Part shown: positions 1-64,000 of the stretch, in pieces
Position numbering within the stretch: position 1 is the stretch's first letter
How the letters are laid out: each line of letters starts with the position of its first letter
Assembly (NCBI RefSeq): GCF_000421485.1
Contig: NZ_ATXC01000001.1
Location: 682,001 to 746,000 of the forward strand
Direction: 5' to 3'
DNA from: Desulfurobacterium sp. TC5-1
GTDB taxonomy: Bacteria > Aquificota > Aquificia > Desulfurobacteriales > Desulfurobacteriaceae
Length of the DNA: 64,000 nucleotides
Program-made: the position numbers and the translations under genes
The notes under the pieces: generated by a model
Told to the model about the DNA's origin: nothing
The model's database searches: none
What the model saw: only the letters and a program-made list of their open reading frames with translations

Positions 1-923
1 CAGGGAAAATCACCGAAGAAAAACTATCTTTTTACAACGACGGCAGATGGAGGGTCGGCAAAAGGCAATCTAATTCTTCCTTTGAAATCAAGTTTATTGG
101 AAAATCTAAAAAACCCCTGACTATTGGAAATATCTACGGCAACAAATTTACAATAAAAATTAGAAATTTTGAAAAATCAATGAGGGAAAAATTTTACAGA
201 AACCTTCAAACAGTTAAACTGTACGGATTCCCAAATTATTTTGGAGAACAAAGGTTTGGAAGCGTTAAAAGCAGAGACGACTTCGTTCTAAGGTACATTT
301 TAAAGGGTGACTTTGTGAAGGCTTTAAAGGTTTATTTCTTAGGAAGAGAAAAAATAGATATGCTCACAGATTGGCAGGACATATATAAAGTACTAAAGCC
401 AACACTTGAAGAGTATGAAAAAGATCTACTAAGAGGACTACTAAAAGGGCTTCCTGCAGAAAAAGCTTTCCGAATCCTTCCAAAAAATATAAGAATTATG
501 TTTAACTTCGCTTTTCAAAGCTACCTTTTTAACCGCATTCTTGGCGAATACATATTGAATAAATATCCATACAGACAAGTTCCCTTCATAAACAATTGGA
601 AACTTTACTTTTACTTAGAAGTTACCGACTTTGAATATTTCAAAAACCTGCAGATACCTTATACCGGAAAGGATTTACCGCCGGAAGATTCTCTCCTTAA
701 AAAAGTAATGAAAAAAGTATTTAAAGAAGAAAAAGTTAACTCTTCTGTATTTGACATGGAAATTGCCGGAATGAAAGTAATGACTGATGGTCAAAGAAAA
801 GCTGTTGTTATTCCGGAAAATTTCAAAATAGTTTCAAAAACAAAAAAGGATGTTACCATACAATTTATCTTACCACCGGGAAGCTACGCTACAATTCTTT
901 TGAGAGCACTCCTCTCTGTGTGA
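1..923 (+). CDS. truD: tRNA pseudouridine synthase TruD, 3' part
   Basis: TruD isomerises uridine-13 of certain tRNAs to pseudouridine in the cytoplasm. The reading frame is open from base 3, so the start and the segment with the catalytic Asp lie upstream of the window. Visible family motifs are a GNxFxIxIRN-like segment just before base 180, NYFGEQRFGS around base 232, FQSYLFNRIL near base 515 and the C-terminal PPGSYATILLRAL. An internal ATG at 180 is not the true start because the conserved GNxF segment precedes it. The stop overlaps the region of the next gene's start, so the two are probably co-transcribed. Family assignment rests on these motifs and is firm. Confidence 0.9.
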   Translation, partial: GKITEEKLSFYNDGRWRVGKRQSNSSFEIKFIGKSKKPLTIGNIYGNKFTIKIRNFEKSMREKFYRNLQTVKLYGFPNYFGEQRFGSVKSRDDFVLRYILKGDFVKALKVYFLGREKIDMLTDWQDIYKVLKPTLEEYEKDLLRGLLKGLPAEKAFRILPKNIRIMFNFAFQSYLFNRILGEYILNKYPYRQVPFINNWKLYFYLEVTDFEYFKNLQIPYTGKDLPPEDSLLKKVMKKVFKEEKVNSSVFDMEIAGMKVMTDGQRKAVVIPENFKIVSKTKKDVTIQFILPPGSYATILLRALLSV

Positions 924-931
924 GGTGTAAA

Positions 932-1216
932 ATGGTCTCCATAGGCTATCTTGAAGTAGAACTTTACATACCCCACAGCCACTCTTTAAAAGAGAAAAGA
1001 ATGGTAGTCAAACGAATCAAAGAAAGAGTTAAAAATAAGTTTAACGTTGCCATCTGCGAAGCAGAAGCACATGACAAATGGCAAACTGCCGTAATCGCCA
1101 TTGTATCGGTCTCGACATCATCAAAAAAAGTTGATGAAACACTTGAAAAGGTTGTTGGATTTATAGAAAAACTCTACCCTGGCATGATAAAAAGCTACCA
1201 CAAAGAACTGATTTAA
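932..1216 (+). CDS. DUF503 family protein
   Basis: A 94-residue protein of the DUF503 (YlxP-like) family, which often lies near rbfA/truB-type RNA or ribosome genes; its biochemical role is not established. The N-terminus has the typical pattern of a short beta strand followed by IPHSHSLKEKR, then a central SVSTSS segment. I place the start at ATG 932 because GAGGTG lies about five bases upstream and homologues begin two or three residues before this strand; a GTG at 920 overlapping the truD stop is the alternative. It follows truD directly, which fits a role in RNA metabolism by context only. Confidence 0.82.
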   Translation: MVSIGYLEVELYIPHSHSLKEKRMVVKRIKERVKNKFNVAICEAEAHDKWQTAVIAIVSVSTSSKKVDETLEKVVGFIEKLYPGMIKSYHKELI

Positions 1217-1240
1217 AATAAGGGGGAAAAATTCCCCCAA

Positions 1241-2392
1241 TTACCATTCTATAGACAATGCACCGGTATACCGCCTATCAGCATCCTGACCTGCATAAGC
1301 TCCAACTTCCTCAGCATAAGTGGCAAATTGAAGGTTAAATACTCCTAATCTGAAATCTGTACCAAAGGTAGGATACCCTTCGTACAATCCACCCCTTACT
1401 ACCCAAGATGTAAACCTATTATCCCAGACCTTTATCTCTGCACCTACCCTTATCCTCTTTCCCCAATCATCATCAACGCCATTGTTATGGGTCACATCAA
1501 CAATATCAAGAGCAAATACAGGCTCTTTAAAAAATCCCCCAAATCCATTAAACTCCGGCTTGAGTGCGAAACCAAGGTTTACACTCATTGGAATCTTCCC
1601 TGCATCTCCAAAGTCAAGATCACCAATATTCAATACAGAAAGTCCTATTTGAGGATGGAGTACGTTATCAGGCATCGGTGCATATTCCAAACCAAAATCA
1701 AAAGAAAAACCATTCCCAGTTTCAAGATAATTATCTTTAATGTAATCACTCAAATCATCACTGTTAGCAACAATTTCAGAGGTTGTAAACGTATGATCAA
1801 CACTTTGAGCGTAGAAGAACTTAGCACCTACACCAACTTTTAACCTGCTATCCATGAACTTTCTCGAATATCCTCCTATGATACCACCATAGGCGTGCTG
1901 ATGAACCTCTATTAAACCATCTGTACCTGCACCTTCATGAGTCGCAAAATTCGCCTGAACATTTCCCACAAGTGTAAATCCAAAGCTGGATGTTTCACCG
2001 CCCTTCACAATCCCAAGGGCCATAGTCTCCACATCAAAATGGAAATTTTCGCCAAGATACTCAAGAATCAAGTCGTTAAGTGCTGTAAGCTGTTCAGTAT
2101 CATTATCTATATCTAAAACATCCTGAAGATCGTTATAAAAGTCTTTAGTTTTAGAAGAAGTAGCAACACCAAGTTTCAAAAGTGTTACCTCAAAACCTGC
2201 ACTCTGCTTAACATCCGACAGACCAGCCGGGTTGTAAAACAGGGAATTTACCGTCCCACCAACGGCGGTATACGCACCACCCATTCCCATAACGGCAGGG
2301 TCTTTGTAGATATACGGATACTCAAAGTTAGCAGCAAAAGCAGAACCGGCCGTAACAACCGCTATAGATAAAATTGTTAAAAGCTTTTTCAT
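1241..2392 (-). CDS. Outer-membrane beta-barrel protein (TraF_2/FadL-like)
   Basis: A 383-residue predicted outer-membrane barrel. It has a Sec signal peptide ending near AFA, then the motif MGMGGAYTAV followed by a LFYNPAGL segment. That N-terminal signature is shared by FadL-like barrels and by proteins named 'conjugal transfer TraF' in Pfam TraF_2. The body alternates short hydrophobic strands and Asn/Gly/Asp-rich loops and ends in an aromatic residue (IEW), as barrel substrates of the BAM complex do. It lies 13 kb from the conjugation genes, beside a lipoprotein gene on the same strand, so I read it as a chromosomal porin or transporter and not as part of the transfer machinery. Substrate unknown. 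Confidence 0.75.
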   Translation of the reverse strand: MKKLLTILSIAVVTAGSAFAANFEYPYIYKDPAVMGMGGAYTAVGGTVNSLFYNPAGLSDVKQSAGFEVTLLKLGVATSSKTKDFYNDLQDVLDIDNDTEQLTALNDLILEYLGENFHFDVETMALGIVKGGETSSFGFTLVGNVQANFATHEGAGTDGLIEVHQHAYGGIIGGYSRKFMDSRLKVGVGAKFFYAQSVDHTFTTSEIVANSDDLSDYIKDNYLETGNGFSFDFGLEYAPMPDNVLHPQIGLSVLNIGDLDFGDAGKIPMSVNLGFALKPEFNGFGGFFKEPVFALDIVDVTHNNGVDDDWGKRIRVGAEIKVWDNRFTSWVVRGGLYEGYPTFGTDFRLGVFNLQFATYAEEVGAYAGQDADRRYTGALSIEW

Positions 2393-2413
2393 CTCTAATT
2401 CCTCCTCCCTCTT

Positions 2414-3610
2414 TTATTGTGAAAGATAATCAGCAATTAGCTGTTGAGCCACAGTGTCGTTGGCACTTATTTGAATATCTGTAGCCGTATCAAGCGTACT
2501 ATTTGTACATGGTGTCCACGTGCCATTTACTTCACACTGGCATGCAGATGGATCTGGCTCACAAATATCCCTTTTAATATCTAAGAGACTCTCCTCTACA
2601 TCCGTATCGCCGGTAACAGCAGCCACCGTAGATGTTCCATTGTTAAGAAGTTCTACAAGACTGTCAGTAACAGTAAACGTTTCATTATTGGAAACCACAG
2701 GACAGGGGAAGCATTGTGCTGTTTCATTTGCAGCATCACAAACTGTTCCGTTGTTCGCATAACAGAGTCCGCTCGTTAAAGCAACAACAGAAGTTGTTCC
2801 TGTTCTATCAATAACCTTGTAATCAAAATGATTTCCTTCAGATGTACAGTTTGCAGTAGCATTAATGGTAAATTTAACAACTTCAAATGTCTTATTGCTG
2901 TAACCAAAAGTAAAGTTACCTAAAGATGAATAATTGTCACAGTTTGTCACGTTACCTGTTGCTGCATACTCTAAAGCACAGGCACTAAACTGTGCACTAT
3001 CTAAAAAGTCATTTTCATCTGTATCCTGTTCACATGTAAGAGTGGTATTATCTGCCCAGGTCTCTATAGCATCAGCCACATCTTCACCAAGGGTGGATTC
3101 AAAAAGAGAAACAAACGAAGTCGTAGCCTGAGCAAAATCGGCAATTCCTTTAAAGAAACATGCGTCCTGTTCCACAAGTGTAAGATTAGGACTGCTGCAG
3201 TTAACACTACCAAGAAAGGAAAGAGCTCTAAAGTAGTAATCTCTTGACTTTGCAAGATAGATAAGATTTTTTCCTCCCTGACTTTCGGCTACACTCTTAA
3301 GAAACGATGAAAAAGGATCACTATCATCATCACTATTGAGAATATCTGTTATAAGGCCTGGAATGTCGTATCCGGCTTTACCAAGGTACGCGGCGCCAAG
3401 GTTAATATTTTTCTCTGCAGGATCAAATGCATTTTTACATTCACCGTTAAGCAGAGCTATCGCCTCATCGTAATCCTGCTTATCCAGTGCTTTCGTTACT
3501 TTGTACTCACATGCTTCCGTGCTGTCTTTATTGCTTAATGTTTCAAAACCATTACAACCTGAAAGAGCAAAAATACTTACAAAAAGCGACAAGGCAAGAA
3601 GCTTTCTCAT
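2414..3610 (-). CDS. Cys-rich outer-membrane lipoprotein, function unknown
   Basis: A 398-residue lipoprotein. The N-terminus has a hydrophobic signal and a lipobox (LSGC), so the mature chain begins with a lipidated Cys. Residues about 30-130 contain helices resembling one or two TPR-like units (ALDKQDYDEAIALLNGE, then LGAAYLGKAGYD). The middle and C-terminal parts hold many Cys and N-x-S/T sites and are low in charged residues, suggesting disulphide-bonded loops outside the cytoplasm. It lies 21 bases upstream of the barrel gene in the same direction, so the two may be co-expressed and interact at the outer membrane. I do not recognise a named family. Confidence 0.6.
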   Translation of the reverse strand: MRKLLALSLFVSIFALSGCNGFETLSNKDSTEACEYKVTKALDKQDYDEAIALLNGECKNAFDPAEKNINLGAAYLGKAGYDIPGLITDILNSDDDSDPFSSFLKSVAESQGGKNLIYLAKSRDYYFRALSFLGSVNCSSPNLTLVEQDACFFKGIADFAQATTSFVSLFESTLGEDVADAIETWADNTTLTCEQDTDENDFLDSAQFSACALEYAATGNVTNCDNYSSLGNFTFGYSNKTFEVVKFTINATANCTSEGNHFDYKVIDRTGTTSVVALTSGLCYANNGTVCDAANETAQCFPCPVVSNNETFTVTDSLVELLNNGTSTVAAVTGDTDVEESLLDIKRDICEPDPSACQCEVNGTWTPCTNSTLDTATDIQISANDTVAQQLIADYLSQ

Positions 3611-3730
3611 AATAGCCCCCTATGAGAATTTTATAATTTAAAGTTATTTTATCAAAAAATTGGACTGATAATCTTTAGACCGACCAAACTGCAGTTTTTC
3701 CGGCTTTTAAAATTCTCGTTTTAAACCCTT

Positions 3731-3759
3731 GAAATTTATTTGATTATTGTCTAAATTAT
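3731..3759 (+). promoter_or_regulatory. Probable sigma70-type promoter of the ferredoxin gene
   Basis: TTGAAA at 3731-3736 is followed after 17 bases by TAAATT at 3754-3759. An overlapping TATAAT at 3759-3764 is a second possible -10. The AACGGAGG ribosome site and the start codon follow within about 25 bases. Confidence 0.5.
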
Positions 3760-3783
3760 AATTAAACCTAAACGGAGGAGAAC

Positions 3784-4140
3784 ATGAAAGATCTACTTGG
3801 CAGAGAGATAAAAGACCTATCTGAAGAACTATGGTGGGGTGTGAAAAGAAAAGAGATCGAATGGTATCCTGAAATAGATTATCAGAAGTGCATAGGCTGT
3901 GGCATCTGCTTCATCACATGTGCCGGCAAAAAGGTATTTGATTGGGACATTGAGAAAAACAGACCTATAGTCTCAAGACCTTACAACTGTATGGTTGGTT
4001 GTACAACATGTAAAACACTTTGCCCTGTAGATGCTATTTCGTTTCCCGATAAAAACTACATAAGGAAATTAGTCAAAGAACTAAACCTTCTTCAAAAAGC
4101 AAAAGAAAAAATAACAAAGGCTATTTCCACACAAAAATAA
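3784..4140 (+). CDS. Two-cluster [4Fe-4S] ferredoxin-like protein
   Basis: A 118-residue cytoplasmic electron carrier with two ferredoxin-type cysteine motifs. The first is CIGCGICFITC near residue 38, spaced CxxCxxCxxxC. The second is CMVGCTTCKTLCP near residue 75, where the first spacing is lengthened by one residue (CxxxCxxCxxxCP). The basic C-terminal helix has no cluster ligands. The start is fixed by GGAGGAG seven bases upstream. It is monocistronic: a promoter precedes it and a strong hairpin terminator follows. Such ferredoxins serve anaerobic oxidoreductases. The partner cannot be told from the neighbourhood, because the next genes encode a nucleoside importer. Confidence 0.85.
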   Translation: MKDLLGREIKDLSEELWWGVKRKEIEWYPEIDYQKCIGCGICFITCAGKKVFDWDIEKNRPIVSRPYNCMVGCTTCKTLCPVDAISFPDKNYIRKLVKELNLLQKAKEKITKAISTQK

Positions 4141-4166
4141 GACTTTTATCCACTTTTAACATTTCA

Positions 4167-4190
4167 GGGGCAAGAGCCCCTTCTTTTTCT
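4167..4190 (+). terminator. Rho-independent terminator
   Basis: The stem GGGGC/GCCCC with loop AAGA is followed by a T-rich run at 4181-4190. It separates the ferredoxin gene from the nucleoside transporter operon. Confidence 0.8.
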
Positions 4191-4260
4191 AATATTGCAA
4201 TCCTTAATATGTTAAAATCTCCTTTCCAATGAAACTCTAACTTTATCAGGAGGAGAGGTG

Positions 4261-5433
4261 ATGAAAAAATTTCTAAATGCCTTTTTTCTTTGTCTCTTTT
4301 CCCTCTTCTTCGCGGTTTCAGCACAGGCAAAAGACTTCATATTTGGTGTTCTCTTAGTAGGGCCTTACAATGACCACGGATGGAGTCAGGCACATTATGA
4401 AGCTGCGAAAGAGGTAGAAAAAGAGCTCAAAGGTGTAAAAATGATCTACATTGACAAAGTCAATCCTGCAGACCGTCCGGGCGTCACAATTCCCGAACTT
4501 GTGGATGACCTTGTTGACAAAGGAGCCAAGCTTATCATTGCCAACTCTGACGACATGAAAGATGGGATAAGAGAAGCAGCCCTGGAACACCCTGACATCT
4601 ACTTTGTTCATATTTCCGGCGATGATGCGTTAACAGGAAAAGCTCCTAAAAACCTTTCAAACCTCATGGGTAAGATGATATACGGAAAGATGATGGCAGG
4701 TTTTGTAGCCGCCATGACAACAAGAACAGGAAAAATTGGCTACCTTGGTCCCCTTATCAACGACGAAACAAGAAGACTCGCCGTATCTGCATACCTTGGT
4801 GCAAGATATGCATGGGTAAATGTTCTTCATAGAGATCCTTCCAAACTCCACTTTAAGGTTAACTGGATAGGTTTCTGGTTTAACATTCCTGGCGTTACTG
4901 CAGATCCAACACAGGTAAGCCAGAATTTCTACGATAACGGATATGATGTAGTTATCTCCGGTATAGATACAACAGAAGCTCTCGTTGTTGCAGGTCAATT
5001 GAGAAAACAGGGTAAAAAAGTATGGGCTATACCTTACGATTATAAAGGAGCATGTTCAATAGCACCAGATGCCTGCCTTGGCGTTCCTTACTTTAACTGG
5101 AAACCTGGATATAAACACTTTATAGAAATGGCTAAAAGTGGTCACTGGAAACAGGAATGGCTCTGGATGGGTCCGTACTGGAAGAACATAAACGATACTG
5201 AAAAAAGTGCTGTAGGATTTATTCCAGGACCTGCACTGAAGCCTGAAGTCAAAAAAGCTCTTAATGACTTTATAAAAGGACTGGCTTCAGGTAAAATACA
5301 ACTCTTCAAAGGACCACTTTACTATCAGGATGGTAGTGTGTTCCTTAAATCTGGACAGGTTGCTTCAGAAAAGCAAATATGGTATATGAAACAGCTCCTT
5401 AAAGGTATGGAAGGACAGAGTGCAGCAAAATAA
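4261..5433 (+). CDS. BMP family ABC transporter substrate-binding protein
   Basis: A 390-residue periplasmic binding protein of the BMP/Med family (TmpC, PnrA), which captures purine nucleosides or related ligands for ABC import. It has a type I signal peptide ending near AQA and no lipobox, so it is periplasmic and not a lipoprotein. Family features are the opening strand FGVLLVGPYNDHGWSQ, the hinge segment GKIGYLGPL and the region WxNPxxxxxxxxxxFxNG-like (VTADPTQVSQNFYDNG). I start at ATG 4261, seven bases after AGGAGG; the GTG at 4258 is too close to that site. It is the first gene of a four-gene importer operon. Confidence 0.88.
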   Translation: MKKFLNAFFLCLFSLFFAVSAQAKDFIFGVLLVGPYNDHGWSQAHYEAAKEVEKELKGVKMIYIDKVNPADRPGVTIPELVDDLVDKGAKLIIANSDDMKDGIREAALEHPDIYFVHISGDDALTGKAPKNLSNLMGKMIYGKMMAGFVAAMTTRTGKIGYLGPLINDETRRLAVSAYLGARYAWVNVLHRDPSKLHFKVNWIGFWFNIPGVTADPTQVSQNFYDNGYDVVISGIDTTEALVVAGQLRKQGKKVWAIPYDYKGACSIAPDACLGVPYFNWKPGYKHFIEMAKSGHWKQEWLWMGPYWKNINDTEKSAVGFIPGPALKPEVKKALNDFIKGLASGKIQLFKGPLYYQDGSVFLKSGQVASEKQIWYMKQLLKGMEGQSAAK

Positions 5434-5451
5434 GCAGGATAAGGTGTAGAA

Positions 5452-6918
5452 GTGGAAATCCGCTTTGAGAACGTTCATAAATATTTTGGTTCTGTCCACG
5501 CAAACAAGGGAATATCGTTAACCGTAAAATCTGGCACGATTCACGGTATAGTTGGAGAGAACGGAGCCGGCAAAAGCACTCTGATGAAGATGCTTGCCGG
5601 CTTCATCTCCAAATCTTCAGGAAAGATATTTGTTGACGGGAAAGAGGTAAACTTTCAATCGCCAGCTGAAGCAACTGAAGCTGGCATAGGGATGCTCTAT
5701 CAGGAACCTTGTGACTTTCCTGGAATGACCGTTCTTGATAACTTTATAGCCGGCGTCAGCAAGGAATGGAAACTTGATGAAGACAGGTACAGAAAACTTT
5801 TAGAAGAAAAGAGCAAAATCCTTGGATTTTCCATAGATCCCGATAAACCTGTAGGTTTATTAACTGTTGGCGAAAGACAGCAGCTTGAAATTGTTAGACT
5901 TTTAGCTATCGGAGTAAAAACCCTAATCCTTGACGAACCCACAACTGGTATATCAAAAGAACAGAAGAAGATTTTGTTTGAAGCCCTTAAAAAACTGGCT
6001 GCCGAAGGAAAATCGATAATTATCATTTCCCATAAATTAAAAGACATCGAAGCCATCTGTAACCGGGTTACCGTCTTAAGAAATGGAAAAGTCGTTGGTG
6101 AAATGGATGCACCTTTTAACAGAGAACGTTTATTAACAATGATGTTTGGAAGTAAACCACCAGAAATAAAAACGGAAAAACTTACGCCTGGAGAGGTTCT
6201 TTTAAGTTTCGACAATGTATATGCCCATGGAGGCAGGGCAGGTCTTAAAAGCTGCTCATTCGAAGCAAGAGAAAAAGAAATAATAGGACTTGCCGGTCTT
6301 GAAGGCAGTGGACAAGAAGTTTTTCTAAGAGTTGCTGCAGGATTAACAAGACCGTACAGAGGAAAAGTTAAAAGGAACAAAAAATTCTTCAAAAGAAAGT
6401 TCCACAAAACAATATTTTTACCGGCTTCAAGGTTGGAAGAAGGATTGTTTCCTTCTCTATCTCTGTTAGAACATTACGGTATAGCCTTCTTTAAAAAATA
6501 TTTCATAATTCCCTGGAATGAAGTTAGTAAAAAAGGAAAAGAACTTATCAAAAAATTCCGAATCAAGGGAAGACTGTTTGACAGAGCTGCTTCTTTATCC
6601 GGTGGAAACCAACAAAGACTTTTAATATCCCTTATCGATCCGGAAACAAAATTGCTACTCCTTGAACAACCAACAAGAGGTCTTGACACTGAATCAGCAA
6701 TATGGGTATGGGAACATTTCAAGGAATTTACAAACAAAGGAGCTACTATTATTTTTAGCTCTCCAGACCTTGATGAAATATTCTCCGTAGCAACAAAAAT
6801 TCTGGTTTTCTTTAATGGAAAAGTCGTACTTGAAAAGAAGAGAGAAGAAACAACACCTGAAGAGGTAGCTGCAGCAATTGCAGGAAACATCAAAGGGAGT
6901 GAGAGATTTGAAGGATAA
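5452..6918 (+). CDS. BMP-type ABC importer ATPase with two nucleotide-binding domains
   Basis: A 488-residue ATPase of the sugar/nucleoside class with two fused ABC domains, like YufO/NupO. Domain 1 has Walker A GENGAGKST near residue 36, a signature-like LTVGERQQLEI and Walker B LILDEPTTG. Domain 2 has a degenerate Walker A (GLEGSGQ), the signature LSGGNQQRL and Walker B LLLLEQPTRGLD, where Glu-Gln replaces the usual Asp-Glu. That asymmetry is normal in this family, where one site is catalytically weak. It starts with GTG shortly after the binding-protein gene and overlaps the following permease start, so translation is coupled. Confidence 0.92.
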   Translation: MEIRFENVHKYFGSVHANKGISLTVKSGTIHGIVGENGAGKSTLMKMLAGFISKSSGKIFVDGKEVNFQSPAEATEAGIGMLYQEPCDFPGMTVLDNFIAGVSKEWKLDEDRYRKLLEEKSKILGFSIDPDKPVGLLTVGERQQLEIVRLLAIGVKTLILDEPTTGISKEQKKILFEALKKLAAEGKSIIIISHKLKDIEAICNRVTVLRNGKVVGEMDAPFNRERLLTMMFGSKPPEIKTEKLTPGEVLLSFDNVYAHGGRAGLKSCSFEAREKEIIGLAGLEGSGQEVFLRVAAGLTRPYRGKVKRNKKFFKRKFHKTIFLPASRLEEGLFPSLSLLEHYGIAFFKKYFIIPWNEVSKKGKELIKKFRIKGRLFDRAASLSGGNQQRLLISLIDPETKLLLLEQPTRGLDTESAIWVWEHFKEFTNKGATIIFSSPDLDEIFSVATKILVFFNGKVVLEKKREETTPEEVAAAIAGNIKGSERFEG

Positions 6919-7945
6919 AATTTTGAAACCCTTAATAAGATGGATCATCGTTGTTGGATCAGTGTTTTTGATAATAACCCTGCTTCTTTACGCTATTAGA
7001 GTAAACCCCTTCGAAGTGTATAAGCTTCTGATAGAAGGTTCCCTTGGTTCAAAATATAGAATAGCAAGAGTATTAAATGTATGGATTCCTCTCGTGCTCT
7101 GTTCTTGCGGCCTTCTTTACACATTCTCTTTAGGACTCTGGAACATCGGTATAGAAGGACAAATAATGCTTGGAGCGATAGGAACTACCGCCGCTTTCAA
7201 ATGGTTCTATCCATCTCTCCCAGCCATCTACGTTATGTTTTTGGGACTTCTCTTAGCCATTATTGCTGGTGGATTGTGGGCACTGTTCGCAGGTATTTTG
7301 AAAACTAAAGGCGGTGTTAACGAAATTTTTGCAGGACTTGGTCTTAACTTTGTTGCTCAGGGATTAATTCTGTGGCTCATTTTTGGCCCCTGGAAGCGTC
7401 CTGGAATTGCATCAATGAGCGGAACGGAACCTTTTGACAGACACCTATGGCTTTCTGTAATAAAAGGATTTAGAGTTTCGCCAGTTGCCCTCAGCATTTC
7501 AGTTTTTGTCTTTATTGCAACAGTCATTATTTTCAAATACACAAGATGGGGACTATTCTTTAAAGCCATCGGTGATAATCCAACAGCTGGAACACTTTTT
7601 GGCATATCCGTCAATAAATACAGTCTATTTGCAATGTTTCTCGCCGGTGCGTGTGCAGGAATGGCAGGATTTTTCCAGACTGCCGGCGTGTACCACAGAC
7701 TTATTCCGGCCATATCCAGTAACTACGGTTACCTTGCACTTCTTGTAGTAATGCTTGCCAACTTCAGCTACTGGCCAGTTCCTTTTATCGCATTCTTCTT
7801 TGCATGCTTAAACGTGGGTAGCATTCAGCTCCCAATGGTTTTAAACATTGATTCCTCACTAAGCGGAATTATTCAGGGACTTTCCGTCCTTGTCTTCCTA
7901 TGCGTCTATAATTTTCAAAAATTGAAGGAGAATTCATTAGAATGA
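6908..7945 (+). CDS. BMP-type ABC importer permease 1
   Basis: A hydrophobic protein of about 345 residues in the BPD_transp_2 family (YufP/NupP-like), with around ten membrane spans. Typical segments are LWNIGIEGQIMLGAIGTTA near residue 75 and KAIGDNPTAGTLFGISV, the EAA-like loop that contacts the ATPase. I choose TTG 6908 because GGGAG lies eight bases upstream; GTG 6899 is an alternative with a poor ribosome site. The start lies inside the end of the ATPase gene, and the stop overlaps the next start as ATGA. With its partner it forms the membrane channel of the nucleoside importer. Confidence 0.88.
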   Translation: MKDKILKPLIRWIIVVGSVFLIITLLLYAIRVNPFEVYKLLIEGSLGSKYRIARVLNVWIPLVLCSCGLLYTFSLGLWNIGIEGQIMLGAIGTTAAFKWFYPSLPAIYVMFLGLLLAIIAGGLWALFAGILKTKGGVNEIFAGLGLNFVAQGLILWLIFGPWKRPGIASMSGTEPFDRHLWLSVIKGFRVSPVALSISVFVFIATVIIFKYTRWGLFFKAIGDNPTAGTLFGISVNKYSLFAMFLAGACAGMAGFFQTAGVYHRLIPAISSNYGYLALLVVMLANFSYWPVPFIAFFFACLNVGSIQLPMVLNIDSSLSGIIQGLSVLVFLCVYNFQKLKENSLE

Positions 7946-8919
7946 GCACAGAGTTTCCAGTCATAGCTGCAACGGTCGTAGGCGGTGCTGCACCCTTAGT
8001 CTTTGCCGCTCTTGGCGAAACTATAACGGAAAGAGGCGGCATAATAAATCTTTCTCTTGACGGATCAATACTCTTATCGGCAATGACCGGATTTGCCATA
8101 GCTTACAAGACGGGAAGCGTACTATGGGGATTTGTTGTTGCAGGAATAGTAGGCGCCCTAATTGCCGGAATTGTAGCTTCTTCAACACTCTTCCTGAGAG
8201 TTTCTCAAGTAGCAGTAGGATTTGTCCTTGCCCTAATGTGTAGAGATCTCGCATACTTCCTTGGAAATCCTTACAGCAGAATCCAAGGTCCTCAACTTTC
8301 TTACATGCCCATTCCCCTTCTTGAAAAAATTCCCGTAATAGGAAAAATCTTCTTCCAGCAGAACATAATGGTTTATGCCAGTTATATTCTAATATTCGCC
8401 GTCTGGTTTTTCCTATACAAAACACGATGGGGATTAATGTTAAGATGTGCAGGCGAAAATCCTGAAGCAGCTTATATTAGGGGTATTCCAGTCGAAAAGC
8501 TAAAGTTCTGGTTCACCGTTCTTGGAGGTTTCTTGGTCGGAATTTCCGGCGCTTTATATTCCTTATCTGTAAAGCCAGGATGGGGAAGACCTCAAGGTGC
8601 TGAAGGCATAGGATGGATTGCTCTGGCAATTGTCATTTTCGGCGGATGGGAACCTATAAAGGTAGCCCTGGGGGCTTACCTCTTCAGTTTTCTCCAGGTT
8701 GCCGGTATTCTGCTCCAGGATAAGTTTCCTTCTGTACCTGCTCAGGTTTTTCAAGTTGCACCGTTTCCTCTTATGATCTTCACTCTCCTGTTCATCAACT
8801 ACTTTAACAGAAAAGAAATTCAGGAAAAAGCTTTAACAAACCCCGTATTAAGAATTCTTTCGAAGATACTAAAAGCAAATCCTCCAGCATCCTTAGGAAA
8901 GGTATTCTACAGAAATTAA
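7942..8919 (+). CDS. BMP-type ABC importer permease 2
   Basis: A 325-residue integral membrane protein of the BPD_transp_2 family (YufQ/NupQ-like). Early residues show the family hallmark GGIINLSLDGSILLSAMTG, and later RCAGENPEAAYIRGI is the cytoplasmic coupling loop. It overlaps the stop of permease 1 by ATGA, the usual arrangement for paired permeases. It is the last gene of the operon; converging minus-strand genes follow after a 43-base gap. Ligand class (purine nucleosides) is inferred from the family and not visible in the permease itself. Confidence 0.9.
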   Translation: MSTEFPVIAATVVGGAAPLVFAALGETITERGGIINLSLDGSILLSAMTGFAIAYKTGSVLWGFVVAGIVGALIAGIVASSTLFLRVSQVAVGFVLALMCRDLAYFLGNPYSRIQGPQLSYMPIPLLEKIPVIGKIFFQQNIMVYASYILIFAVWFFLYKTRWGLMLRCAGENPEAAYIRGIPVEKLKFWFTVLGGFLVGISGALYSLSVKPGWGRPQGAEGIGWIALAIVIFGGWEPIKVALGAYLFSFLQVAGILLQDKFPSVPAQVFQVAPFPLMIFTLLFINYFNRKEIQEKALTNPVLRILSKILKANPPASLGKVFYRN

Positions 8920-8962
8920 ACCTTTTTAACTTTATAGAGCAAATAGAGTTGAATTCCTGCAT

Positions 8963-9202
8963 TTAAGATGAATAATAAGCAAAAAGATTGAACAAGACTT
9001 GCGTAAGCTTCATCCCTTTCTTTCTCTTTTTTTCAAGCTCTAACTGCTTTTTATAACAATCTACAAGCTCTGGACTTGCAGAAGATTTCTCTAATCGCTC
9101 TATCTTCTCTTCAGCCTGAGCAGGAATTTTTATCGGCAGGTATTTTGCTATTATCGTTAAAAGTCCCGTGGCTATCAGTCCCAATTCATATCTTTTTTCC
9201 AT
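8963..9202 (-). CDS. Small membrane-anchored protein, unknown
   Basis: A 79-residue protein with one N-terminal hydrophobic span (LGLIATGLLTIIAKYLP), a highly charged middle rich in Glu and Lys that could be helical, and a second weakly hydrophobic C-terminal segment. It follows hisB by two bases on the same strand, so it is probably the last gene of the proC-to-hisB run. I recognise no family. The tight spacing behind hisB and the ATG start support it being real. Confidence 0.5.
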   Translation of the reverse strand: MEKRYELGLIATGLLTIIAKYLPIKIPAQAEEKIERLEKSSASPELVDCYKKQLELEKKRKKGMKLTQVLFNLFAYYSS

Positions 9203-9203
9203 T

Positions 9204-9791
9204 TCAAATTATCCCTTTGGTTGAAGGTATGCTATTCTTAAAACGTTCATCAATAGAAACAGCTTCCTTTAAGCTCCTTGCAACAGCCTTAAAAGAAGCT
9301 TCCGCAATGTGATGAAGATTCAATCCATAAAATAAATTCATATGAAGATTGCACTTTAATGAAAATGCAAAAGATTTCCAGAACTCTCTCCACAAGTCAA
9401 ACTCAATTCCGTTAAGCACTTTCATCTCAGGAAAGTTGTTGTAAATAAAGTACGGCCTTCCTGAAAGGTCAACCGCAACCATCACAAGCGTTTCATCCAT
9501 AGGAAGGATAAAACTACCGTACCTTTTAATCCCTCTTTTATCTCCCAAAGCCTCACTAAAAGCTTCACCCATCACGATTCCCACATCCTCTATGAGATGG
9601 TGATGATCAACTTCAACATCCCCAGCTGCAGTTATTTCTAAATCAAAACCTCCATGTTTAGAAAAAAGCTCAAGCATATGAGAAAGGAAAGGAATGTCCG
9701 TATTAATCTTGTATTTTCCCACACCATCAAGGTCTATTCTTATTTTTATGTCCGTTTCCTCCGTCTTCCTTCTAACTTCCGCCTTTCGCAA
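9204..9791 (-). CDS. hisB: Imidazoleglycerol-phosphate dehydratase
   Basis: HisB dehydrates imidazole glycerol phosphate to imidazole acetol phosphate, the sixth step of histidine synthesis. At 195 residues it is the stand-alone dehydratase without the phosphatase domain. Both metal-binding signatures are intact: DVEVDHHHLIEDVGI near residue 65 and GLNLHHIAEASFKA near residue 160, and the substrate-contacting PFLSHMLELFSKHGGF is present near residue 34. Its start overlaps the end of dprA by 20 bases. No other his genes are nearby, so the pathway is dispersed, as in many thermophiles. Confidence 0.97.
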   Translation of the reverse strand: MRKAEVRRKTEETDIKIRIDLDGVGKYKINTDIPFLSHMLELFSKHGGFDLEITAAGDVEVDHHHLIEDVGIVMGEAFSEALGDKRGIKRYGSFILPMDETLVMVAVDLSGRPYFIYNNFPEMKVLNGIEFDLWREFWKSFAFSLKCNLHMNLFYGLNLHHIAEASFKAVARSLKEAVSIDERFKNSIPSTKGII

Positions 9792-10815
9792 AATTACCTC
9801 CTTTAACTAAAAAATATCTATTTCCATCAGATCTAATAACACCCTCTGACTCAAGCTCAAAAAGTAGCGTAATAACTTCACAGTAAGGAAGTCCACTTTC
9901 TGCAACTATTTTATCAATATGAGCATCCCCCTTCAAAAGAACATCAATAATTGGCTGAAATTTATCATCTATTCCGCAATGATGGTTTTCCTCAGTTTTA
10001 AGGTAAGGAAGTTCTTCAAATATATCCTCAAAATCAACAATAGGCGTTGCTCCTTCCTTTAAAAGTCTATTACTTCCCCTACTGAAAACAGAATCAATAT
10101 TGCCGGGTACAACAAATACATCTCTACCCTGCTCAAGGGCAAAACCAGCTGTTATAAGCGCGCCACTATTTTCATTAGCTTCAACAACAACCGTAGCAAC
10201 AGAAAGGCCACTTATTATCCTATTCCTCCTTGGAAAATTTTCTTTTGAAGGTGGTGTACCAAATGGAAACTCTGAAATCAAAGCACCACCCTCTTCAAGA
10301 ATCCTCTCTCTCAAATTCCTATTCCCGGAAGGATAATTTATATCTATACCACAACCAAGCACAGCGTAGGTAACACCTTTAGATTCCACTGCCCCTTTAT
10401 GAGCTGCCGTATCTATCCCGTAAGCAAGCCCACTAACTACCGACACACCATGTGAAACAAGAAATGATGCAAGCTGATAGGCAATCTTCCTACCGTAAGA
10501 AGAACACTTCCTTGAACCCACAATAGAAATGGAGAAACCATCTTTTATCTCCCCTTTAATGTAAAGTACGGGCGGCGGAGCTGATATTTTTTTCAAGATG
10601 GAAGGATAAGCCTTTTCTGTAAAAGAAACTATTTTTACACCCGATGTTTGTGCTTTTTTAATTTCTTTCTCTGCCCTTAAAAGTTCCTCCCTTAAATCAA
10701 ACTCTCCAGACCTGAAAGCTATTTCAAAACTTCCATATCTATCTATAAGCTTCTTTATTGTTTTTAGACCTATACCTTTCTTAAAATAAAAGGCAAGAGC
10801 ATACAAAATTTCCAT
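9772..10815 (-). CDS. dprA: DNA-processing protein DprA
   Basis: DprA binds incoming single-stranded DNA during natural transformation and loads RecA. The 347-residue protein has a helix-hairpin-helix region at the N-terminus (GIGLKTIKKLIDRYGS), the Rossmann-like core with IVGSRKCSSYGRKIA and VSGLAYGIDTAAHKGA, the segment PRRNRIISGLS, and a C-terminal winged-helix. Those are the full set of DprA domains. It overlaps hisB and lies 12 bases after the cyclase gene. Its presence means the host probably keeps some competence machinery, which is relevant to how cargo reached the nearby element. Confidence 0.95.
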   Translation of the reverse strand: MEILYALAFYFKKGIGLKTIKKLIDRYGSFEIAFRSGEFDLREELLRAEKEIKKAQTSGVKIVSFTEKAYPSILKKISAPPPVLYIKGEIKDGFSISIVGSRKCSSYGRKIAYQLASFLVSHGVSVVSGLAYGIDTAAHKGAVESKGVTYAVLGCGIDINYPSGNRNLRERILEEGGALISEFPFGTPPSKENFPRRNRIISGLSVATVVVEANENSGALITAGFALEQGRDVFVVPGNIDSVFSRGSNRLLKEGATPIVDFEDIFEELPYLKTEENHHCGIDDKFQPIIDVLLKGDAHIDKIVAESGLPYCEVITLLFELESEGVIRSDGNRYFLVKGGNFAKGGS

Positions 10816-10826
10816 ATAATCCCCTG

Positions 10827-12866
10827 CTATTTAGTTTTCATGTGGAATACACCATTCCAGTTCTGCGGTGGATGTTCAATTAGTATTCTACATCTTCTTA
10901 CCATTTCTACCGCTGGAGGAAAATGGCTAATCTCATCAAATCGCTTTAAAGCCCTTTTAAATTCACCTCTCCGATAAAGTTCCAGAGCTTTTTCATACTT
11001 CTCTTTTAATCTAAAATTTTCAGCTGTTCTTTTTAAAAATGTATAAATTCTCACCGGCTGCTCTTTACCTTTAACTGTAACACTGTCAATCTCTACAGGA
11101 AAGAAAGAATGGTTAGAAAAATCAACTTGTTTCACACTGTTCTCAGAAGCCAAAATACACGTTCCATAAACCTTGTTAAGTCCTTCTATTCTTGATGCAA
11201 GGTTAACAGTATCACCAATTGCAGTATAATCAAAACGCTGGCTTGAACCCATATTCCCTACAACAGCACTACCCGTATTAATGCCAATTCCTATTTTAAT
11301 TTCGGGAAATCCTTTGTTTCTAAGTTCTTTATTTAAATTCTTTAGAGTCTCTATCATTTCCCAACCAGATACAACTGCTTTTTCAGGATGTTTATCCACA
11401 TTAAGTGGCGCGTTCCAGATGGCCATAATTGCATCACCTATATATTTATCGAGAGTTCCACTGTTTTTTAACACTACATCTGTAAGAGGTGTAAGAATAA
11501 GATTTAACAACTCAACCAATTTCTCAGGTCTTAATTTCTCGGAAATGGTAGTAAACCCTCTAATATCCGCAAATAGAACAGAAATTTCCCTTTTCTCACC
11601 ACCAAGTTTGAGCTTTTCAGGATGCTGAACCATAATTTTCAGAAGGGCAGGTGAAACGTATGTATCAAACATGCTTTTTATAAATCTTGCTTCTCTGCTC
11701 TTTTTGGCTATAAAAAACACTTCATTTAAAATTATAAAGAAGACAACAAATAGCAGTATTTGAAATATGTTTGGAAAATACAGCTTTAATACATAACACA
11801 AAATTGAAGCTATCACTAAAAGAAAAATCAAACATAAATATTCCAAGGCACGCAAATAAACGCTCTCCGTAAAATGAAAAATAAAAATTATCATAATACC
11901 AGAAAAAATCATAAAAATAAGATCGAAGCCTACAGAAGGAAACACAAAATCACGATTCAAAAAGTTGGATAAAAACGTATAATGAAAGAAAGGTCCAGGA
12001 ATATATCCTATAGATGATGGCTTTATATCAGTAATTCCTGCTTCCGAAATACCCAAAACAACTATTTTATTTTTAATTGCATTCTCAGGAATTTTTTTAT
12101 CATAAAGATCAGAAAATGAATACACATGTTTATAATAGTCAGCAATATGGTAAAAATTTAAAAGAACATCTTTTACAGGCAGTTTTTCTCCATCTATCCA
12201 TATATATTTATCAGTAACATTAAAATCTTTTCGCAAGTATAACCTTAAAGCCTGGAGTCCTAAAGAAGGATAAACATCTCCTAAAAAGACAGACAAAAGA
12301 GGATAGTGTCTTATTATTCCATCTTCATCTCCCTCAACATTTAACGTACCGGATAAATAGCAACTATTTGTAATAAACTCAATATTCGCTTCAGCAAAAG
12401 AATACATAGGAACAGCCAATTCCTGCGGAACTTTTAATAAAGCAGAATCTGAAAGAACATCTAAAATATCATCTGAAGGATTTTCTGTTGCCTTTCCTCT
12501 AAGAAAAAAACCACAAACAACATTATTAAGCTTAGCTATAGTATTTGCAAGCACTTCATCTTTTATATCTGAAGTCTTCTCAGAGAAAACCATATCTAAT
12601 GCTACAACTCGAGCGTCTTTGAGATTTTCTAAACCCCTGGCAATCAGCCTTCTATCCCAAGGCCACCTTCCAAATCTATTAACACTTTTCTCATCTACCA
12701 AGATGAGTGTTACTTCATTTGAAGGCCTTGATAAGTTGAAAGCATAAAACATATCCATAACTCTTAAAGAAAATGAATAAAAAGGAGGAACCTTAAAAAA
12801 ATAGATAATAAAAGTGAGAAAAAGGGAAAACATAAAAAAAAGAAATGAGGCTAAAAACTTCCTCAA
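10827..12866 (-). CDS. CHASE2-domain adenylate/guanylate cyclase
   Basis: A 679-residue membrane sensor that probably makes cAMP. Residues about 10-28 form one span; an extracytoplasmic CHASE2 domain follows (VTLILVDEKSVNRFGRWPWDR, VALDMVFSE); three spans come at about 310-390; the C-terminal class III cyclase domain begins near residue 435. Catalytic features are the metal-binding Asp in VLFADIRGFTT, the second Asp in KYIGDAIMA and the TAIGDTVNLASRIE segment. A Lys in LDKYIGD and the second Asp in GDTVN fit an adenylate cyclase, by family comparison. It is set between the UPF0280 gene and dprA on one strand. The signal sensed is unknown. Confidence 0.92.
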   Translation of the reverse strand: MRKFLASFLFFMFSLFLTFIIYFFKVPPFYSFSLRVMDMFYAFNLSRPSNEVTLILVDEKSVNRFGRWPWDRRLIARGLENLKDARVVALDMVFSEKTSDIKDEVLANTIAKLNNVVCGFFLRGKATENPSDDILDVLSDSALLKVPQELAVPMYSFAEANIEFITNSCYLSGTLNVEGDEDGIIRHYPLLSVFLGDVYPSLGLQALRLYLRKDFNVTDKYIWIDGEKLPVKDVLLNFYHIADYYKHVYSFSDLYDKKIPENAIKNKIVVLGISEAGITDIKPSSIGYIPGPFFHYTFLSNFLNRDFVFPSVGFDLIFMIFSGIMIIFIFHFTESVYLRALEYLCLIFLLVIASILCYVLKLYFPNIFQILLFVVFFIILNEVFFIAKKSREARFIKSMFDTYVSPALLKIMVQHPEKLKLGGEKREISVLFADIRGFTTISEKLRPEKLVELLNLILTPLTDVVLKNSGTLDKYIGDAIMAIWNAPLNVDKHPEKAVVSGWEMIETLKNLNKELRNKGFPEIKIGIGINTGSAVVGNMGSSQRFDYTAIGDTVNLASRIEGLNKVYGTCILASENSVKQVDFSNHSFFPVEIDSVTVKGKEQPVRIYTFLKRTAENFRLKEKYEKALELYRRGEFKRALKRFDEISHFPPAVEMVRRCRILIEHPPQNWNGVFHMKTK

Positions 12867-12905
12867 ACTAAGCTCCCAAGCATTAGTTAAATATAATTAT
12901 ATCAC

Positions 12906-13655
12906 TTAAACTATTCTTACCATTTCCAAATTTCCATTAACAACAATTTTGTCTCCAATGACACAAAAAACACCTGCTATCTTTTTTTCTCCGATTAATC
13001 TTTTTGCTTTTTCGACCGACTCCTCAAAAGTCCTGCTATTGGCAAGAAAAGTTGCCGCACAATCGGCAACAACTACATCCTCAGCAACAACCGTAGCTAT
13101 TGTAGTATTTCCAAAACTCAAAGAGTGTCCGATTTTGCTCGAAGAACTACAAACGCCCCATTTTCCTTCAGGAATCCTCAATCCAATAGTTTCATCTATT
13201 TTAGAATTTCCCGTGTAAAGCTTTAAAACTCTTCTCTCTTTTGAAAAAACTAAAACATCCCCGCCATTTTCAATTATGTACTGGCTAAAGCCCAGCCCTT
13301 CCAACTTTTTTCCTACAAAATAGTTTATCGCACCAGCAACGCCCGCCATTGGTCCAACACCAACTTTCTGAGAAGCATTCAACATAGTTTTTACGATTTC
13401 CGGCAACAACAGATCATCAACCTTTACAGGCACAAGGCTGGAATAAAAGTCAGGATTTTCTTTTATATAAGCTTCAAGTTGCTTTCTCAGCAAAATAAGA
13501 TATTCTAAAATCACCTTTTTAAGATTTTCAGAAAAAGAGAAAATCCCGGGCAGATATATCCACAAGTCACTTTCACCTGCACTTACTTCAAAAGATACAC
13601 CTTTCCTTCCAACAAATTGTCTGTAAAATCTCTTCTCCGGCCTTACCTTCTTCAT
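12906..13655 (-). CDS. UPF0280 (ApbE-like) family protein
   Basis: A protein of about 249 residues in the UPF0280 family, which is distantly related to ApbE flavin-trafficking proteins. Recognisable parts are VGPMAGVAGAINYFVG near residue 110, IIENGGDVLV, and the late VVADCAATFLAN. ApbE proteins transfer FMN to target proteins, but UPF0280 members lack a demonstrated reaction. I choose the ATG at 13655, which overlaps the proC stop as TGATG; a GTG two codons upstream would also be in frame. Co-transcription with proC is likely. Confidence 0.82.
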   Translation of the reverse strand: MKKVRPEKRFYRQFVGRKGVSFEVSAGESDLWIYLPGIFSFSENLKKVILEYLILLRKQLEAYIKENPDFYSSLVPVKVDDLLLPEIVKTMLNASQKVGVGPMAGVAGAINYFVGKKLEGLGFSQYIIENGGDVLVFSKERRVLKLYTGNSKIDETIGLRIPEGKWGVCSSSSKIGHSLSFGNTTIATVVAEDVVVADCAATFLANSRTFEESVEKAKRLIGEKKIAGVFCVIGDKIVVNGNLEMVRIV

Positions 13656-14473
13656 CACCACTTCTTTATAAGTTCTGATATTTCCTTTGAACGCTTAAAA
13701 GCAGCAAATACCGCCTCTATAAAGGCAGAACGAACACCTTTCTCTTCAAGCTTTGCTATCCCCTCAGCTGTCGTACCGGCAGGTGAAATAACACTATCCT
13801 TCAAAACCTCTGGATGTTCACCCTTTAAAACCATCTCCGCAGAACCTTTAACTGTCTGAGCTGCTAATTTTAAAGCTGTATCCCTTGGAAGTCCTGCTCT
13901 AACGCCACCATCTGCAAGAGCCTCAATCATAAGGAATATAAAAGCAGGACCACTACCTGAAAGACCAGTAACAGCATCCATCAACTTTTCTTCCACTTCT
14001 ATAACTTCCCCTGCTGTACTGAATAGCCCTTTAAAAAGATTTATTTCCTCATCAGAAACATTAATATTCCTGCTAAAAGCTATTGTACCCTCACTAACTT
14101 TAACAAGTATATTAGGCATAACCCTGATAATCTTTTTATCTTTACCGAGAATATTCTCAATGTTTTCAATAGGATAACCGGCAGCTATACTAACAATCAA
14201 CTGTTGGGGAATAACCGCATTTTTAATCTCATTCAAAACGGCCGTCATAACTTGAGGTTTGACGGCAAGCACAATAATATCCGAAAGAGCAACGACTTCC
14301 GTGTTCAAAATAAAAGTATTAATCCCAAATGTTTGCTTTAAATAACAAAGTCTCTTTTCACTAACATCAGAAACATTTATATCGCAGGGCTTAATTTTAC
14401 GTGAAGCAATAATTGACTCAATCAAAGCCTCTGCCATCCTGCCACCACCAATAAATCCTACCCTTGCATTCAT
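13655..14473 (-). CDS. proC: Pyrroline-5-carboxylate reductase
   Basis: ProC reduces pyrroline-5-carboxylate to proline with NAD(P)H, the last step of proline synthesis. The chain is 272 residues from the ATG at 14473, chosen because GGAGGAG lies directly upstream and the Rossmann strand VGFIGGGRMAEALI then sits at the N-terminus as usual. Further motifs are AVKPQV, RVMPN and the C-terminal signature GLSGSGPAFIFLMIEALADG. It is the first gene of the minus-strand run proC, UPF0280, cyclase, dprA, hisB, small protein, and it is the last chromosomal protein gene before the tRNA and the element. Confidence 0.96.
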   Translation of the reverse strand: MNARVGFIGGGRMAEALIESIIASRKIKPCDINVSDVSEKRLCYLKQTFGINTFILNTEVVALSDIIVLAVKPQVMTAVLNEIKNAVIPQQLIVSIAAGYPIENIENILGKDKKIIRVMPNILVKVSEGTIAFSRNINVSDEEINLFKGLFSTAGEVIEVEEKLMDAVTGLSGSGPAFIFLMIEALADGGVRAGLPRDTALKLAAQTVKGSAEMVLKGEHPEVLKDSVISPAGTTAEGIAKLEEKGVRSAFIEAVFAAFKRSKEISELIKKW

Positions 14474-14527
14474 AACTCCTCCGCCTATTTTATGTTTACA
14501 CATAGTAATCTTAAGAATACCAAAAAA

Positions 14528-14614
14528 GCCCGGGTGGCGGAACTGGCAGACGCGAGGGACTCAAAATCCCTTGCCCTTGCGGGCGTGCGGGTTCGATTCC
14601 CGCCCCGGGCACCA
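14528..14614 (+). tRNA. tRNA-Leu (anticodon CAA)
   Basis: This 87-base segment folds as a class II tRNA. The acceptor stem is GCCCGGG/CCCGGGC, the D arm contains GGCGGAACTGGCAGACGC, and the anticodon stem AGGGA/TCCCT encloses CTCAAAA, giving anticodon CAA for UUG codons. A long variable arm TGCCCTTGCGGGCG follows, then the T arm with GGTTCGATTCC, and CCA is encoded at the end. The long variable arm and the anticodon agree on leucine. The integrase gene begins 165 bases downstream, which is the classic layout for an element inserted at a tRNA 3' end. Confidence 0.96.
14590..14614 (+). other. Candidate attachment site (tRNA-Leu 3' end)
   Basis: Tyrosine integrases of ICEs commonly recombine within the T arm and acceptor end of a tRNA, leaving a direct repeat of that segment at the far end. 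The integrase here reads away from the tRNA. I see no second copy of this segment in the window, so the far junction would lie beyond 64000. Position is inferred from context. Confidence 0.45.
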
Positions 14615-14672
14615 ATTAAAACCTTTTAAAAAAAAGCGTTTTTCGACCTTAATTATAATATTACTTACCCTC

Positions 14673-14701
14673 TGGACAAAAAAGAATATAGGGAATATAA
14701 A
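14673..14701 (+). promoter_or_regulatory. Integrase promoter containing the element-wide site
   Basis: TGGACA (14673-14678), 17-base spacer, TATAAA (14696-14701). The -35 and spacer read GGACAAAAAAGAATATA, a close variant of the site found at the tra promoters. This ties control of excision and integration to control of transfer. Confidence 0.65.
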
Positions 14702-14718
14702 GGAACGAAACGGAAAAA

Positions 14719-14739
14719 TTGATCGCAGTGTGCGATCAA
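14719..14739. promoter_or_regulatory. Perfect inverted repeat upstream of the integrase
   Basis: TTGATCGCA-GTG-TGCGATCAA is a 9-bp perfect inverted repeat with a 3-bp centre, lying between the integrase promoter and its start codon. Related TTGCGACC and TTGCACC words follow at once. It could be an operator, an integrase arm site or an mRNA hairpin. Confidence 0.55.
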
Positions 14740-14779
14740 TTTGCGACCAATTTTGCACCCATATAGAGGGAGGCATAAA

Positions 14780-15796
14780 ATGAGACTCTTTAAAAGGGAA
14801 AATGGCTACTGGTACATAGAATATGAAAGGAATAAACGCGTCAGCCTAAAAACAAAAAACAAACAGAAAGCTATTAAGCTTTTCAAAGAATTCCAGGCTC
14901 TTTACTATCAAAGAAAAGCCGGAATAATAAGAAAAAGCATTACACTATCAGATTTCCTAAATGAATACATAGAATGGGTATCTGAAAGTAGAAGTCAGGG
15001 AACTTATAAGAAAATACTCACTATTACAAAACAATTCCTGGAATTTTGCGGTAACATTCCTATTGACGCCCTGGACGTAAAATTATTTGACAGGTACATC
15101 ATTCATTTACGAAAGAAAAAACTCAGCTTTCAAACGATAAACGGTCACATAAGACACCTTAAGGCTGCTTTTAATAAAGCTGTTAATTGGAATTACATAG
15201 ATAAAAATCCTATAGCGTCATACAAACTTCTGAAAATTCAGGAAAAACTCCCGAGATTCATGATGCCTGAACAGATTCATAAAGTAGCTTCTATTATAGA
15301 TAATAAAATATTGAGAGAAATTTTTTATTTTTTAGTTTACACAGGAATGCGAAGAGGAGAGCTGGTATCTCTTACCTGGAAACAAATAGACCTTAAAAAC
15401 GGCATAATCATACTTGATAAAACAAAGAACAAAAAAGTACGAATAATACCCATACATCCATTCCTGAAAAGAATCCTTTTGGAAAAATTAGAAGAAGATC
15501 CTGATCCCAGAGAGAGAGTTTTTCCAGTAAAGGCTGATTTTGTGACAAAAGGGCTAAAGAGATACTTTCGTAAAGCTGGAATTCCAGAATTTCGGGTGCA
15601 CGATTTGAGACATACGTTTGCTTCTCTTTTGGCAATGGAAGGAGTATCTCTAAAAATAGTTAAAGAACTCCTCGGACACTCTGACTATAAAACAACTGAA
15701 ATATATGCTCACATAGCTGAACAGACATTATTTGAGGCAGTTAAAAGACTTCCCAGTAATCTTGACAATATGGAATATACAAATTATCATAAGTAG
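14780..15796 (+). CDS. int: Tyrosine recombinase (element integrase)
   Basis: A 338-residue integrase that would catalyse insertion into and excision from the tRNA-Leu gene. The N-terminal part (KRENGYWYIEY, then KTKNKQKAIKLF) resembles the arm-binding domain, a SAM-like core-binding domain follows, and the catalytic domain holds the whole active site: Arg in TGMRRGELVSLTW, Lys in DKTKNKKVR, HDLRHTFAS giving His and Arg, His in LLGHSDYKTTEIY and the nucleophile Tyr in that last segment. I start at ATG 14780 after GGGAGGC; the in-frame TTG at 14741 lacks a ribosome site. It lies beside the tRNA with its promoter carrying the shared site. Confidence 0.95.
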   Translation: MRLFKRENGYWYIEYERNKRVSLKTKNKQKAIKLFKEFQALYYQRKAGIIRKSITLSDFLNEYIEWVSESRSQGTYKKILTITKQFLEFCGNIPIDALDVKLFDRYIIHLRKKKLSFQTINGHIRHLKAAFNKAVNWNYIDKNPIASYKLLKIQEKLPRFMMPEQIHKVASIIDNKILREIFYFLVYTGMRRGELVSLTWKQIDLKNGIIILDKTKNKKVRIIPIHPFLKRILLEKLEEDPDPRERVFPVKADFVTKGLKRYFRKAGIPEFRVHDLRHTFASLLAMEGVSLKIVKELLGHSDYKTTEIYAHIAEQTLFEAVKRLPSNLDNMEYTNYHK

Positions 15797-15855
15797 TAAG
15801 AAATACTTATTTATAGTGAAGTAAGTTTTTATCAAAACAATTCGGGAGGTGGAAA

Positions 15856-15945
15856 ATGGAAGCAGCAGTTATACTGCTAAAACTTTACGGGATTGCATGG
15901 GCAGTAGTCCCGGCATCCCTATGGTTCTTTTTCAGGAGGGTTTAA
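15856..15945 (+). CDS. 29-residue single-span membrane peptide
   Basis: A small open frame encoding a 29-residue peptide that is almost entirely one hydrophobic span (ILLKLYGIAWAVVPASLWFFF) ending in Arg-Arg-Val; the longest quoted hydrophobic stretch covers most of it. It is supported by a very strong ribosome site, TTCGGGAGGTGGAAA, the same leader that precedes many genes of this element, and by a terminator overlapping its stop. Function unknown. A type I toxin or a small regulator of a membrane complex is possible, but nothing in the sequence decides this. Confidence 0.6.
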   Translation: MEAAVILLKLYGIAWAVVPASLWFFFRRV

Positions 15946-15961
15946 CCCTCCCCCCTTATTT
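15935..15961 (+). terminator. Terminator behind the small membrane peptide
   Basis: Hairpin GGAGGG/CCCTCC with loop TTTAA, which contains the stop codon, followed by CCCCTTATTTT. It ends the integrase-side transcript before the next pair of genes. Confidence 0.6.
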
Positions 15962-16099
15962 TCACGACTCCTCACGCAGATGATAATTTTTCCGCTGATC
16001 CTCTCCTTTTCAAAATAGTGTACAGCACACAGCGTGAACCGTGTTGAAACTAAAGAAATCAGAACCTAATTTTAATGAAGACAATCAAAAGAGGAAAGG

Positions 16100-16579
16100 A
16101 TGACTGTTCACTATTTAACAGGCATAGAAGCCCTCAACTATCATGGGGCAGACTGGCATTCTTTTGCTTACGATTTTAACCGCAGATATCCCGAAGAGGT
16201 TAGAACGTGGGCAGAAGATTACGGAATCATCAAAGAAGAAAACAGGGAGGTGGCAAACCCTGTAAGGGCTTTTCTTGATTACCTTTTCTACAATATCAGG
16301 TTCAGGAAAAGAGTTCCTGTTAAGAGAATAAGCGATCTTAACTTTTCGGACAAAGAAGAAAAAGAAATAAAACAAAAATTAAGAGAACTTCTCGAGCCTG
16401 CCCTCAAAGAAGAGGAACTGGAACTTTTGAAAAAGTGGGAACGGTATAACAGAGGTGAACACTATGAACTTGCGCGTATCAGACTTCTTGAAAGAGAAGC
16501 TTGGAAAAGAAGAACGAAAAAAGCTCAACGTAATGTCAGAGATTTTAAAGAAGCTGTCAGAAAAGCCTTTAATCTTTAA
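16100..16579 (+). CDS. Probable antitoxin partner of the AbiEii-like protein
   Basis: A 159-residue protein of unknown family, rich in Glu, Arg and Lys, without membrane spans. The N-terminal half (LTGIEALNYHGADWHSFAYDFN) is mixed; the C-terminal half is a long charged helix. It is preceded by AGAGGAAAGG and overlaps the following nucleotidyltransferase gene by 116 bases in another frame. In AbiE-type systems the antitoxin gene lies directly upstream of the nucleotidyltransferase toxin. That arrangement is why I call it the probable antitoxin; it lacks an obvious HTH, so the regulatory role of AbiEi is not evident here. Confidence 0.55.
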   Translation: MTVHYLTGIEALNYHGADWHSFAYDFNRRYPEEVRTWAEDYGIIKEENREVANPVRAFLDYLFYNIRFRKRVPVKRISDLNFSDKEEKEIKQKLRELLEPALKEEELELLKKWERYNRGEHYELARIRLLEREAWKRRTKKAQRNVRDFKEAVRKAFNL

Positions 16580-17177
16580 AGGTGGTAGTGCGTTGATGTT
16601 TTTCTACGGACTTGACAGATTTTCTGAAGATCTTGATTTTGACTGCAATTATAAGCTTTCGGCGAGCAGTATTATTAAAAGTTTACAAGCTATAGGAAAC
16701 GTTAATCTCAAAAAAGACACAGAAACTGTTAAAAGAATGATGGTTTCCCCCCACAGAGAAAATTTTAAAGTCAAGGTGGAAATATCTTTACGGAACTATA
16801 AGCCGATTTTGTCTTCTAAAGAAATAGGTGCTTCTCTTCGTGTTTACGATATTAACGACCTCTTTCAGCAAAAGATTAACGCCTTTGTAGGAAGGCATAC
16901 AGCCCGAGACCTTTACGATATTGGTTTTATTGTTGAAAAGTATTATGATTTCCTTCTTCCAGGATTAAAAAAATCCTTGTTTAACGTTTTTTCTTCTAAA
17001 GATGAAATATACGACCTCATCCCGATGTATGCCGAAATTTTCACAGAGGACGACATATTGACTGATTCAGACCTTTTAAAAAGCGTAACGAGATTGATGA
17101 CATTCTACGAAAAAATGAAAGAGGACCCGAGAGATTCTCTTGAAGTTGAGGAAGATTATAAAGAACCTGAACCATGA
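16464..17177 (+). CDS. AbiEii/AbiGii-like nucleotidyltransferase (putative toxin)
   Basis: A nucleotidyltransferase of about 237 residues in the AbiEii/AbiGii group, whose members inhibit growth, some by modifying tRNA, and protect against phage. The fold signature is FKGGSALMFFYGLDRFSEDLDFD, giving GGS and the paired Asp, and a third acidic residue lies in the KVKVEIS strand. Later the segment GRHTARDLYDIGFI matches the family's second conserved block. ATG 16464 has GAGGTG six bases upstream; ATG 16533, just before the core domain, is a shorter possible start that would reduce the overlap. A hairpin follows the stop. It probably works as a stabilisation or defence module of the element. Confidence 0.78.
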   Translation: MNLRVSDFLKEKLGKEERKKLNVMSEILKKLSEKPLIFKGGSALMFFYGLDRFSEDLDFDCNYKLSASSIIKSLQAIGNVNLKKDTETVKRMMVSPHRENFKVKVEISLRNYKPILSSKEIGASLRVYDINDLFQQKINAFVGRHTARDLYDIGFIVEKYYDFLLPGLKKSLFNVFSSKDEIYDLIPMYAEIFTEDDILTDSDLLKSVTRLMTFYEKMKEDPRDSLEVEEDYKEPEP

Positions 17178-17195
17178 CTTTTACGGGGAAAAGGC

Positions 17196-17212
17196 CGGGG
17201 CAAAACGCCCCG
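17196..17212. terminator. Hairpin between converging genes
   Basis: CGGGGC/GCCCCG with loop AAAAC, between the nucleotidyltransferase stop and the end of the minus-strand operon. Read from the minus strand a short T run (GCCTTTTCC) follows it, so it may serve the minus operon. Confidence 0.5.
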
Positions 17213-17244
17213 AAAGGTTAAGTGGGAATCCTGAAGTGAAGATT

Positions 17245-18657
17245 CTATAATGCGGATAGGATTCTCAATGCTCTCTTTATACCAATATGAAAATGGAAGT
17301 CCTCGTTTTCTATTCTGACGCCCAATCCAGCAATCGGATAACCACTTTCTTTATCAAAAATATTAAAGGTTCTTATTTCAATTCCATTGATGGTTCTTTT
17401 AAAAGGTCTAACATCTCCTTTCCTTAAAAACTGTTCAAGAGCCATCTGTAAAAAGTATTTCACTTCTCCTTCAATACCTATCTCTTTGTCTTTAATCTTC
17501 ATAAATAACTTATCCGATTGCTTTTTTAAAACAATAGTTTTCCCGTTTTCTTCCCCGACAATAACTTCCTTATCCCGAGCCTGAATGTATTTTTCCATGG
17601 CATAAAGACTTCCCCGCCTGAATTTCAAGGATGCAATAACTTTCCCGCCTTTTTCCACATCAAAAGCAGCTCCACGTCCGAACGTGTGAATGTTAAGCAA
17701 AAGACCGTTTTTTTCTAATTTTTCTCTTTTAAGGGAATAGTATCCGGCAATAAATGGACTTTCCAGTTCAAGATTTTCACCGTTTAAAAGCTTATCTACT
17801 ACATCCTTCGGTAGGGAAGAAAGTAGAGCTACCTTCAAAAGTTGTTTATTTCTGTACAAATTTCTCCTTAAAGAAGAAACTATTTCAAAAAGTGCTACTA
17901 AACCCACATCAAACTCATATATCTCTTCCTTTGTTACGATTTTTACCGTCTTGTTGTTTATTTCAACCTTTCCGCCGATTCCGACAAATACATTGTCTTT
18001 CGCATTGCCACAAACAATACCCAATAACTCCGCCGTTTGATCTTTAGAAAGGAAAATAGAACCTCCCGGACAGGTTATTTTAAGTCTGTCTTTTGTTACG
18101 GTAACACCAAATTCCCGGGACATATAAAATGTTTCACGATTTTCAACCTCTCCCCTTAAAAAAGTCTCAGCTGCAATTTCAATGGCCGCCTGCTTCTCAC
18201 ATAAAAGAACTTCTTTCCAAATAGTTCCGACTAAATCTCTAATATGGAGAATTAAATCATCTTTTTCCTTTTCAAATACCCACTCCACACCATCGGGATC
18301 CACAAATTTTACCTTTCTTATATGAGGTCTTACGGCTTTCATAAAGGTATATGTACCAAGATTGTTGAATGCAACCCCTGCATCCTTATCCCCGGCAAGA
18401 ACTCTCATGTATAGAACTTTTTTCTCCGTGTTTGTATAGAGTTTTGCCGCCGGATTCCCGGGAAAGGTTTCTTCAAGTTTTTCCCTGAATTCTTCATAGC
18501 AACTTCGGGCAAGTATCTTATGTAGTCTCGGCAGTTTAACGGTTCTATAAGGAATAAGACCGTTAAAAGGTTGCTTAAACTTAAAAGGCTTATTCGCCCT
18601 TACAAGAAGGCCGTTTTCCTTTACTTCAACAATTCCACCGGCTGCTCTCATTTCCAT
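17245..18657 (-). CDS. Hypothetical protein, last gene of the 21898-17245 operon
   Basis: A 470-residue soluble protein that I do not recognise. It has no signal peptide and no membrane span. The sequence is a series of short beta strands and turns (GLLVRANKPFKFKQPF, then VKFVDPDGVEWVFEKEKDDL) with helices in the middle (ALFEIVSSLRRNLYRNKQLL), suggesting two beta-rich domains around a helical part. The start has AGGAGGTGGAAA directly upstream and overlaps the end of the small HTH gene by 10 bases. Its place at the end of an operon with traF points to a transfer or element-maintenance role by context only. Confidence 0.6.
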   Translation of the reverse strand: MEMRAAGGIVEVKENGLLVRANKPFKFKQPFNGLIPYRTVKLPRLHKILARSCYEEFREKLEETFPGNPAAKLYTNTEKKVLYMRVLAGDKDAGVAFNNLGTYTFMKAVRPHIRKVKFVDPDGVEWVFEKEKDDLILHIRDLVGTIWKEVLLCEKQAAIEIAAETFLRGEVENRETFYMSREFGVTVTKDRLKITCPGGSIFLSKDQTAELLGIVCGNAKDNVFVGIGGKVEINNKTVKIVTKEEIYEFDVGLVALFEIVSSLRRNLYRNKQLLKVALLSSLPKDVVDKLLNGENLELESPFIAGYYSLKREKLEKNGLLLNIHTFGRGAAFDVEKGGKVIASLKFRRGSLYAMEKYIQARDKEVIVGEENGKTIVLKKQSDKLFMKIKDKEIGIEGEVKYFLQMALEQFLRKGDVRPFKRTINGIEIRTFNIFDKESGYPIAGLGVRIENEDFHFHIGIKRALRILSAL

Positions 18658-18866
18658 TTTCCACCTCCTAAAGCTCTGTTTACAAGTTCTACAACTCTTT
18701 TACTTTGTATTTCTAAAACAAAAGCATCAAGATCTTCTCTCCTGAAACGCCATCTTCCGCAAACTTTATAAGCTCTTATACTACCACTTGCAGCTAATTT
18801 TCTAACAGTCTTTGTTGATAGCTTCAAATATCTTGAGGCTTCTGACGTTGACATCCACCCATCCAT
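18648..18866 (-). CDS. Excisionase-type HTH DNA-binding protein
   Basis: A 72-residue protein of the HTH_17/excisionase family, related to the MerR winged helix. It reads WMSTSEASRYLKLSTKTVRKLAASG and then KVCGRWRFRREDLDAFV, which is the standard helix-turn-helix plus wing. Proteins of this type bend DNA as excisionases (Xis) for a tyrosine integrase, or act as small regulators. Its gene is in the same element 3.8 kb from the integrase but in the traF operon; if it is the Xis, excision would be co-expressed with transfer. The start overlaps the stop of the upstream peptidase gene as TGATG. Confidence 0.78.
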   Translation of the reverse strand: MDGWMSTSEASRYLKLSTKTVRKLAASGSIRAYKVCGRWRFRREDLDAFVLEIQSKRVVELVNRALGGGKWK

Positions 18867-19333
18867 CAGAAAACCCTCAAAACTTTTTTGGCTATATATT
18901 TGGGAACAAACCCGAAATACCTGCTGTCGTAGGATCTCGGATGCGTTCCCATTGCAAAAAAATACCCCGAAGGGACGGTGCCGTTGAAAACAAAATGTGA
19001 AACTTTTCTGCCCTCTCTATCCGTTTCAACCGCTTTACCTAAAAATTTACCGTTACAAAAATAATTTCCTCCTGTTACGGTAAGCCTTTCACCTTCGTCA
19101 CAGACATCTCTTTTCAGCAGCCAGTCTGTAAAAAGTCTGTAGTATCTATTTTCTTTAAAAACCGGAAACGCTACGTAATCACCTTTTTCCGGTCTGAAAG
19201 GTGTTTTTATCCAAACTTTACCATTTAATGACACGTCTTCCGAAACTATTAACCGAAAAGGCAGATATGAAAAGATAACAAACATCAACAGAATCCAGAA
19301 TCCCGTCCTGTAAAGATTATCCGTTTTTCCCAT
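18866..19333 (-). CDS. S26-type signal peptidase (TraF/TrhF-like)
   Basis: A 155-residue membrane protease of the signal peptidase I family, similar to the S26 enzymes coded in conjugation operons, where they may process the pilin. One N-terminal span is followed by a VSLNGKVWI segment that aligns with the catalytic Ser region (SLP or SMxP in relatives, here Ser-Leu-Asn), then GDYVAFPV, a Lys in LLKRDVCDEGE that would be the general base, and near the C-terminus GYFFAMGTHPRSYDSRYFGFVP, a good match to the GDN-S-DSR box. The usual Pro is absent and GDN reads GTH. It overlaps traF by 17 bases. Confidence 0.72.
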   Translation of the reverse strand: MGKTDNLYRTGFWILLMFVIFSYLPFRLIVSEDVSLNGKVWIKTPFRPEKGDYVAFPVFKENRYYRLFTDWLLKRDVCDEGERLTVTGGNYFCNGKFLGKAVETDREGRKVSHFVFNGTVPSGYFFAMGTHPRSYDSRYFGFVPKYIAKKVLRVF

Positions 19334-20093
19334 AATACTTCCCTTCCTGAAGGATTATGAGCGCTTTATAAATTGATTCTTCAAGCTGATCAAGACTGAC
19401 CAAACCCGCAGAAATCAAAACCCATTTATACTCGTTTTCGGAATCTTCATACACCAGCCACGTTGTTGGAGTAGTTTTCACCTGAAATCTTTCCGCCATC
19501 TGCGGATACTCATAGACATTTAATACCTTTATATAAATCCCGTATTTATCCTTCAGGAATCTCAGAATGTTGTTTTGTGCCCTGCAGTAGGAACATCCGG
19601 GCTTTTCAAAAACCGTAAGTGCTATCCTGTCGGCATTCTCTTTTATGGTGTTCTCAATCTTCCTCTTTTCTTCTTTAAGATATATCCTTCTTGCAACCGT
19701 CGAAGTCGGAGGCGTCTCGGAAACATCCGGATAAAGGTGCGCAACTTCCGAACTTACGTTCACAAATTTTTCGGCTTTACTTTTTATGTACTGAGTTAAC
19801 TTTAAATAAAGATATACATTGCGCAAGGTCGGTTTCATAACGGCAAATCCCCTGAGTTTTTCTTCTAATTTCCTGATCTGTTCTGCGGTCATATTGTCAA
19901 GCTTGTCAGGGTAAAGAACTACTTCAAATTCCTTTTCACTATAAGTTTTCTTTTTCTCCGTATCGCTTGTCTTATTTTCGGTATGCCAGTTGTAGTGAAA
20001 CCAGCCCTCACCTGGTTTTTGTTCAAAGAAACTCTTAGCATTAACCTTTCCTGATAAGATCATCAGGAGGATAAAAATCAATAAACGTCTCAT
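19317..20093 (-). CDS. traF: F-type conjugation protein TraF
   Basis: TraF is a periplasmic thioredoxin-fold protein needed for F-pilus assembly. This 258-residue version has a signal peptide, the family's opening motif KSFFEQKPGEGWFHYNW just after it, a long helical linker and a C-terminal thioredoxin domain with the motif EKPGCSYCRAQ. F-plasmid TraF itself lacks the CxxC pair, whereas many relatives keep it as here, so redox activity is plausible. The cis-Pro segment TTPTTWLV is present. Its start overlaps the preceding gene by 53 bases. Confidence 0.9.
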   Translation of the reverse strand: MRRLLIFILLMILSGKVNAKSFFEQKPGEGWFHYNWHTENKTSDTEKKKTYSEKEFEVVLYPDKLDNMTAEQIRKLEEKLRGFAVMKPTLRNVYLYLKLTQYIKSKAEKFVNVSSEVAHLYPDVSETPPTSTVARRIYLKEEKRKIENTIKENADRIALTVFEKPGCSYCRAQNNILRFLKDKYGIYIKVLNVYEYPQMAERFQVKTTPTTWLVYEDSENEYKWVLISAGLVSLDQLEESIYKALIILQEGKYYGKNG

Positions 20094-20775
20094 GGACTTT
20101 TCTCCCTCTCACTCTGATCCTTCTGATGACAAAAAAACCGAAAGCTATAACAATACAAGCAAGCTTTAACATCGGTACCGAAATGGCCGAAAGCGGCTCT
20201 GCTCCGAACTTTAAAAGAACCGGCTTAAACATTTCTTTAACCACAAAAAGAACCTTTAGCATAATCTTTGAAAGAGGTTCTGAAGTTTGCGGAGGATACC
20301 AGTTAATAACCTTTGGAAGATTGATTAAAAGCAGTTCTATCAAAAGTTCTTCCGCAATAAAAGTAAAGGTAAGCATAAAGAGGAAATTCAAATAAAACTT
20401 TTTAAATATCGCGTATAAAAGGCTTTCTGTTTCAAGAACGTATCTGTTTACTATGTAGTAACAAAATAGCAAAAATATGGAAAAAATGGTGGCCCTCGCC
20501 GTGAACAGGCTGAAGTGTAAAATAAAAACAAAGGAAAGTGTTGCAGCTGTAATTGCAATTTGAAAGAGAAATGCCTGTTTTACTGCAAAGTTTGAGATTG
20601 ATGTTTTTTCAGAAGTCAAAAACATCTCCCTGGAAGATCGGTTCTGCTCAAGTGCTCCTTCAAGAAGCAGAAATCTCAACCAGTCAAGAGAAGATAGAAA
20701 GCCTACAAGGTTTTTCAGGTCAAGCTTTCTTCCCTCAAGCTCATTCGTTATTCCATCCAGTATGCTGTCTTTCAC
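20041..20775 (-). CDS. Multi-span membrane protein, unknown
   Basis: A 244-residue integral membrane protein with about five predicted spans from residue 65 onward, including TLSFVFILHFSLF, TIFSIFLLFCYYIV, LNFLFMLTFTFIAEELLIELLLI and a late LKLACIVIAFGFFVI, followed by a basic tail. The first 60 residues are soluble and charged. I recognise no family. It overlaps traF and the gene upstream (GTGA), so it belongs to the same operon. Roles such as entry exclusion or a pore accessory would fit the setting but are not shown by the sequence. Confidence 0.6.
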   Translation of the reverse strand: MKDSILDGITNELEGRKLDLKNLVGFLSSLDWLRFLLLEGALEQNRSSREMFLTSEKTSISNFAVKQAFLFQIAITAATLSFVFILHFSLFTARATIFSIFLLFCYYIVNRYVLETESLLYAIFKKFYLNFLFMLTFTFIAEELLIELLLINLPKVINWYPPQTSEPLSKIMLKVLFVVKEMFKPVLLKFGAEPLSAISVPMLKLACIVIAFGFFVIRRIRVRGRKVHETFIDFYPPDDLIRKG

Positions 20776-21299
20776 TTCACACTCCCTACTTTAAAAAACA
20801 CTACGAAAGGTAAAGGATCGGTAATCTCTTTCATCATAAAAGTGATTTTTGACTCGGTAATAAAAAATCCTCTGTTCTGGTAGTAATAACGCTCTTTCAA
20901 AGCAACGGAAAGGGCCAGCATCGTATCACTATCTTCATAAGCATAGAAAGACTCACTCTCAAGACCGTTAACGGTAAAAACGGAAACTTCAAATCTTTCT
21001 CTCTCTTTCTTCAGGTAAAAAGGATGGGAACTGATAACAAATGATTTCTCAAAAAGTGCAAGAGCTACTTTTCTTTTTGCAGCTTCAAATTCCGGGAAGA
21101 AGAATTCCATCTTAAGTCGTTCTTCACCCTTTGCAAAGGTAAGGAAATACTTGTTCACACCTTTTGTAAGTATTATGAAGCCGTTCCCGAATCTTATCCT
21201 TCCTCTGCCGTTTTCCATGAGCATCAAAAGGTTATACGCCGCTTCGGATGAAAAAGAAGAAGTAATTTCACTGTACAGGGTTTCGGCATCCAAAATCAT
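20772..21299 (-). CDS. Hypothetical protein (second gene of traF operon)
   Basis: A 175-residue soluble protein with no signal peptide. The sequence starts with a helix (AETLYSEITSSFSSEAAYNLLMLMENG) and continues as beta strands (GRIRFGNGFIILTKGVNKYFLTF). A C-terminal pair of hydrophobic strands ends PLPFVVFFKV. It could be a small adaptor, but I do not recognise a family. It overlaps both neighbours by four bases (ATGA, GTGA), and so is surely translated with them. Confidence 0.6.
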   Translation of the reverse strand: MILDAETLYSEITSSFSSEAAYNLLMLMENGRGRIRFGNGFIILTKGVNKYFLTFAKGEERLKMEFFFPEFEAAKRKVALALFEKSFVISSHPFYLKKERERFEVSVFTVNGLESESFYAYEDSDTMLALSVALKERYYYQNRGFFITESKITFMMKEITDPLPFVVFFKVGSVK

Positions 21300-21898
21300 A
21301 TTCCGAACACACTCCTCATTCTGATTCTTCCCTCTTCGTCAAGGGGAGCTTTCAGCTCTCCGTATCCGAAAATTTTCCCGACTCTGATAGGTTTATCATT
21401 AACCGTTCCGGCATAATAGGAATCCGTTGAAAGTGCCGCCCTTACTCTCTTTACGCAATCTTCAGGAATCGGTTCCTGATTTATCCTTACATTTCCGTCT
21501 TTTGTCCTTTCAAGCAAAAAAAGATCGGCAACGGTTGTGACTTTAGGCAATTCTGCAAAAAAAACCATAAACTCCAGAAGATGATACTTGCGAAAAAGGA
21601 ACTTCGTTGACATGTTCTGCTTTGTATCTGTTACAAGCATTCCGGCAATGTACCCATTTCTGGGATTTTCATTAATAAACATCCTGACTCTGACATTTCC
21701 CCTGTACTCGGCAGGTTTTATATCCAGATTGTCTTCACCCGCTTTTAAGGCCTTGAAGCAAAAAGAAAAGAAACTCGTTCGTAAACCTATCGGTATTTCT
21801 ACTTCACCGACAAAAGGCGAATAATCCTTCCTGCCTCTTATTCCTTTTATGTCAATCTTTCCGTTTCTAAATTCAATTTCACCGCCTATAACTTCCAC
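21296..21898 (-). CDS. Hypothetical protein, first gene of traF operon
   Basis: A 200-residue beta-rich soluble protein without signal or spans. It opens with two strands (EVIGGEIEFRNGKIDIKGI) much as the 470-residue product of 17245-18657 opens (MRAAGGIVEVKENGLLVRA), and both sit behind the same GGAGGTGGAAA ribosome site, so a distant relationship is conceivable but weak. The GTG start is fixed by that ribosome site. It lies directly downstream of a strong promoter carrying the element-wide site. Function unknown. Confidence 0.6.
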   Translation of the reverse strand: MEVIGGEIEFRNGKIDIKGIRGRKDYSPFVGEVEIPIGLRTSFFSFCFKALKAGEDNLDIKPAEYRGNVRVRMFINENPRNGYIAGMLVTDTKQNMSTKFLFRKYHLLEFMVFFAELPKVTTVADLFLLERTKDGNVRINQEPIPEDCVKRVRAALSTDSYYAGTVNDKPIRVGKIFGYGELKAPLDEEGRIRMRSVFGI

Positions 21899-21916
21899 TT
21901 TCCACCTCCACGTGTA

Positions 21917-21945
21917 AATATATCTTATATATTCTATTTTGTCAA
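21917..21945 (-). promoter_or_regulatory. Promoter of the 21898-17245 operon with element-wide site
   Basis: On the minus strand TTGACA (21945-21940), 17 bases, TATATT (21922-21917). The -35 and spacer read TTGACAAAATAGAATATA. The TAG inside this motif is the stop codon of the upstream traN gene, so promoter and coding end share bases. The ribosome site of the 200-residue gene follows within 20 bases. Confidence 0.85.
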
Positions 21946-23334
21946 TGTAGCATTATAGAATGCTTTAAACCCTTCCTTAACCTTCTCCTGCATATCCTCG
22001 TAGAGTTCCGATAAATCCATTTTTCCGAAATCAAGCTTTTGAAACTCATCAACTGTAAATCCCCGGCATACCGGGCTTTCCGGCGTTCCCCAGGAAAGAC
22101 CTATCTGTGGCCTTCCCTGTTCCTGAACTATACGGGCAAGCTTTGAGGTAAAACAGCAGTATGTCCTTTTCTCCTGAAGGCATGCTATAAAGTGACCGAA
22201 AGCTTCTAATTTAGAAGCACAGTATTCGCCCACATAATGACATTTCCCGTCATGCTTCAGTACTGCAAGGGTTTTCTCGGTATCTTTACACGGAAGAACT
22301 CCAAACCACATGTCAGAATCAAGGCAACAGTTTGAAAATCCAGTTTGAGTACCCGGCGGACGGCATCGATAGTCTTTGCCGTTGAAGATGTAAACGAAAC
22401 CGGTGCATATTCCGGAAGAGTCAACTGTTCCGTCGTCCTGTTTATCGTTAATACCTTCCGGTGTATCTTCCGAAACTGCAGCAGAGGAAGAATACTGAAA
22501 GCAGGCTACATCAGAACAATAGTATTTTCCGTCAACAGGCCAGCAGGGATAGTCCCCGAGAGGACATGAAAAGGAAGACGAAGCTATACATCTACCGTCC
22601 TGATATATAAACCCGGACGGACAGGAATAACAGTTGCTTGAACATGCATCGGCAGTGCCGTAAGATACACCGTTAATGGAACATCTGTAATCATAGTCTA
22701 TGCAGATTCCGAAAATAATTCTTCTTGCACAGTATCTCTGGCAATATCCTGTAACCGGTGGCACAACACACTTTTGAAGCTGCGAATCGTAAGTTGATCC
22801 CGCCGGGCATACAGGATTGCATTCCGTCTTATCTATCGGACATAATGAACCGTTATCCGTTGATATACACTTCTGCATTTCATCGGGATCGTCATAAATA
22901 TCATTTCCGTTCATATCCTTATAGCAGTAGTTTTCTCCGTCTTCGGGATAGGTATAGGTGCTGTCAGCTTCCGCCGTTTCAGAACTTTCCTCTATAGAGC
23001 ATTGAAGAAGTAAAGGGGCTTTTGTATCAAGGGGAATAGGTGTTCCGGAACATTCTGCATATCCTGAATATATCGTACACATAGTTCCCGTAAGAGGACT
23101 GTAAAGCCCGGTATCGCAAAACACGTAATCCGTTCTTATCCCAAGCTTTGAAACTATGTCCGGTGCAGCTTCACAACTTACAAGCTGACAATCCTGCGGA
23201 ACATTGCTATTGTAATCACTGATTGTATAGCTATTATCACTAAGGCCATACTCCACACCGTTTTCAATGTACGTATTTGTTAGAGCATAGGCCCTAACTG
23301 AAAACATTAACAGCAAACAGATAACCTTCCTCAT
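21934..23334 (-). CDS. traN: Mating-pair stabilisation protein TraN, C-terminal part as a separate gene
   Basis: TraN is an outer-membrane adhesin of F-type systems that stabilises mating pairs. This 466-residue Cys-rich protein has its own signal peptide and carries the C-terminal TraN hallmark: CLQEKRTYCCF, then SKLARIVQEQGRPQIGLSWG and CRGFTVDEFQKLDF. The middle has repeated Cys-rich PAGSTYD/PSGFIYQDGRC units like those in large TraN proteins. The first half of a usual TraN is instead in the preceding gene, which overlaps by ATGA. So the adhesin seems to be made as two secreted, co-translated subunits. Confidence 0.85.
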   Translation of the reverse strand: MRKVICLLLMFSVRAYALTNTYIENGVEYGLSDNSYTISDYNSNVPQDCQLVSCEAAPDIVSKLGIRTDYVFCDTGLYSPLTGTMCTIYSGYAECSGTPIPLDTKAPLLLQCSIEESSETAEADSTYTYPEDGENYCYKDMNGNDIYDDPDEMQKCISTDNGSLCPIDKTECNPVCPAGSTYDSQLQKCVVPPVTGYCQRYCARRIIFGICIDYDYRCSINGVSYGTADACSSNCYSCPSGFIYQDGRCIASSSFSCPLGDYPCWPVDGKYYCSDVACFQYSSSAAVSEDTPEGINDKQDDGTVDSSGICTGFVYIFNGKDYRCRPPGTQTGFSNCCLDSDMWFGVLPCKDTEKTLAVLKHDGKCHYVGEYCASKLEAFGHFIACLQEKRTYCCFTSKLARIVQEQGRPQIGLSWGTPESPVCRGFTVDEFQKLDFGKMDLSELYEDMQEKVKEGFKAFYNATLTK

Positions 23335-25199
23335 GGCGCCTCTTTTGAACAGATTACATCTTTACGTGCTGCATCAAGAGCCTGTATGGTTATGAGCGTG
23401 TCAAGATCCGGAGACAGGTTACACGTACAGTTTTCAACAACCGTCTCTCCCGGCTTAACGGGACATCTTCCGTCAGCACACAGTCTTATTTCCGTTACTT
23501 CATTTTCCTTTACCGTATCGGATGTTCCCTGCGCTTCCTCCTGAACGGTCTTAACCTTGCAGTATTGATTACACGTCTCATTTCCCATTTCGGACGTGAA
23601 ATTTCCCCAGCCTGCCGTTAGTACACCTGTTCCATTGTCATAAGTCATACTGTCAAGAAACGAAGTATCTATAGAAGTTCCTGAACTATCTGAAGGACAC
23701 GTGTAAACCCTGTGAATATTCCACCAGGGAGCATCTATATCAAGTCTTTCACCGGTATCTGACAATCCCGTTATTTCTGTTCCAACTGCACAAAGTTTCC
23801 AGCTTTCGTTTGATAGATCTATTGTCCGACAGGATGCAGGAACAGAAATTGAATACTCAATCGTATTATTAACAGTTTTAAAACAGTTTTCGTTATTCCA
23901 ATCACAGTAAGTTTCATCTTTCAGTGTGCAATTTGCAGGTGGATGGCACGTATTTGAAACCGTGTACGTAAGCTCATCTGTCTGATAATTCATGCTTTTC
24001 CAGACTTCAAGATGGCCGCTCCAGACACCTGTTTTTCCATCATCCTGACAGTAAAACCTGAAACTGAAACTTCCTGTCTCATCCTTAAAATTCTCATTCG
24101 TATATACGATTGTCCCCCAGACCCAGTTGTTCGACCAAATCTCATCTCGGTTAACAAATCTTCCTAAAAGAACACCGTCTTTATAAGCTTCTATAAACTT
24201 ATAATTATTTCTGTACCAATCATAATCATCCCTTACCAGTACCGCATAAAGGTTTTGATACCCCTTCAACTCAACCACACCAAGATTGAACGTGGCAGGC
24301 CCATCTCTTTCCGTTGTATATGTTGGACTTTTTCCCAGGAAACAGTAAAGCATCCCTCCTATATCTTTTGTAATCCCGGAAGGACACGTGTCGGTCTTTG
24401 TTACAACTTTTTTAGACACATTCACGCTTATATCACACCTGTACTCATCGGGAACGGAACTTTCGGCCGGCCGTGCAACTTTTTCCCATAGATCCGTTCC
24501 ACTTTCTTCGACGGTTCTGTTCCCGGATCGAATATCCTCCGCAGCCTCATCAAGTCCTGAAGGATCAGAATAATAAGACTTCAGCTCATCTACATTACCT
24601 TCACATACTGGATTAGCCGCTCTGTAATATATTGTCGCATTTGCAGAATCTATCGTTCCGTTTGACACCTCTATTCCGGCCTTTGAGTAAGTTCCTGCAA
24701 AAAATCCTCCAGCTGTTTGCAGAATTGAATCAAGGGAAATCCCGCAGGATGACTGTATGCAGTAACATCCTCTCTTATATTCTTCAGCACTGCCTACAAC
24801 AAAAGTTCCATTCACAAACGAAACGGGATAAAAGGAACAGGAATCAACGGGAAAAGCCCCCGCACACTTGATAAAACCGTCATCGCAAATTGCGGAAACG
24901 CCTCTAAATACCTGTACTTTATCGTATGAACCGTCAAAATTCGTATCCACATAAACATAAATCTCTTTATTACCGGAAACCTCTTTCAGCTTTACTTTCA
25001 AGAAATCAACCACAGGACAGGAAACGGTAGCGTTTACCCTGCCGGTAAGAGAAGATATTCCGTCCTTCGACGTTACAGAACGATAAGTGGAATTGCTTTT
25101 TATCTCTGAAAGCTTTGACGACGGAAGCTGAAAATTAAAATCAGCTCCGTAGGCTACTTTCAAAAACAACAGAGCAACTGTCAAATACCTATAACGCAC
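23331..25199 (-). CDS. TraN-like Cys-rich secreted protein, N-terminal part
   Basis: A 622-residue exported protein (signal peptide ending VAYGA) rich in Cys and in N-x-S/T. The C-terminal third resembles the first half of long TraN proteins: a CxVGTEITGL segment, WxxxRVYTCPS, then ENCTCNLSPDLDTLITIQALDAARKDVIC (in pieces), a region that in TraN precedes the adhesive and C-terminal domains. The N-terminal 200 residues are specific to this protein, with a VDTNFDGSYDK loop that looks like a calcium-type Asp loop. It follows traU with an 11-base overlap and overlaps the second traN gene. Split-subunit assignment is inference. Confidence 0.65.
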   Translation of the reverse strand: MRYRYLTVALLFLKVAYGADFNFQLPSSKLSEIKSNSTYRSVTSKDGISSLTGRVNATVSCPVVDFLKVKLKEVSGNKEIYVYVDTNFDGSYDKVQVFRGVSAICDDGFIKCAGAFPVDSCSFYPVSFVNGTFVVGSAEEYKRGCYCIQSSCGISLDSILQTAGGFFAGTYSKAGIEVSNGTIDSANATIYYRAANPVCEGNVDELKSYYSDPSGLDEAAEDIRSGNRTVEESGTDLWEKVARPAESSVPDEYRCDISVNVSKKVVTKTDTCPSGITKDIGGMLYCFLGKSPTYTTERDGPATFNLGVVELKGYQNLYAVLVRDDYDWYRNNYKFIEAYKDGVLLGRFVNRDEIWSNNWVWGTIVYTNENFKDETGSFSFRFYCQDDGKTGVWSGHLEVWKSMNYQTDELTYTVSNTCHPPANCTLKDETYCDWNNENCFKTVNNTIEYSISVPASCRTIDLSNESWKLCAVGTEITGLSDTGERLDIDAPWWNIHRVYTCPSDSSGTSIDTSFLDSMTYDNGTGVLTAGWGNFTSEMGNETCNQYCKVKTVQEEAQGTSDTVKENEVTEIRLCADGRCPVKPGETVVENCTCNLSPDLDTLITIQALDAARKDVICSKEAP

Positions 25200-26211
25200 A
25201 GCAATCCCTCTTCTGATAGATTTGAAAGACTATAAAACCTTCTTTTTCAGGAAACGGAAGATTAATAAGTTTTCCCCACACAAGATCTGTCATCCCGAGA
25301 GGAAACCTATGGGGGAATACTCCTGGAAATATCGGATATTGAGAATAGTTTGATTTCTCCCAGATAGGAGCCGGAAGAGCGGCGCATCTTCCCTCTACCA
25401 TGTGAAGTCCAGTTGTATCCCAGAGCATTCCCTGACGGGTCAGCTTGAATATCATTTTTGCAGAGTCAAGAGAAGCCGCCCTTATAAAACTTGTCGTATC
25501 TACAAACCCGGAAAGCGGGAATATTGAAGCTCCCCCGCTACACCAGTAAAGAACATCTATATCAATCCCTGCGGTCGTAGCAGCACCGTCAGCCATGCAG
25601 GCCATCTGTGCAATTGGATTTGCAAACAGAAGACTTTCCGGTGACATGTAAGCAGCAAGCTGCTCATTGTGCCAGGTGGGATCAAATTCTGAAATCCATC
25701 CAATATCCATCCCTGACGCCGAAGGTGAAAAAGTGCACGACAGGTCTGTGAATATCGAAAGCAGCTTTAAAACGTTAAAGCTTACATAGTGAACTTCAAA
25801 AAACGAAACGCCGCCAAAGCTGTCTTCACTTCCATCAGTTCCCATATTCCCTTTAAGCGGTATTGAAAGTCCGAACGTAGGAAAACATCCCGGTATTTTC
25901 ACTGTCTCAATGGTAGCAAGTGGTGAATAATAGCCTATAATGATGCCCATTGTGGGAACGGGAACACCAGCAATATTTCTTATGCAAAAGCAAAGCGGTG
26001 ACAACGGTGGATAATCTGTTCTCATATCAGCCTGAAGTGCCGTTCCTCCGGCAATTGTCACATAACCTATACGAACCGGAAGCATATTTGAAATTGTTGA
26101 AAACTCAACACTCATTATCTGTCCTGCAGAATCCACAGGACAGAACCCTGACATGGAATACCCGGTAAACGGAAAGAGAAGCATAACCAGAAAAATCAAG
26201 AACCTTTTCAC
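25189..26211 (-). CDS. traU: F-type conjugation protein TraU
   Basis: TraU is a periplasmic protein needed for DNA transfer and pilus function. The 340-residue product has a signal peptide and is well conserved: CPVDSAGQI and CFCIRN near the N-terminus, a VPTMGIIIGYYSPLATIET segment that matches the GxPVGFWEP-type motif, EFDPTWHNEQLAAYMSPE, LLFANPIAQMACMADGAAT, and YWCSGG. It has many Cys and depends on periplasmic disulphide chemistry, which fits the DsbC-like and TraF genes of this element. It heads a traU-traN-traN unit. Confidence 0.92.
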   Translation of the reverse strand: MKRFLIFLVMLLFPFTGYSMSGFCPVDSAGQIMSVEFSTISNMLPVRIGYVTIAGGTALQADMRTDYPPLSPLCFCIRNIAGVPVPTMGIIIGYYSPLATIETVKIPGCFPTFGLSIPLKGNMGTDGSEDSFGGVSFFEVHYVSFNVLKLLSIFTDLSCTFSPSASGMDIGWISEFDPTWHNEQLAAYMSPESLLFANPIAQMACMADGAATTAGIDIDVLYWCSGGASIFPLSGFVDTTSFIRAASLDSAKMIFKLTRQGMLWDTTGLHMVEGRCAALPAPIWEKSNYSQYPIFPGVFPHRFPLGMTDLVWGKLINLPFPEKEGFIVFQIYQKRDCCAL

Positions 26212-26241
26212 AACTTCCCTCTATAAAGCTTTTATGGTTAT

Positions 26242-26259
26242 TATATTCCATTTAGGACA
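26242..26259 (-). promoter_or_regulatory. Degenerate copy of the element-wide site upstream of traU
   Basis: Minus-strand TGTCCTAAATGGAATATA differs from the consensus at about four positions and lies 30 bases before the traU start. The -35 and -10 matches are weak (TGTCCT, CATAAA), so activity may depend on an activator. Confidence 0.45.
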
Positions 26260-26458
26260 TTTTGTGTACTCAAACAATATAGACAAAGATGTGAACAGGT
26301 TAAAAGAAATAAGGAAAAGAACTCCCGCTGAGAGGTTTGAGAATTACACCTGGAAGATGTCAGGGTATCCACCATGTATTGAACTCGTACAAAGAGTTGT
26401 CAGAATATCGTTAAGGATATATATTTGGATATACAGTAATCATGAAAACGGAGGAACT

Positions 26459-26692
26459 ATGGCTGTTGCCAAGAAACTGATCAGCATGGACAAAGCACTT
26501 GCCAATGAGCTTTCTACTGTATCAAAGCTTCTTGGAGTTTCTCAGAAAGAAATAGTAGAAAAGGCTCTTGATTTCTATTTCGACTATCTGGATGTAGCTA
26601 TTGCTGAGAAGATAAGTAAAGATATAGAAGAAGGCAGAGTGAAAGTTTACGATGCTGAGGAAGTTTTCAAGGAGCTCGGCATAAATGTATAA
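26459..26692 (+). CDS. Ribbon-helix-helix-type antitoxin
   Basis: A 77-residue protein with an N-terminal beta strand and two helices (AKKLISMDKALANELSTVSKLLG, SQKEIVEKALDFYFDYLD) typical of RHH antitoxins, and a C-terminal tail (VYDAEEVFKELGI) that would cover the toxin. GGAGG lies four bases before the ATG at 26459. It overlaps the toxin gene by eight bases. This pair is inserted opposite to the tra genes between traU and trbC-traW and probably stabilises the element. Confidence 0.82.
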   Translation: MAVAKKLISMDKALANELSTVSKLLGVSQKEIVEKALDFYFDYLDVAIAEKISKDIEEGRVKVYDAEEVFKELGINV

Positions 26693-26966
26693 ACTCCTGT
26701 TTTCTGAAGTTGCTAAAGAGGATTTAGGAAAATTTACCGTTGACGAGAGAATTTTTATTGCTGAAAAGTTAAAGTATCTTGCGGCTAACTTTGATCTTCT
26801 TAAGAGAACAAAAAAAATAAGAAAACTAAAAGGGAGCAGTAAGTTTTACAGGTTTGTTATTGCCAGAAAAATAAGAGCTATTTTTGAAGTGAAAGATGAT
26901 GAACTTATTATTTTAATATTGAGAATAGGAAAACGAAAAGATGTTTATAGAGATTTGCGAAAATAA
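26685..26966 (+). CDS. RelE/ParE-family toxin
   Basis: A 93-residue basic protein of the RelE/ParE superfamily, whose members cleave ribosome-bound mRNA or inhibit gyrase. The pattern YKLLFSEVAKEDLGKF, then LKGSSKFYRFVIARKIRAIFEV and VLRIGKRKDVYRD-like end, is the usual toxin layout with the strand bearing Arg residues. A final RKDVYRDL is typical of RelE. Translationally coupled to the RHH gene. Whether the target is mRNA or gyrase cannot be read off. Confidence 0.88.
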   Translation: MYKLLFSEVAKEDLGKFTVDERIFIAEKLKYLAANFDLLKRTKKIRKLKGSSKFYRFVIARKIRAIFEVKDDELIILILRIGKRKDVYRDLRK

Positions 26967-26974
26967 GGGAAAAG

Positions 26975-28186
26975 TCACTCAACAGGAACAACCGTAACCT
27001 CTATCGTCTCTCCCTTTTTCCTGCAAACAGAGACAGTCTCTTTAACATGAAATTTCTCAACCATATCTTTTGTAGCATAGTAAACCCTACATCCCAGCTT
27101 TTGTCCAAGTTTCCAGGCTAATCCCGACGTCGTGCAGAAAAGCGTATCGGAATTAAAATCATTCAGATGTTTCTTTACCCATTCAACTTCTTCCTTTCTG
27201 TTGCCGTTAAAAAATACCACTGTCGGTAAAGAGCTAATATAACGCAAAGGATTAAATGTATATCCTGCTGGATACAAAACTCCGATAACGCGGCCGTTCT
27301 TCACCCTGGGAATAGAGCGTTTCAAAGTATATACGGGAACAAACGTATATACTCTCTTTTTCCGTGCTGCAGGCAAAACCGGAAGATCTGTCGGCTGCCA
27401 TGAGTAGATCTTTTTTTGCATTTTCTTTATAAGTGCATTCTTATCTATTCTATTAGCCCTCTTTTCTATTTCTGATATAAGATCCTTTTCTTTAATTGGG
27501 TAAATCGTTCCTATCTTTTCGGTGAATCTAACAGAACAAAGTCCTGGCGATTCTCCGAGAGCTTCTGCAAGCTTTTCAAGATATGGATTACAGGTATTTT
27601 CATAAAGCTTTTTAACAGCATATCCGAGAGAAACGTCACCATATACAACTGCTTCCGGTTTCCCATCTTTTAGAAGAAGAAAGGCCGGAACAGATTCTGC
27701 ATTAATAAGCCGAAAAGGCCGGGGATCAAGGTTAAACTCAACTCTGTATGCTTCTCTATCACCTTTAGAAATAACCCTTCTGATAAAAAGAAGGGTGGGC
27801 CTTATTTTTGAAACGGTTCCTATTGTTCCCCGCAACACAAAAACAAAATCTCTGTTGAACCGCTCTGCTTCCCCGACATAAGCCTTCAAAGTTTCAAGCG
27901 GGACGGAAGAAGAGATTAGAACATATATCTTTTCGTCTTCCGGAAGAATTTTATCTTTCATCTTTTCAGATTTATAGTTGCCATTTTTCTTTACTGCTTT
28001 CTTAACCTCCTTGACTTGCTCTTTCAAAGCCTCTTTTTCCCTTTTTACGGCAGTACTATTTTCAATTTTTTTAATTACTTTTTCCAATTCGGTTATCATT
28101 CTGCGTACCTGCGGATTATCTGTAACATCAAATCCAAAAGCTCTGAAAGGTATCAAAATCAACAATAAAAAAACCACATATCTCAT
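26975..28186 (-). CDS. TrbC-TraW fusion protein
   Basis: A 403-residue exported protein that joins two F-type assembly proteins. After the signal peptide and a charged coiled-coil region, residues about 85-225 match TrbC: VLISSSVPLETLKAYV, FVFVLRGTIGT and a late thioredoxin-like PAFLLLKDG. From about 235 on it matches TraW: GTIYPIKEKDLISEIEKR, TYTFVPVY-type basic stretch, VLYPAGYTFNPLRYI, PTVVFFNG, and the closing KFHVKETVSV. In F plasmid the two are separate interacting proteins, so fusion is functionally sensible. It is transcribed divergently from the ardC operon across a shared regulatory region. Confidence 0.85.
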   Translation of the reverse strand: MRYVVFLLLILIPFRAFGFDVTDNPQVRRMITELEKVIKKIENSTAVKREKEALKEQVKEVKKAVKKNGNYKSEKMKDKILPEDEKIYVLISSSVPLETLKAYVGEAERFNRDFVFVLRGTIGTVSKIRPTLLFIRRVISKGDREAYRVEFNLDPRPFRLINAESVPAFLLLKDGKPEAVVYGDVSLGYAVKKLYENTCNPYLEKLAEALGESPGLCSVRFTEKIGTIYPIKEKDLISEIEKRANRIDKNALIKKMQKKIYSWQPTDLPVLPAARKKRVYTFVPVYTLKRSIPRVKNGRVIGVLYPAGYTFNPLRYISSLPTVVFFNGNRKEEVEWVKKHLNDFNSDTLFCTTSGLAWKLGQKLGCRVYYATKDMVEKFHVKETVSVCRKKGETIEVTVVPVE

Positions 28187-28202
28187 CGTTGCCCCGTATG
28201 TC

Positions 28203-28231
28203 TTGTATATTCTATTTAGGTATTATATAAT
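28203..28231 (+). promoter_or_regulatory. Promoter of the ardC operon overlapping the element-wide site
   Basis: TTGTAT (28203-28208), 17 bases, TATAAT (28226-28231). The site TATATTCTATTTAGG covers the -35 and spacer but is in reverse orientation relative to this promoter. It also sits 20-35 bases upstream of trbC-traW, so one site may control both directions. Confidence 0.7.
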
Positions 28232-28292
28232 TAAGTCAGTTAAACACTTATTTCAAGTGAAGGAATCTTTTTAAAAAATCGGGAGGTGGAAA

Positions 28293-29204
28293 ATGGCCAC
28301 GAAGGCTAAGGACCTGCATATGCAGGTAAAAAAACTCGTTCGACTCATCAAGGAGAGGAGAGAGGAAAAATTCACAGAATTCCTGCGGTTTGCAGGAAAA
28401 TTTTCTCTTTCCAGATATTCGGCAACGAACATCTGGCTTATCTACTCGCAGAAGCCGGATGCAACGTTTGTTGCAGGAATGAAAGAATGGAACCGACTCG
28501 GAAGAAAAATCAGGAAAGGGGAGCGGGGAATTGCAATCCTTGCTCCAATCGTAAAACTTATAGAAAAGGAGGTGGAGAGTGAAATAGTAAAAGAAGAAAA
28601 AGTAGTAGGATTCAAAGCAGTTTACGTCTGGGACATTTCTCAGACAGAAGGAAGAGAAATTAAAGAACTCAGATTCGCTGAACCTTTAACAGGAAACTGG
28701 AACTACAAAAAGTATCTGAAAATCTTCGGTGTTCCCGTCCAGGAAGACAGACTTTACGGCCCAAAAGGGACTACAGACGGATTCACGATCTTTATAGAAA
28801 AGAAGCTCTCTGAAGCTCACAAAACAAAAACCCTTTTTCACGAACTTGTTCACTTGAGATACCATTTCGGTAACAGAAAACACGAAAAAACCTCGATAAA
28901 AGAGCTTGAGGCCGAGACCGCTGCTATGGTTATCTGTTCCGCCATCGGTCTGGACTCCTCAGAATACTCTCTCGACTATCTATCCGCATGGGCTTCCGAA
29001 GAGAACAAAGAAATAGAGAAAGCAATTTACAATGGTTTTCTCTATGCAAGAGAAATCATTAAAACAATTCGGGAGGTGGAACCGGATGAAGTACAAACTA
29101 CTCAAGACATTTTTGAAAGAGTACTGCGATCTAACAGAAAAAACAGTCAAAGAAGCTCTAAGAGATCTAACAAAAGAAGATGTTTGGTATCAGGAAGATC
29201 TTGA
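28293..29204 (+). CDS. ArdC-like antirestriction protein with zincin domain
   Basis: A 303-residue protein of the ArdC type. Residues 1-130 match the N-terminal ssDNA-binding domain (SATNIWLIYSQKPDATFVAG, then WNRLGRKIRKGERGIAI). The metallopeptidase-like domain has HELVH at 183-187 and a downstream ELEAE around 204-208 that provides the third zinc ligand. ArdC proteins protect incoming conjugative DNA from restriction. The last 35 residues (from about QTTQDIFERV) are Ser/Arg-rich and overlap the next gene in another frame, so the natural C-terminus may once have been shorter. It is the first gene of a plus-strand operon. Confidence 0.85.
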   Translation: MATKAKDLHMQVKKLVRLIKERREEKFTEFLRFAGKFSLSRYSATNIWLIYSQKPDATFVAGMKEWNRLGRKIRKGERGIAILAPIVKLIEKEVESEIVKEEKVVGFKAVYVWDISQTEGREIKELRFAEPLTGNWNYKKYLKIFGVPVQEDRLYGPKGTTDGFTIFIEKKLSEAHKTKTLFHELVHLRYHFGNRKHEKTSIKELEAETAAMVICSAIGLDSSEYSLDYLSAWASEENKEIEKAIYNGFLYAREIIKTIREVEPDEVQTTQDIFERVLRSNRKNSQRSSKRSNKRRCLVSGRS

Positions 29205-29496
29205 TCCGATTTTCTCTGCGATGGCCTGGACAATAGAAACGGAAATAAAAACTTTTGTTCTGAGTATTCAGGAAAATTACTACAGAGACATTTATTACGC
29301 TTTCGGAACCTGTTCCGGTATCCCGCTCTACATCGGAACAGGAAAACTGCCGTTGTTTTACGGATTATCTCTCCGCGAAATTGAAAACTTTTTACAGGAG
29401 TTAGTCAGTATTTCAACGAAAAACTTCAAAACACTTCGGGAGGTGAAAGATGGTAACAACACCGCAAGAACTCAAAAAAGTGTCAATGTTTCTTAA
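29086..29496 (+). CDS. Hypothetical protein, ardC operon
   Basis: A 136-residue soluble acidic protein, mostly helical (KTFLKEYCDLTEKTVKEALRD is representative), with a hydrophobic Gly/Leu-rich stretch near the C-terminal end. No family recognised. The start ATG 29086 sits nine bases after TTCGGGAGGTGG, the leader motif typical of this element, and lies within the ardC tail. Its own last 15 residues read through the leader of the next gene (TLREVKDG), so each gene of this operon runs into the next. Confidence 0.6.
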   Translation: MKYKLLKTFLKEYCDLTEKTVKEALRDLTKEDVWYQEDLDPIFSAMAWTIETEIKTFVLSIQENYYRDIYYAFGTCSGIPLYIGTGKLPLFYGLSLREIENFLQELVSISTKNFKTLREVKDGNNTARTQKSVNVS

Positions 29497-29749
29497 AGAA
29501 TGTCCTTCAGTAACAGCAAAGGTACTGAAGGCAAAAAAAGAAGGAACTCTCTACGGTGCTCTTGTGGAAGATTATCTAAATACAACCGCCAAAGTCGTGT
29601 TTAAAGTTAAGAATGGAAAAATTCTCTGGAAGTGCAGCTGTGGAGGCATGAAAGGCAGGTATCCCTGCCATCATCTCATTGCAGCCATCAAATACTTCAA
29701 GCAGAACAAAAAGCAAGAAACACAAGAAGCTACAACTATAGCTCATTGA
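29450..29749 (+). CDS. SWIM zinc-finger protein
   Basis: A 99-residue protein with a SWIM zinc motif, CSCGGMKGRYPCHH, giving CxCx(n)CxH ligands near residue 63. Residues 1-60 contain helices and a strand pair (TAKVVFKVKNGKILWKC) typical of the beta-hairpin before SWIM ligands. Such domains bind DNA or proteins and occur with recombinases, Rad51 partners and MULE-type transposases; stand-alone forms are uncharacterised. Starts after CTTCGGGAGGTGAAAG. Role in the recipient after transfer is a guess from its place behind ardC. Confidence 0.8.
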   Translation: MVTTPQELKKVSMFLKECPSVTAKVLKAKKEGTLYGALVEDYLNTTAKVVFKVKNGKILWKCSCGGMKGRYPCHHLIAAIKYFKQNKKQETQEATTIAH

Positions 29750-29826
29750 GAATCTGATCGGCTTACAAGAAAAATAGCCAATTCGGGGGCCTCCGGCTCC
29801 CGGCTAAAAACCTCGGGAGGTGGAAA

Positions 29827-29973
29827 ATGGAAAAACAAGAAGAAATTGTAGAACTAATTACTGATGTTTCTGTCACGGAAAATTCAATCAGTTTTGTAAT
29901 GGATTCAGAATTCAAAATAATCTTTCTGGATTCAGAAAACAACATCAGAGAAATCACACTAAATCTCAATTAA
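29827..29973 (+). CDS. 48-residue acidic protein
   Basis: A short open frame preceded by CCTCGGGAGGTGGAAA. The peptide is acidic and beta-prone (ELITDVSVTENSISFVMDSE), with no Cys and no membrane span. The strong ribosome site shared with its neighbours is the main reason to believe it. Function unknown. Confidence 0.55.
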   Translation: MEKQEEIVELITDVSVTENSISFVMDSEFKIIFLDSENNIREITLNLN

Positions 29974-29993
29974 AAAACTTCGGGAGGTGAACA

Positions 29994-30203
29994 ATGATTG
30001 TAATGACAAACGGCAAAGGAAAACTCCTTATATCCCCAAATAACTACGATTTTGTAAAGAGATATCTGAATAAGAAGGGATATTCATTTGTAAAACTGGG
30101 CAGAGAAATTCTTCTGCTCAGAAATAAAAAAATAGTGGGAAAAGTTATATGGCCGATGTTCGTTCCCAAAAAAACTTACGATGTGGAGGTTGATAAAGAA
30201 TGA
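29994..30203 (+). CDS. 69-residue hypothetical protein
   Basis: A small basic soluble protein (TNGKGKLLISPNNYDFVKRY, then SFVKLGREILLLRNKKIVGK) predicted as mixed helix and beta. It starts after CTTCGGGAGGTGAACA and its stop overlaps the next start by ATGA, so it is translated with a two-span membrane peptide. No family recognised. Confidence 0.55.
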   Translation: MIVMTNGKGKLLISPNNYDFVKRYLNKKGYSFVKLGREILLLRNKKIVGKVIWPMFVPKKTYDVEVDKE

Positions 30204-30397
30204 AGTTTAAAGAAGAACTCTTGAGAATTATCATGAACGGAGTTTTACTGCTGATAGCTGCAAGTACCTCGATAGTGTACAAAATGGATAAAATAAATCC
30301 TATAACCGCGGCAATATTTTCTGATGTCAGCGCCGTTATACTCATAATTACAGGATACATTATCGGGAAGAGTATAGACAAATCAGATAAAAAGTGA
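30200..30397 (+). CDS. 65-residue two-span membrane protein
   Basis: A small membrane protein with two hydrophobic segments (MNGVLLLIAASTSIVY and AAIFSDVSAVILIITGYII) linked by a short polar loop, and a charged C-terminal tail. Coupled to the 69-residue gene by ATGA. Unknown family; holin-like topology is only a resemblance. Confidence 0.55.
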   Translation: MKFKEELLRIIMNGVLLLIAASTSIVYKMDKINPITAAIFSDVSAVILIITGYIIGKSIDKSDKK

Positions 30398-30423
30398 TAC
30401 TTTAAAAATCAAGGAGGTGGAAT

Positions 30424-30543
30424 ATGAACCAGATGACGGCATGGATATTGTTGATAATGAATCTTGTTATATTTGCCGGAGGGATTCTCTGGCTTAATGA
30501 TCAGTTTACAAAAATGGAAAGGAAGAGAAAAGAAGAAAAATAA
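30424..30543 (+). CDS. 39-residue single-span membrane peptide
   Basis: An open frame with AAGGAGGTGGAAT upstream encoding one hydrophobic segment (WILLIMNLVIFAGGILWL) followed by a strongly basic tail (KMERKRKEEK). It resembles the 29-residue peptide at 15856 in having one span and a basic end, and both use the same leader. A terminator follows directly. Function unknown. Confidence 0.5.
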   Translation: MNQMTAWILLIMNLVIFAGGILWLNDQFTKMERKRKEEK

Positions 30544-30546
30544 TCT

Positions 30547-30563
30547 GAGGGGCTGTGCCCCTC
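30547..30563. terminator. Bidirectional terminator between ardC operon and minus-strand operon
   Basis: GAGGGGC/GCCCCTC with loop TGT sits exactly between the converging stops. T-rich sequence lies on both sides (CTTACCTATTTTC on plus; CAGATTATTTTTC on minus). Confidence 0.7.
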
Positions 30564-31637
30564 TTACCTATTTTCAACAACTATCTTGTTATCTCCAATC
30601 AAAAACGTGACTTTTCCGTCAAAAATAACCAGATCAGGCGTTTCAAGACTATTAACATCAATCTTTCTGGTCACCTCCTTTGTTAATATTCTGTCAAATC
30701 CTCTATTAAGAGGAACAAAGACAACAGCACTTTTTATAAAAGTTTTCACAGTTTGCCTTTGAGCTTCAGTTCTAACAGGCACAAATCTTTCTATCCTGTA
30801 CAGAAAAAGTCTTAATAGCTTGCTCTTTTCCGGAACGAAAAAGGAAACAAAAAATAGCGGCGGAAACATTTCCCTTGCCTTATAAATAAACATTTTCGGA
30901 AGATAAATCTCCCTATACTTTGCCTTTTTCTCATCGGGATACATTACGAGACCACAAACTTTTACCGCCCTATCAAGCTCCCTCCACTCATATATGATTC
31001 CACAGCTCATATTTAATTTATGCTTCTCAAGAAAATCCGTAAAAGAAATTCCCCTAACTTTTATCTCTTTTCTAATCAGTCTCACAAAAATAGGAATAGC
31101 TTCTCTTGCATTTACATTTTTCAATCTCTTTGAAAATCTGCTGATACCGGAATTTTGATAGTTAAACGCTAATATTTCAGTTTCTCCAAGTATTCTAATC
31201 ATCAATTCATCAAAAGTTCTGCTGGCTCTTTTTCTTTTGCTCAAAAACACACTTGCAGAAACGTCAAGGCCTTCATCGGTTTCCACTATAAACTCTTCAT
31301 CCTGCTTTTTAAAAAGACAAAAGGATGAGTGAAACCTTCCGTGACCGGGAAAAGAAACCAGATTAATGAATCTTTTATTTCTCTTTAAGTAAAGTTTTAA
31401 AGGCTCACCTCCGGGAAGTTTACATCCACAAGTAGCATAAACGTTAGAACCTTGTTCTCTTGCATCTATCAATCTTTCAAGGATTTCCTGGATAGAAGAA
31501 GAGAGCCTGACGTCCCACCTGCTTTCAATCAGAAACTTTCCGAAAACCTTTCCATCTTTCCATAAAAGAACTTTCAATTCTTTTTCCCGATAGGATTTCT
31601 GCCAACTTCCAGCCTGTATATGCCAGAAGCGTCCCAA
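30564..31637 (-). CDS. DUF1173-like protein A
   Basis: A protein of up to 357 residues related to DUF1173, a family of unknown function found on conjugative elements. The signature is an N-terminal Cys/His block: CGCKLPGGEPLKLYL, then VSFPGHGRFHSSFC, which matches the CxCxxxGxxL...PGTGxxHxxxC pattern and probably binds zinc. The C-terminal part has ERFVPVRTEAQRQTVKTFI, and PDLVIFDGKV, also seen in the second copy at 35453-36679. The first 37 residues overlap the PAP2 gene, so the true start may be a TTG near 31575. Soluble, no signal. Confidence 0.65.
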   Translation of the reverse strand: MGRFWHIQAGSWQKSYREKELKVLLWKDGKVFGKFLIESRWDVRLSSSIQEILERLIDAREQGSNVYATCGCKLPGGEPLKLYLKRNKRFINLVSFPGHGRFHSSFCLFKKQDEEFIVETDEGLDVSASVFLSKRKRASRTFDELMIRILGETEILAFNYQNSGISRFSKRLKNVNAREAIPIFVRLIRKEIKVRGISFTDFLEKHKLNMSCGIIYEWRELDRAVKVCGLVMYPDEKKAKYREIYLPKMFIYKAREMFPPLFFVSFFVPEKSKLLRLFLYRIERFVPVRTEAQRQTVKTFIKSAVVFVPLNRGFDRILTKEVTRKIDVNSLETPDLVIFDGKVTFLIGDNKIVVENR

Positions 31638-32376
31638 CTACGCAGTCGGATACATAGTGAAAACCCAATATAATACTTCCAGCCACTATAAGTGTGTAGA
31701 AAACAAAAGCTATCGGTTTGATTCTCTTCCCGGAAACAAGAAACAACAGGAAAGCGTAACCCACGTGGAGGGAGGGAAAGGCAATGTCTGCAAGAGTCGG
31801 AAATCCTGGAAGAGTTTTATGTTTAATGATAAACAGCGTATCAACCGCCGATTCTGCATGAATCTTTGCAGTAACATCTGGAAGATTCTTAAACAGGTCC
31901 GGATAGCAGAAGACGGGTGATCTTGTCGGCAGCAAAATATGGCAGATTGCAGCTGCAAAATACATAAACGAAAAAGCAAAAAAGAACTTTTTTCTATTCT
32001 TAACAGAAAGAGCTATAAGAACTGGTGGCAAAAGGTGAAGCTTGCCCCAGATGTTTTCATACACGTATGACAGAAAGCCGGCCGGTAAAAAGGAGAAGAT
32101 AGTTTTAACTCTTATAAACAAACTTCTTTCTATGTCGGGAATCAAAGAACTGTATTGAACGTAACCGCTTACATAATACTTAACTGCCATGTAAATCCAC
32201 ACCGTGGTGATGAACAGAACACCGAAAAATAGAGATTCCTTAGCCTTCCGGTCAAGACCTTTCCAGTCATCCCGAAGCATATCAACAAAACAGGTACTCA
32301 TTCCTATCGTGAAAAACAGCAATATGGAAAGAACGAAAACTGAACTTCCCTTCCTGATAAAGGAAACAAGAATCAT
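31525..32376 (-). CDS. PAP2-superfamily membrane phosphatase
   Basis: A 283-residue membrane protein with six or seven spans. The PAP2-type active site is split as usual: a RSP segment (PTRSPVFC) that matches the phosphate-binding part of the inositolphosphotransferase-like (PAP2_3) branch, PSLHVGYAFLL providing the first His, and GFHYVSDCVVG with the nucleophile-type His and Asp. Such enzymes hydrolyse or transfer lipid phosphate groups. Why a transfer operon carries one is unclear; it overlaps the DsbC-like gene by four bases and is clearly part of the operon. Confidence 0.8.
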   Translation of the reverse strand: MILVSFIRKGSSVFVLSILLFFTIGMSTCFVDMLRDDWKGLDRKAKESLFFGVLFITTVWIYMAVKYYVSGYVQYSSLIPDIERSLFIRVKTIFSFLPAGFLSYVYENIWGKLHLLPPVLIALSVKNRKKFFFAFSFMYFAAAICHILLPTRSPVFCYPDLFKNLPDVTAKIHAESAVDTLFIIKHKTLPGFPTLADIAFPSLHVGYAFLLFLVSGKRIKPIAFVFYTLIVAGSIILGFHYVSDCVVGTLLAYTGWKLAEILSGKRIESSFMERWKGFRKVSD

Positions 32377-33476
32377 CTTTCTATTTCCTTTTCAATCTCT
32401 TTAATCTTTGCACCTTTTATCACCTTTCCGTTCTCAAAAATGAAGGTCGGCGTTGCCGTAATACCGGAATTTAAAGCTTCTTTTACATTTTCAACAATAT
32501 TTTTCTTTTGCTTATCGGAAAGCGTTTTAACCGTATAATCCTTTTTCCCTCCAAATATCTCCGCAAGAGCCCGTGCCTGCTGTATTTTAGGTTGGGAAAG
32601 AATATAAACGATAGCTTCTTCACTCTTCCTGCCGTGTGTTGGAACGAAATAGACATAAAAGGTTGCCTTTCCGCTCATCGCATACTTTCGCAGTTCACTA
32701 CAGGCCTTACGGCAAAAAGGACATAGCGGATCGGTTATTACCACAATCTTTTTTCCCTTACCGCTCCCAACCTGAACGGCATATTCAAGATTAAAATCCT
32801 TAAAGGAAATTTTTCTCGGAAAATACGAAGAAAGTTTGTTTCTATTAAGCCCCTCTATCCTTTCAATACCGGATTTTCCATATACAAACAGAAGTGGAAC
32901 ACCTGTTAAATTAACCTTTTTAGCTTCATCAAGAAGAGGCTTTACATCGCATTCCTTCAAATTAACACTCTTTCCTTCCATAACCTCTTTCAGGGCCTTT
33001 TCTTTATCTTTACTGTCCAGAACGAAGCAACTTTTACCTTTTGCCTTTTTGTGAAACGGAAGAGGATAGAGAAAAACGTAAAGGTCAAGTTTTGAAAGAT
33101 TCGGTTCTATATACTGCTTCCACACCTCTCTGCTGTAGGGACATTCGGGATCAAGAAAAGCGACAACCCTTAAATTGCCGTGCTTTAAGTGTATAGCTTT
33201 AGCCAGATCCAGCTTTTGTATTTGATCTCTTACAAGCTGATTTAGTTCCTGCTCTGTGATGTTTTTTCCATTTTTATAAACAACTCCTAAAATCAGATAA
33301 CCGTCTTCTGTTACATAGACTATATTATTTCCGGTCTTTACCTCATATAGGTGTTTTCCAATCTTCTTAACCGCGTCTATCCTCGTAGATGGAATCGTTT
33401 TCCTTACCACCGGCGGAATAGAACCCGCAAAAGCAAAAGTAGTTGTAACAAGAAATGCCGTAAGGATTTTCTTCAC
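32373..33476 (-). CDS. Tandem DsbC-like periplasmic thioredoxin protein
   Basis: A 367-residue exported protein (signal ending AFAG). Residues about 25-95 look like the DsbC/DsbG dimerisation domain. Two thioredoxin domains follow. The first has DPECPYSRE with Cys112 but Ser115, so its CxxC is CPYS and cannot cycle as a normal disulphide; its cis-Pro is in TGVPLLF. The second has DPLCPFCRKAC with Cys252 and Cys255 intact, and cis-Pro in TATPTFIF. F systems carry the DsbC-like TrbB; this tandem form probably isomerises disulphides in TraU, TraN and the DsbC-dependent pore proteins. Confidence 0.8.
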   Translation of the reverse strand: MKKILTAFLVTTTFAFAGSIPPVVRKTIPSTRIDAVKKIGKHLYEVKTGNNIVYVTEDGYLILGVVYKNGKNITEQELNQLVRDQIQKLDLAKAIHLKHGNLRVVAFLDPECPYSREVWKQYIEPNLSKLDLYVFLYPLPFHKKAKGKSCFVLDSKDKEKALKEVMEGKSVNLKECDVKPLLDEAKKVNLTGVPLLFVYGKSGIERIEGLNRNKLSSYFPRKISFKDFNLEYAVQVGSGKGKKIVVITDPLCPFCRKACSELRKYAMSGKATFYVYFVPTHGRKSEEAIVYILSQPKIQQARALAEIFGGKKDYTVKTLSDKQKKNIVENVKEALNSGITATPTFIFENGKVIKGAKIKEIEKEIER

Positions 33477-33916
33477 CTTTTCTTCTCCTTATAGATTTGT
33501 TTATAGACTTTCCTTGCATATTTAAGCTGCCTGTCGGGATCCCCCGAGTGATAACACCCGACAGCCTTCCACGTCCATCCGTACCGGACAAAACACTGCT
33601 TCAAAATCCATGCACCGACAAAAACATTCGTACACGGATCGTATAAATCCATCTCACCAATTCCGTACTTTTTCAACACCGGAATCCAGGAAGAATTTAT
33701 CTGCATTATCCCTATGTCCTTCGAGCCATTCCTGTTAAGCCTTACAGCCCCCGGATTAAGTCCCGATTCCACCTCTGCAATGGCCACCAGTAGAGACGCG
33801 GGAAGGCCATAGTACTCTGCAGCCTTCCCGAAGCACACCATAGAGGCGGAAAAGGAGGGGGAAAGGGGGAGGTAGATGCTAAATATCAATATCATCAATG
33901 TCTTCACCGGATTCAT
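33473..33916 (-). CDS. Lytic transglycosylase (SLT family)
   Basis: A 147-residue exported muramidase of the IagB/VirB1-like SLT family that opens peptidoglycan for pilus and pore assembly. A signal peptide precedes CFGKAAEYYGLPASLLVAIA, then the catalytic Glu in EVESGLNPGAV, GIMQINSSW, and a closing CYHSGDPDRQLKYARKVY motif. It overlaps the upstream gene by 38 bases and the DsbC-like gene by four. Equivalent to F-plasmid orf169 by role. Confidence 0.93.
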   Translation of the reverse strand: MNPVKTLMILIFSIYLPLSPSFSASMVCFGKAAEYYGLPASLLVAIAEVESGLNPGAVRLNRNGSKDIGIMQINSSWIPVLKKYGIGEMDLYDPCTNVFVGAWILKQCFVRYGWTWKAVGCYHSGDPDRQLKYARKVYKQIYKEKKR

Positions 33917-34610
33917 GGCCTTCAGCCACCTTCAGGGATTCCATGTTGAGCCTCTTCCTGTATTCCCTGTACTCTTCAATAAATGACTTCAGTTCCTTTG
34001 CAAACTCTGCATCAATCCCTTTACCCACATTGATGGAAAAATCCGGAACGTAATAGGTAATCTTCCTGCCGTCTTTCTCTATCACCCGCTTTCTGGAAGT
34101 CAGCATCACGCTGTGGGCAGAAATTCTCGGATCTTCTCCGGAACGTTTTTTCTCAATAACAATGTTTTTCAAGGCGTCTTTAAACTCTCTCGCAAACTCA
34201 GCAACCGATTTAATCCCAATCATGAAACCGATCTTGTGCACATCAGGAAGATAAAAAGCAATGTTAATCACCGAAAATACCGTACTGTTCTCAGGTCTGG
34301 GAAATTTTCTTGCCACATATTCATCAAAGAAATTTCTGAAAACCCTTTTATTGGTTCTATCCCATATCACATACGTTGAAAAAACTTTAATTGGAATTGC
34401 AATCAGAGGATAAGGAAGTTCATGAAGCTCATCATGTTCATAATAGCAATACTTTTGCCTCGAAAGTTCCGTGTTCAGTTTTAACACCGGCAGCTGGACA
34501 GTTCCGTTCTTCTCCTCAATATCATCCACAACCGGCGCGCTTAAAGAACAAATCCACTCTGCAAGCTCGCCGTCATACCTTTTCAATGCTTCGCACGCTC
34601 TAAATTCCAT
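33879..34610 (-). CDS. Hypothetical protein upstream of the transglycosylase
   Basis: A 243-residue soluble protein with no recognised family. It has a beta-rich centre (YPLIAIPIKVFSTYVIWD; FSVINIAFYLPDVHKIGFMIGI in two parts) and a helical acidic end (SFIEEYREYRKRLN, then GHESGEDIDDIDI). The start has GTTCGGGAGGTGGAAA directly upstream. It could be a cytoplasmic scaffold or regulator; only the operon context, between a 55-residue gene and the transglycosylase, links it to transfer. Confidence 0.6.
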   Translation of the reverse strand: MEFRACEALKRYDGELAEWICSLSAPVVDDIEEKNGTVQLPVLKLNTELSRQKYCYYEHDELHELPYPLIAIPIKVFSTYVIWDRTNKRVFRNFFDEYVARKFPRPENSTVFSVINIAFYLPDVHKIGFMIGIKSVAEFAREFKDALKNIVIEKKRSGEDPRISAHSVMLTSRKRVIEKDGRKITYYVPDFSINVGKGIDAEFAKELKSFIEEYREYRKRLNMESLKVAEGHESGEDIDDIDI

Positions 34611-34767
34611 TTTCCACCTCCCGAACTATTGTCCTTAAAGACTCACACAACAAGTACCCTATAAAGATAAGCTCCCTGCTTTCGGGCACTTCTTTAATCT
34701 CTGAATAAATCATTTTCAGAATCCGCTCAAGCTGAAAGATATACTCCTCTACTTTTTCCGTTTCCAT
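34600..34767 (-). CDS. 55-residue helical protein, first gene of its operon
   Basis: A short open frame just downstream of a consensus promoter. The peptide is helical and amphipathic (METEKVEEYIFQLERILKM, then YSEIKEVPESRELIFIGYLL). GGAGACGAGGG precedes the ATG, and its last codons read through the ribosome site and start codon of the next gene (VREVENGI), so the two are coupled. No family recognised. Confidence 0.5.
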   Translation of the reverse strand: METEKVEEYIFQLERILKMIYSEIKEVPESRELIFIGYLLCESLRTIVREVENGI

Positions 34768-34792
34768 CCCTCGTCTCCGAAAGCTTTACGAA

Positions 34793-34821
34793 ATTATACC
34801 TTGTATATTCTATTTTGTCAA
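34793..34821 (-). promoter_or_regulatory. Consensus promoter with element-wide site
   Basis: Minus strand TTGACA (34821-34816), 17 bases, TATAAT (34798-34793): both boxes match the sigma70 consensus exactly. The -35 and spacer read TTGACAAAATAGAATATA. The TGA in the -35 box is the stop codon of the putative regulator gene upstream. Drives the 34767-30564 operon. Confidence 0.88.
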
Positions 34822-35087
34822 CAAATTAAAAACCGTTCCATCATTCTTTGAGCTTCTTTCTCTACCTCTTTAACATCTATGTTGGCTGCTTCAAGAACTT
34901 TCATAACAAAGCCGTATTCAATCTTTCTTATATCCCCGTTCAGCCATTTCATGAACCTTCTGTATTCCTTCTCTGAAAACCCCTCCTTCAACATAAAATG
35001 TCTGATCTTTATCCCCTCAAACTTTTTTCTTATTGCCATTTTGAAACACGCATCTATCTGCCAGATCCTTTTCTTTTCGTTCATCAC
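34818..35087 (-). CDS. Small HTH-like protein, candidate element regulator
   Basis: An 89-residue basic protein. Residues 10-75 look like a short helical DNA-binding domain: IRHFMLKEGFSEKEYRRFMKW, then GDIRKIEYGFVMKVLEAANI, a pattern like phage or ICE repressors where a recognition helix is followed by helices that position it. No confident family. Two context signs suggest regulation: a copy of the shared site lies between its probable promoter and its ribosome site, and the next consensus promoter with that site overlaps its stop codon. Regulator identity is inference. Confidence 0.55.
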   Translation of the reverse strand: MMNEKKRIWQIDACFKMAIRKKFEGIKIRHFMLKEGFSEKEYRRFMKWLNGDIRKIEYGFVMKVLEAANIDVKEVEKEAQRMMERFLIC

Positions 35088-35093
35088 TCCTTC

Positions 35094-35110
35094 CCTGAAT
35101 AGAATATAAG
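35094..35110 (-). promoter_or_regulatory. Element-wide site at the start of the candidate regulator gene
   Basis: Minus-strand CTTATATTCTATTCAGG lies immediately before the AAGGAG ribosome site, in the reverse orientation relative to tra promoters. Binding here would block transcription or translation of the 89-residue protein, as expected for autoregulation. Confidence 0.5.
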
Positions 35111-35127
35111 GTGTATAGATAAATATA

Positions 35128-35325
35128 TCACTGGCAGGACAAAAATACCAGATGGAAGAAAGGGCCTTTTTCTTCCAAAAATTCTGAAAGATTTTTTGAA
35201 TGACTTCCTGCAGCTTTTCTCAAGGAAAAACCGAAAAGAAAACTGACAGAAACTCTGCAAAAAGAAAACAAAAGAAAAAAGAGAGTGAAAGAGGAGCGGG
35301 ATTGATATTTTTGTCCTGCAAGTGA
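35128..35325. repeat. 198-bp non-coding segment bounded by 22-bp inverted repeats
   Basis: The left repeat (35128-35149) begins TCACTGGCAGGACAAAAATA and its reverse complement recurs at 35304-35325 with 20 of 22 matches. Between them lie an internal hairpin, GGAAGAAA/TTTCTTCC at 35155-35177, and purine-rich sequence with no credible gene. The rest of the gap 35088-35452 holds only the regulator's leader. Possibilities are a MITE-like insertion, a large structured RNA or a recombination/origin site. Confidence 0.6.
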
Positions 35326-35452
35326 AACTTTTATCTCCAATATAGTAAAAACTCTTGTAAGTCTGAGTCAGTTAGAAGTGTTTAGATTATTGCTGAACTG
35401 GTAGCATTTCTTGTTTATCGAAATCTCCTTTGCTGGAACCTGCCTCCAAGTT

Positions 35453-36679
35453 TCAACCTATTCTAATGTACTCCATCGGACATCCTGGAGGACGAAGTCG
35501 ACAGAAATCCTTTTCAACTCTTTCCTTAACCTTCTTGTACCTTGTGTCCCTGAATCCCATTAATTCTGCAACCTGAAGAGGTTCACCAAAAATCACCAGA
35601 TCCGGATAGTAAGAGAGTCTCATCAAAACCGAAGTTGCACAGGACGGAAGGGAGAGTTTCGCATAATTCTTCGAAATAGAACCAGTAACCACCTTAAAGA
35701 ACCTATTTCCCTGTTTAAGTAAGCTTTCAATTTTCCCTGCTTCGTTTCTACTTTCAATTGGAATGAACGGCCTGCTCCTCTCAAGATAGAGTAGAGGCAT
35801 AAAGAAAGCTCTCGTTATTAGCTTTCCCTTGACAACGTTAATATTAAGAAACTTCCCGGTTGACCCTGCAAACCCATTTTCCCACAAGTCCCAGCCAAAA
35901 ATCTGTCTTTTATGAACTATCTTTTTCCTGTCATTGTAAGTCAGTATCAGACTCTCTCCCGAAATTTCCATAGAATTATGAGAAATCAGATTTACAAATA
36001 GTCTAAAACCTTTAGGGGTCTTCTCATTTAACTTACCTCCCAAAACCGTAAGAACTTTCCCAACGGTTGGTAGAGATAAATTTTTGCTTTCCTTAAGCCT
36101 ATTAATTCCTTTGTTAACGGAATTAAAAGCAAGACCATAAGCATCATCAATGTAACTCAGCATGATCCTTGTGAACGTTAACCTTGGCTTGTTTGAATTT
36201 GTAAGAGGTCGAAGTCTTTCCTCTCTTTCTTCAGTAGAATTGCTATTTGATTCATTTGGAAAGTCCAGTAAAGTAACTTTAATTTCTTTTTTACTCCATT
36301 TTTTCCAGAGAGCTTGAGTATCAACAGACTCACCGTAAAAAGGACAAATCCTGTCATGCTCTGAGGTCTTCTCTGGAAAACTCTTGATATAGAATAACTT
36401 CCCAGATTTAGCTATGATCAAGGGAACTCTTTTTTCTGGAAAAGAACAGGCACAGTAAAGGAAAGTATCTCCCGAAAGTTGCCCATAAACAATGTGGAGT
36501 TTTCTAAGAATCTTCCAGTACTTTTCTCTCCACTTCCTATTATTCTGATAATGGAAATAAATGTTCCTCTTATCTCTTCCTGTTGTAATTGGATCAAGGA
36601 GAGTAACAAGTTCCTTTACGTGCTTTTTAGGAACCTTAAAAAGATCCAAAACAATCTTAACTGATATAAACTCATTCAT
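35453..36679 (-). CDS. DUF1173-like protein B
   Basis: A 408-residue protein related to DUF1173. The N-terminal Cys block reads CACSFPEKRVPLIIAKSGK, then KSFPEKTSEHDRICPFYG, matching CxC...PxxxxxHxxxCPxY. The C-terminal part has PFIPIESRNEAGKIESLLKQ and YYPDLVIFGEP, the same two blocks as in protein A at 30564-31637 and in the family. A zinc-stabilised N-terminal domain is likely. No function is known for DUF1173; its association with conjugative elements is. It is the last gene of a five-gene run that begins with a TumE-type toxin. Confidence 0.68.
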   Translation of the reverse strand: MNEFISVKIVLDLFKVPKKHVKELVTLLDPITTGRDKRNIYFHYQNNRKWREKYWKILRKLHIVYGQLSGDTFLYCACSFPEKRVPLIIAKSGKLFYIKSFPEKTSEHDRICPFYGESVDTQALWKKWSKKEIKVTLLDFPNESNSNSTEEREERLRPLTNSNKPRLTFTRIMLSYIDDAYGLAFNSVNKGINRLKESKNLSLPTVGKVLTVLGGKLNEKTPKGFRLFVNLISHNSMEISGESLILTYNDRKKIVHKRQIFGWDLWENGFAGSTGKFLNINVVKGKLITRAFFMPLLYLERSRPFIPIESRNEAGKIESLLKQGNRFFKVVTGSISKNYAKLSLPSCATSVLMRLSYYPDLVIFGEPLQVAELMGFRDTRYKKVKERVEKDFCRLRPPGCPMEYIRIG

Positions 36680-37068
36680 TCTTCACCATCCAAGTGATAA
36701 AGATGGGATACACAAACACCACACACATCATATCCGTTATTTTGAAGTAAAGCCGCTAAAAGCCTTGCTTTTTCTCTCTCTACACATAGAAATTTGTCTG
36801 AAGTCACATTAATTTCCTTAATTTTCCCCGATGAAAGAACCTTAAGCCTCACAGATGGCAACTTCTCCGTATCCTTTAATTTCACAGCATTTGTTATTCT
36901 TCTTGAACAATAGGATTCCCTATAAAAGGTACATTTCCCGTTATCAGTTCTTGATGGGAAAAGATGAATCCTTTCAGTGTTTTTATGCTGCCTAAAGGTT
37001 ACATAAGAATATGCGTTCTTTTTAGAGATCACTTGTTCCACAAGTGCGAGCAGTTCCTTAGCTTCCAT
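36676..37068 (-). CDS. Hypothetical Cys-containing protein
   Basis: A 130-residue soluble protein starting at ATG 37068, after GAGAGGGGC; a longer frame from 37128 lacks a ribosome site. It has Cys residues spread through the chain (GKCTFYRESYCSRR, then VCGVCVSHLYH), possibly a metal site at the end with CGVCxxHxxH. It overlaps both neighbours by four to eleven bases and so is translated with DUF1173-like protein B. No family recognised. Confidence 0.5.
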   Translation of the reverse strand: MEAKELLALVEQVISKKNAYSYVTFRQHKNTERIHLFPSRTDNGKCTFYRESYCSRRITNAVKLKDTEKLPSVRLKVLSSGKIKEINVTSDKFLCVEREKARLLAALLQNNGYDVCGVCVSHLYHLDGEE

Positions 37069-37324
37069 CTGCCCCTCTCTGGCAAAGTTCTGGATACATC
37101 TCTCTGGTAAAAAAAGCCACTTCACCACTGAATTTCAATATCTCTTTAACTATCTCAGGAACATTAGCATCAGGATTCTTAACGCCTTTTATTAATCCCT
37201 CACAAGCAGGCTTATAGGGAAGATTTGGATCCGCTTTCCAAATGCTAATTACATAGTCATCCGGATTTATCTCAACTTCATATTCCCTGAAGTTAGCCGG
37301 GATTACTATCTTCAGCTTCCTCAC
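37058..37324 (-). CDS. 88-residue hypothetical protein
   Basis: A small soluble protein beginning with strands KLKIVIPANFREYEVEIN and continuing with an acidic loop and a helix (EIVKEILKFSGEVAFFTREMY). It directly abuts the HTH gene upstream (stop and start adjacent) and overlaps the next gene by 11 bases. No family recognised; membership of the TumE/DUF1173 run is the only clue. Confidence 0.5.
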   Translation of the reverse strand: MRKLKIVIPANFREYEVEINPDDYVISIWKADPNLPYKPACEGLIKGVKNPDANVPEIVKEILKFSGEVAFFTREMYPELCQRGADGS

Positions 37325-37789
37325 TTAGCACCTCTCAATCTGTTTATCTTCTGGACTCACAATAGAACTAATAGGTAAATACTTCTGCCTCAGCATTTGC
37401 GTGCCATACTCTAACCTTTCCTTTGATATTTTCCTCTTCCTTGAAATTGGACAGATATTTTTAAACTCAATGGAAACAGTCATACTACCAGCCACAAGTT
37501 CTGGAATCTTGCGATTAAGATGGTTTTTCAGCCTGATTAATCCGGTAGATTCCAAAATGCCAATATCATTTCTAACATTTTTGGCATCTCTGTTAAGAAT
37601 CTTTGAAAGCTCGTTAATGGACTTCACTTTTTCATTGGCAAGTAGAACTAATATTTCCATCCTTTGAGGAGAAAAAACCTTGTGAAAACTCTCATAATCA
37701 GAGAATTTTATAACCCTATTTCCCTCTGGAGTTTTAAGAACAACCTTTATAAATCTATCCTTCCCAACATTCCAGAAATTCTTTTCCAT
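37325..37789 (-). CDS. HVO_A0114-type HTH protein, probable antitoxin
   Basis: A 154-residue protein with an ArsR/MarR-like winged helix in the middle: SPQRMEILVLLANEKVKSI, then NELSKILNRDAKNVRNDIGI and ESTGLIRLK. It resembles the HVO_A0114-family DNA-binding proteins that pair with TumE-family toxins, and here the TumE-like gene lies nine bases upstream. It would neutralise the toxin and repress the operon. The C-terminal 50 residues are basic and unassigned. Confidence 0.7.
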   Translation of the reverse strand: MEKNFWNVGKDRFIKVVLKTPEGNRVIKFSDYESFHKVFSPQRMEILVLLANEKVKSINELSKILNRDAKNVRNDIGILESTGLIRLKNHLNRKIPELVAGSMTVSIEFKNICPISRKRKISKERLEYGTQMLRQKYLPISSIVSPEDKQIERC

Positions 37790-37798
37790 AATTGCCTC

Positions 37799-38176
37799 CT
37801 ACCAGAACTTTTTAAACGGAGAATTCAAAACTTCCTGGCCCAATTCCTTTATCCAGTCCTCGATATTCAGACCTGTTAAAGTTTTAACCTCAGATAGAAA
37901 ATCAAGGAGTAAGTTTTCTATTCCTCTGAATTCATATACTACTCTATTTTTCCTACTACGAATATGGATATGTGGCTCCGACTCATGGAAGTTGTCATAT
38001 AGAAGAACCATCTCTACCGATTCCTCTGTTGCCCACTTAATAATCAAAACCAGCTTATATCTCAAACCGTTTGTATAACTATAGTGAGAAATATCTCTTT
38101 CCTCAAAGAGATATTCAACAACAATAATACTATCATCTTCTAAAACTTCTTGAAACCTACCCTCCAGCCTGTCCAA
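37799..38176 (-). CDS. TumE-family toxin (DUF6516-like)
   Basis: A 125-residue protein resembling TumE-type toxins: beta strands with a central YKLVLIIKWATEESVEMVLLYD and HESEPHIHIRSRKNR, where the paired His in a PHxHxR segment is the family's most visible feature. It ends in helices (LLDFLSEVKTLTGLNIEDW). Toxin first, HTH antitoxin second is a known order for this class. It probably adds addiction to the DUF1173 region. Target unknown. Confidence 0.65.
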   Translation of the reverse strand: MDRLEGRFQEVLEDDSIIVVEYLFEERDISHYSYTNGLRYKLVLIIKWATEESVEMVLLYDNFHESEPHIHIRSRKNRVVYEFRGIENLLLDFLSEVKTLTGLNIEDWIKELGQEVLNSPFKKFW

Positions 38177-38312
38177 CCATAATTCCTCTAAAAAAGATCA
38201 AAACACCATCAATATAAAAAATAGCCAAAAATGAGGGTATATCAACCCCTGCTTTCAAAACCATATTTAGCATACCTGCCAAATATATACTCAAAAAACG
38301 TCCGTTTAATTA

Positions 38313-38360
38313 ACGTATATTCTACTTGATAAATGTATAATTTATGAGTAGAATATTAAC
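38313..38360. promoter_or_regulatory. Inverted pair of element-wide site variants
   Basis: GTATATTCTACTTGATAAAT and ATTTATGAGTAGAATATTAA face each other around a 3-5 base centre. Each half is a variant of the shared site. They lie in the 375-base gap between the TumE operon (minus) and the serine recombinase (plus). TATAAT at 38336-38341 sits in the centre. Nothing else is recognisable in the gap; a 63-codon frame at 38344 has no ribosome site and is probably chance. Confidence 0.5.
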
Positions 38361-38551
38361 GAATAAATACCTGCACACCGGCATTTTTATAAAAATACCA
38401 AAAGACAGGAATACGCTTACTTTGACGTTATACTGGATTTCCATAACCATGAGCTATCGAATTATTCTGACATTTGCAGTAACTGAAAAAGGCATAGTGT
38501 TGATAGACATTGGCAGTCACGAAATATACGAGTGAAGGGGAGGAAACATCA

Positions 38552-39163
38552 ATGGCCGTTTACTCTTACATTCGCATATCCACGAATAAACAGGAAACGG
38601 AAAATCAGCGATATGAGATTCTCAAATACGCTAATGAGAGGAAGCTCGGGAACATCGACTTCATAGAGGAAACAGCAAGTGGTAGAAAAAGCTGGAAAGA
38701 ACGGCAGTTGGGGAAATTAGTAGAGAGAATCCAGAAAGGGGATATTCTCATAGTTACAGAGCTTTCCCGTCTTGGCAGGTCTATGCTTGAAATTATGGAA
38801 CTTCTCTCTATCCTCCTCAGACAGGGAATAGAACTTCACGTTGTCAAAAGCAGTCAGGTGTTGAAAGACGACTTACAGTCAAAAGTTTTCGCAATGGCTT
38901 TTTCCATAGCAGCCGAGATAGAGAGAGAACTCATATCTCAGAGGACTAAAGAGGCTCTCCAGCGCAGGAGAGCAGAGGGAAAACCTCTTGGCAGGCCCAG
39001 AGGAAGTTATTCATCCAGGCTTGAACGTTATAGGAATCAGATAGAGGAGCTTCTCTCAAAAGGTGTGTCTATTTCTTCTATTGCTAAAATCATAGGAGTT
39101 CCTTACTCTACGGTATATTCCTACGTTCAGAGAAGGAAGGCTGAATTTCTACTCCAAAAGTAA
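38552..39163 (+). CDS. Serine recombinase (resolvase/invertase family)
   Basis: A 203-residue site-specific recombinase. The catalytic domain has YSYIRISTNKQETENQ, where the nucleophile is the Ser of RIST, followed by ETASGRKSWKER, LIVTELSRLGRSMLEIMELL with the Arg pair, and the long E helix (AAEIERELISQRTKEALQRRRA). The C-terminal HTH (GVSISSIAKIIGVPYSTVYSYV) is complete. ATG 38552 is preceded by GGGGAGG. It could be a resolvase that resolves element dimers or the recombinase of a smaller unit inserted here. It stands at the left border of the cargo zone. Confidence 0.92.
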   Translation: MAVYSYIRISTNKQETENQRYEILKYANERKLGNIDFIEETASGRKSWKERQLGKLVERIQKGDILIVTELSRLGRSMLEIMELLSILLRQGIELHVVKSSQVLKDDLQSKVFAMAFSIAAEIERELISQRTKEALQRRRAEGKPLGRPRGSYSSRLERYRNQIEELLSKGVSISSIAKIIGVPYSTVYSYVQRRKAEFLLQK

Positions 39164-39208
39164 GAATACTATATCCTGACACAGGGCTTGCCTGTTGAAG
39201 TTAGATAG

Positions 39209-39239
39209 ATTAAACTAAAATAAGTAAATTTAGTTTAAT
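39209..39239. repeat. Perfect 11-bp inverted repeat in the gap after the recombinase
   Basis: ATTAAACTAAA and TTTAGTTTAAT are exact reverse complements around ATAAGTAAA. It lies 46 bases behind the recombinase stop, so it may be a recombination (res-like) site or an AT-rich terminator. The remainder of the gap 39164-39493 shows only a GC hairpin GACACCCC-type run near 39430 and no gene. Confidence 0.5.
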
Positions 39240-39493
39240 GGATTGAACGAATGAGCGGCCTTCTGTCAGGTGAGAAACATTGAAAATTCTTTTCTTGCAG
39301 TTGATGGTATAGAGATCGGCTCCGGAAATAAAATTCCTCTCTGGCTGTTCGGATTGGTTTATTAGATCTGCCTGAAAGGTTATTGAAAATCATAACGATT
39401 AGAGGAATTTCAGCGAATTTTCAAAGTCAACACCCCGAAGGGGGTGTCGGGCTGTATCCCTGCTTTGGGGATACAGCCAGTGGTTTTTCTACA

Positions 39494-40288
39494 TTATTTG
39501 CACGCCCAGGGACTTTCTTTACAAAGGATATCCAGATTATGCTGAGCATTTACATCTCCTTGCCTTGCGGCTTTTACCCAGCATTCATAAGCCTTAAATT
39601 TATTCATAGGCACTCCTAGGCCTTCCGCATACAAAATACCAAGATTATTGCAGCCCAATGCATCTCCGGCGCTGCAGGCTTTTTTGTAAAGCTCTGCTGC
39701 TTTAGCGTAGTTCTGAGGAACTCCCAGACCTTTCTCATATAAAATACCAAGATTCCTGCAGCCCAATGCATTTCCACCACTGCAGGCTTTTTTGTAAAGC
39801 TCTGCTGCTTTAGCGTAGTTCTGAGGAACTCCCAGACCTTTCTCATACAAAGCACCAAGATTATTGCAGCCGCCTGCTTCTCCACCACTGCAGGCTTTTT
39901 TGTAAAGCTCTACTGCTTTAGCGTAGTTCTGAGGAACTCCCAGACCTTTCTCATACAAAATACCAAGATTATTGCAGCCCAATGCATCTCCGGCGCTGCA
40001 GGCTTTTTCGTAAAGCTCTGCTGCTTTAGCATAGTTCTGCGGAACTCCCAGACCTTCCGCATACAAATAACCAAGATTATTGCAGCCCAATGCATCTCCG
40101 GCGCTGCAGGCTTTTTCGTAAAGCTCTGCTGCAACTCTATAATTGCCCTGTTTATCAGCCTTTAGTCCCTGCTCAAATAGAGATTCTGCTTTTTTAGAAC
40201 CTGCCATTACTGGAATACTTACAAAAAACATCAGCACAGACAGAAACAGAATCTCCGTAAAAGTTCTTAGTGCCTTGCTTCCAATCAT
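39494..40288 (-). CDS. Secreted Sel1-repeat (Hcp-like) protein
   Basis: A 264-residue exported protein with six Sel1-like repeats of 36 residues. Each has the form AAELYKKACSAGDALGC followed by NNLGILYEKGLGVPQNYAK. The two Cys in each repeat are eight residues apart, as in Helicobacter Hcp proteins where they form a disulphide within each helix pair. The DNA repeats of 108 bp are nearly identical, showing recent amplification or gene conversion. A signal peptide directs it to the periplasm. Role unknown; such repeats bind peptides or proteins. Confidence 0.85.
   Translation of the reverse strand: MIGSKALRTFTEILFLSVLMFFVSIPVMAGSKKAESLFEQGLKADKQGNYRVAAELYEKACSAGDALGCNNLGYLYAEGLGVPQNYAKAAELYEKACSAGDALGCNNLGILYEKGLGVPQNYAKAVELYKKACSGGEAGGCNNLGALYEKGLGVPQNYAKAAELYKKACSGGNALGCRNLGILYEKGLGVPQNYAKAAELYKKACSAGDALGCNNLGILYAEGLGVPMNKFKAYECWVKAARQGDVNAQHNLDILCKESPWACK
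39620..40130 (-). repeat. 108-bp tandem repeats inside the Sel1 gene
   Basis: Five nearly identical 108-base units encode the Sel1 repeats. The high identity at silent positions means copy number may vary between strains. Confidence 0.8.
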
Positions 40289-40399
40289 CTTCTCTCCTCC
40301 CGGAATCGTTCTTTTTCACCTGCTCAGCAAGTTTCACGCTTGTCGGAAGTATGCAACGTTGATATTATAATAACTATTTTCCTCAGTAAATCTTCCACA

Positions 40400-40705
40400 T
40401 TTCCTTTAGCTTTTTTCCGTAAAAGGAATAATTATCTTGCTTTTGTCCTATATCCTGAGGAAGTTAGAAGACATGTCTATACGACTAATGTCGTTGAGAG
40501 TGTCAATGCCGGTCTGGAGTTTATGAGACTTGGGCCTGGAGGGTATTTTCCATCTCTTAAGTCTCTGGAAATTAATTTGTTCATTCAGTTTAGCAATTTG
40601 AATGATAGGTGGATGAGGAAGCCTATGCCAAGGATAAGGGCTAATCTCTATAGAATTCACCAGTTGATGTGTATTAAATTTGAGTCTGAGGAGGTGGTAG
40701 AATAA
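40400..40705 (+). pseudogene. IS256/Mutator-family transposase, C-terminal fragment
   Basis: The translated segment includes YPEEVRRHVYTTNVVESVNA, then GGYFPSLKSLEINLFIQFSNL, a strong match to the C-terminal part of Mutator-type transposases where the last catalytic Glu lies in the NVVESVN motif. The first two thirds of the gene, with the two catalytic Asp, are missing, and no terminal repeats are visible. It is a dead insertion-sequence remnant and marks past rearrangement in the cargo zone. Confidence 0.8.
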
Positions 40706-40862
40706 TTATACAATTTTTTGGATAAGTCTCGAATCATTGAAAAACAAATATCTATCATCAATTCCAAAATCGAAAAAACAAAAAAGTGATAGAATCATTA
40801 AAGGGATACAAAATCTCATTGATTAGCAAGGTTGTAACAGGAAAGAGGAGAGAGGTGTAAAG

Positions 40863-42632
40863 ATGAAATTTGTAAAAGTAAATATTAAGCGTTTTCGTTC
40901 TATTAATAATTTAACAGTAGAGTTTAAAGAAGGGAAACCTCTTATTATTTGTGGCTCAAACAACGTGGGTAAAACAAATTTTTTGAGAGCGCTGGATTTG
41001 TATTTCAGTTTAGATAAAAAGAAATTTAATACAAGGGATGATATCCCCTATGATATTGAACGTGGTAAGAGAGGTGCAGGATATAATACATCAATTACTG
41101 GATGGTTTATAGATAATGAAAATAAGAGATATGAGATAAAAACTATTTTTAAGAGAACAAAGGTAAAGGGTAATATTTTAGAGATTAAAGCAAAGAGAAA
41201 TAACACAAACATCAGTGAACCAGAGGCAAGAAATATTATTAAAAGATTCAGATTTCTATTTATAGAAGCAAGTAATATAAATATGCCTCAAATTATTGCA
41301 GAAATAATTGATGAAGAAGTTTTACCTTTAGGATTAGATCCACTAAGAAGAAAACAAACAGAACCTTTGAAAATCTTGGAGAACTTTGTAACAAAATCTA
41401 AAGAAGCTCTTTCCGGGATAGAAAAAGAAATTAGCAAGAACCTGAATGAATTTATTGAAGGAGTCACTGGAATAGATAAAGATGAATGGAAAGTCAAAAT
41501 ACTATTCGCTGAAATAAATAAATTAAGAGAAGTTTTAGCAAATATGATCGAATTTACTCTTTACGACAAGAATAATTCTAAAATGGAGGCGAAAGGAAGT
41601 GGTATTCAGAGAATAGTTTTGTTGTCACTTATTAAATATATATCTGAAAAAATAAAAAACAAAAATATTATTTGGGGAATAGACGAACCAGAAGCTTTTT
41701 TACAACCTGCATTACAGAAAAGAGTTTTCAATATTTTATTAGATATGGCAAAAAAGCAACACATAATTTTTACGACTCATTCTCAATATTTTATTGATAT
41801 AACAGATTTGCAAACTACCTATTTATTTAAAGCAAATTACGAAAAGAAGGATTTTAAAAGACGACCAGGAGAAGTATTTTTTAAAATCAATACATTTATA
41901 GAAGAAAAACAAAGTGATTATCAAAAGCTAATTGAAATCAAAGAACATTTTGGCATGAAGAAAAATGATAATTGGGAAATTATGCCCTATAATATTTTAG
42001 TTGAGGGGGAAGAAGATAAGCTATATATTGAAATGCTCGCACGAAAATTTGGTTTTAGTGTTCCAAATATCTTAGTAGCAGGTGGAGTTACAAAAATTAA
42101 AGGTTATTTACAGTTTCTAAAAGAATTTTGTAGGGAAAGTGGATTTAAACCAAAAATTGTATGTATTTTTGACCATGATAAAGAGGGAAAAGAAACGTAT
42201 GATAAAATAATACCAGATAAATACAGAAATTTTTTAGATTTAGACTTGAGATTTATTCCAAGATGTGATGGAGATAAAAGCATCGAATATGATTATGAAA
42301 TTGAAGATTTTATATACCCTGAAATTATGCTGGAAGCAGTCAACGATTTTTTAAAAAGAAGAAATTATAAAGCTATCTCTAAAACAGAATTAAAAAAACG
42401 CTTTCAATCTGCTTATGATAAAACATGTATATTGAATTTTTTTACTCAGATAGCAAAGGCAAAAAATTCAGATAAAGAAGAAATAAATTTTGAGGATGAA
42501 GGAATAAAAAAATACCTTTGTAAGAAATCCTGTGAAAATATAACTAAATCTAAACTTGAAGAGTTCGATTCTGAATATCATCAAGTTAGAGAATTTCTGA
42601 GAAATCTATGTTCAGGAGAAAACTATGACTAA
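40863..42632 (+). CDS. OLD-family ATP-dependent endonuclease
   Basis: A 589-residue protein with an N-terminal ABC/SMC-like ATPase and a C-terminal Toprim nuclease, as in OLD and GajA proteins. Walker A is GSNNVGKT at 31-38, the signature region is KGSGIQRIVLLSL near 244, Walker B is IIWGIDEPEAF with Asp274 and Glu275, followed by a THS switch segment near 305. The Toprim parts are LVEGEEDKLYIEML (Glu381) and IFDHDKEG (Asp437, Asp439). Such proteins act in phage defence, alone or with partners. RBS GAGAGAGGTG precedes it. Base use is more AT-rich than in the tra genes, indicating separate acquisition. Confidence 0.9.
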   Translation: MKFVKVNIKRFRSINNLTVEFKEGKPLIICGSNNVGKTNFLRALDLYFSLDKKKFNTRDDIPYDIERGKRGAGYNTSITGWFIDNENKRYEIKTIFKRTKVKGNILEIKAKRNNTNISEPEARNIIKRFRFLFIEASNINMPQIIAEIIDEEVLPLGLDPLRRKQTEPLKILENFVTKSKEALSGIEKEISKNLNEFIEGVTGIDKDEWKVKILFAEINKLREVLANMIEFTLYDKNNSKMEAKGSGIQRIVLLSLIKYISEKIKNKNIIWGIDEPEAFLQPALQKRVFNILLDMAKKQHIIFTTHSQYFIDITDLQTTYLFKANYEKKDFKRRPGEVFFKINTFIEEKQSDYQKLIEIKEHFGMKKNDNWEIMPYNILVEGEEDKLYIEMLARKFGFSVPNILVAGGVTKIKGYLQFLKEFCRESGFKPKIVCIFDHDKEGKETYDKIIPDKYRNFLDLDLRFIPRCDGDKSIEYDYEIEDFIYPEIMLEAVNDFLKRRNYKAISKTELKKRFQSAYDKTCILNFFTQIAKAKNSDKEEINFEDEGIKKYLCKKSCENITKSKLEEFDSEYHQVREFLRNLCSGENYD

Positions 42633-42753
42633 CTTGACCTCAGAAAATACATTCGAAACCACTATAGTCAGGTCATTAATCAAAAACGGTCGTTTTTTCC
42701 ATTTTGACAAATTTCGTGAATGGTTTATCTTTGAACATAGCTTTATTTTTTAG
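42625..42753 (+). pseudogene. HsdR-like N-terminal remnant
   Basis: A 42-codon frame whose start overlaps the OLD stop by eight bases, with AGGAGAA upstream. The first residues (LTSENTFETTIVRSLIKNG) resemble the extreme N-terminus of type I restriction HsdR subunits, which begin with a helix of the form S-E-x-x-F-E-x-x-I-x-x-x-L-x-x-N-G. The frame then ends in non-homologous sequence. I read it as the stump of a longer partner gene lost by deletion; with so little left, the family call is tentative. Confidence 0.45.
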
Positions 42754-42793
42754 ATGGAAAGCTAGATTTATCAAGTTTTAGGAGGGCGGAAAG

Positions 42794-43426
42794 ATGCCAT
42801 TCCGTTGTGATCCAGAAAAATGCAAAGCACTATGCTGTAAATACGACGGCAACTGTTTGTTCACTTTAGAGCTGTTTATCGGCGAAATGAAACTTTTCAG
42901 TCCAGAAAACACTATCTTCCTGCTTACTTTAATGGGATCCGCTAAAACAAAGAAAGAAAGGACAAAAGGGTACTCAAACGCTTTTATTAATATCCGTGAG
43001 GTGTTTAACAGTACACATTTGCCAAACATCTCTCTTCTTTTCGTAGTTCAGTCGCTGATAGTTGAAGAAAAATGTCCCCATCTTAAGGACAATAGATGTT
43101 CTATTTATCTAAAAAGACCTTTCATATGTGCAGTTTATCCCTTTTTGAATAGTGAACCTGAGGCTGTGGATGCTCTTCAAAGGGTAGATTTTAAGAGTTT
43201 TCAGGAGAGTACTTTTAAAAAGTGCAAAGAATGTTGTTCTTTGGGTGAAGAAAAGTTCAAGGGATTTAATGAATTCTTTAGAAAGCAGAAAAAAGTTTTG
43301 AGAAAATATGGACGGAAATATAACAACGTTTTAAGAGAACATAGGAATTTCTTGCTGAGGCTGTTTAGAGAAAATAAAAGCTCTTTCAAGGATTATATTC
43401 GCTATAAACCTCCTATTAACTCGTGA
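42794..43426 (+). CDS. YkgJ-family Cys-cluster protein
   Basis: A 210-residue soluble protein of the YkgJ family (putative zinc- or iron-binding). The pattern is MPFRCDPEKCKALCCKYDGNC (in two parts), then CPHLKDNRCSIYLKRPFICAVYP and KCKECCSLG, which gives the CxxxxCC and CPxLxxxxCxIYxxRPxxCxxYP blocks. Family members may bind an Fe-S cluster or zinc; the reaction is unknown. GGAGGGCGG lies before the start. It is the last intact gene of the cargo zone. Confidence 0.85.
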   Translation: MPFRCDPEKCKALCCKYDGNCLFTLELFIGEMKLFSPENTIFLLTLMGSAKTKKERTKGYSNAFINIREVFNSTHLPNISLLFVVQSLIVEEKCPHLKDNRCSIYLKRPFICAVYPFLNSEPEAVDALQRVDFKSFQESTFKKCKECCSLGEEKFKGFNEFFRKQKKVLRKYGRKYNNVLREHRNFLLRLFRENKSSFKDYIRYKPPINS

Positions 43427-43860
43427 AGTCTTGACTTTTCTATTCTTTTGGTAAGAAAAATATATGGTAAGGAAGGAATTAAGGCTCAAATAGGTACAAT
43501 AGAAAGGGCATTGAACAGTCAGTGGGCTAATCAAGAAGAAAAGAAAAAACTGGGAATTTATAAGAAAATATTGGAATCTTCAGTGTAACTTTAACGGAGA
43601 GGAGCACCCACCCTGTTAGTTAGGCAGATTCTTTGGTCATGTTCTTGAGGAAATTATTAACAATAAGATCGGCAGTTTTCATAGAGGTATCGACAGCCTT
43701 CTCAAAATGGTGCTGTGAATCCTAAGTTTACGATAGCAAAAAGCTGTATGAGAGTATCATCAGCTTCTTGCGGCACGAAGTAAAGAGGAAACTGATGCAA
43801 AAATAATTTACCAAAGCCACTGCCTGAAAACTATATTTTTCACACTTTGGTGGTATTTTA
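43427..43860. other. Decayed intergenic sequence
   Basis: This 434-base gap between the YkgJ gene and trbI holds only gene scraps. On the plus strand 43448-43588 is open and encodes a charged helical tail (KEGIKAQIGTIERALNSQ, then EEKKKLGIYKKILESSV); on the minus strand near 43620-43690 a 25-codon frame ends in NNFLKNMTKESA. Neither has a start signal. I interpret it as degraded cargo at the junction with the tra operon. Confidence 0.5.
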
Positions 43861-44220
43861 CTATTTTACAACCTGAAGCACATCTCCCGTAACATCCTGA
43901 ACGTTGGAATCGGAAAGAACCGCTCTTTTGATGAGTATTAAAGAGCGGCCGTCATCAAGCTCTTTTATTCTTTTATCAACTCTTTCAAGATTTTCCTTTA
44001 TACAGGACGAAACATTCTGATTGTTCTGACAAACTTCCTGAACCCTCGACATCACCTTTTGAACGTCAACGGTTTTCATTTCAAGCCTGCTGTTATTTAC
44101 AATCTCTTTACATTTCCTTATTGCAAGGAAGTAAGAAAGTGAAGCTGCTAAAACAATCAAAAGACCGAAAACAAAGTAGTCAACGTATCTATTTTCCATT
44201 TCTTTAGCTTCCATTTCCAT
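43861..44220 (-). CDS. trbI: TrbI-like F-type transfer protein
   Basis: A 119-residue inner-membrane protein with one N-terminal span (YFVFGLLIVLAASLSYFLAI) and a periplasmic domain. The C-terminal segment LILIKRAVLSDSNVQDVTG resembles the end of F-type TrbI (hydrophobic strand, then Pro/Lys-Ala-Val and an Asp-x-Thr). TrbI modulates pilus outgrowth and retraction. Position directly after traC, overlapping it by 17 bases, matches the F-plasmid gene order traC-trbI. Assignment leans on position as well as on sequence. It is the last tra gene before the cargo zone. Confidence 0.7.
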   Translation of the reverse strand: MEMEAKEMENRYVDYFVFGLLIVLAASLSYFLAIRKCKEIVNNSRLEMKTVDVQKVMSRVQEVCQNNQNVSSCIKENLERVDKRIKELDDGRSLILIKRAVLSDSNVQDVTGDVLQVVK

Positions 44221-46693
44221 TTTCCATCTCCACGCAGTACTGAATGGCTTCCGGTAGTGTCATCCCTTTTTCATCCATAAGGGATGAAATCTTTTCCCTG
44301 TCCTTCTTGTCTGTTGTAAACAGGTAGTACATAAACCTATCAAGAACAACTCTCACGAGAGAGCGGCCGAAAGGTGTCATCAAGAAAGCCTCCGAGTATT
44401 CACCCTTCACGGGTGCAATTGACTCCATAAGCATCCATTCAAAGTCAGAAAGGTTCAACACTTCTGATTTCTTTAAGGCGTTGATGCTCGTCGGCTGCTG
44501 CTTCATAAAAATATTGAAACTACTGTTCTGGACGATAATCCTTCCGGCCCTGCTACCTGATTCCCAGAGGTCCTCAAATCCCTGAGTGCCTATAACAACG
44601 GCAGTACCGTGCTTCCTTGCACGACGGTAGAGCTGCTCAATAAATCCGTCTATTCTTGGATCACCAAGAAATTTGTGGGCTTCATCATAAAGAACGATAG
44701 ATCTAAATCCTTTGTGTCTTTTTGATTCTATATATACTTTCCGGGAAATAAAGAAGTTCACCATCATAATCACCGGGTTTCTCAGTTCCGGAACATCTTC
44801 AAGATGATCATACTCAACAACAACAAGAGGCTTCCTGAAATCAACTTCTGCCTTTCCCTCAAAAAACCGACCGTACTGCCCTCTACCGGTATAAGGTTCA
44901 AGTGTTTTTCCGAAATCAACCATCCTGGAATCCCTGAGAGCACTAAAGTAGTCTGCTATATGAGTGATTGAAAGATTACTACCGTACTGCTGATACAAAG
45001 TTCTTATAGCTCTTTCAAGTTCTGCCTTAATTAATTTTTCAAGCCTATCTGACATTTCTCTGCTTTTTGGAGCTCCCATAATGTAGATAACATTGGTCAG
45101 AAATTCCATGAATTCGGACAATTCTTCCTGTGACGTAACAAGAGAAAAGGGATTTATGCAGATGGGATTTTCGGGATCAAATTCAAGCCACTGCCCGCCC
45201 ATCACCTTACAGAAGTTTTCGTACGATCGACCTATATCATTAATAAATACCGTTGCACCGGCTGCTCTGTATTGAAATGAAAGCAGTTGCATTAAAACCG
45301 ACTTCCCTGCGCCAGAAGTTCCTATTACGAAGGCGTTATAGTTTGTCGGTGAATCAAATAGATCCACTCCTACAAGCTGTCCTCTTCTTGAAACAAAAAG
45401 TATTTGCGGAGTTCCCGTTCCTATAAATTCGGCCTCAACCGGGGAAAATGAAGCAACATTATCCGAAAAGAAGATTTTGTCTCTCTTCAGCTCTTCTAAC
45501 AATTCCTTATCCCCGGCAAGGGGAAGTGCCGAAAGGAATACCGGAAAAGAAATATACCTGTCAGGGAAAATCTGAAAACCGGCCGTCCTCCAGAAAGTCT
45601 TAACGGTATCAATCTGCTTTTGCAGCTCGTCCCGGAAAGGTGCCGAAACAAGAAGCGAAAGGCAACATGAAAAGAGTTTCTTCCCTTCTTCAAGTCTGTT
45701 CATTGCAATTGCAAGGTCTTCCTGCTTTGCCTTGAGTTTCGGGAAAAGTCCTCCCGGTAAAACCTGGGACATTACAAGAGCTGCATTCCTTTTAATCTTT
45801 GCGGTTTCGTCTTCCGAAAGTCTGACAACTGTGAACGAGAGGATGAACGGATACTTGAAATTATTTTCATTAAAGAACATATCTCCTAAAAGCTTCGTCA
45901 TATCTCCGAGATGCCACTCTTTAGGAAATGCTGAAACAGAAAGGCTGCGCCAGTATTGATTGTCCATCACAAAATAGTCTTCTTCCACTTCAACTTTTGT
46001 ATCGTAGGCAACAATCTGTGTGTTTATATATTCATCTTCATTATAGTTCCTGTAATGTTCGTTCTCATCATGATTTATGTTTATAACTTCAGACATAATC
46101 TGAATAAGCCGTTCAGGTGCAACCTGAACGGGAGAGAGTCCCATGGCTCTTAAAGAACCTTCAATTTTATTTTTTAGCTCTCCTGCTTCCTTTAAAAGCT
46201 GGCTGAAATCCGTTACCTGCTCTTTTTTGAAAAGTTTAAGAAATGAAGAAACCTTACTGTGATGCTTCAATTTGACGGACACTATCAACCTGAAATTCCT
46301 TACAGTAATGGGAAAATGTCTTGATATTATCTCTTTTGAATGATTTTCAAAAAACCCGGCATGCTGTTCGATGGCTACTTTTAACAGCTCTTCATCCGTT
46401 CGTTTTAAACTCCTGTACACACGGGTTATATCTTTCAGATTTCTTGAAGCAAAGAGAAAAAAGTTAAGGGTTGCTCCTACCGGAAGAGACTCTATCATTC
46501 CTTCTATCATTGTCATTGTTCTCTCTCCGGCAGCCGAAAGGGGAAAACATTCAAAAACGATACCTGCACCCTCGTCGGAAGTAACATAAACACCGAACCT
46601 CGGATCGTAAGCAACGTACGGAAGATACTTTGAGAGAGTTTCTCTATCAAGAAGTTCGTAAAATTTCTCTTTTTCCACGGAGGTTTCAGTCAC
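44204..46693 (-). CDS. traC: TraC assembly ATPase of the type IV secretion system
   Basis: TraC (VirB4 class) is the cytoplasmic ATPase that drives F-pilus assembly. The protein is 829 residues from GTG 46693, which follows GGAGGG and overlaps the traK stop; an ATG at 46738 in frame would add 15 residues without a ribosome site. Walker A is GTSGAGKSVLMQLL, preceded by GVDLFDSPTNYNAFVI, Walker B-like IVLYDEAHKFLG, and a late GTQGFEDLW motif-type segment (VVIGTQGFEDL). The N-terminal region has LPYVAYDPRFGVYVT and FECFPL of the TraC_F_IV family. Full length. Confidence 0.95.
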   Translation of the reverse strand: MTETSVEKEKFYELLDRETLSKYLPYVAYDPRFGVYVTSDEGAGIVFECFPLSAAGERTMTMIEGMIESLPVGATLNFFLFASRNLKDITRVYRSLKRTDEELLKVAIEQHAGFFENHSKEIISRHFPITVRNFRLIVSVKLKHHSKVSSFLKLFKKEQVTDFSQLLKEAGELKNKIEGSLRAMGLSPVQVAPERLIQIMSEVININHDENEHYRNYNEDEYINTQIVAYDTKVEVEEDYFVMDNQYWRSLSVSAFPKEWHLGDMTKLLGDMFFNENNFKYPFILSFTVVRLSEDETAKIKRNAALVMSQVLPGGLFPKLKAKQEDLAIAMNRLEEGKKLFSCCLSLLVSAPFRDELQKQIDTVKTFWRTAGFQIFPDRYISFPVFLSALPLAGDKELLEELKRDKIFFSDNVASFSPVEAEFIGTGTPQILFVSRRGQLVGVDLFDSPTNYNAFVIGTSGAGKSVLMQLLSFQYRAAGATVFINDIGRSYENFCKVMGGQWLEFDPENPICINPFSLVTSQEELSEFMEFLTNVIYIMGAPKSREMSDRLEKLIKAELERAIRTLYQQYGSNLSITHIADYFSALRDSRMVDFGKTLEPYTGRGQYGRFFEGKAEVDFRKPLVVVEYDHLEDVPELRNPVIMMVNFFISRKVYIESKRHKGFRSIVLYDEAHKFLGDPRIDGFIEQLYRRARKHGTAVVIGTQGFEDLWESGSRAGRIIVQNSSFNIFMKQQPTSINALKKSEVLNLSDFEWMLMESIAPVKGEYSEAFLMTPFGRSLVRVVLDRFMYYLFTTDKKDREKISSLMDEKGMTLPEAIQYCVEMENGNGS

Positions 46694-47378
46694 CGTTTCC
46701 CTCCACAACAATAACTTTCGTTTCCTGCCCCGGTTCAAGTTCGTGCCTTAAAACTGCAACCGCCCTTGTCCGATCCGAATCTATAAAATTCTTCTCATCA
46801 ATCCTGACCTTTTGCTTAGCACGAAGCAGAAAAACTTTTACGGTGAAAAGTGCTCCTCTCATTTCCAGGACAAGGTTTCTTGAATACTCTTTAAAATTAT
46901 CAATAACAACATTTGTACTTTTCACCGTGTATCCCGGCGGCGGAACCTCATCAATACCTGCCAGGACAAGCTTTTTCATGGTTTCTTCGTAAGGAGAAAC
47001 TTTCTCAAAAGCAAGAGCTTTTTGTATCTGCAAAACCTTCTTCTTATCTTTATCTTCAACAAAGACAACCTGTGCAGGTATATCTTTAGGATTGAAAATG
47101 AACTGACACACACGGCCGTCCGCGAGAACAACGTAATACTCTGCAGCTGTTTTTCTTCCCAGAACCTTGATAAACACGTTTTTTCCTTCAACCATGTGCC
47201 TGAAAGGTCTTTCTTTCGAATAAACAACTTCTACAACCTTTTCCGGGAAAACGATCCTGTTTATTCCGGTGCGGCTGATTGAAACAACCTGAAAGTCTTT
47301 ATTGTCACACTTTACAAACGTTGCGGCTTTTGATGAAGATGCCGCCAGTAAAAAAACCATCAGCAGTGCTTTTTTCAT
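46686..47378 (-). CDS. traK: TraK secretin-like protein
   Basis: TraK is the periplasmic secretin-like (VirB9 class) component that links TraB and the TraV lipoprotein in the F-type outer-membrane ring. This 230-residue protein has a signal peptide and the typical early motif SRTGINRIVFPEKVVEVV, then strands KNVFIKVLG and YYVVLADGRVCQFIF. Located between the OmpA-like gene and traC. In F plasmid traK precedes traB; here it follows traV, so the gene order is rearranged. Confidence 0.85.
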   Translation of the reverse strand: MKKALLMVFLLAASSSKAATFVKCDNKDFQVVSISRTGINRIVFPEKVVEVVYSKERPFRHMVEGKNVFIKVLGRKTAAEYYVVLADGRVCQFIFNPKDIPAQVVFVEDKDKKKVLQIQKALAFEKVSPYEETMKKLVLAGIDEVPPPGYTVKSTNVVIDNFKEYSRNLVLEMRGALFTVKVFLLRAKQKVRIDEKNFIDSDRTRAVAVLRHELEPGQETKVIVVEGNGD

Positions 47379-47839
47379 TTTTTTACCTCTACTTTTCTTT
47401 TCGTTGGTCCCGGCGGGGGCGGAAGTTCACCCTTACCCTCAACTTTTTCAACAACACCGCCAAGTTTTTCTATAAACTCTGCAACTGTTTGTGCCCTTTT
47501 TTCTGAAAGCCACAGATTGTATTTTTTCGTTCCTATGCAATCGGCATATCCAAGAATTCTGTATTTCTCACCGTGCTTCACAAACCTTTCTATTTTCTTT
47601 TTCTCATCAGGTTTAAGGTAATATCTATCAAAGTCAAAGTAAACGCTGAGAACCTCAGCTTTTTTCTCCTTCACTTTAACGGAAATAGGTACCTTTATAA
47701 TCCTTACAACATGAATCTTTGAAGGCTTTGGACAATCGGCCCTGCATATATAATACCGTGGCGGTGAGTAACTCACCTTATATTCCGTTTTAACCGGCGG
47801 CGGAAAAAGCTGAATTATCGCTGCAACAAGAAACATCAT
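47375..47839 (-). CDS. OmpA-C-domain protein of the transfer operon
   Basis: A 154-residue exported protein with an OmpA-like peptidoglycan-binding domain: VYFDFDRYYLKPDEKKKIERF, then ILGYADCIGTKKYNLWLSEKRA, which gives the conserved Asp and Arg contacts for diaminopimelate. The start ATG 47839 (AAGGAGAGAAA upstream, ATGA overlap with the upstream stop) gives a short hydrophobic signal (FLVAAIIQLFPPP). F plasmid has no OmpA-domain gene in this position. It may anchor the TraV-K-B ring to the wall. Confidence 0.82.
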   Translation of the reverse strand: MMFLVAAIIQLFPPPVKTEYKVSYSPPRYYICRADCPKPSKIHVVRIIKVPISVKVKEKKAEVLSVYFDFDRYYLKPDEKKKIERFVKHGEKYRILGYADCIGTKKYNLWLSEKRAQTVAEFIEKLGGVVEKVEGKGELPPPPGPTKRKVEVKK

Positions 47840-48183
47840 TTTCTCTCCTTGAGAGGATAGGAAATGTTTTCCGGCTTTCTTTTTAAGTTTTCTCGCGAAA
47901 AGATCCACTTTCCGTTTCTTATCACAGTATAGATGTATTCTCCCTGGTGAAAATCCCCGTGATCATCGACGTACGGGAGAACAAGTATTCTGACCTCCTG
48001 ATCCTGTAACCTCACGGGAACAAGAGGCTTTGTCAATACTTCTTTTTCTATCTGAACAATATCTTTTGATACCTTCAGTGGCCGGGTTTCGTTGCAGGCA
48101 GTACATACGGTACGAAGCTTATAATCCTTTTCCCCGCATGAAGCCAGAAGCAGAAGAACAGCTAACAGAACGGCTTTTTTCAT
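47836..48183 (-). CDS. TraV-like lipoprotein, C-terminal part
   Basis: A 115-residue lipoprotein with lipobox LASC. The C-terminal segment RLQDQEVRILVLPYVDDHGD, continuing FHQGEYIYTVIRNGKW, matches the end of TraV proteins (R-x-x-VRIW-x-APWxDxDGDLH). TraV is the VirB7-class lipoprotein that anchors the outer ring. Two extra Cys (VCTACN) near the N-terminus could form disulphides. The N-terminal TraV features are found instead in the overlapping gene upstream (48180-48365), so TraV seems to be split. Confidence 0.78.
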   Translation of the reverse strand: MKKAVLLAVLLLLASCGEKDYKLRTVCTACNETRPLKVSKDIVQIEKEVLTKPLVPVRLQDQEVRILVLPYVDDHGDFHQGEYIYTVIRNGKWIFSRENLKRKPENISYPLKERK

Positions 48184-48365
48184 CTCTCACAACTCCCGCA
48201 GTATTTTTCAGGGTGTTCCTGAACATCCTGATAGACATCCGACAGAGAACCGCATACACCCTCTCCCGTACCACTCACACAGAGAGGTTCCTCTCTGTAC
48301 GGAAGCAAGATACAGGAAGATACAAAAGGTAAAACAAGTACAAGCAAAAGAGCTATCTTTCTCAC
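48180..48365 (-). CDS. TraV-like lipoprotein, N-terminal part
   Basis: A 61-residue lipoprotein with lipobox VSSC, followed by CVSGTGEGVCGSLSDVYQDV. This G-x-C-x-S-x-x-x-VY pattern is that of the N-terminal domain of TraV. It starts with GTG overlapping the traB stop and overlaps the next lipoprotein gene by ATGA. Both halves have their own lipidation signal, so each would be anchored in the outer membrane separately. Confidence 0.7.
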   Translation of the reverse strand: MRKIALLLVLVLPFVSSCILLPYREEPLCVSGTGEGVCGSLSDVYQDVQEHPEKYCGSCER

Positions 48366-49483
48366 TTCACTTCTCCCTTTGAAAGAGAAATTCCCTTTTC
48401 AACTATGATGTTAACCTTTCTACCGGCATTGATTTCAACAACCGGCCAGGTTTCCTCGGCCAGCTTCGCATATACTTCGGCTAATTTTTCGGCCGCTTTT
48501 CCCGCCCCGGAAAATGCTGACATTTTCAGAGCATCTTCAGGCTTTACCGTTGACGTTGTTCCGGTAGGTGAAACCATCACAACCTGAGAAGCCTGCTGGA
48601 ATGCTGAAGCAACACCTTCAAGAAAACCGGAAACAAGCATTCTTGCAAGAAGTGCTCCCTGACGGGAAACAACAATGCCTCTCAGGCCCACCTTGCCGTC
48701 TTCACCGGTAACATAGCCCCGAAGCGGCATTTCGTATCTTGTCCCGTTTTCGGCCACACATGAAATGGCCGTAGTCCGCAGGTATGCCCTTTCCGAGGAG
48801 AGATCTCCGTAGCCTTCGGCAAGGACAAAACATTTTTTCACGTCTTCCTTCCAGTCGTTCGGAAGCTGTGCAAAATCCGTAAGTTCTATAAGAACGGGAT
48901 GAGGATCGGACTTTGCCTTCATTCCCGTCGGAGCATCAAGGCCGTTCAAAAGAACACCGGTAAAAAAGCTCCCGGCCGGAATATACTCTTTATCGGGAGT
49001 TTTTTTCTGCCTCTGTTCTTTTTCGGACTCTAACGGCTTCTCCTGAACCTCTATCCTTGTCACGCCGATATCCGGAATCACCATCTCTTTCTTTTTCCGT
49101 GCTGCTGCGGCAGAAGGAGGTGGCGGAGGTGGCGGAGCCGTGATCTTTTTCTCGGGCGGTGGGGGCGGCGGTGGTGCTGCAAGATTTTCAAACTTCGGTT
49201 CTTTTTTCTTTTCATTTTTCAATTCTTTTATCTGATTTTCAAGGTTCTTGATAGTGATGGAAAGTTCCTGGATCTGTTTTTGCGCTTTTGATTTCCACTC
49301 TTCTTCAATTGTCTTCTTCATCTGCTTTTCGGTGTCAACTTTTACAATTTCTTTCTTCTTTTGAGGTTTTTCAGGAGATGAGAGAATTTCCGGAAGAACG
49401 ATCATCACAAACAACCCGACAACCGCAACCCCAACCAGAATTCCGTACTGCTTCAGTTTCGTGCCTTTATATTTTTTAAGCAT
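48362..49483 (-). CDS. traB: TraB (VirB10-class) pore protein
   Basis: TraB spans the cell envelope and connects the inner and outer parts of the transfer channel. The 373-residue protein has an N-terminal cytoplasmic tail, one span (YGILVGVAVVGLFVMIVLP), a coiled coil of about 45 residues, two Pro-rich blocks (PPPPPPPEKK and PPPPPPPSAAA), then the VirB10-like domain with AGSFFTGVLLNGLDAPTG, FVLAEGYGDLSSERAYLRT and GLRGIVVSRQGALLAR. The order and motifs are those of F-type TraB, somewhat shorter than in F. Overlaps traE by eight bases. Confidence 0.93.
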   Translation of the reverse strand: MLKKYKGTKLKQYGILVGVAVVGLFVMIVLPEILSSPEKPQKKKEIVKVDTEKQMKKTIEEEWKSKAQKQIQELSITIKNLENQIKELKNEKKKEPKFENLAAPPPPPPPEKKITAPPPPPPPSAAAARKKKEMVIPDIGVTRIEVQEKPLESEKEQRQKKTPDKEYIPAGSFFTGVLLNGLDAPTGMKAKSDPHPVLIELTDFAQLPNDWKEDVKKCFVLAEGYGDLSSERAYLRTTAISCVAENGTRYEMPLRGYVTGEDGKVGLRGIVVSRQGALLARMLVSGFLEGVASAFQQASQVVMVSPTGTTSTVKPEDALKMSAFSGAGKAAEKLAEVYAKLAEETWPVVEINAGRKVNIIVEKGISLSKGEVK

Positions 49484-50030
49484 TGTCCTTCACCTCTAAA
49501 GAGAGAAGCTGAAACTGGCCGTTTCTAACCGTGTATTTGATTAAGACGGTAGCTTTTTCGCTTTTTATCTGCGTTCCTTCCACGTATTTCTTTAAGATTC
49601 CGGAAACCAGAATCTGATTTTTTCCAAAAGAAACACTTCTGGGATAGAAAACCTGTGAGATTCCTTCCCGTGCTATGAAGGCTTCATATTGCTGCATTGC
49701 TTTTTTAAAATCAGGTAGCGCGGAAGGCGCAACAAAGGGAAAAAGAAGAGAGTGCTGATACGCAGCTGTCTCGGGAGAAACTGAAAGATACTTATCGGCG
49801 ATAAAGTTCCCCATCATTTCCACATATGAAGACGATAACTTATCTCCGGAAACCCAGAACTCTTTATTTACGTTTGGAGGCAAAATGATTACCTTTTGAT
49901 TCTTCACTTTTCCTATCAGAACAACCGCAAAAAAGACATTGGTGGCCGCAAGGGCGATAACAGCCACCGCAAGAGCCTGAGAGTACGAAATTAAATTGTC
50001 CCAACTATTTCTGAATTTCTGCCAGTTCAC
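49476..50030 (-). CDS. traE: TraE (VirB8-class) inner-membrane protein
   Basis: A 184-residue protein with a cytoplasmic start, one span (ALAVAVIALAATNVFFAVVLIG) and a periplasmic NTF2-like domain, as in F-type TraE. Family features are the SxSYVEMMGNFIADKYLSVSPETA stretch (in pieces) and strands VLIKYTVRNGQFQLLSLE at the end. It starts with GTG inside the traL stop (GTGA). TraE is required for pilus assembly at the inner membrane. Confidence 0.88.
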   Translation of the reverse strand: MNWQKFRNSWDNLISYSQALAVAVIALAATNVFFAVVLIGKVKNQKVIILPPNVNKEFWVSGDKLSSSYVEMMGNFIADKYLSVSPETAAYQHSLLFPFVAPSALPDFKKAMQQYEAFIAREGISQVFYPRSVSFGKNQILVSGILKKYVEGTQIKSEKATVLIKYTVRNGQFQLLSLEVKDNA

Positions 50031-50305
50031 TCCACCAACTCCCTTTTCCAGGATTCGGGAAATCTTTTATTTTTGCTATTGTAAAGACCGTGCCAGTAGA
50101 GAAAGTGCCATAAAAAACCGGGTTGAGATTGCGTCTTCAGTTTTCCGTAAGCCTGCTCCAGAATCAATCCCACACCGAGCCCTATTAAAAGCCTGTCAGT
50201 CCACAGTCCTATCATGATGGGAGCCATGAAAAAAATCAAATCGTCAAGCTCCCACCATAAAAACTGCGGCTGAGCGTTCAGGTATTTAGGAACATACCTT
50301 CTCAT
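50027..50305 (-). CDS. traL: TraL (VirB3-class) protein
   Basis: A 92-residue membrane protein. The start ATG 50305 overlaps the traA stop as TGATG. The sequence RRYVPKYLNAQPQFLWWELDD, then a two-segment hydrophobic region (LIFFMAPIMIGLW, RLLIGLGVGLILEQAYGKLK), then HFLYWHGLY, matches the TraL family (YPxxLNxPPxxxxWxxDE and a terminal W-x-x-G-Y/L). It is part of the inner-membrane complex for pilus assembly. Confidence 0.87.
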   Translation of the reverse strand: MRRYVPKYLNAQPQFLWWELDDLIFFMAPIMIGLWTDRLLIGLGVGLILEQAYGKLKTQSQPGFLWHFLYWHGLYNSKNKRFPESWKRELVE

Positions 50306-50607
50306 CAGAACGTACCCGTATAAGCAGAGTCGATCGCTCCCGGAATAAATCCAAGAGACAAACCGAGAAGAAAGAGAAACGCTGCACCACCGATACTTCC
50401 GTTTTTTGCAGCAATGATGGCCATGAGCATGAAGAACGCGCTCCCGATCTTGCCCGGGTACCCCGTGAACCATGCCGCAATTTCACTCCACCAGCTACTG
50501 AAGTAGCTTCCTCCCGTCCCCGCCATTGCAGATGTAGTAAGCACGAGAACAAAAGAAAGTGCTACACCGGTGTAAAAACCGATTTTAAAAGCCTTTTCAT
50601 TCACCAT
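50305..50607 (-). CDS. traA: TraA-like pilin
   Basis: A 100-residue pilin precursor: N-terminal charged part, a first hydrophobic segment ending SAMAG as a leader cleavage site, and a mature part of about 70 residues with two spans (GSAFFMLMAIIAA, GGAAFLFLLGLSLGFIPGAI) joined by a short basic loop (KNGS). This is the layout of F-type pilin. The mature chain would begin near GTGGSYFSSWW. It is the first gene of the main transfer operon, right behind a strong promoter. The S26 peptidase at 18866-19333 is a candidate for its processing. Confidence 0.85.
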   Translation of the reverse strand: MVNEKAFKIGFYTGVALSFVLVLTTSAMAGTGGSYFSSWWSEIAAWFTGYPGKIGSAFFMLMAIIAAKNGSIGGAAFLFLLGLSLGFIPGAIDSAYTGTF

Positions 50608-50665
50608 ACCTCTGTTCCTCCTTTATAAGATTTGTCACTTATACTCTATTCAGTCCTGTACCACA

Positions 50666-50694
50666 AATATACCTTTTATATTCTATTTTGTCAA
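50666..50694 (-). promoter_or_regulatory. Promoter of the main transfer operon with element-wide site
   Basis: Minus strand TTGACA (50694-50689), 17 bases, TATATT (50671-50666). The -35 and spacer read TTGACAAAATAGAATATA. The TGA in the -35 box is the stop of the coupling-ATPase gene upstream. A second TTGACA-like word is absent, so this is the only visible promoter for traA to trbI. Confidence 0.88.
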
Positions 50695-53105
50695 CTAAAG
50701 ATTTCAACCTTTCCGCTGTTCCATGGAGCAACACTGACCACGGCCCCGTCAAATCTAACATATAGTTTCGGAGAAGTTCCTTTAAAAATATCCTTGTCGT
50801 CAATTCTCAGGCCCTTTATCTTTACGACTTCACCATCAAGCATCCTTGCAAGAACATCGGGATGCTTGGGTTTCCCGATCATGTACTTTTGCCCTTTCTC
50901 GTACGAAACGTATATGTAACCGCCGTAACAGAACAGAGAACGGCTTTTTCCGTATTTTGTTGTTGCGGCCTTTTCAAGATCCCTTTTCAGTTTCGCTTTA
51001 TCAAGTTTTACGCCGCTCGCCTCAACGATTATTCTTTTTTCTTCCTCTTTTCTGGTGTCCTGGTCTGCTTTCTTGAGGATCTTTAGTAGTTTTTTCAGGT
51101 ACGGATCGTACGGATCTCCTGCGTCCTCATGGTGCAGTGCGATTAAAGAAGTAATTACATTTACCTTATCTTTCTTTATTCCAAAAGACTCCGCCAGCTC
51201 CTTTATGTATCCGGCACCTTCCTCAGGATGCTTTTCCGTATCGTAGTTTTTTTTCTCAAGCAGCTCCTTTCCTATATCGTGGGTAAGAGCCGCCATAAAG
51301 AGCAAAGACAAATCTTCTACTGTCAACTCTTTCTGGCCATACTCATAGGCTTTCTCAGCAGTAGCCAGAAGATGTTCTACAAGTGAAATCTCCTTCAGGG
51401 GATTATCTCCAAGAACAACTGACGGAGATTGCTGCATTGTTGAGAAAATTTCAACTATCTTACGAAAGAGAGGAACCAGATCTTCTGTTATTCTCCCTTC
51501 ATACTTTTCTAAAAAGTCTTTTAGATTAAGAGGAATTACTTTCTCTTTTTTCTCTGCAGGTTTTTCTTTGCCCTTTCTTTCTTTACTTTTTATTTCTTCC
51601 TCTATCACCTCTTTCGAAGAATAGTTTTCCTTTAATTTTTCCATGTTAACAACAAGAATCTTTACATTGTCCTTCGTAACGTAGTTCTCTGCTAATTTGA
51701 AAAGGTTGGCTATCACAAAGTCATCATACTTTTGAGACAGAGCTTCTCTAACCCTATCAAGCTCTTCTTCACTCTCAATAGCAACTATCTCAACGTGTTT
51801 TTCGTCTTTTAAAAGAGGCATGTACCCCCTGTACCACTTACCCTGTATAAAAGCTATATAATGCCCCGGTTTAAGTTTTTCAAAGAATTCAGGAGGAACG
51901 AGATAGTCTTCAAGGTAAGTCACAAAGATTGAGCCTTCTCTTACCATTACTCTTGGTTTCTTCACCTTTCCAGAAAGCTGACTGAAGTATTTCTGGCTTT
52001 CAACCGAACCAAGATACATGATGATTTTTGCACCTGACGATTCCATGATTGCTTCCGTTCGTTCTTTCCCTATTTCTGCAACAAGATCCGAGTAGCTCTG
52101 GGTAAAACCCGTAAGGCTCACGTTGAATTCCCTGAAAAGCCCAAACGCAGTTTCAAATCCCCTGTAGGCAACCTGTTTCATCTCATCAATGACAATCCTC
52201 AGCTGAGGCTCTATTTTCCGTCTTCTATTTGCATAATAACCGACAATCTGCTGAATGTTTGAAAGAAGAATCCTTGAAAGTGCAACTGCCATTTCTCCGA
52301 GTACCTGCTTGTTTAAAAACGCAAACATTAAAAGGGAACCTTTTTGTATTCTGTCCCAGAGAAGATTTCCCCTAACGTTGATCAACCTGCCAACGTCCCC
52401 GGTAACAACTTTTGTTAGATACGTTCTTAAAGAACCGTTTACCCGCGGAAAATACTGCGGGTCATATGCCTTGAGCTTGTCAAGAACTCTCATAGCATCG
52501 TCAACATACCTGAAATTTATTTTTGATGAAGAAACAAGATCCCTTTCAATAAGTCTGTGAAGGTTCTCTATAGAGGTCTGATTGATGTACTCGTAGATGT
52601 GAGAGAAGGTTATCTCTTTTTCGCCTCTTGCAAACAGTCCTAAAGCTATCGCATAGGTTATCTCATAGGCTATCTCTTTGAAGAAAGGTTCCTTTCCCTC
52701 TTTAATTCCTGACACAACAACCTCTGCTATTTGTGCAGGTTCAAGATTGTAGAGGGGATTGAAACGAAAGGAAACGTTCGTGTATGTCGGGGCAAAGAAT
52801 ATAGGACCTTTCTTTTTATCGTAGAGAATGCCCTTCCTGTCACAGGCAAGAAGAAACGCCTCAAGCCAGGAGGCTGAACCTTTCGGATCTATAGCAAGAA
52901 CCTGATATCCGGCCTCTATGCTCTGATAGGTGAGAACCTTTATAAATTCGGTTTTTCCCGAACCGGAAGCACCGAAGCCTACCATGTGATATGTTGGCTT
53001 ATCATAATAGAGAAAGCCGTAGTTATTTTCTACATCCTTTGCAACGCCAAGATAGTACTCCTCATTTGCATCATAGAATCTATTTTTCCTCTTTCTCCTG
53101 AACAT
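50691..53105 (-). CDS. TraD-type coupling ATPase fused to an HD domain
   Basis: An 804-residue protein. Residues 1-430 form a coupling-protein (TraD/TraG, VirD4-class) ATPase: Walker A GASGSGKT at 45-52, then AIDPKGSASW, Walker B VIDEMKQ at 305-311, and GFTQSYSDL with the sensor Gln near 336. No membrane spans precede it. A charged linker (residues 495-525) follows, then an HD phosphohydrolase-like domain: His578 (VEHLL), His609-Asp610 (THDIGK), His626, His658/659 (ALHHEDAGDP) and Asp681 (LKKADQDTRKEEE). The C-terminal 100 residues are beta-rich and unassigned. MobH relaxases have a comparable HD core, so this may be a coupling-relaxase fusion. Confidence 0.85.
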   Translation of the reverse strand: MFRRKRKNRFYDANEEYYLGVAKDVENNYGFLYYDKPTYHMVGFGASGSGKTEFIKVLTYQSIEAGYQVLAIDPKGSASWLEAFLLACDRKGILYDKKKGPIFFAPTYTNVSFRFNPLYNLEPAQIAEVVVSGIKEGKEPFFKEIAYEITYAIALGLFARGEKEITFSHIYEYINQTSIENLHRLIERDLVSSSKINFRYVDDAMRVLDKLKAYDPQYFPRVNGSLRTYLTKVVTGDVGRLINVRGNLLWDRIQKGSLLMFAFLNKQVLGEMAVALSRILLSNIQQIVGYYANRRRKIEPQLRIVIDEMKQVAYRGFETAFGLFREFNVSLTGFTQSYSDLVAEIGKERTEAIMESSGAKIIMYLGSVESQKYFSQLSGKVKKPRVMVREGSIFVTYLEDYLVPPEFFEKLKPGHYIAFIQGKWYRGYMPLLKDEKHVEIVAIESEEELDRVREALSQKYDDFVIANLFKLAENYVTKDNVKILVVNMEKLKENYSSKEVIEEEIKSKERKGKEKPAEKKEKVIPLNLKDFLEKYEGRITEDLVPLFRKIVEIFSTMQQSPSVVLGDNPLKEISLVEHLLATAEKAYEYGQKELTVEDLSLLFMAALTHDIGKELLEKKNYDTEKHPEEGAGYIKELAESFGIKKDKVNVITSLIALHHEDAGDPYDPYLKKLLKILKKADQDTRKEEEKRIIVEASGVKLDKAKLKRDLEKAATTKYGKSRSLFCYGGYIYVSYEKGQKYMIGKPKHPDVLARMLDGEVVKIKGLRIDDKDIFKGTSPKLYVRFDGAVVSVAPWNSGKVEIFS

Positions 53106-53571
53106 CTCTTAATTCCTTCCTGAAGGTTCTGTATGCACGGGCGGCATACGAATACGTTGTTTTCGCTATTCTGGCCGCCTCAAGATAATCAATGTTTTTG
53201 CGAAAACATTCTCTTAGAATGTAGAACTTGTCACCTTTCGGTAATTTACACATCCTTTCGGTGGCAGCCTTTAACGGCTTTTCACTATCTTTTATGTTAA
53301 GGAAGATTAAGTCCACCAGGGTTTTAACCGAAAGGCCATGTACTTCTGCCCTCTTCCTTATTTTTTCCTTCATTTCCTTCTTGACTTTTAAAGGATATAC
53401 CTTCTCTGAACCCGGATTTTCAATAAGTCTAAGTCTCAATTTACTTTTCAAAAAATACTCTATGTAAGCCCTGATTACGAAGGACCCGGGAAGGTTCATC
53501 CGCTTTCCTATTTCCATTGCTTTTCTGTATGTCGTTTTGGATACATTTATCGTTTCAAATCTTTTTTCCAT
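53080..53571 (-). CDS. DNA-binding protein upstream of the coupling ATPase (RHH/HTH)
   Basis: A 163-residue basic protein with two RHH-like units: an N-terminal one (FETINVSKTTYRKAMEIGK, NLPGSFVIRAYIEYFL) and a second (VYPLKVKKEMKEKIRKR, GLSVKTLVDLIFLNI). The C-terminal third resembles an HTH (IDYLEAARIAKTTYSYAARAYRTF). Such tandem folds occur in relaxosome accessory proteins (TraY/TraM-like). Its gene lies between the repeat arrays and the coupling ATPase, with which it overlaps by 26 bases, so binding to those repeats is the natural guess. Confidence 0.62.
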   Translation of the reverse strand: MEKRFETINVSKTTYRKAMEIGKRMNLPGSFVIRAYIEYFLKSKLRLRLIENPGSEKVYPLKVKKEMKEKIRKRAEVHGLSVKTLVDLIFLNIKDSEKPLKAATERMCKLPKGDKFYILRECFRKNIDYLEAARIAKTTYSYAARAYRTFRKELRDVQEKEEK

Positions 53572-53596
53572 AAAACCTCCTGCGGTGTATGTATTT

Positions 53597-53613
53597 TATA
53601 TTCTATATTGTCC
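53597..53613 (-). promoter_or_regulatory. Element-wide site upstream of the 163-residue gene
   Basis: Minus strand GGACAATATAGAATATA, one or two changes from consensus, 26 bases before the start codon. The -10 match (CATACA after 17 bases) is weak. Confidence 0.55.
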
Positions 53614-53651
53614 TTAAGGATTTGTGAAGAGCGTGAAGGTGAAATGGATAC

Positions 53652-53754
53652 TGAAATAGGGAACCGGGGGGTCTGAAATAGGGAACCGGGGGTCTGAAAT
53701 AGGGAACCGGGGGGTCTGAAATAGGGAACCGGGGGTCTGAAATAGGGAACCGGG
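53652..53754. repeat. Five iteron-like direct repeats (21-22 bp)
   Basis: Units starting at 53652, 53674, 53695, 53717 and 53738 share TGAAATAGGGAACCGGGG and are 22, 21, 22 and 21 bases apart, alternating six and five Gs before TC. Spacing of two helical turns places a protein on one face of the DNA. They fit iterons of a replication origin or binding sites of an oriT. No spacers of equal length with differing sequence occur, so it is not a CRISPR. Confidence 0.85.
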
Positions 53755-53800
53755 TTAACACACGCAAGGAACTGCAAGAGCTGGCGCCCGGAACCTCCTT

Positions 53801-53846
53801 ACAGACTATAATACAGACTAATAGAACAGACTATTTAAACAGACTA
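53801..53846. repeat. Four short direct repeats ACAGACTA
   Basis: ACAGACTA occurs at 53801, 53813, 53826 and 53839, spaced 12, 13 and 13 bases. This second array is followed by a GC patch and then an AT-rich stretch (53865-53900), the usual neighbours of an unwinding site. Confidence 0.75.
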
Positions 53847-53893
53847 TAAGGACGGCGGCGAAACTTTAAATAAATCTCTTTCTTTATTTTAAT

Positions 53894-53909
53894 TTTTTGC
53901 GCGCAAAAA
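53894..53909. repeat. 16-bp palindrome TTTTTGCGCGCAAAAA
   Basis: A perfect palindrome at the edge of the AT-rich stretch beside the repeat arrays. It may be part of the origin, or a symmetrical protein site. Confidence 0.6.
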
Positions 53910-53921
53910 TTTTTGAAAAAT

Positions 53922-53938
53922 CGGGGCCGGAAGCCCCG
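53922..53938 (-). terminator. Terminator of the PIN-protein gene
   Basis: On the minus strand CGGGGC-TTCCG-GCCCCG is followed by ATTTTTC. It lies ten bases behind the stop of the PIN gene. Confidence 0.75.
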
Positions 53939-53947
53939 AAATACTTT

Positions 53948-54442
53948 TTAAATTTCATCTGTAAGTTTAATAACCTCTATGCCCCACATTCTTTCTATTT
54001 CATCTTTCCTTTTCAAAAAATCGGTATCATCAGTCCATATATATGTTTTTTGTCCGATCTCTTGTCCAATCTCTTTTAGATATACAGCTGCTGCTAAAAC
54101 GTGGGTGTCTTCTTTTTCCTCATCCTGATCATTTAATATTTCATCTGCATTTTCTAAAAAATTTTTATACATACTTTCTTCCAGAACTTCGTCAACCAAG
54201 AACTCAATTTTACCGTAGTATTCTTCTTCAATGCTGTCAAATTCCTCGTTTTTTCGGCAAAAACTTTGCCAGGCACGTCTCACGGTAATTGATGTGGTTA
54301 CTACAATCACGTCCGTCCTTTTTTTTAGAGAGATGAAGCAGTCGTAAATCTTTCCCCTCCCTCTGAATACAGATGAGGCTAATTTAAACAACTTGGTGGC
54401 ATCAACAACTACCACCTTTGCGTCACATGATTCATCATTCAT
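53948..54442 (-). CDS. PIN-domain protein
   Basis: A 164-residue protein with a PIN-like RNase fold: first Asp in VVVVDATKLFKLASS, a middle Glu/Asp-rich helix, DTHVLAAAVYLKE with the third acidic site, and WTDDTDFLKRKDEIE with the fourth. PIN proteins are mostly toxins of VapBC type, but no antitoxin gene adjoins it; the nearest gene upstream on the strand is a 103-residue unknown 139 bases away with its own promoter between. It may be a stand-alone nuclease. GGAGG precedes the ATG. Confidence 0.75.
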   Translation of the reverse strand: MNDESCDAKVVVVDATKLFKLASSVFRGRGKIYDCFISLKKRTDVIVVTTSITVRRAWQSFCRKNEEFDSIEEEYYGKIEFLVDEVLEESMYKNFLENADEILNDQDEEKEDTHVLAAAVYLKEIGQEIGQKTYIWTDDTDFLKRKDEIERMWGIEVIKLTDEI

Positions 54443-54491
54443 TTTAAACCTCCATAGATATAAAAATCAGCATTACCAAATGCTCAATAAT

Positions 54492-54520
54492 AATTTATAT
54501 ACACTAATCAATATTGTCAA
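54492..54520 (-). promoter_or_regulatory. Promoter of the PIN-protein gene
   Basis: Minus strand TTGACA (54520-54515), 17 bases, TAAATT (54497-54492). The spacer lacks the element-wide site, so this gene is probably outside that regulon. Confidence 0.6.
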
Positions 54521-54580
54521 TATGGTTTTTGCCAAATACATCTATATTAGATATATTTAAGAAAATTAATCAGACAACGG

Positions 54581-54892
54581 TTAATCTTTCTCAACAATGT
54601 ACTTGCATCCGGAAGCATCAAGAAGCATGAAAAAGAAAGCCTGAACTTCGGCAGGCAACAGTTTTGCTGCTTCAAGATCCACGTAAAAACCTTTCACCCT
54701 TTTTCTATCCGTTATAATGGCAAATTTCTTATCAAGGGCTTTTGAATCTCTCATAACGTCTCTCTTTCCTATCTTTTCAACATTATCCACGAGGAACTTG
54801 TATAACTCTTCCCTTGAACCTCTTATTCTCCTCATTCTTTCAAACTTCTCAAGAAGTTTTTTATCCTTTTCCGTTAACCTTTCCGTTTTCAT
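54581..54892 (-). CDS. 103-residue hypothetical protein
   Basis: A basic, helical soluble protein (LTEKDKKLLEKFERMRRIRG, REELYKFLVDNVEKIGKRDV) followed by a strand-rich end with KRVKGFYVDLEAAKLLPAE and a lone Cys. GGAGG lies close before the start, and a consensus promoter reads into it. No family recognised. It is divergent from the initiator gene across a 175-base regulatory region, which suggests a copy-control or partition accessory role, by position only. Confidence 0.5.
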   Translation of the reverse strand: MKTERLTEKDKKLLEKFERMRRIRGSREELYKFLVDNVEKIGKRDVMRDSKALDKKFAIITDRKRVKGFYVDLEAAKLLPAEVQAFFFMLLDASGCKYIVEKD

Positions 54893-54926
54893 CTTTTTCC
54901 TCCTGTTTATAGTTATCTACTACCAC

Positions 54927-54955
54927 ATTATATGTCGCATCCGTATAATTGTCAA
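54927..54955 (-). promoter_or_regulatory. Consensus promoter of the 103-residue gene
   Basis: Minus strand TTGACA (54955-54950), 17 bases, TATAAT (54932-54927). Both boxes are perfect, but the spacer (ATTATACGG...) does not carry the shared site. Confidence 0.8.
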
Positions 54956-55003
54956 ACTTTCTTAATAATTTGTCAGACTTACATAATCTTTCAACCGTCT
55001 ATA

Positions 55004-55057
55004 TTGACTATATTCCATTTTGTCTTTAAAATAAAAGCGGATATATTCTATTTAGTC
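55004..55057 (+). promoter_or_regulatory. Initiator-gene promoter with two element-wide sites
   Basis: TTGACT (55004-55009), 17 bases, TAAAAT (55027-55032). Site 1 (TATATTCCATTTTGTC, 55009-55024) fills the spacer; site 2 (TATATTCTATTTAGTC, 55042-55057) lies between the -10 box and the start codon. The copies are 33 bases apart, three helical turns, so bound proteins would face the same side. Both are reversed relative to the gene, as at ardC. Confidence 0.75.
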
Positions 55058-55067
55058 AGGATACGGG

Positions 55068-56216
55068 ATGAACAATTACATTGACCTAAAACAGACATAT
55101 ACGCCGTACACTCTCCTACCAAGAGCGGTGTTCTCTGTCAAAAAACACTCCTCTTTCAGGCTGCTTGTTCTACTTGCCTATTTCTACTCCATGACAATGA
55201 CCGAAAACAGCTTTGTTCGCTTTTCCTATTCGGAACTGAGACACATTCTAACCTTGAAAGATCCTGACACAAGAAAGGGAGACAGAACCGTTCGAGATCT
55301 TATAAAACTCTGTGAAGAACTTGGCTTCATTGTAAGCAGAGATACTAAAGACCGCTCAACAGCCTTCCTCATTAACGTTCTTGATATTCCTGAAATCATT
55401 GATCCTGAAAATGCTCCAGCCGGTTTCTTTAAATTTCCAAAACTTATAACCCTGCTTCCTGTATCAGCTCAGGCAAAGGCCGTTCTGATATTCCTCTACT
55501 CCATGCAGAAAAAGACTTCCCACAAAATAAAGGTCAGCAGAGAAAGAATTCGGAAAACATTGAAGCTTAAAAATCAGTCCCTTGCAAAGGCCATAAGAGA
55601 ACTTGAAAACATCGGTGTTCTTAAGATCGAAAGAGAAGAAGGAAAAACAAACTGCTACTATCTTATACCGCCAGTTGCTGGAAAGAAGTGGAACTGGAAT
55701 GTTCTAACGGTTTACAGAATGAAAAAGGAATACCCCTTACACCCGCTCCTTTCATTTTTTAAGAACTTTCCTCCTGTTACCGTTAAAACAAAAATTCCGG
55801 ATATCCTTAAAATAAACGCCGTTTCATACAAAAGGAAAAAGGGAATCAAAACCGGCAAGGTGGCCCTGGCTATCAAATATATACCGCGTAAAAAAGCCGC
55901 CGAAGCTATCAGAAAAACAAAACCGGTCAAACCTGAAGTTTCAGAACTCAAACAGGTTCTCCAGAGGGTTTCCCGAAATTCATATCTTCTATCAAGAACA
56001 CAGGTTGTCCCGGCCCTCTGGCAACCCGTATATGACGTCCTTGGCAAAGATGCGGAAATTTTCGTAAGAATGTTTTTCACCGTCAGGGAACGGCTCGGAA
56101 GTATGTTTCAGGTCAAATCGCCGGTAGGTTTCCTGGTAACAGCCCTGCATAACACAAAAGTCCTTAACGAATTCCTTGAAAAATTCTACGTTGCAGTAGG
56201 AAGAAGGTATGGATAA
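55068..56216 (+). CDS. Replication-initiator-like winged-helix protein
   Basis: A 382-residue protein with two winged-helix regions. The first (FSYSELRHILTLKDPDTRKGDR, TVRDLIKLCEELGFI) and the second (VSRERIRKTLKLKNQSLAKAI, RELENIGVLKIERE) are arranged as in iteron-binding initiators. A basic linker follows, and the C-terminal helices include KSPVGFLVTALHN, a feature of plasmid initiators of the RepA_N/DnaD-like type. No ribosome site of the usual strength precedes the ATG (ATACGGG), which would keep expression low. It overlaps the primase gene by eight bases. Confidence 0.68.
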   Translation: MNNYIDLKQTYTPYTLLPRAVFSVKKHSSFRLLVLLAYFYSMTMTENSFVRFSYSELRHILTLKDPDTRKGDRTVRDLIKLCEELGFIVSRDTKDRSTAFLINVLDIPEIIDPENAPAGFFKFPKLITLLPVSAQAKAVLIFLYSMQKKTSHKIKVSRERIRKTLKLKNQSLAKAIRELENIGVLKIEREEGKTNCYYLIPPVAGKKWNWNVLTVYRMKKEYPLHPLLSFFKNFPPVTVKTKIPDILKINAVSYKRKKGIKTGKVALAIKYIPRKKAAEAIRKTKPVKPEVSELKQVLQRVSRNSYLLSRTQVVPALWQPVYDVLGKDAEIFVRMFFTVRERLGSMFQVKSPVGFLVTALHNTKVLNEFLEKFYVAVGRRYG

Positions 56217-57465
56217 GCTCTTTCGTCTGAAAGAAAAACTTGAAGAGCAATTTCCCACCTGGGATTTTAAGTGGAAAGTATCCGGGACAAACAGGCTTTT
56301 AGGTTTATGTCCTTTTCACAGGGAAAAACACCACAGCTTCAACATATACATTTACGGCAATAATGCCTACTACAGGTGTTTCAGTTGCGGAGCGAAAGGA
56401 AGTCTTACAGCCGAAAAAAATAAAGCATCACCCGCTCTATCCCTTATGAAGATCTTCAGGAAAGAACTTTTTAAAAGCAAAGCTCTTGAATACTTCACCT
56501 ACAGGGGCATTTCAAGAAAAATCCTGGAAGAACTGAAGTTCATAGGTGTTATTCCTAAAGGATTCACCGATAAAAGATTCCCGGTGTTGTCAAAATCTGA
56601 AGGCTGGATAGTTTTTCTCTACACCGACATACACGGCAATCCTGCTTCCTTCCATCTCAGGAAGCCTTTTGAAAAGAAGATACGTGTTCAGAAAATATCT
56701 GAAGGATTCTCCGGGATGGGACTTGATGAGGCTTTTAAATCCGATGAACCTTTCATATTCTTTGTAGAAGGGGAATTTGATGCCCTTGTGCCGATGTCAA
56801 GAGAAAAGAGATACCTGCCGATAGTTTCCGTTGGTGGGACGAGCGGATTCTTTCAACTCGATTCGGTTGCGGAAAATTTGAAAAACCTCGGCAAAACGGT
56901 AATTATTTTTCCTGACAATGATGAAGCGGGAATTGTTGCGGTAACGAGAATGAAATCAAACGTTCACATTGCTACCGGAATAGAAAAAAAAGATTTAGGA
57001 GAAGAGTGTCTTTCCCGCTCCTTTAAAGAGGTTCTTGAAAACCTGTCCATAAAACCTATAGGCGAAATAAAAAAAGAGGTTAGCTTTAAGAAGATCAGAG
57101 AAATCCTGAATATGAACATTCCGGACGGTCTTAAGAAAGCTCTAATGGACAATTCTTACAGCTTTCTTAAAAAAATAAAAACAACAAAAGAAAAAAGGGT
57201 AATTGTCTGCAGAGATGGATTCAATCCGGTGAAAAGAAGAATAGAAAAAGCGAATGGGAAAAAACTGCTTATCGGTGAAGGTGAAATTGAAGGAGCCGAC
57301 TATTTTGACGGTGTTCCAGATGTAGAAGAGGTGAGGAAGCTTTTTTATATCTATGACGTGATTATTTTCAATCCCGGTTATCTGCTTGAAGCTGATGAGA
57401 AAAAACTGCTGAGAGCGGCATATTCTGTTGTTCCTGAAGGAAAGAGATTAATTCTTATTGCTTAG
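56209..57465 (+). CDS. DnaG-type primase
   Basis: A 418-residue primase. The CHC2-type zinc finger has Cys34, His37, Cys57 and Cys60 (CPFHREKHHSF, YRCFSCGAKG). The Toprim domain has FFVEGEFDAL with Glu187, VSVGGTSGFF, and VIIFPDNDEAG with Asp236 and Asp238. The last 130 residues are unassigned and lack a helicase motif, so this is a primase only. Genes of this kind prime the transferred strand or plasmid replication. It is co-translated with the initiator-like gene. Confidence 0.9.
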   Translation: MDKLFRLKEKLEEQFPTWDFKWKVSGTNRLLGLCPFHREKHHSFNIYIYGNNAYYRCFSCGAKGSLTAEKNKASPALSLMKIFRKELFKSKALEYFTYRGISRKILEELKFIGVIPKGFTDKRFPVLSKSEGWIVFLYTDIHGNPASFHLRKPFEKKIRVQKISEGFSGMGLDEAFKSDEPFIFFVEGEFDALVPMSREKRYLPIVSVGGTSGFFQLDSVAENLKNLGKTVIIFPDNDEAGIVAVTRMKSNVHIATGIEKKDLGEECLSRSFKEVLENLSIKPIGEIKKEVSFKKIREILNMNIPDGLKKALMDNSYSFLKKIKTTKEKRVIVCRDGFNPVKRRIEKANGKKLLIGEGEIEGADYFDGVPDVEEVRKLFYIYDVIIFNPGYLLEADEKKLLRAAYSVVPEGKRLILIA

Positions 57466-57515
57466 ATTTAAACAGATCATCTTCAAAATCTATGATTTTA
57501 GCCATTGGGAGCTTC

Positions 57516-57929
57516 CTACTTACCAATCACATAATAAAACCTTGTTAGGATTTTACCTTTTTCTGCAACTGTATCTAATCTTCGGAACCCATTGCCGGTA
57601 TAGAATCCCACCAGCTTTTGTTTGGCTTTAGAATCCCCGTCTAAAACTTCAACTATTATTAGTTTACAGCCTAAATTTTCAAAACACTCCTTAATTTTTG
57701 CTTTTGCAGTGTCCAAGATGTGATCACCAGGGAGATCATCAGGGTTAATTTCCTCATGTCTACCTAATTGACCTATAAGATAAGCAGGTAAAAATTTAGA
57801 AACTCCCTGTTTTATTTCTTCTTTTGTTGGAGGATAATTATAAAAAAGTTCTTTTAGTTTAGATCGAGACAAAGAAACATTCTTCAGGTTAAGTTCCAAA
57901 GATTTTAAAGAAACTAAACTACCCCTCAT
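57516..57929 (-). pseudogene. GNAT acetyltransferase fragment cut by the TnpB element
   Basis: A 137-residue frame whose C-terminal half is GNAT-like: DTAKAKIKECFENLGCKLII, EVLDGDSKAKQKLVGFYTGN and GFRRLDTVAEKGK, matching the acceptor end of GNAT toxins or acetyltransferases in which Y-x-x-x-GF is conserved. The N-terminal third of the fold is missing, and the frame starts inside the end of the tnpB gene. I interpret this as a GNAT gene disrupted by insertion of the TnpB element. A shortened functional protein cannot be excluded. Confidence 0.6.
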
Positions 57930-59241
57930 TAAAATGAGAGGGATTTTGTAGTCTCAAAAAGAGACTACAGGGTGGTTTATCACCCTCTCCCATCACAATG
58001 GGTATCCAGGAGTTTACTCTCCCTCTAATCCACTTGAATTGGTAGAAGGAGACAATTTCAAGAGAGAGATTTTTCTTCCCTCTCTTTAGTATGTTAATTG
58101 CTCCATTTAAATCTGCATTTAATTTGCCACAATTTTCACAGACTACATAGTGTTGATGAGGTCTTTTAATATGATTACCACACTTAAAACACCTTGAGCT
58201 GGTATAGTGTTCTGGAATCGGTTTTATCCCGATTCCAGCTTCAGATAGCTTTTCTTTGAGTCTTTTGAGGGTATAATTTCTTATCCAGAAATTGTGTAGG
58301 AGAACATTAAGTTTTCCAAAGTCTTTATCCTTTCTGATTCCTGTTAAGTCTCCTATATAAATTTTTTCTACTCCTCTTGAAACACATATGTCAATTACCT
58401 TGTTAAGCATTGAGTTGATAGACTGCTTCAGCTTCTTATCTCTCTTGATGTAGAGTCTTTGAAGTTTCTTGGAAGTTTTAGTTCCACTTCTGTTAAGGAT
58501 TGACTGATATGTAGCTATCTTTCTATCCCATCTCTTGTAGTCTTTTATAAGCTCTCTGCTTTTGAATTGAAAAACTTCTATTCCTTTATCTGTTTCTACT
58601 GCAAGTGTCAAGAAATTACGAATCCCAAAATCTATCCCTGCTAATCTTTTTCCTAATGGTTGTTTTTCTTCCTGCTGGAGATTAACGGTTACATAGCACC
58701 ACCACTCTCCAGCTTTACAAAAAACTTCAGCTCTACCAAAGTTTCTAATATTTTCGTAATAAATTGAATACTTAGCTTTGACCTTCAGTCTCTTACCATT
58801 TATGTCTTTAGGAACTGTTAGTTCAAATTCGTAGTTTCCTAACCGATAACTCCTATCTGTTTTTATGTAGATGTTCATAGGGAGAGTTTGCTTCTTTTTC
58901 CTGTCTTTCTTGTATTTCGGTGGAGAAACTTTCTTTATGTTAGGCGGTAGTTTTTCTTTCTTTTCTAACTTTTTGAGATTTAAAAACGACTTCCAGTCTT
59001 CTGAAAGTTTTTTCAAAACTTCCTGAGCTATATCTGAGGGGAGAGCTTCGTATTCAGGTAAGTCTTTAGCTAAGCGATAAAGCGTTCCGTTTGATACTTT
59101 AACATTTCCAAAGGAAAAATACTGCTGTCTCAAAATATAGTTAACACGATTGTAGAGGTAGCTACATCTTAACTGTAGTTGTCTCAGTTTTTGTTTCTCT
59201 TCCCCAGTAGGATAGAGTTTAACCTTGACTATCCGTTTCAT
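57919..59241 (-). CDS. tnpB: TnpB, IS605-family RNA-guided nuclease
   Basis: A 440-residue TnpB. The RuvC site is complete: Asp204 in GIDFGIRN, Asp298 in IYIGDLTGIR (Asp in place of the more usual Glu, as in many members) and Asp377 in NADLNGA. The zinc ribbon has CFKCGN (351, 354) and CENCGK (368, 371). The N-terminal OrfB helix-turn-helix is intact. TnpB cleaves DNA guided by an RNA from the element's right end and supports its retention. No tnpA is present, so this copy is non-autonomous or immobile. Its 3' codons form two hairpins. Confidence 0.93.
   Translation of the reverse strand: MKRIVKVKLYPTGEEKQKLRQLQLRCSYLYNRVNYILRQQYFSFGNVKVSNGTLYRLAKDLPEYEALPSDIAQEVLKKLSEDWKSFLNLKKLEKKEKLPPNIKKVSPPKYKKDRKKKQTLPMNIYIKTDRSYRLGNYEFELTVPKDINGKRLKVKAKYSIYYENIRNFGRAEVFCKAGEWWCYVTVNLQQEEKQPLGKRLAGIDFGIRNFLTLAVETDKGIEVFQFKSRELIKDYKRWDRKIATYQSILNRSGTKTSKKLQRLYIKRDKKLKQSINSMLNKVIDICVSRGVEKIYIGDLTGIRKDKDFGKLNVLLHNFWIRNYTLKRLKEKLSEAGIGIKPIPEHYTSSRCFKCGNHIKRPHQHYVVCENCGKLNADLNGAINILKRGKKNLSLEIVSFYQFKWIRGRVNSWIPIVMGEGDKPPCSLFLRLQNPSHFNEG
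57925..57968 (-). ncRNA. Candidate guide-RNA (omega RNA) hairpins at the TnpB 3' end
   Basis: Two perfect hairpins lie in the last 17 codons of tnpB: GTAGTCTC/GAGACTAC at 57948-57968 (loop of five) and CTCATT/AATGAG at 57925-57938 (loop of two). Guide RNAs of TnpB are processed from this position and end with the guide just beyond the right end. The exact boundaries cannot be set here. Confidence 0.45.
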
Positions 59242-59248
59242 AAGACTT

Positions 59249-59276
59249 AATATACATCAAGCAATCATAATGTCAA
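59249..59276 (-). promoter_or_regulatory. Promoter of tnpB
   Basis: Minus strand TTGACA (59276-59271), 16 bases, TATATT (59254-59249). It lies 8 bases before the start codon, so the message would be almost leaderless. Confidence 0.6.
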
Positions 59277-59288
59277 GGTGTAATTAAA

Positions 59289-59483
59289 ATGAGTGGAAAG
59301 TATGTTCAAACCACAATTAGAGTAGAGGAGAACTTGTATAAAGAATACAAGAAGTGGTTAATAGATAAGGGATACAAGTCTATAAATCAGCACTTGAATG
59401 AAGTTATAAAAAAAGTGTTAGAAGAAGATAACCGCATTCCTCTCTCCTCTAAAGAGGAGAGCATCCTGCGGGAGGAATCGTGA
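59289..59483 (+). CDS. Ribbon-helix-helix-like small protein
   Basis: A 64-residue protein with the RHH pattern: strand TTIRVEENLYKEYKKWLIDK and helix SINQHLNEVIKKVLEED. It would bind DNA as a dimer. Candidate roles are the antitoxin for the disrupted GNAT gene across the TnpB insertion (RHH-GNAT pairs are a known toxin-antitoxin class) or a regulator for the HigA gene that it overlaps by four bases. The start follows a weak AAGGTG. Confidence 0.6.
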   Translation: MSGKYVQTTIRVEENLYKEYKKWLIDKGYKSINQHLNEVIKKVLEEDNRIPLSSKEESILREES

Positions 59484-59788
59484 AGAAAAAAACTTATAAC
59501 TTTGTACCGCTCTTTGAAAGAGAAATTCCCCCGGTTCACCCCGGCGAGATTCTGTTAGAGGAATTTTTGAGACCGCTCAACATGACCCAATCAGAACTTG
59601 CGAAAAAGCTTAATGTCAGTTTCAGAACGATAAACGATCTGATTAACGAAAAGAGGGGCATATCCCCCGAAATGGCAATAAAGCTCGCAAATTTCTTTGG
59701 AACAACACCTCAATTCTGGATGAATTTCCAGAGAGATTACGATTTATGGAAAGCTCACAACAAAATGGGAGAGAAAAAAGCCGGATAG
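59480..59788 (+). CDS. higA: HigA-type antitoxin
   Basis: A 102-residue XRE-type protein of the HigA/VapI family. The family opening VHPGEILLEEFLRPLNMTQ (in parts) is followed by SELAKKLNVSFRTINDLINE as the HTH and PEMAIKLANFFGTTPQFWMN, which is typical of HigA addiction-module antidotes. No HigB-type toxin gene precedes it, so it is an orphan antitoxin, perhaps after loss of higB, or a domesticated repressor. GGGAGG lies nine bases before the GTG start. A strong terminator follows. Confidence 0.85.
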   Translation: MKKKTYNFVPLFEREIPPVHPGEILLEEFLRPLNMTQSELAKKLNVSFRTINDLINEKRGISPEMAIKLANFFGTTPQFWMNFQRDYDLWKAHNKMGEKKAG

Positions 59789-59790
59789 GG

Positions 59791-59819
59791 TTTAAGTCCC
59801 GCAGATCGCGGGACTTAAA
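59791..59819. terminator. Bidirectional terminator
   Basis: TTTAAGTCCCGC/GCGGGACTTAAA is a 12-bp perfect stem with loop AGATC. It separates higA from the converging lipoprotein gene. Confidence 0.85.
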
Positions 59820-59826
59820 AACTTTT

Positions 59827-61314
59827 CTACAAAACATAATCAAGATTTACCATTGTTACATTGTTAACATCATAGGTTGTGTCGTTACCAGGCTGATAGA
59901 AGAGATAATTCCCGAAAAACGTCTTTTTGCTGTTGGATTCAACACTTGTATAATCAACGGGCATAACAGGTTTCCCATTCACATACAGGTATCCATCTGT
60001 GTCGTTGTCAACAACCTGCGAATAAGCATACCTGTCAAATTCTGTGACGATTGAATAGCTTGAATTGTAGATTTTGCCGTTTGATAGCTTAATAAAATAG
60101 TAACCTGGAATTTCAACACTTGCTCCAGCTTCCTCTCCATACAGGTGAAGATCTGAATCGTAAATTTTAACGCCTGTCGCGGTCTGAACAAACACATTTG
60201 TGGAACCTTTATTCTTACTCGTTACAAGATAAAACTTCTGAGCTCCCGGAACTGTCACGTTACCTTCTTCCTTAACCACTCCGTCGTCTATGACTTCAAA
60301 GTGATATATTATTCCGTCACCTGAAGGCTGCATCAGCAGGGTGTAGATGTCCTTTCCGGCAACCCCTACCCAGGTAATGTCTCCCGGCCGCTCGTCAAAC
60401 AGGGTTACCGAGCGGCCGTCAGGAAACCAGAATTTTGCAGAACTTACGGTAACACCGGTGGCATTCTTCCAGGAACCGAAGGGATACGCGGAACCAACTG
60501 CAACCTCACCTCCGTAATAGTCGTAATCCTCCAATCTTTTTTGATTACAGCTGGAATCCGTTATGGGGATAAAGTGCCCCGTTTCCGGAATAAAGTCTAT
60601 ACAGTATGCTTTTGCATTTTCAAAGTTCCTTATCTCTCTCATGTCCCTGCCAATTTTCACCAGGTCAGTCTCCCCACCTCTTATGTCGTCAATGTAATCT
60701 TTCATGAGGTCGTATATGTCATCATTCATCCCCCAATTGTAAATAGTGAAAGGATAAGAAATTACTATGTTTCCAAAAGCGTTTCTGAGTCTTTTGTATC
60801 CAACTTTTTTTAAAACATCAACATCAACAGCTATACCACCACCTCCGAAGTAACCGGGTTTATAAAGTGTCTCATATACGTAGGTTGAGAGCGGAGAAAC
60901 CACAAGATCGTTATCCTTTATGTCCTTTCCCGCTACAATTGCATAGATTGTTCCGTGGTTAGGTGCGGAATCACCGTAAAATCCGTCGTCGTTTGTGTCA
61001 AGATCCGTCCCGTTTGAAACGGTAATAAGATACACGCCATCATCCTGAATGTAAACAGAATCCGGGATTTTAAACACACCGTCTCTCGTTGTTCCTTCCC
61101 ATATTGTGTCTCCGCTTACAATTTCTTTTACCGTCACCGATGCACCGTCAAGATCTCCGAGCTGAGCCTGGACGGTGTATCCCCCACCGGTGATAACACT
61201 GTCAACGTAACCTATTCCGCTCACCTGGGTACTTTCATCTATAGTGTCTGTACCTGTCCCCCCGCAACCTGCCAGCGCTGCCGCAACTAAAGCGATTGTA
61301 ACTAACCTCTTCAT
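59827..61314 (-). CDS. Large lipoprotein, unknown
   Basis: A 495-residue lipoprotein with lipobox LAGC followed by GGTGTDTIDES. The chain is acidic and Gly/Tyr/Asp-rich with many short strands. An early domain (GYTVQAQLGDLDGASVTVKE, GTTRDGVFKIPD) looks like a carboxypeptidase-regulatory or Ig-like fold, followed by VSNGTDLDTNDDGFYGDSAP, which looks like a calcium-type loop. The C-terminal half reads as a repetitive beta structure (ATGVKIYDSDLHLYGEE, GYYFIKLSNGKIYNSS). Surface location is likely. No family recognised; it may act in cell contact or exclusion. Confidence 0.6.
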   Translation of the reverse strand: MKRLVTIALVAAALAGCGGTGTDTIDESTQVSGIGYVDSVITGGGYTVQAQLGDLDGASVTVKEIVSGDTIWEGTTRDGVFKIPDSVYIQDDGVYLITVSNGTDLDTNDDGFYGDSAPNHGTIYAIVAGKDIKDNDLVVSPLSTYVYETLYKPGYFGGGGIAVDVDVLKKVGYKRLRNAFGNIVISYPFTIYNWGMNDDIYDLMKDYIDDIRGGETDLVKIGRDMREIRNFENAKAYCIDFIPETGHFIPITDSSCNQKRLEDYDYYGGEVAVGSAYPFGSWKNATGVTVSSAKFWFPDGRSVTLFDERPGDITWVGVAGKDIYTLLMQPSGDGIIYHFEVIDDGVVKEEGNVTVPGAQKFYLVTSKNKGSTNVFVQTATGVKIYDSDLHLYGEEAGASVEIPGYYFIKLSNGKIYNSSYSIVTEFDRYAYSQVVDNDTDGYLYVNGKPVMPVDYTSVESNSKKTFFGNYLFYQPGNDTTYDVNNVTMVNLDYVL

Positions 61315-61410
61315 CTTTTCCCTCCCAACTCCATTTATCGTGGCCTTCTCCTCTCTACTTGAGTATGTTCCTTGCAGAGTGAAGCATTTACTTTTCTCCT
61401 CTTCTTCTCT

Positions 61411-61439
61411 AAAAAACTGCTGTCAGAGAGACTGACAGC
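61411..61439 (-). terminator. Terminator of the 221-residue lipoprotein gene
   Basis: Minus strand GCTGTCAG/CTGACAGC with a five-base loop, followed by AGTTTTTTAG. The rest of the gap 61315-61502 holds no recognised feature. Confidence 0.8.
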
Positions 61440-61502
61440 AACACCAGCAACAAAAAGGAAAGCGAAAAAGGAAAAGTTTTTATCAGCTTCACTTTTCAAC
61501 TA

Positions 61503-62168
61503 TCAACGGCTTTCCTCAAAAAGCTTCCTGTATTCCGGTTTTATAGGATTAACCTTATTCACTTCATCAATTATTTTCTGCGGATCCTTATCAGGATAAA
61601 TTGTGATGGCCGTTTGAGCGGCTTTTGAGCCGACAGACATGGCTATTTCCTGCAGAAGATCCTCGTAATTTTTCGCATCCTCCAGCTTTTCTTCTCTTAT
61701 AACCCTGCCGCTCTCACCATCTATGTATCTCAGACTGCCCCTTAACAGCCCGCCCATGGTTATCTTGTTAAACAGGTTTGGTGAATATCCGTTTTCAAGA
61801 AACTGGATGACGAGCATTTTCCCTTTACAGTCCGTGCAGTTCTCCGTACTGCAGACTTTAACATCTTCAAGATGAGCGGCCTTTACGTACTCCCTTACTA
61901 TATAGCTAAAATCATCAACAAAAGCACTTCTTAATTTCTTCACCTTTTCGGTCTTGCCGGGCATAATGAGTGCCTGCACTTTCACACATTTGTAGTCTTT
62001 AAAAACAGGGATGGCATTTTTCATAGAATCTACCATACTGTAAGCGTGATAGCCTCTGTTCAACGCAACGGCCGTGTTATAAAGACTCACCGCGTTCTCC
62101 ACCTCCTGTACACATGAAGAAAACATCACCGCAGAAACGGCAGCCAGCAGAACCAATGTTTTTTTCAT
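61503..62168 (-). CDS. Lipoprotein, unknown
   Basis: A 221-residue lipoprotein (lipobox FSSC). After the lipid anchor is a helical part (ENAVSLYNTAVALNRGYHAYS) and then a domain with strands and helices (YKCVKVQALIMPGKTEKV, KMLVIQFLENGYSPN) reminiscent of small outer-membrane lipoproteins with a DUF4410-type domain, though I am not certain. Two Cys pairs (CSTENCTDC) could form disulphides. It ends the parM-side run, behind the exonuclease gene by three bases. Confidence 0.58.
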   Translation of the reverse strand: MKKTLVLLAAVSAVMFSSCVQEVENAVSLYNTAVALNRGYHAYSMVDSMKNAIPVFKDYKCVKVQALIMPGKTEKVKKLRSAFVDDFSYIVREYVKAAHLEDVKVCSTENCTDCKGKMLVIQFLENGYSPNLFNKITMGGLLRGSLRYIDGESGRVIREEKLEDAKNYEDLLQEIAMSVGSKAAQTAITIYPDKDPQKIIDEVNKVNPIKPEYRKLFEESR

Positions 62169-62171
62169 CTT

Positions 62172-62855
62172 TCACTCCTCCACAACCAGTTTTGCTTCAA
62201 GAATTTCCTTTAGAAAAGAGAAATTCTGATCATCTTTCGTATCTAAAAAGACTTCCAGCAACCTTGCTGTTGCAAGAACATCCTCTGCGCAGTAAGTTGC
62301 TATCTTTTTAAGTTCCCCGTCTTTATAAAGTTCTTCAACTTCACTTCCGTGAGCTTCTGTTTTAACAGGAATTTCAAAAAGGGTACAGAGTGCTTTAAGA
62401 GATGTCTTTATTCCGAACGCTTCCATAAGATCTATGTGGTATCGTGTATATTTACGGGTGTAGTTAGGACGTTCTTTTTCCCACTTATCCGAGTCTTCCA
62501 TGTAGTATCTTATAACTTTTTTAACTTCTTCATCGGCAAGCTTTATTCCCCTCACAACCATAACGGGAAGATCAAAATTCTTCCCGTTAAAGCTCACAAA
62601 TATCGGGTTTCTATTTATAACTTTTCCCACCTTATTCCAGAATGTTCTAACAATTTTCTCTTCCCGTCCGGCGTGGGATTCAAAGGCGAAAAGTTTTTTC
62701 TGATTAAACGCCATGAAGGAAAAGCAGATCGGAATGTGAAAAACCGGGTTGACGAATTCCCCGTTCTCTGCTCTTTCCTTATCCCTGTCACTCCCCGCCA
62801 GTTCCAGCAAACGGCAATCTTTAACGGTTTCAATATCAAACACAAAATAAATCAC
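62172..62855 (-). CDS. PolB-like 3'-5' exonuclease
   Basis: A 227-residue DnaQ-fold exonuclease of the predicted PolB-like 3'-5' class. The three Exo motifs are visible: FDIETVKD (Asp, Glu), SFNGKNFDLPVM (Asn, Asp) and YCAEDVLATARL (Asp), with a YHIDLM segment between them. I place the start at GTG 62855 because GGGGAGGAG lies directly upstream, inside the end of the preceding gene; a start at 62879 would add eight residues. It may process DNA ends during replication of the element. Confidence 0.85.
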   Translation of the reverse strand: MIYFVFDIETVKDCRLLELAGSDRDKERAENGEFVNPVFHIPICFSFMAFNQKKLFAFESHAGREEKIVRTFWNKVGKVINRNPIFVSFNGKNFDLPVMVVRGIKLADEEVKKVIRYYMEDSDKWEKERPNYTRKYTRYHIDLMEAFGIKTSLKALCTLFEIPVKTEAHGSEVEELYKDGELKKIATYCAEDVLATARLLEVFLDTKDDQNFSFLKEILEAKLVVEE

Positions 62856-62872
62856 ACCGCTCCTCCCCGCAC

Positions 62873-63145
62873 CTACCACATGTCTTTTATCTCTTCCTCT
62901 ATGTCCCCTTTTTTAACCTCATGGCTAATTTTATCACTTTTTTTTAACGTTTCTTTTATTCTCATTTTTATCGCTTTTTTATCAAAGTCTTTAAATATTT
63001 TTTCTTTTATTTCTTCCGGTGGATGGTTTGCAATGAATTCTTCTACAAGCGTTTCTATGAAAAGCGAACGAAAGTTGGGAGGAACACACTTTGTTAATTT
63101 ATAAAGTAAATCCTCTTCAATAGTTACTATTATTCTTGCTTTCAT
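62873..63145 (-). CDS. RHH-like protein, candidate ParR
   Basis: A 90-residue protein with a beta strand and helices at the N-terminus (KARIIVTIEEDLLYKLTKC, NFRSLFIETLVEEFIANH), consistent with a ribbon-helix-helix dimer, and a charged helical tail. ATG 63145 follows AAAGGAGGAAAG. It is two genes behind a ParM-like actin gene; ParR adaptors are RHH proteins usually coded just downstream of parM. A centromere (parC) array is not visible in the window and may lie upstream of parM. Confidence 0.6.
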   Translation of the reverse strand: MKARIIVTIEEDLLYKLTKCVPPNFRSLFIETLVEEFIANHPPEEIKEKIFKDFDKKAIKMRIKETLKKSDKISHEVKKGDIEEEIKDMW

Positions 63146-63320
63146 CTTTCCTCCTTTTTGAGCAGTTTGGGCACAAAAAGGTGTAGTCTTCACCACTATA
63201 TGTAATCTTCCAGTTTCGGGGACACAGATTCAGGGGATGAAATGAAAGGGTGCGGGCGGCACCCGTTTCTATTGCTTTTTTCTTCCCGCAATTATCGCAG
63301 ATAATTGCTATCTCTATCAT
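63117..63320 (-). CDS. Small zinc-ribbon protein
   Basis: A 67-residue protein with two Cys pairs, CDNCGKKKAIETGAA near residue 9 and FLCPNCSKRRK near residue 49, which would form a zinc ribbon. Basic C-terminus. It overlaps the parM stop by ATGA and the RHH gene by 29 bases. Unknown family; it could bind nucleic acid. Confidence 0.6.
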   Translation of the reverse strand: MIEIAIICDNCGKKKAIETGAARTLSFHPLNLCPRNWKITYSGEDYTFLCPNCSKRRKDESKNNSNY

Positions 63321-64000
63321 TCTTTTTCTCCTGTTATTAATCCGAATTTGTAGTATCCTCTTGCCTGTGAAAATTCGGGTTCTTCGGGGATGATTGCATC
63401 GGGTCTTCCTATATGTTCTCCTGTTATGAATCTTGCTCCGCCTCCCGCTATTACTATCGTTTCCACGCTGTTTATGAAGTCTCCCACTTCTGTTTTCAGT
63501 CTTCCCGTTAACATTTCTGCGTACGCGGTTATGGCTCTCTGTCTCTGTTTTGTGAAGTCTATCTTTTCGGCAAAGACTCTTCCCTGTCCTTTTATGAATA
63601 TTTCGTTCAGTTTCGTGAGGGGCAGGTCTTTTATGTATCCGTCTTCCATCTGGTTTCTGAATTCATATACGGCTCTGTTGATGCCAAAGTTTTCTATGGT
63701 GTTGGATTTTCTTTTTCTGTATCCGACGGCTTTTGTCCGGTCTCTGACGAGCATGATGTAGTCAAGGGTGTTGTAGCCGATGTCTATTATGAGAATGTCT
63801 TCGGTCCCTTCTACTTTTTCTTTTGTGTCAAAAAAGATTCCCATGCCCTGGGGAATGACTTTTCCTGCCGCTCCTGTTTCTTTTATGATTTCTTCCACTC
63901 CAGCGGCATGTTCTTTGTGCCTTGGCGGCAGCCCTGTTATTATGAAAAGTCTTTCGGATTCCTCTAAGAATTTCTTCTGAATAAACTTGAGGAAGAGCGG
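63317..64000 (-). CDS. parM: ParM/StbA-like plasmid-segregation actin, C-terminal part
   Basis: The frame is open to the window edge, so the N-terminus is missing. Visible are the actin-fold parts VIPQGMGIFFD, then ILIIDIGYNTLDYIMLV (phosphate 2 loop) and TIVIAGGGARFI (adenosine loop), and a C-terminal PEEPEFSQARGYYKFG, as in the ParM/StbA and archaeal-type actin-like family. ParM filaments push plasmid copies apart. Its presence in an integrated element suggests a replicating extrachromosomal stage. It heads parM, zinc ribbon, RHH protein, exonuclease, lipoprotein. Confidence 0.85.
   Translation of the reverse strand, partial: PLFLKFIQKKFLEESERLFIITGLPPRHKEHAAGVEEIIKETGAAGKVIPQGMGIFFDTKEKVEGTEDILIIDIGYNTLDYIMLVRDRTKAVGYRKRKSNTIENFGINRAVYEFRNQMEDGYIKDLPLTKLNEIFIKGQGRVFAEKIDFTKQRQRAITAYAEMLTGRLKTEVGDFINSVETIVIAGGGARFITGEHIGRPDAIIPEEPEFSQARGYYKFGLITGEKE

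Follow-up and report, generated by a model that had tools for sequence, protein, structure and literature searches.

A soluble coupling ATPase joined to an HD domain in an F-type ICE of Desulfurobacterium, and its possible role in DNA transfer

The fusion gene and its element

The stretch of DNA analysed here (the window, 64,000 nucleotides) covers positions 682001 to 746000 of contig C1 (G000:C1) in the 1.65-Mb genome of Desulfurobacterium sp. TC5-1, a member of the Desulfurobacteriaceae (Aquificota). A 195-bp att repeat (98% identity), holding the 3′ half of tRNA-Leu(CAA), bounds an element at 14557 and at window coordinate 75410: attL (14557 to 14751) lies over the 3′ part of the tRNA-Leu(CAA) gene (14528 to 14614), and the attR copy lies beyond the window, at window coordinates 75217 to 75410 (L002 11217 to 11410). 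A tyrosine integrase gene, read by eye, sits beside attL on the forward strand (14741 to 15796). Judged by the repeat pair and the integrase-like gene, this is a complete ICE, about 60.66 kb long, in tRNA-Leu; it is of the F type. Pfam profiles identify, on its reverse strand, TraL (50027 to 50473; E = 8.5e-21), TraE (49476 to 50030; 4e-36), TraB/TrbI (48362 to 49483; 3.9e-31), the lipoprotein TraV (47836 to 48183; 1.6e-12), the secretin TraK (46686 to 47378; TraK_C, 1.8e-14), the VirB4-type ATPase TraC (44204 to 46738; 5e-71) and TraF (19317 to 20093; 2.6e-40). TraG and TraH are encoded beyond the window, and the ICE further encodes a primase, an HTH protein and a ParM-like protein. Also in the ICE are two TnpB-like genes (57919 to 59241 and L002 342 to 1760) and a serine recombinase gene (38510 to 39163), all read by eye, two divergent DUF1173-like proteins (30564 to 31637 and 35453 to 36679), and three tandem copies (~294 bp, 83 to 98%) of a small acidic ORF (L002 4170 to 5329). 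Directly downstream of attR, Hmd ([Fe]-hydrogenase)-like and Hcg cofactor-like genes were recognised by eye (L002 12145 to 18965), here in a bacterium.

The gene at 50691 to 53105 (reverse strand, ATG start) encodes a protein of 804 aa which, according to its ORF, Pfam and AF2 models searched with Foldseek, combines a T4SS coupling ATPase with an HD domain. Residues 1 to 440 (51786 to 53105, reverse strand) form a soluble VirD4/TraD-type ATPase domain that matches TraG-D_C (7.6e-10) and T4SS-DNA_transf (7.9e-7) in Pfam over residues ~105 to 382, as well as NCBIfam SXT_TraD (TIGR03743) at 1.1e-23, under that model's cut-off. Walker A lies at residues 43 to 53, with K51, and Walker B at 303 to 308, with D307-E308; a VirD4/TraD ATPase domain bearing both motifs places the protein in the T4CP superfamily. 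The full-length AF2 model retrieves TrwB (PDB 1e9s) at E = 2e-12, along with Cag-beta, DotL and VirB4 structures. No hydropathy window reaches the TM threshold, and the lack of an N-terminal transmembrane anchor is typical of the T4CP sub-lineage to which the fusion belongs. The Pfam and TrwB matches, the Walker motifs and the hydropathy profile thus bear out the initial annotation, which had described a TraD/VirD4-class ATPase without membrane spans combined with an HD domain. The fusion shares with TraD/TrwB-type coupling proteins the ATPase fold, Walker motifs, TraG-D_C segment and position in an F-type tra operon, but differs from them in its missing membrane anchor and its added HD and C-terminal domains. 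The HD domain, delimited by Pfam, a family alignment and AF2, occupies residues 575 to 690 (51036 to 51383, reverse strand) and contains seven ligand residues, while the C-terminal domain (residues 697 to 804; 50694 to 51017, reverse strand) is conserved in the family and was modelled at low confidence (pLDDT below 50, no usable fold).

A reverse-strand gene (53080 to 53571) that shares 26 bp with the fusion gene encodes a small RHH-like DNA-binding protein, whose matches to Arc (0.019) and to the BfmA/BtgA mobilization N-terminal family (0.034) are weak; it is a candidate relaxosome accessory protein. Upstream of this operon, the intergenic region holds five iterons of 21 to 22 bp, CTGAAATAGGGAACCGGGGG (53651 to 53757, forward strand), which are phased, number zero by chance expectation and have no other copies in the window. 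Four ACAGACTATAA-like repeats, 12 to 13 bp apart (53801 to 53853, forward strand), stand beside an AT-rich stretch and an inverted repeat, and the whole repeat region (53572 to 53947) is a candidate oriT and/or oriV. On the other side of the fusion gene, before traL, lies a gene for a small protein (50305 to 50607, reverse strand) likened to TraA pilin by resemblance and position only. The resulting order (RHH protein, T4CP-HD, pilin-like protein, traL, traE) may be compared with mobH-traD-...-traL-traE in pCAR1; by this analogy, the fusion sits where mobH-traD would sit, upstream of traL-traE.

Fused and unfused partners

The same architecture was recovered by tblastn from the Aquificota genomes G026, G091 (756 aa), G062 (751 aa), G067 (770 aa) and G076, the last with two contig-end copies, and the fusion occurs at six or more Aquificota loci. 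These homologues share 37 to 41% identity with the window protein over the alignment; G091 and G076 are Aquificaceae MAGs, and G062 is a MAG filed under Aquifex aeolicus. A scan of genome contigs returned only the Aquificaceae fusions and weak matches to other ATPases. Such recurrence rules out an assembly or stop-codon artefact. In a T4CP tree the fusions form one clade (93/100), which the Thermovibrio T4CP adjoins (80/88). No TraI_2 match at E ≤ 0.01 was found in the six genomes with the fusion, and several other Aquificota genomes do have TraI_2 matches, some of them within conjugative loci. Divergent MobH-like proteins were also seen in other Aquificota (L044 6683 to 7711, L045 6681 to 7700, L051, L049, L057, L052, L055 and L046); their TraI_2 scores fall short of the cut-off or only just exceed it, and the two tested do not reach that of NF041494; typing tools would therefore probably overlook them. 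In the open-access literature, we found no paper on relaxase-coupling protein fusions or on conjugative relaxases in Aquificota.

Elsewhere the two halves are encoded separately. Among the plasmids found as nearest plasmid relatives of the T4CP, an HD protein is encoded directly after the T4CP gene in Desulfosarcina, Geobacter pSD, Pelobacter pPRO1 and Campylobacter upsaliensis, with a one-base overlap in two cases. A tblastn search of plasmids with the fused HD part returned nothing; the unfused partners were reached through the T4CP and through the Desulfosarcina HD protein, which as a query returned exactly these four plasmids. The next gene downstream of the T4CP gene in Nitrosophilus labii and C. 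iguaniorum is annotated as a diguanylate cyclase, and its N-terminal 400 residues correspond to the T4CP-linked HD protein; in both plasmids a GGDEF domain bearing the motif GGEEF is inserted ahead of a C-terminal domain resembling the one in C. upsaliensis. The T4CP of G015 has a TM region of its own, and after its gene come one ORF and then the gene for an HD protein, while on Thermovibrio pTHEAM01 the HD protein (fused-profile match, 1.6e-19) lies in a different tra operon of the same plasmid. All seven plasmids with an unfused pair are classed as non-mobilizable by PLSDB/MOB-suite, and MOBP, MOBH and MOBF models found no match in them. Since the same T4CP and HD protein occur unfused side by side, the fusion represents the merger of two partner genes that belong together. 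EAL or GGDEF genes lie beside members of this T4CP lineage (L035 7161 to 8331, L030 8151 to 8975, L058 12300 to 13573, L059 3553 to 4293 and 13229 to 15520, L061 9241 to 11643), and c-di-GMP control of conjugation is possible in the lineage.

The unfused systems also bear on membrane anchoring. In three Campylobacterota plasmids, the gene immediately preceding that of the T4CP encodes a protein with three to four TM segments, and this protein is homologous to the N-terminal part of the G015 and G052 T4CPs (hhalign, E = 8e-12). Of the preceding genes noted at L062 6607 to 7320, L063 6298 to 7107, L059 10484 to 11299 and L061 6463 to 7275, those in Campylobacterota encode such a TM protein, the pattern of a split coupling protein, and those in Geobacter and Pelobacter encode a protein without TM segments. 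In the ICE, a four-TM protein (20041 to 20775, reverse strand; TM count, and blastp matches to homologues in G026 and G067 at 2e-13 and 3e-11) is a candidate for the detached membrane anchor of the T4CP. In G026, the fusion gene is directly overlapped at its 3′ end by the gene for this protein's homologue; no homology between the four-TM protein of the window and the Campylobacter anchor was detected.

Affinities of the HD domain

The HD part matches Pfam HD (PF01966) over residues 576 to 682 at E = 7.1e-11, with 42.9 bits against a gathering score of 22, and each metal ligand predicted at the outset is present at its position (H578, H609, D610, H626, H658, H659 and D681), which together place it in the HD superfamily. 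The H-HD-H-HH-D ligand set is kept in all 13 members of the T4CP-linked HD family. AF2 models the domain well (pLDDT mostly 80 to 97), and Foldseek relates the model to generic HD hydrolases only, none under E = 0.001.

A closer affinity, to the core of MobH relaxases, had been proposed in the initial annotation, and the profile search confirmed the general HD family and gave no match of the fusion protein to TraI_2 (PF07514) or to the MobH model NF041494. The same models recover pCAR1 MobH, used as a positive control, at 3.7e-151 and 3e-99; NF041494 also matches proteins of G052 (1e-15) and G021 (5e-6), and gives no match to the HD proteins of the window, G026, Thermovibrio, Desulfosarcina, Geobacter or C. 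upsaliensis. TraI_2 additionally matches Thermotoga, Lactococcus and Methanocaldococcus controls, above cut-off in two of them, and for this reason we did not accept a TraI_2 match confined to an HD part as evidence enough for a relaxase. The 3H motif, which is required for cleavage in the MOBH relaxase GGI TraI (PMC12857230), is missing upstream of the first HD ligand in every member of the T4CP-linked family (0/13), against a histidine pair at that place in 10/10 MobH and MobH-like comparators. Conversely, the family has the distal HH typical of ordinary HD enzymes, which most of these comparators lack. Assignment to MobH was rejected on the absence of the 3H motif and of any TraI_2 or NF041494 match. 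What the fusion has in common with MOBH proteins (pCAR1 MobH, GGI TraI, SXT TraI) is a domain of the HD superfamily, including the HD motif itself (H609-D610), adjacency to TraD in F-type elements and the general HD context; it differs in the features just named and in being fused to the T4CP or, in its relatives, encoded downstream of it. In hhalign the C-terminal domain scored above all 60 shuffles against the MobH C-region, a result that is not significant, and C-terminal profile comparisons between MobH-like subgroups are equally non-significant.

Among curated profiles, the HD family matches Cas3″ HD, Cas10/Csm1, HDIG, GlnD and Phn-HD, in every case below cut-off except for HDIG with the G026 and Thermovibrio HD proteins. 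The best matches of its members are mostly to the Cas3″/Cas10 DNases, with HDIG and GlnD scoring nearly as high. For the fusion, cas3_HD matches at 2e-7 (31.3 bits against a cut-off of 43.45) and Csm1 at 1.5e-6 (27.2 bits against 170), so that the HD part falls short of the curated cut-offs for a Cas3″ or Cas10 HD nuclease; the PADLOC Cas3 model matches it at 6e-8, and its top match among PDB sequences is a Cas10 ssDNase (E = 9e-4). With Cas3″ and Cas10/Csm1 the domain shares an H-HD-H-HH-D type of metal site as well as these best or near-best matches, but it has other partner domains, no CRISPR context and sub-cut-off scores. A tree of 52 HD cores separates the T4CP-linked family plus MobH from 29 decoys in 72% of bootstraps; two Cas10 HDs adjoin that group with weak support, and the 27 other HD proteins stand apart (the decoys include the Cas10 gene L024 of G007 and the YhaM-like L053, L054 and L005). 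We read the T4CP-linked HD family as lying nearest to DNA-cutting HD enzymes while lacking the defining features of MOBH, to which it is possibly sister. HD-GYP and HDIG phosphohydrolases share the HD fold and ligand pattern, and c-di-GMP genes occur near some relatives, but the fused proteins give no HD_5 match and read HHEDAGDPYDP in place of HHExxDGxGYP, which rules out an HD-GYP c-di-GMP phosphodiesterase.

A possible role in processing the transferred strand

The observation that no other relaxase is visible in 49 kb of the element can be extended, with the models tested, to the whole element as far as attR: it contains no separate MOBH, MOBP, MOBF or MOBQ relaxase. Relaxase (MOBP), TrwC (MOBF) and MobA_MobL (MOBQ) gave no match in the element or the genome, and TraI_2 gave a single sub-threshold match elsewhere in the genome (0.389); the genome-wide search covered these four families. 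Pfam was run on the bulk of the element's unassigned ORFs, the rest being mostly recognisable, and revealed no relaxase domain, leaving several ORFs without a family. The initial annotation had named as grounds for refutation a relaxase beyond position 64000 together with an HD part that matches only nucleotide phosphohydrolases; neither was found.

The likeliest reading, to which we give an even chance, is that an HD DNA nuclease tethered to the coupling ATPase performs the relaxase's job. A DNA nuclease role is favoured because no tested relaxase occurs in the element and the HD partner recurs with the same T4CP; because DNA-cutting HD enzymes dominate its curated-profile matches and the tree places the domain, weakly, with MobH and Cas10; and because the fusions form a clade with a full ligand set throughout, no TraI_2 protein in their genomes and the gene position of mobH-traD. 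Against it, HD domains are functionally promiscuous, with HDIG and GlnD profiles scoring nearly as well as Cas3 and Cas10, the c-di-GMP genes near several related T4CPs and the GGDEF domain inserted into two HD partners fit signalling, the 3H motif on which MOBH cleavage depends is missing, and an unrecognised class of relaxase could hide among the element's unannotated proteins.

The two roles first considered for the HD domain have fared unequally: DNA processing is the better of the two, and regulation by an HD phosphohydrolase is rather unlikely. In the latter case, the domain would act on a nucleotide signal (for instance c-di-GMP or a linear product) to gate the coupling ATPase, and an unrecognised protein would nick the DNA. 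The neighbourhoods give this some substance, with EAL and GGDEF genes near the T4CP in G067 and Thermovibrio, an EAL gene in G026, and, in N. labii and C. iguaniorum, an EAL gene in the tra operon together with a degenerate HD-GYP and the HD-GGDEF protein; the near-top scores of HDIG and GlnD point the same way. However, the fused proteins lack the GYP motif and HD_5 match, no GGDEF or EAL gene was noticed in the ICE described here, the HD partner would duplicate the separate EAL and HD-GYP proteins encoded on the same plasmids, and the elements would be left without any relaxase. It is unlikely, too, that the domain serves the pump as an accessory ssDNA nuclease, which would cut the strand once transfer ends or trim it, while a relaxase of unrecognised class among the unannotated genes starts the process: the similarity to Cas3″/Cas10 and the several ORFs without a family would suit such an arrangement, but a non-exhaustive search saw no relaxase candidate common to the elements, whereas the HD partner is common to them. 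A genuine, if divergent, MobH relaxase joined to TraD, a reading to which the mobH-traD adjacency of pCAR1, the grouping in the HD tree and the common context P-(A)S...GL/SL..H...HDxGK...AD would lend themselves, is very unlikely given the profile results, the distal HH pair in place of 3H and C-terminal domains that are not demonstrably related.

If the tethered HD domain is indeed the DNA-cutting enzyme, it would bind two divalent metals and cut a single strand of the transfer origin, which may lie in the iteron region (53572 to 53947) or elsewhere, perhaps aided by the RHH protein. The attached hexameric ATPase would then capture the freed strand and drive it into the F-type channel. Being part of the pump, the enzyme would remain in the donor cell, and no covalently bound relaxase would accompany the strand. 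With the 3H motif missing, the nicking chemistry would have to differ from that of MOBH. MOBH relaxases may themselves form no covalent intermediate, and their recruitment to the T4CP is unexplained, according to a 2025 review (PMC12857230); our proposal that no relaxase accompanies the strand is consistent with that remark. More broadly, and with confidence that stops somewhat short of even, we suggest a class of relaxase distinct from MOBH: an HD nuclease regularly paired with a soluble coupling ATPase in the F-type elements of three or more phyla, and forming one polypeptide with it in Aquificota, such that a single machine would cut and pump the strand, which would enter the recipient without a covalent pilot protein.

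Were this true, it would be an unrecognised way of starting DNA transfer, in a deep-branching, heat-loving bacterium, and would supply a candidate relaxase for F-type plasmids and ICEs that typing tools score as non-mobilizable, changing mobility scoring in Aquificota, Campylobacterota and Thermodesulfobacteriota. The same review treats the delivery of DNA by MOBH relaxases to the coupling protein as an open question (PMC12857230), and a pump with its own strand-processing domain would give one testable answer. Separately, pQBR103 of Pseudomonas fluorescens SBW25 encodes beside its T4CP gene an HD protein (L066 6452 to 7969) with a MobH-like PASVGHHH...H motif. Plasmids of the pQBR103 group are reported to transfer although no relaxase family can be identified in them (PMC13391042, a 2026 paper), and this HD protein is a candidate relaxase.
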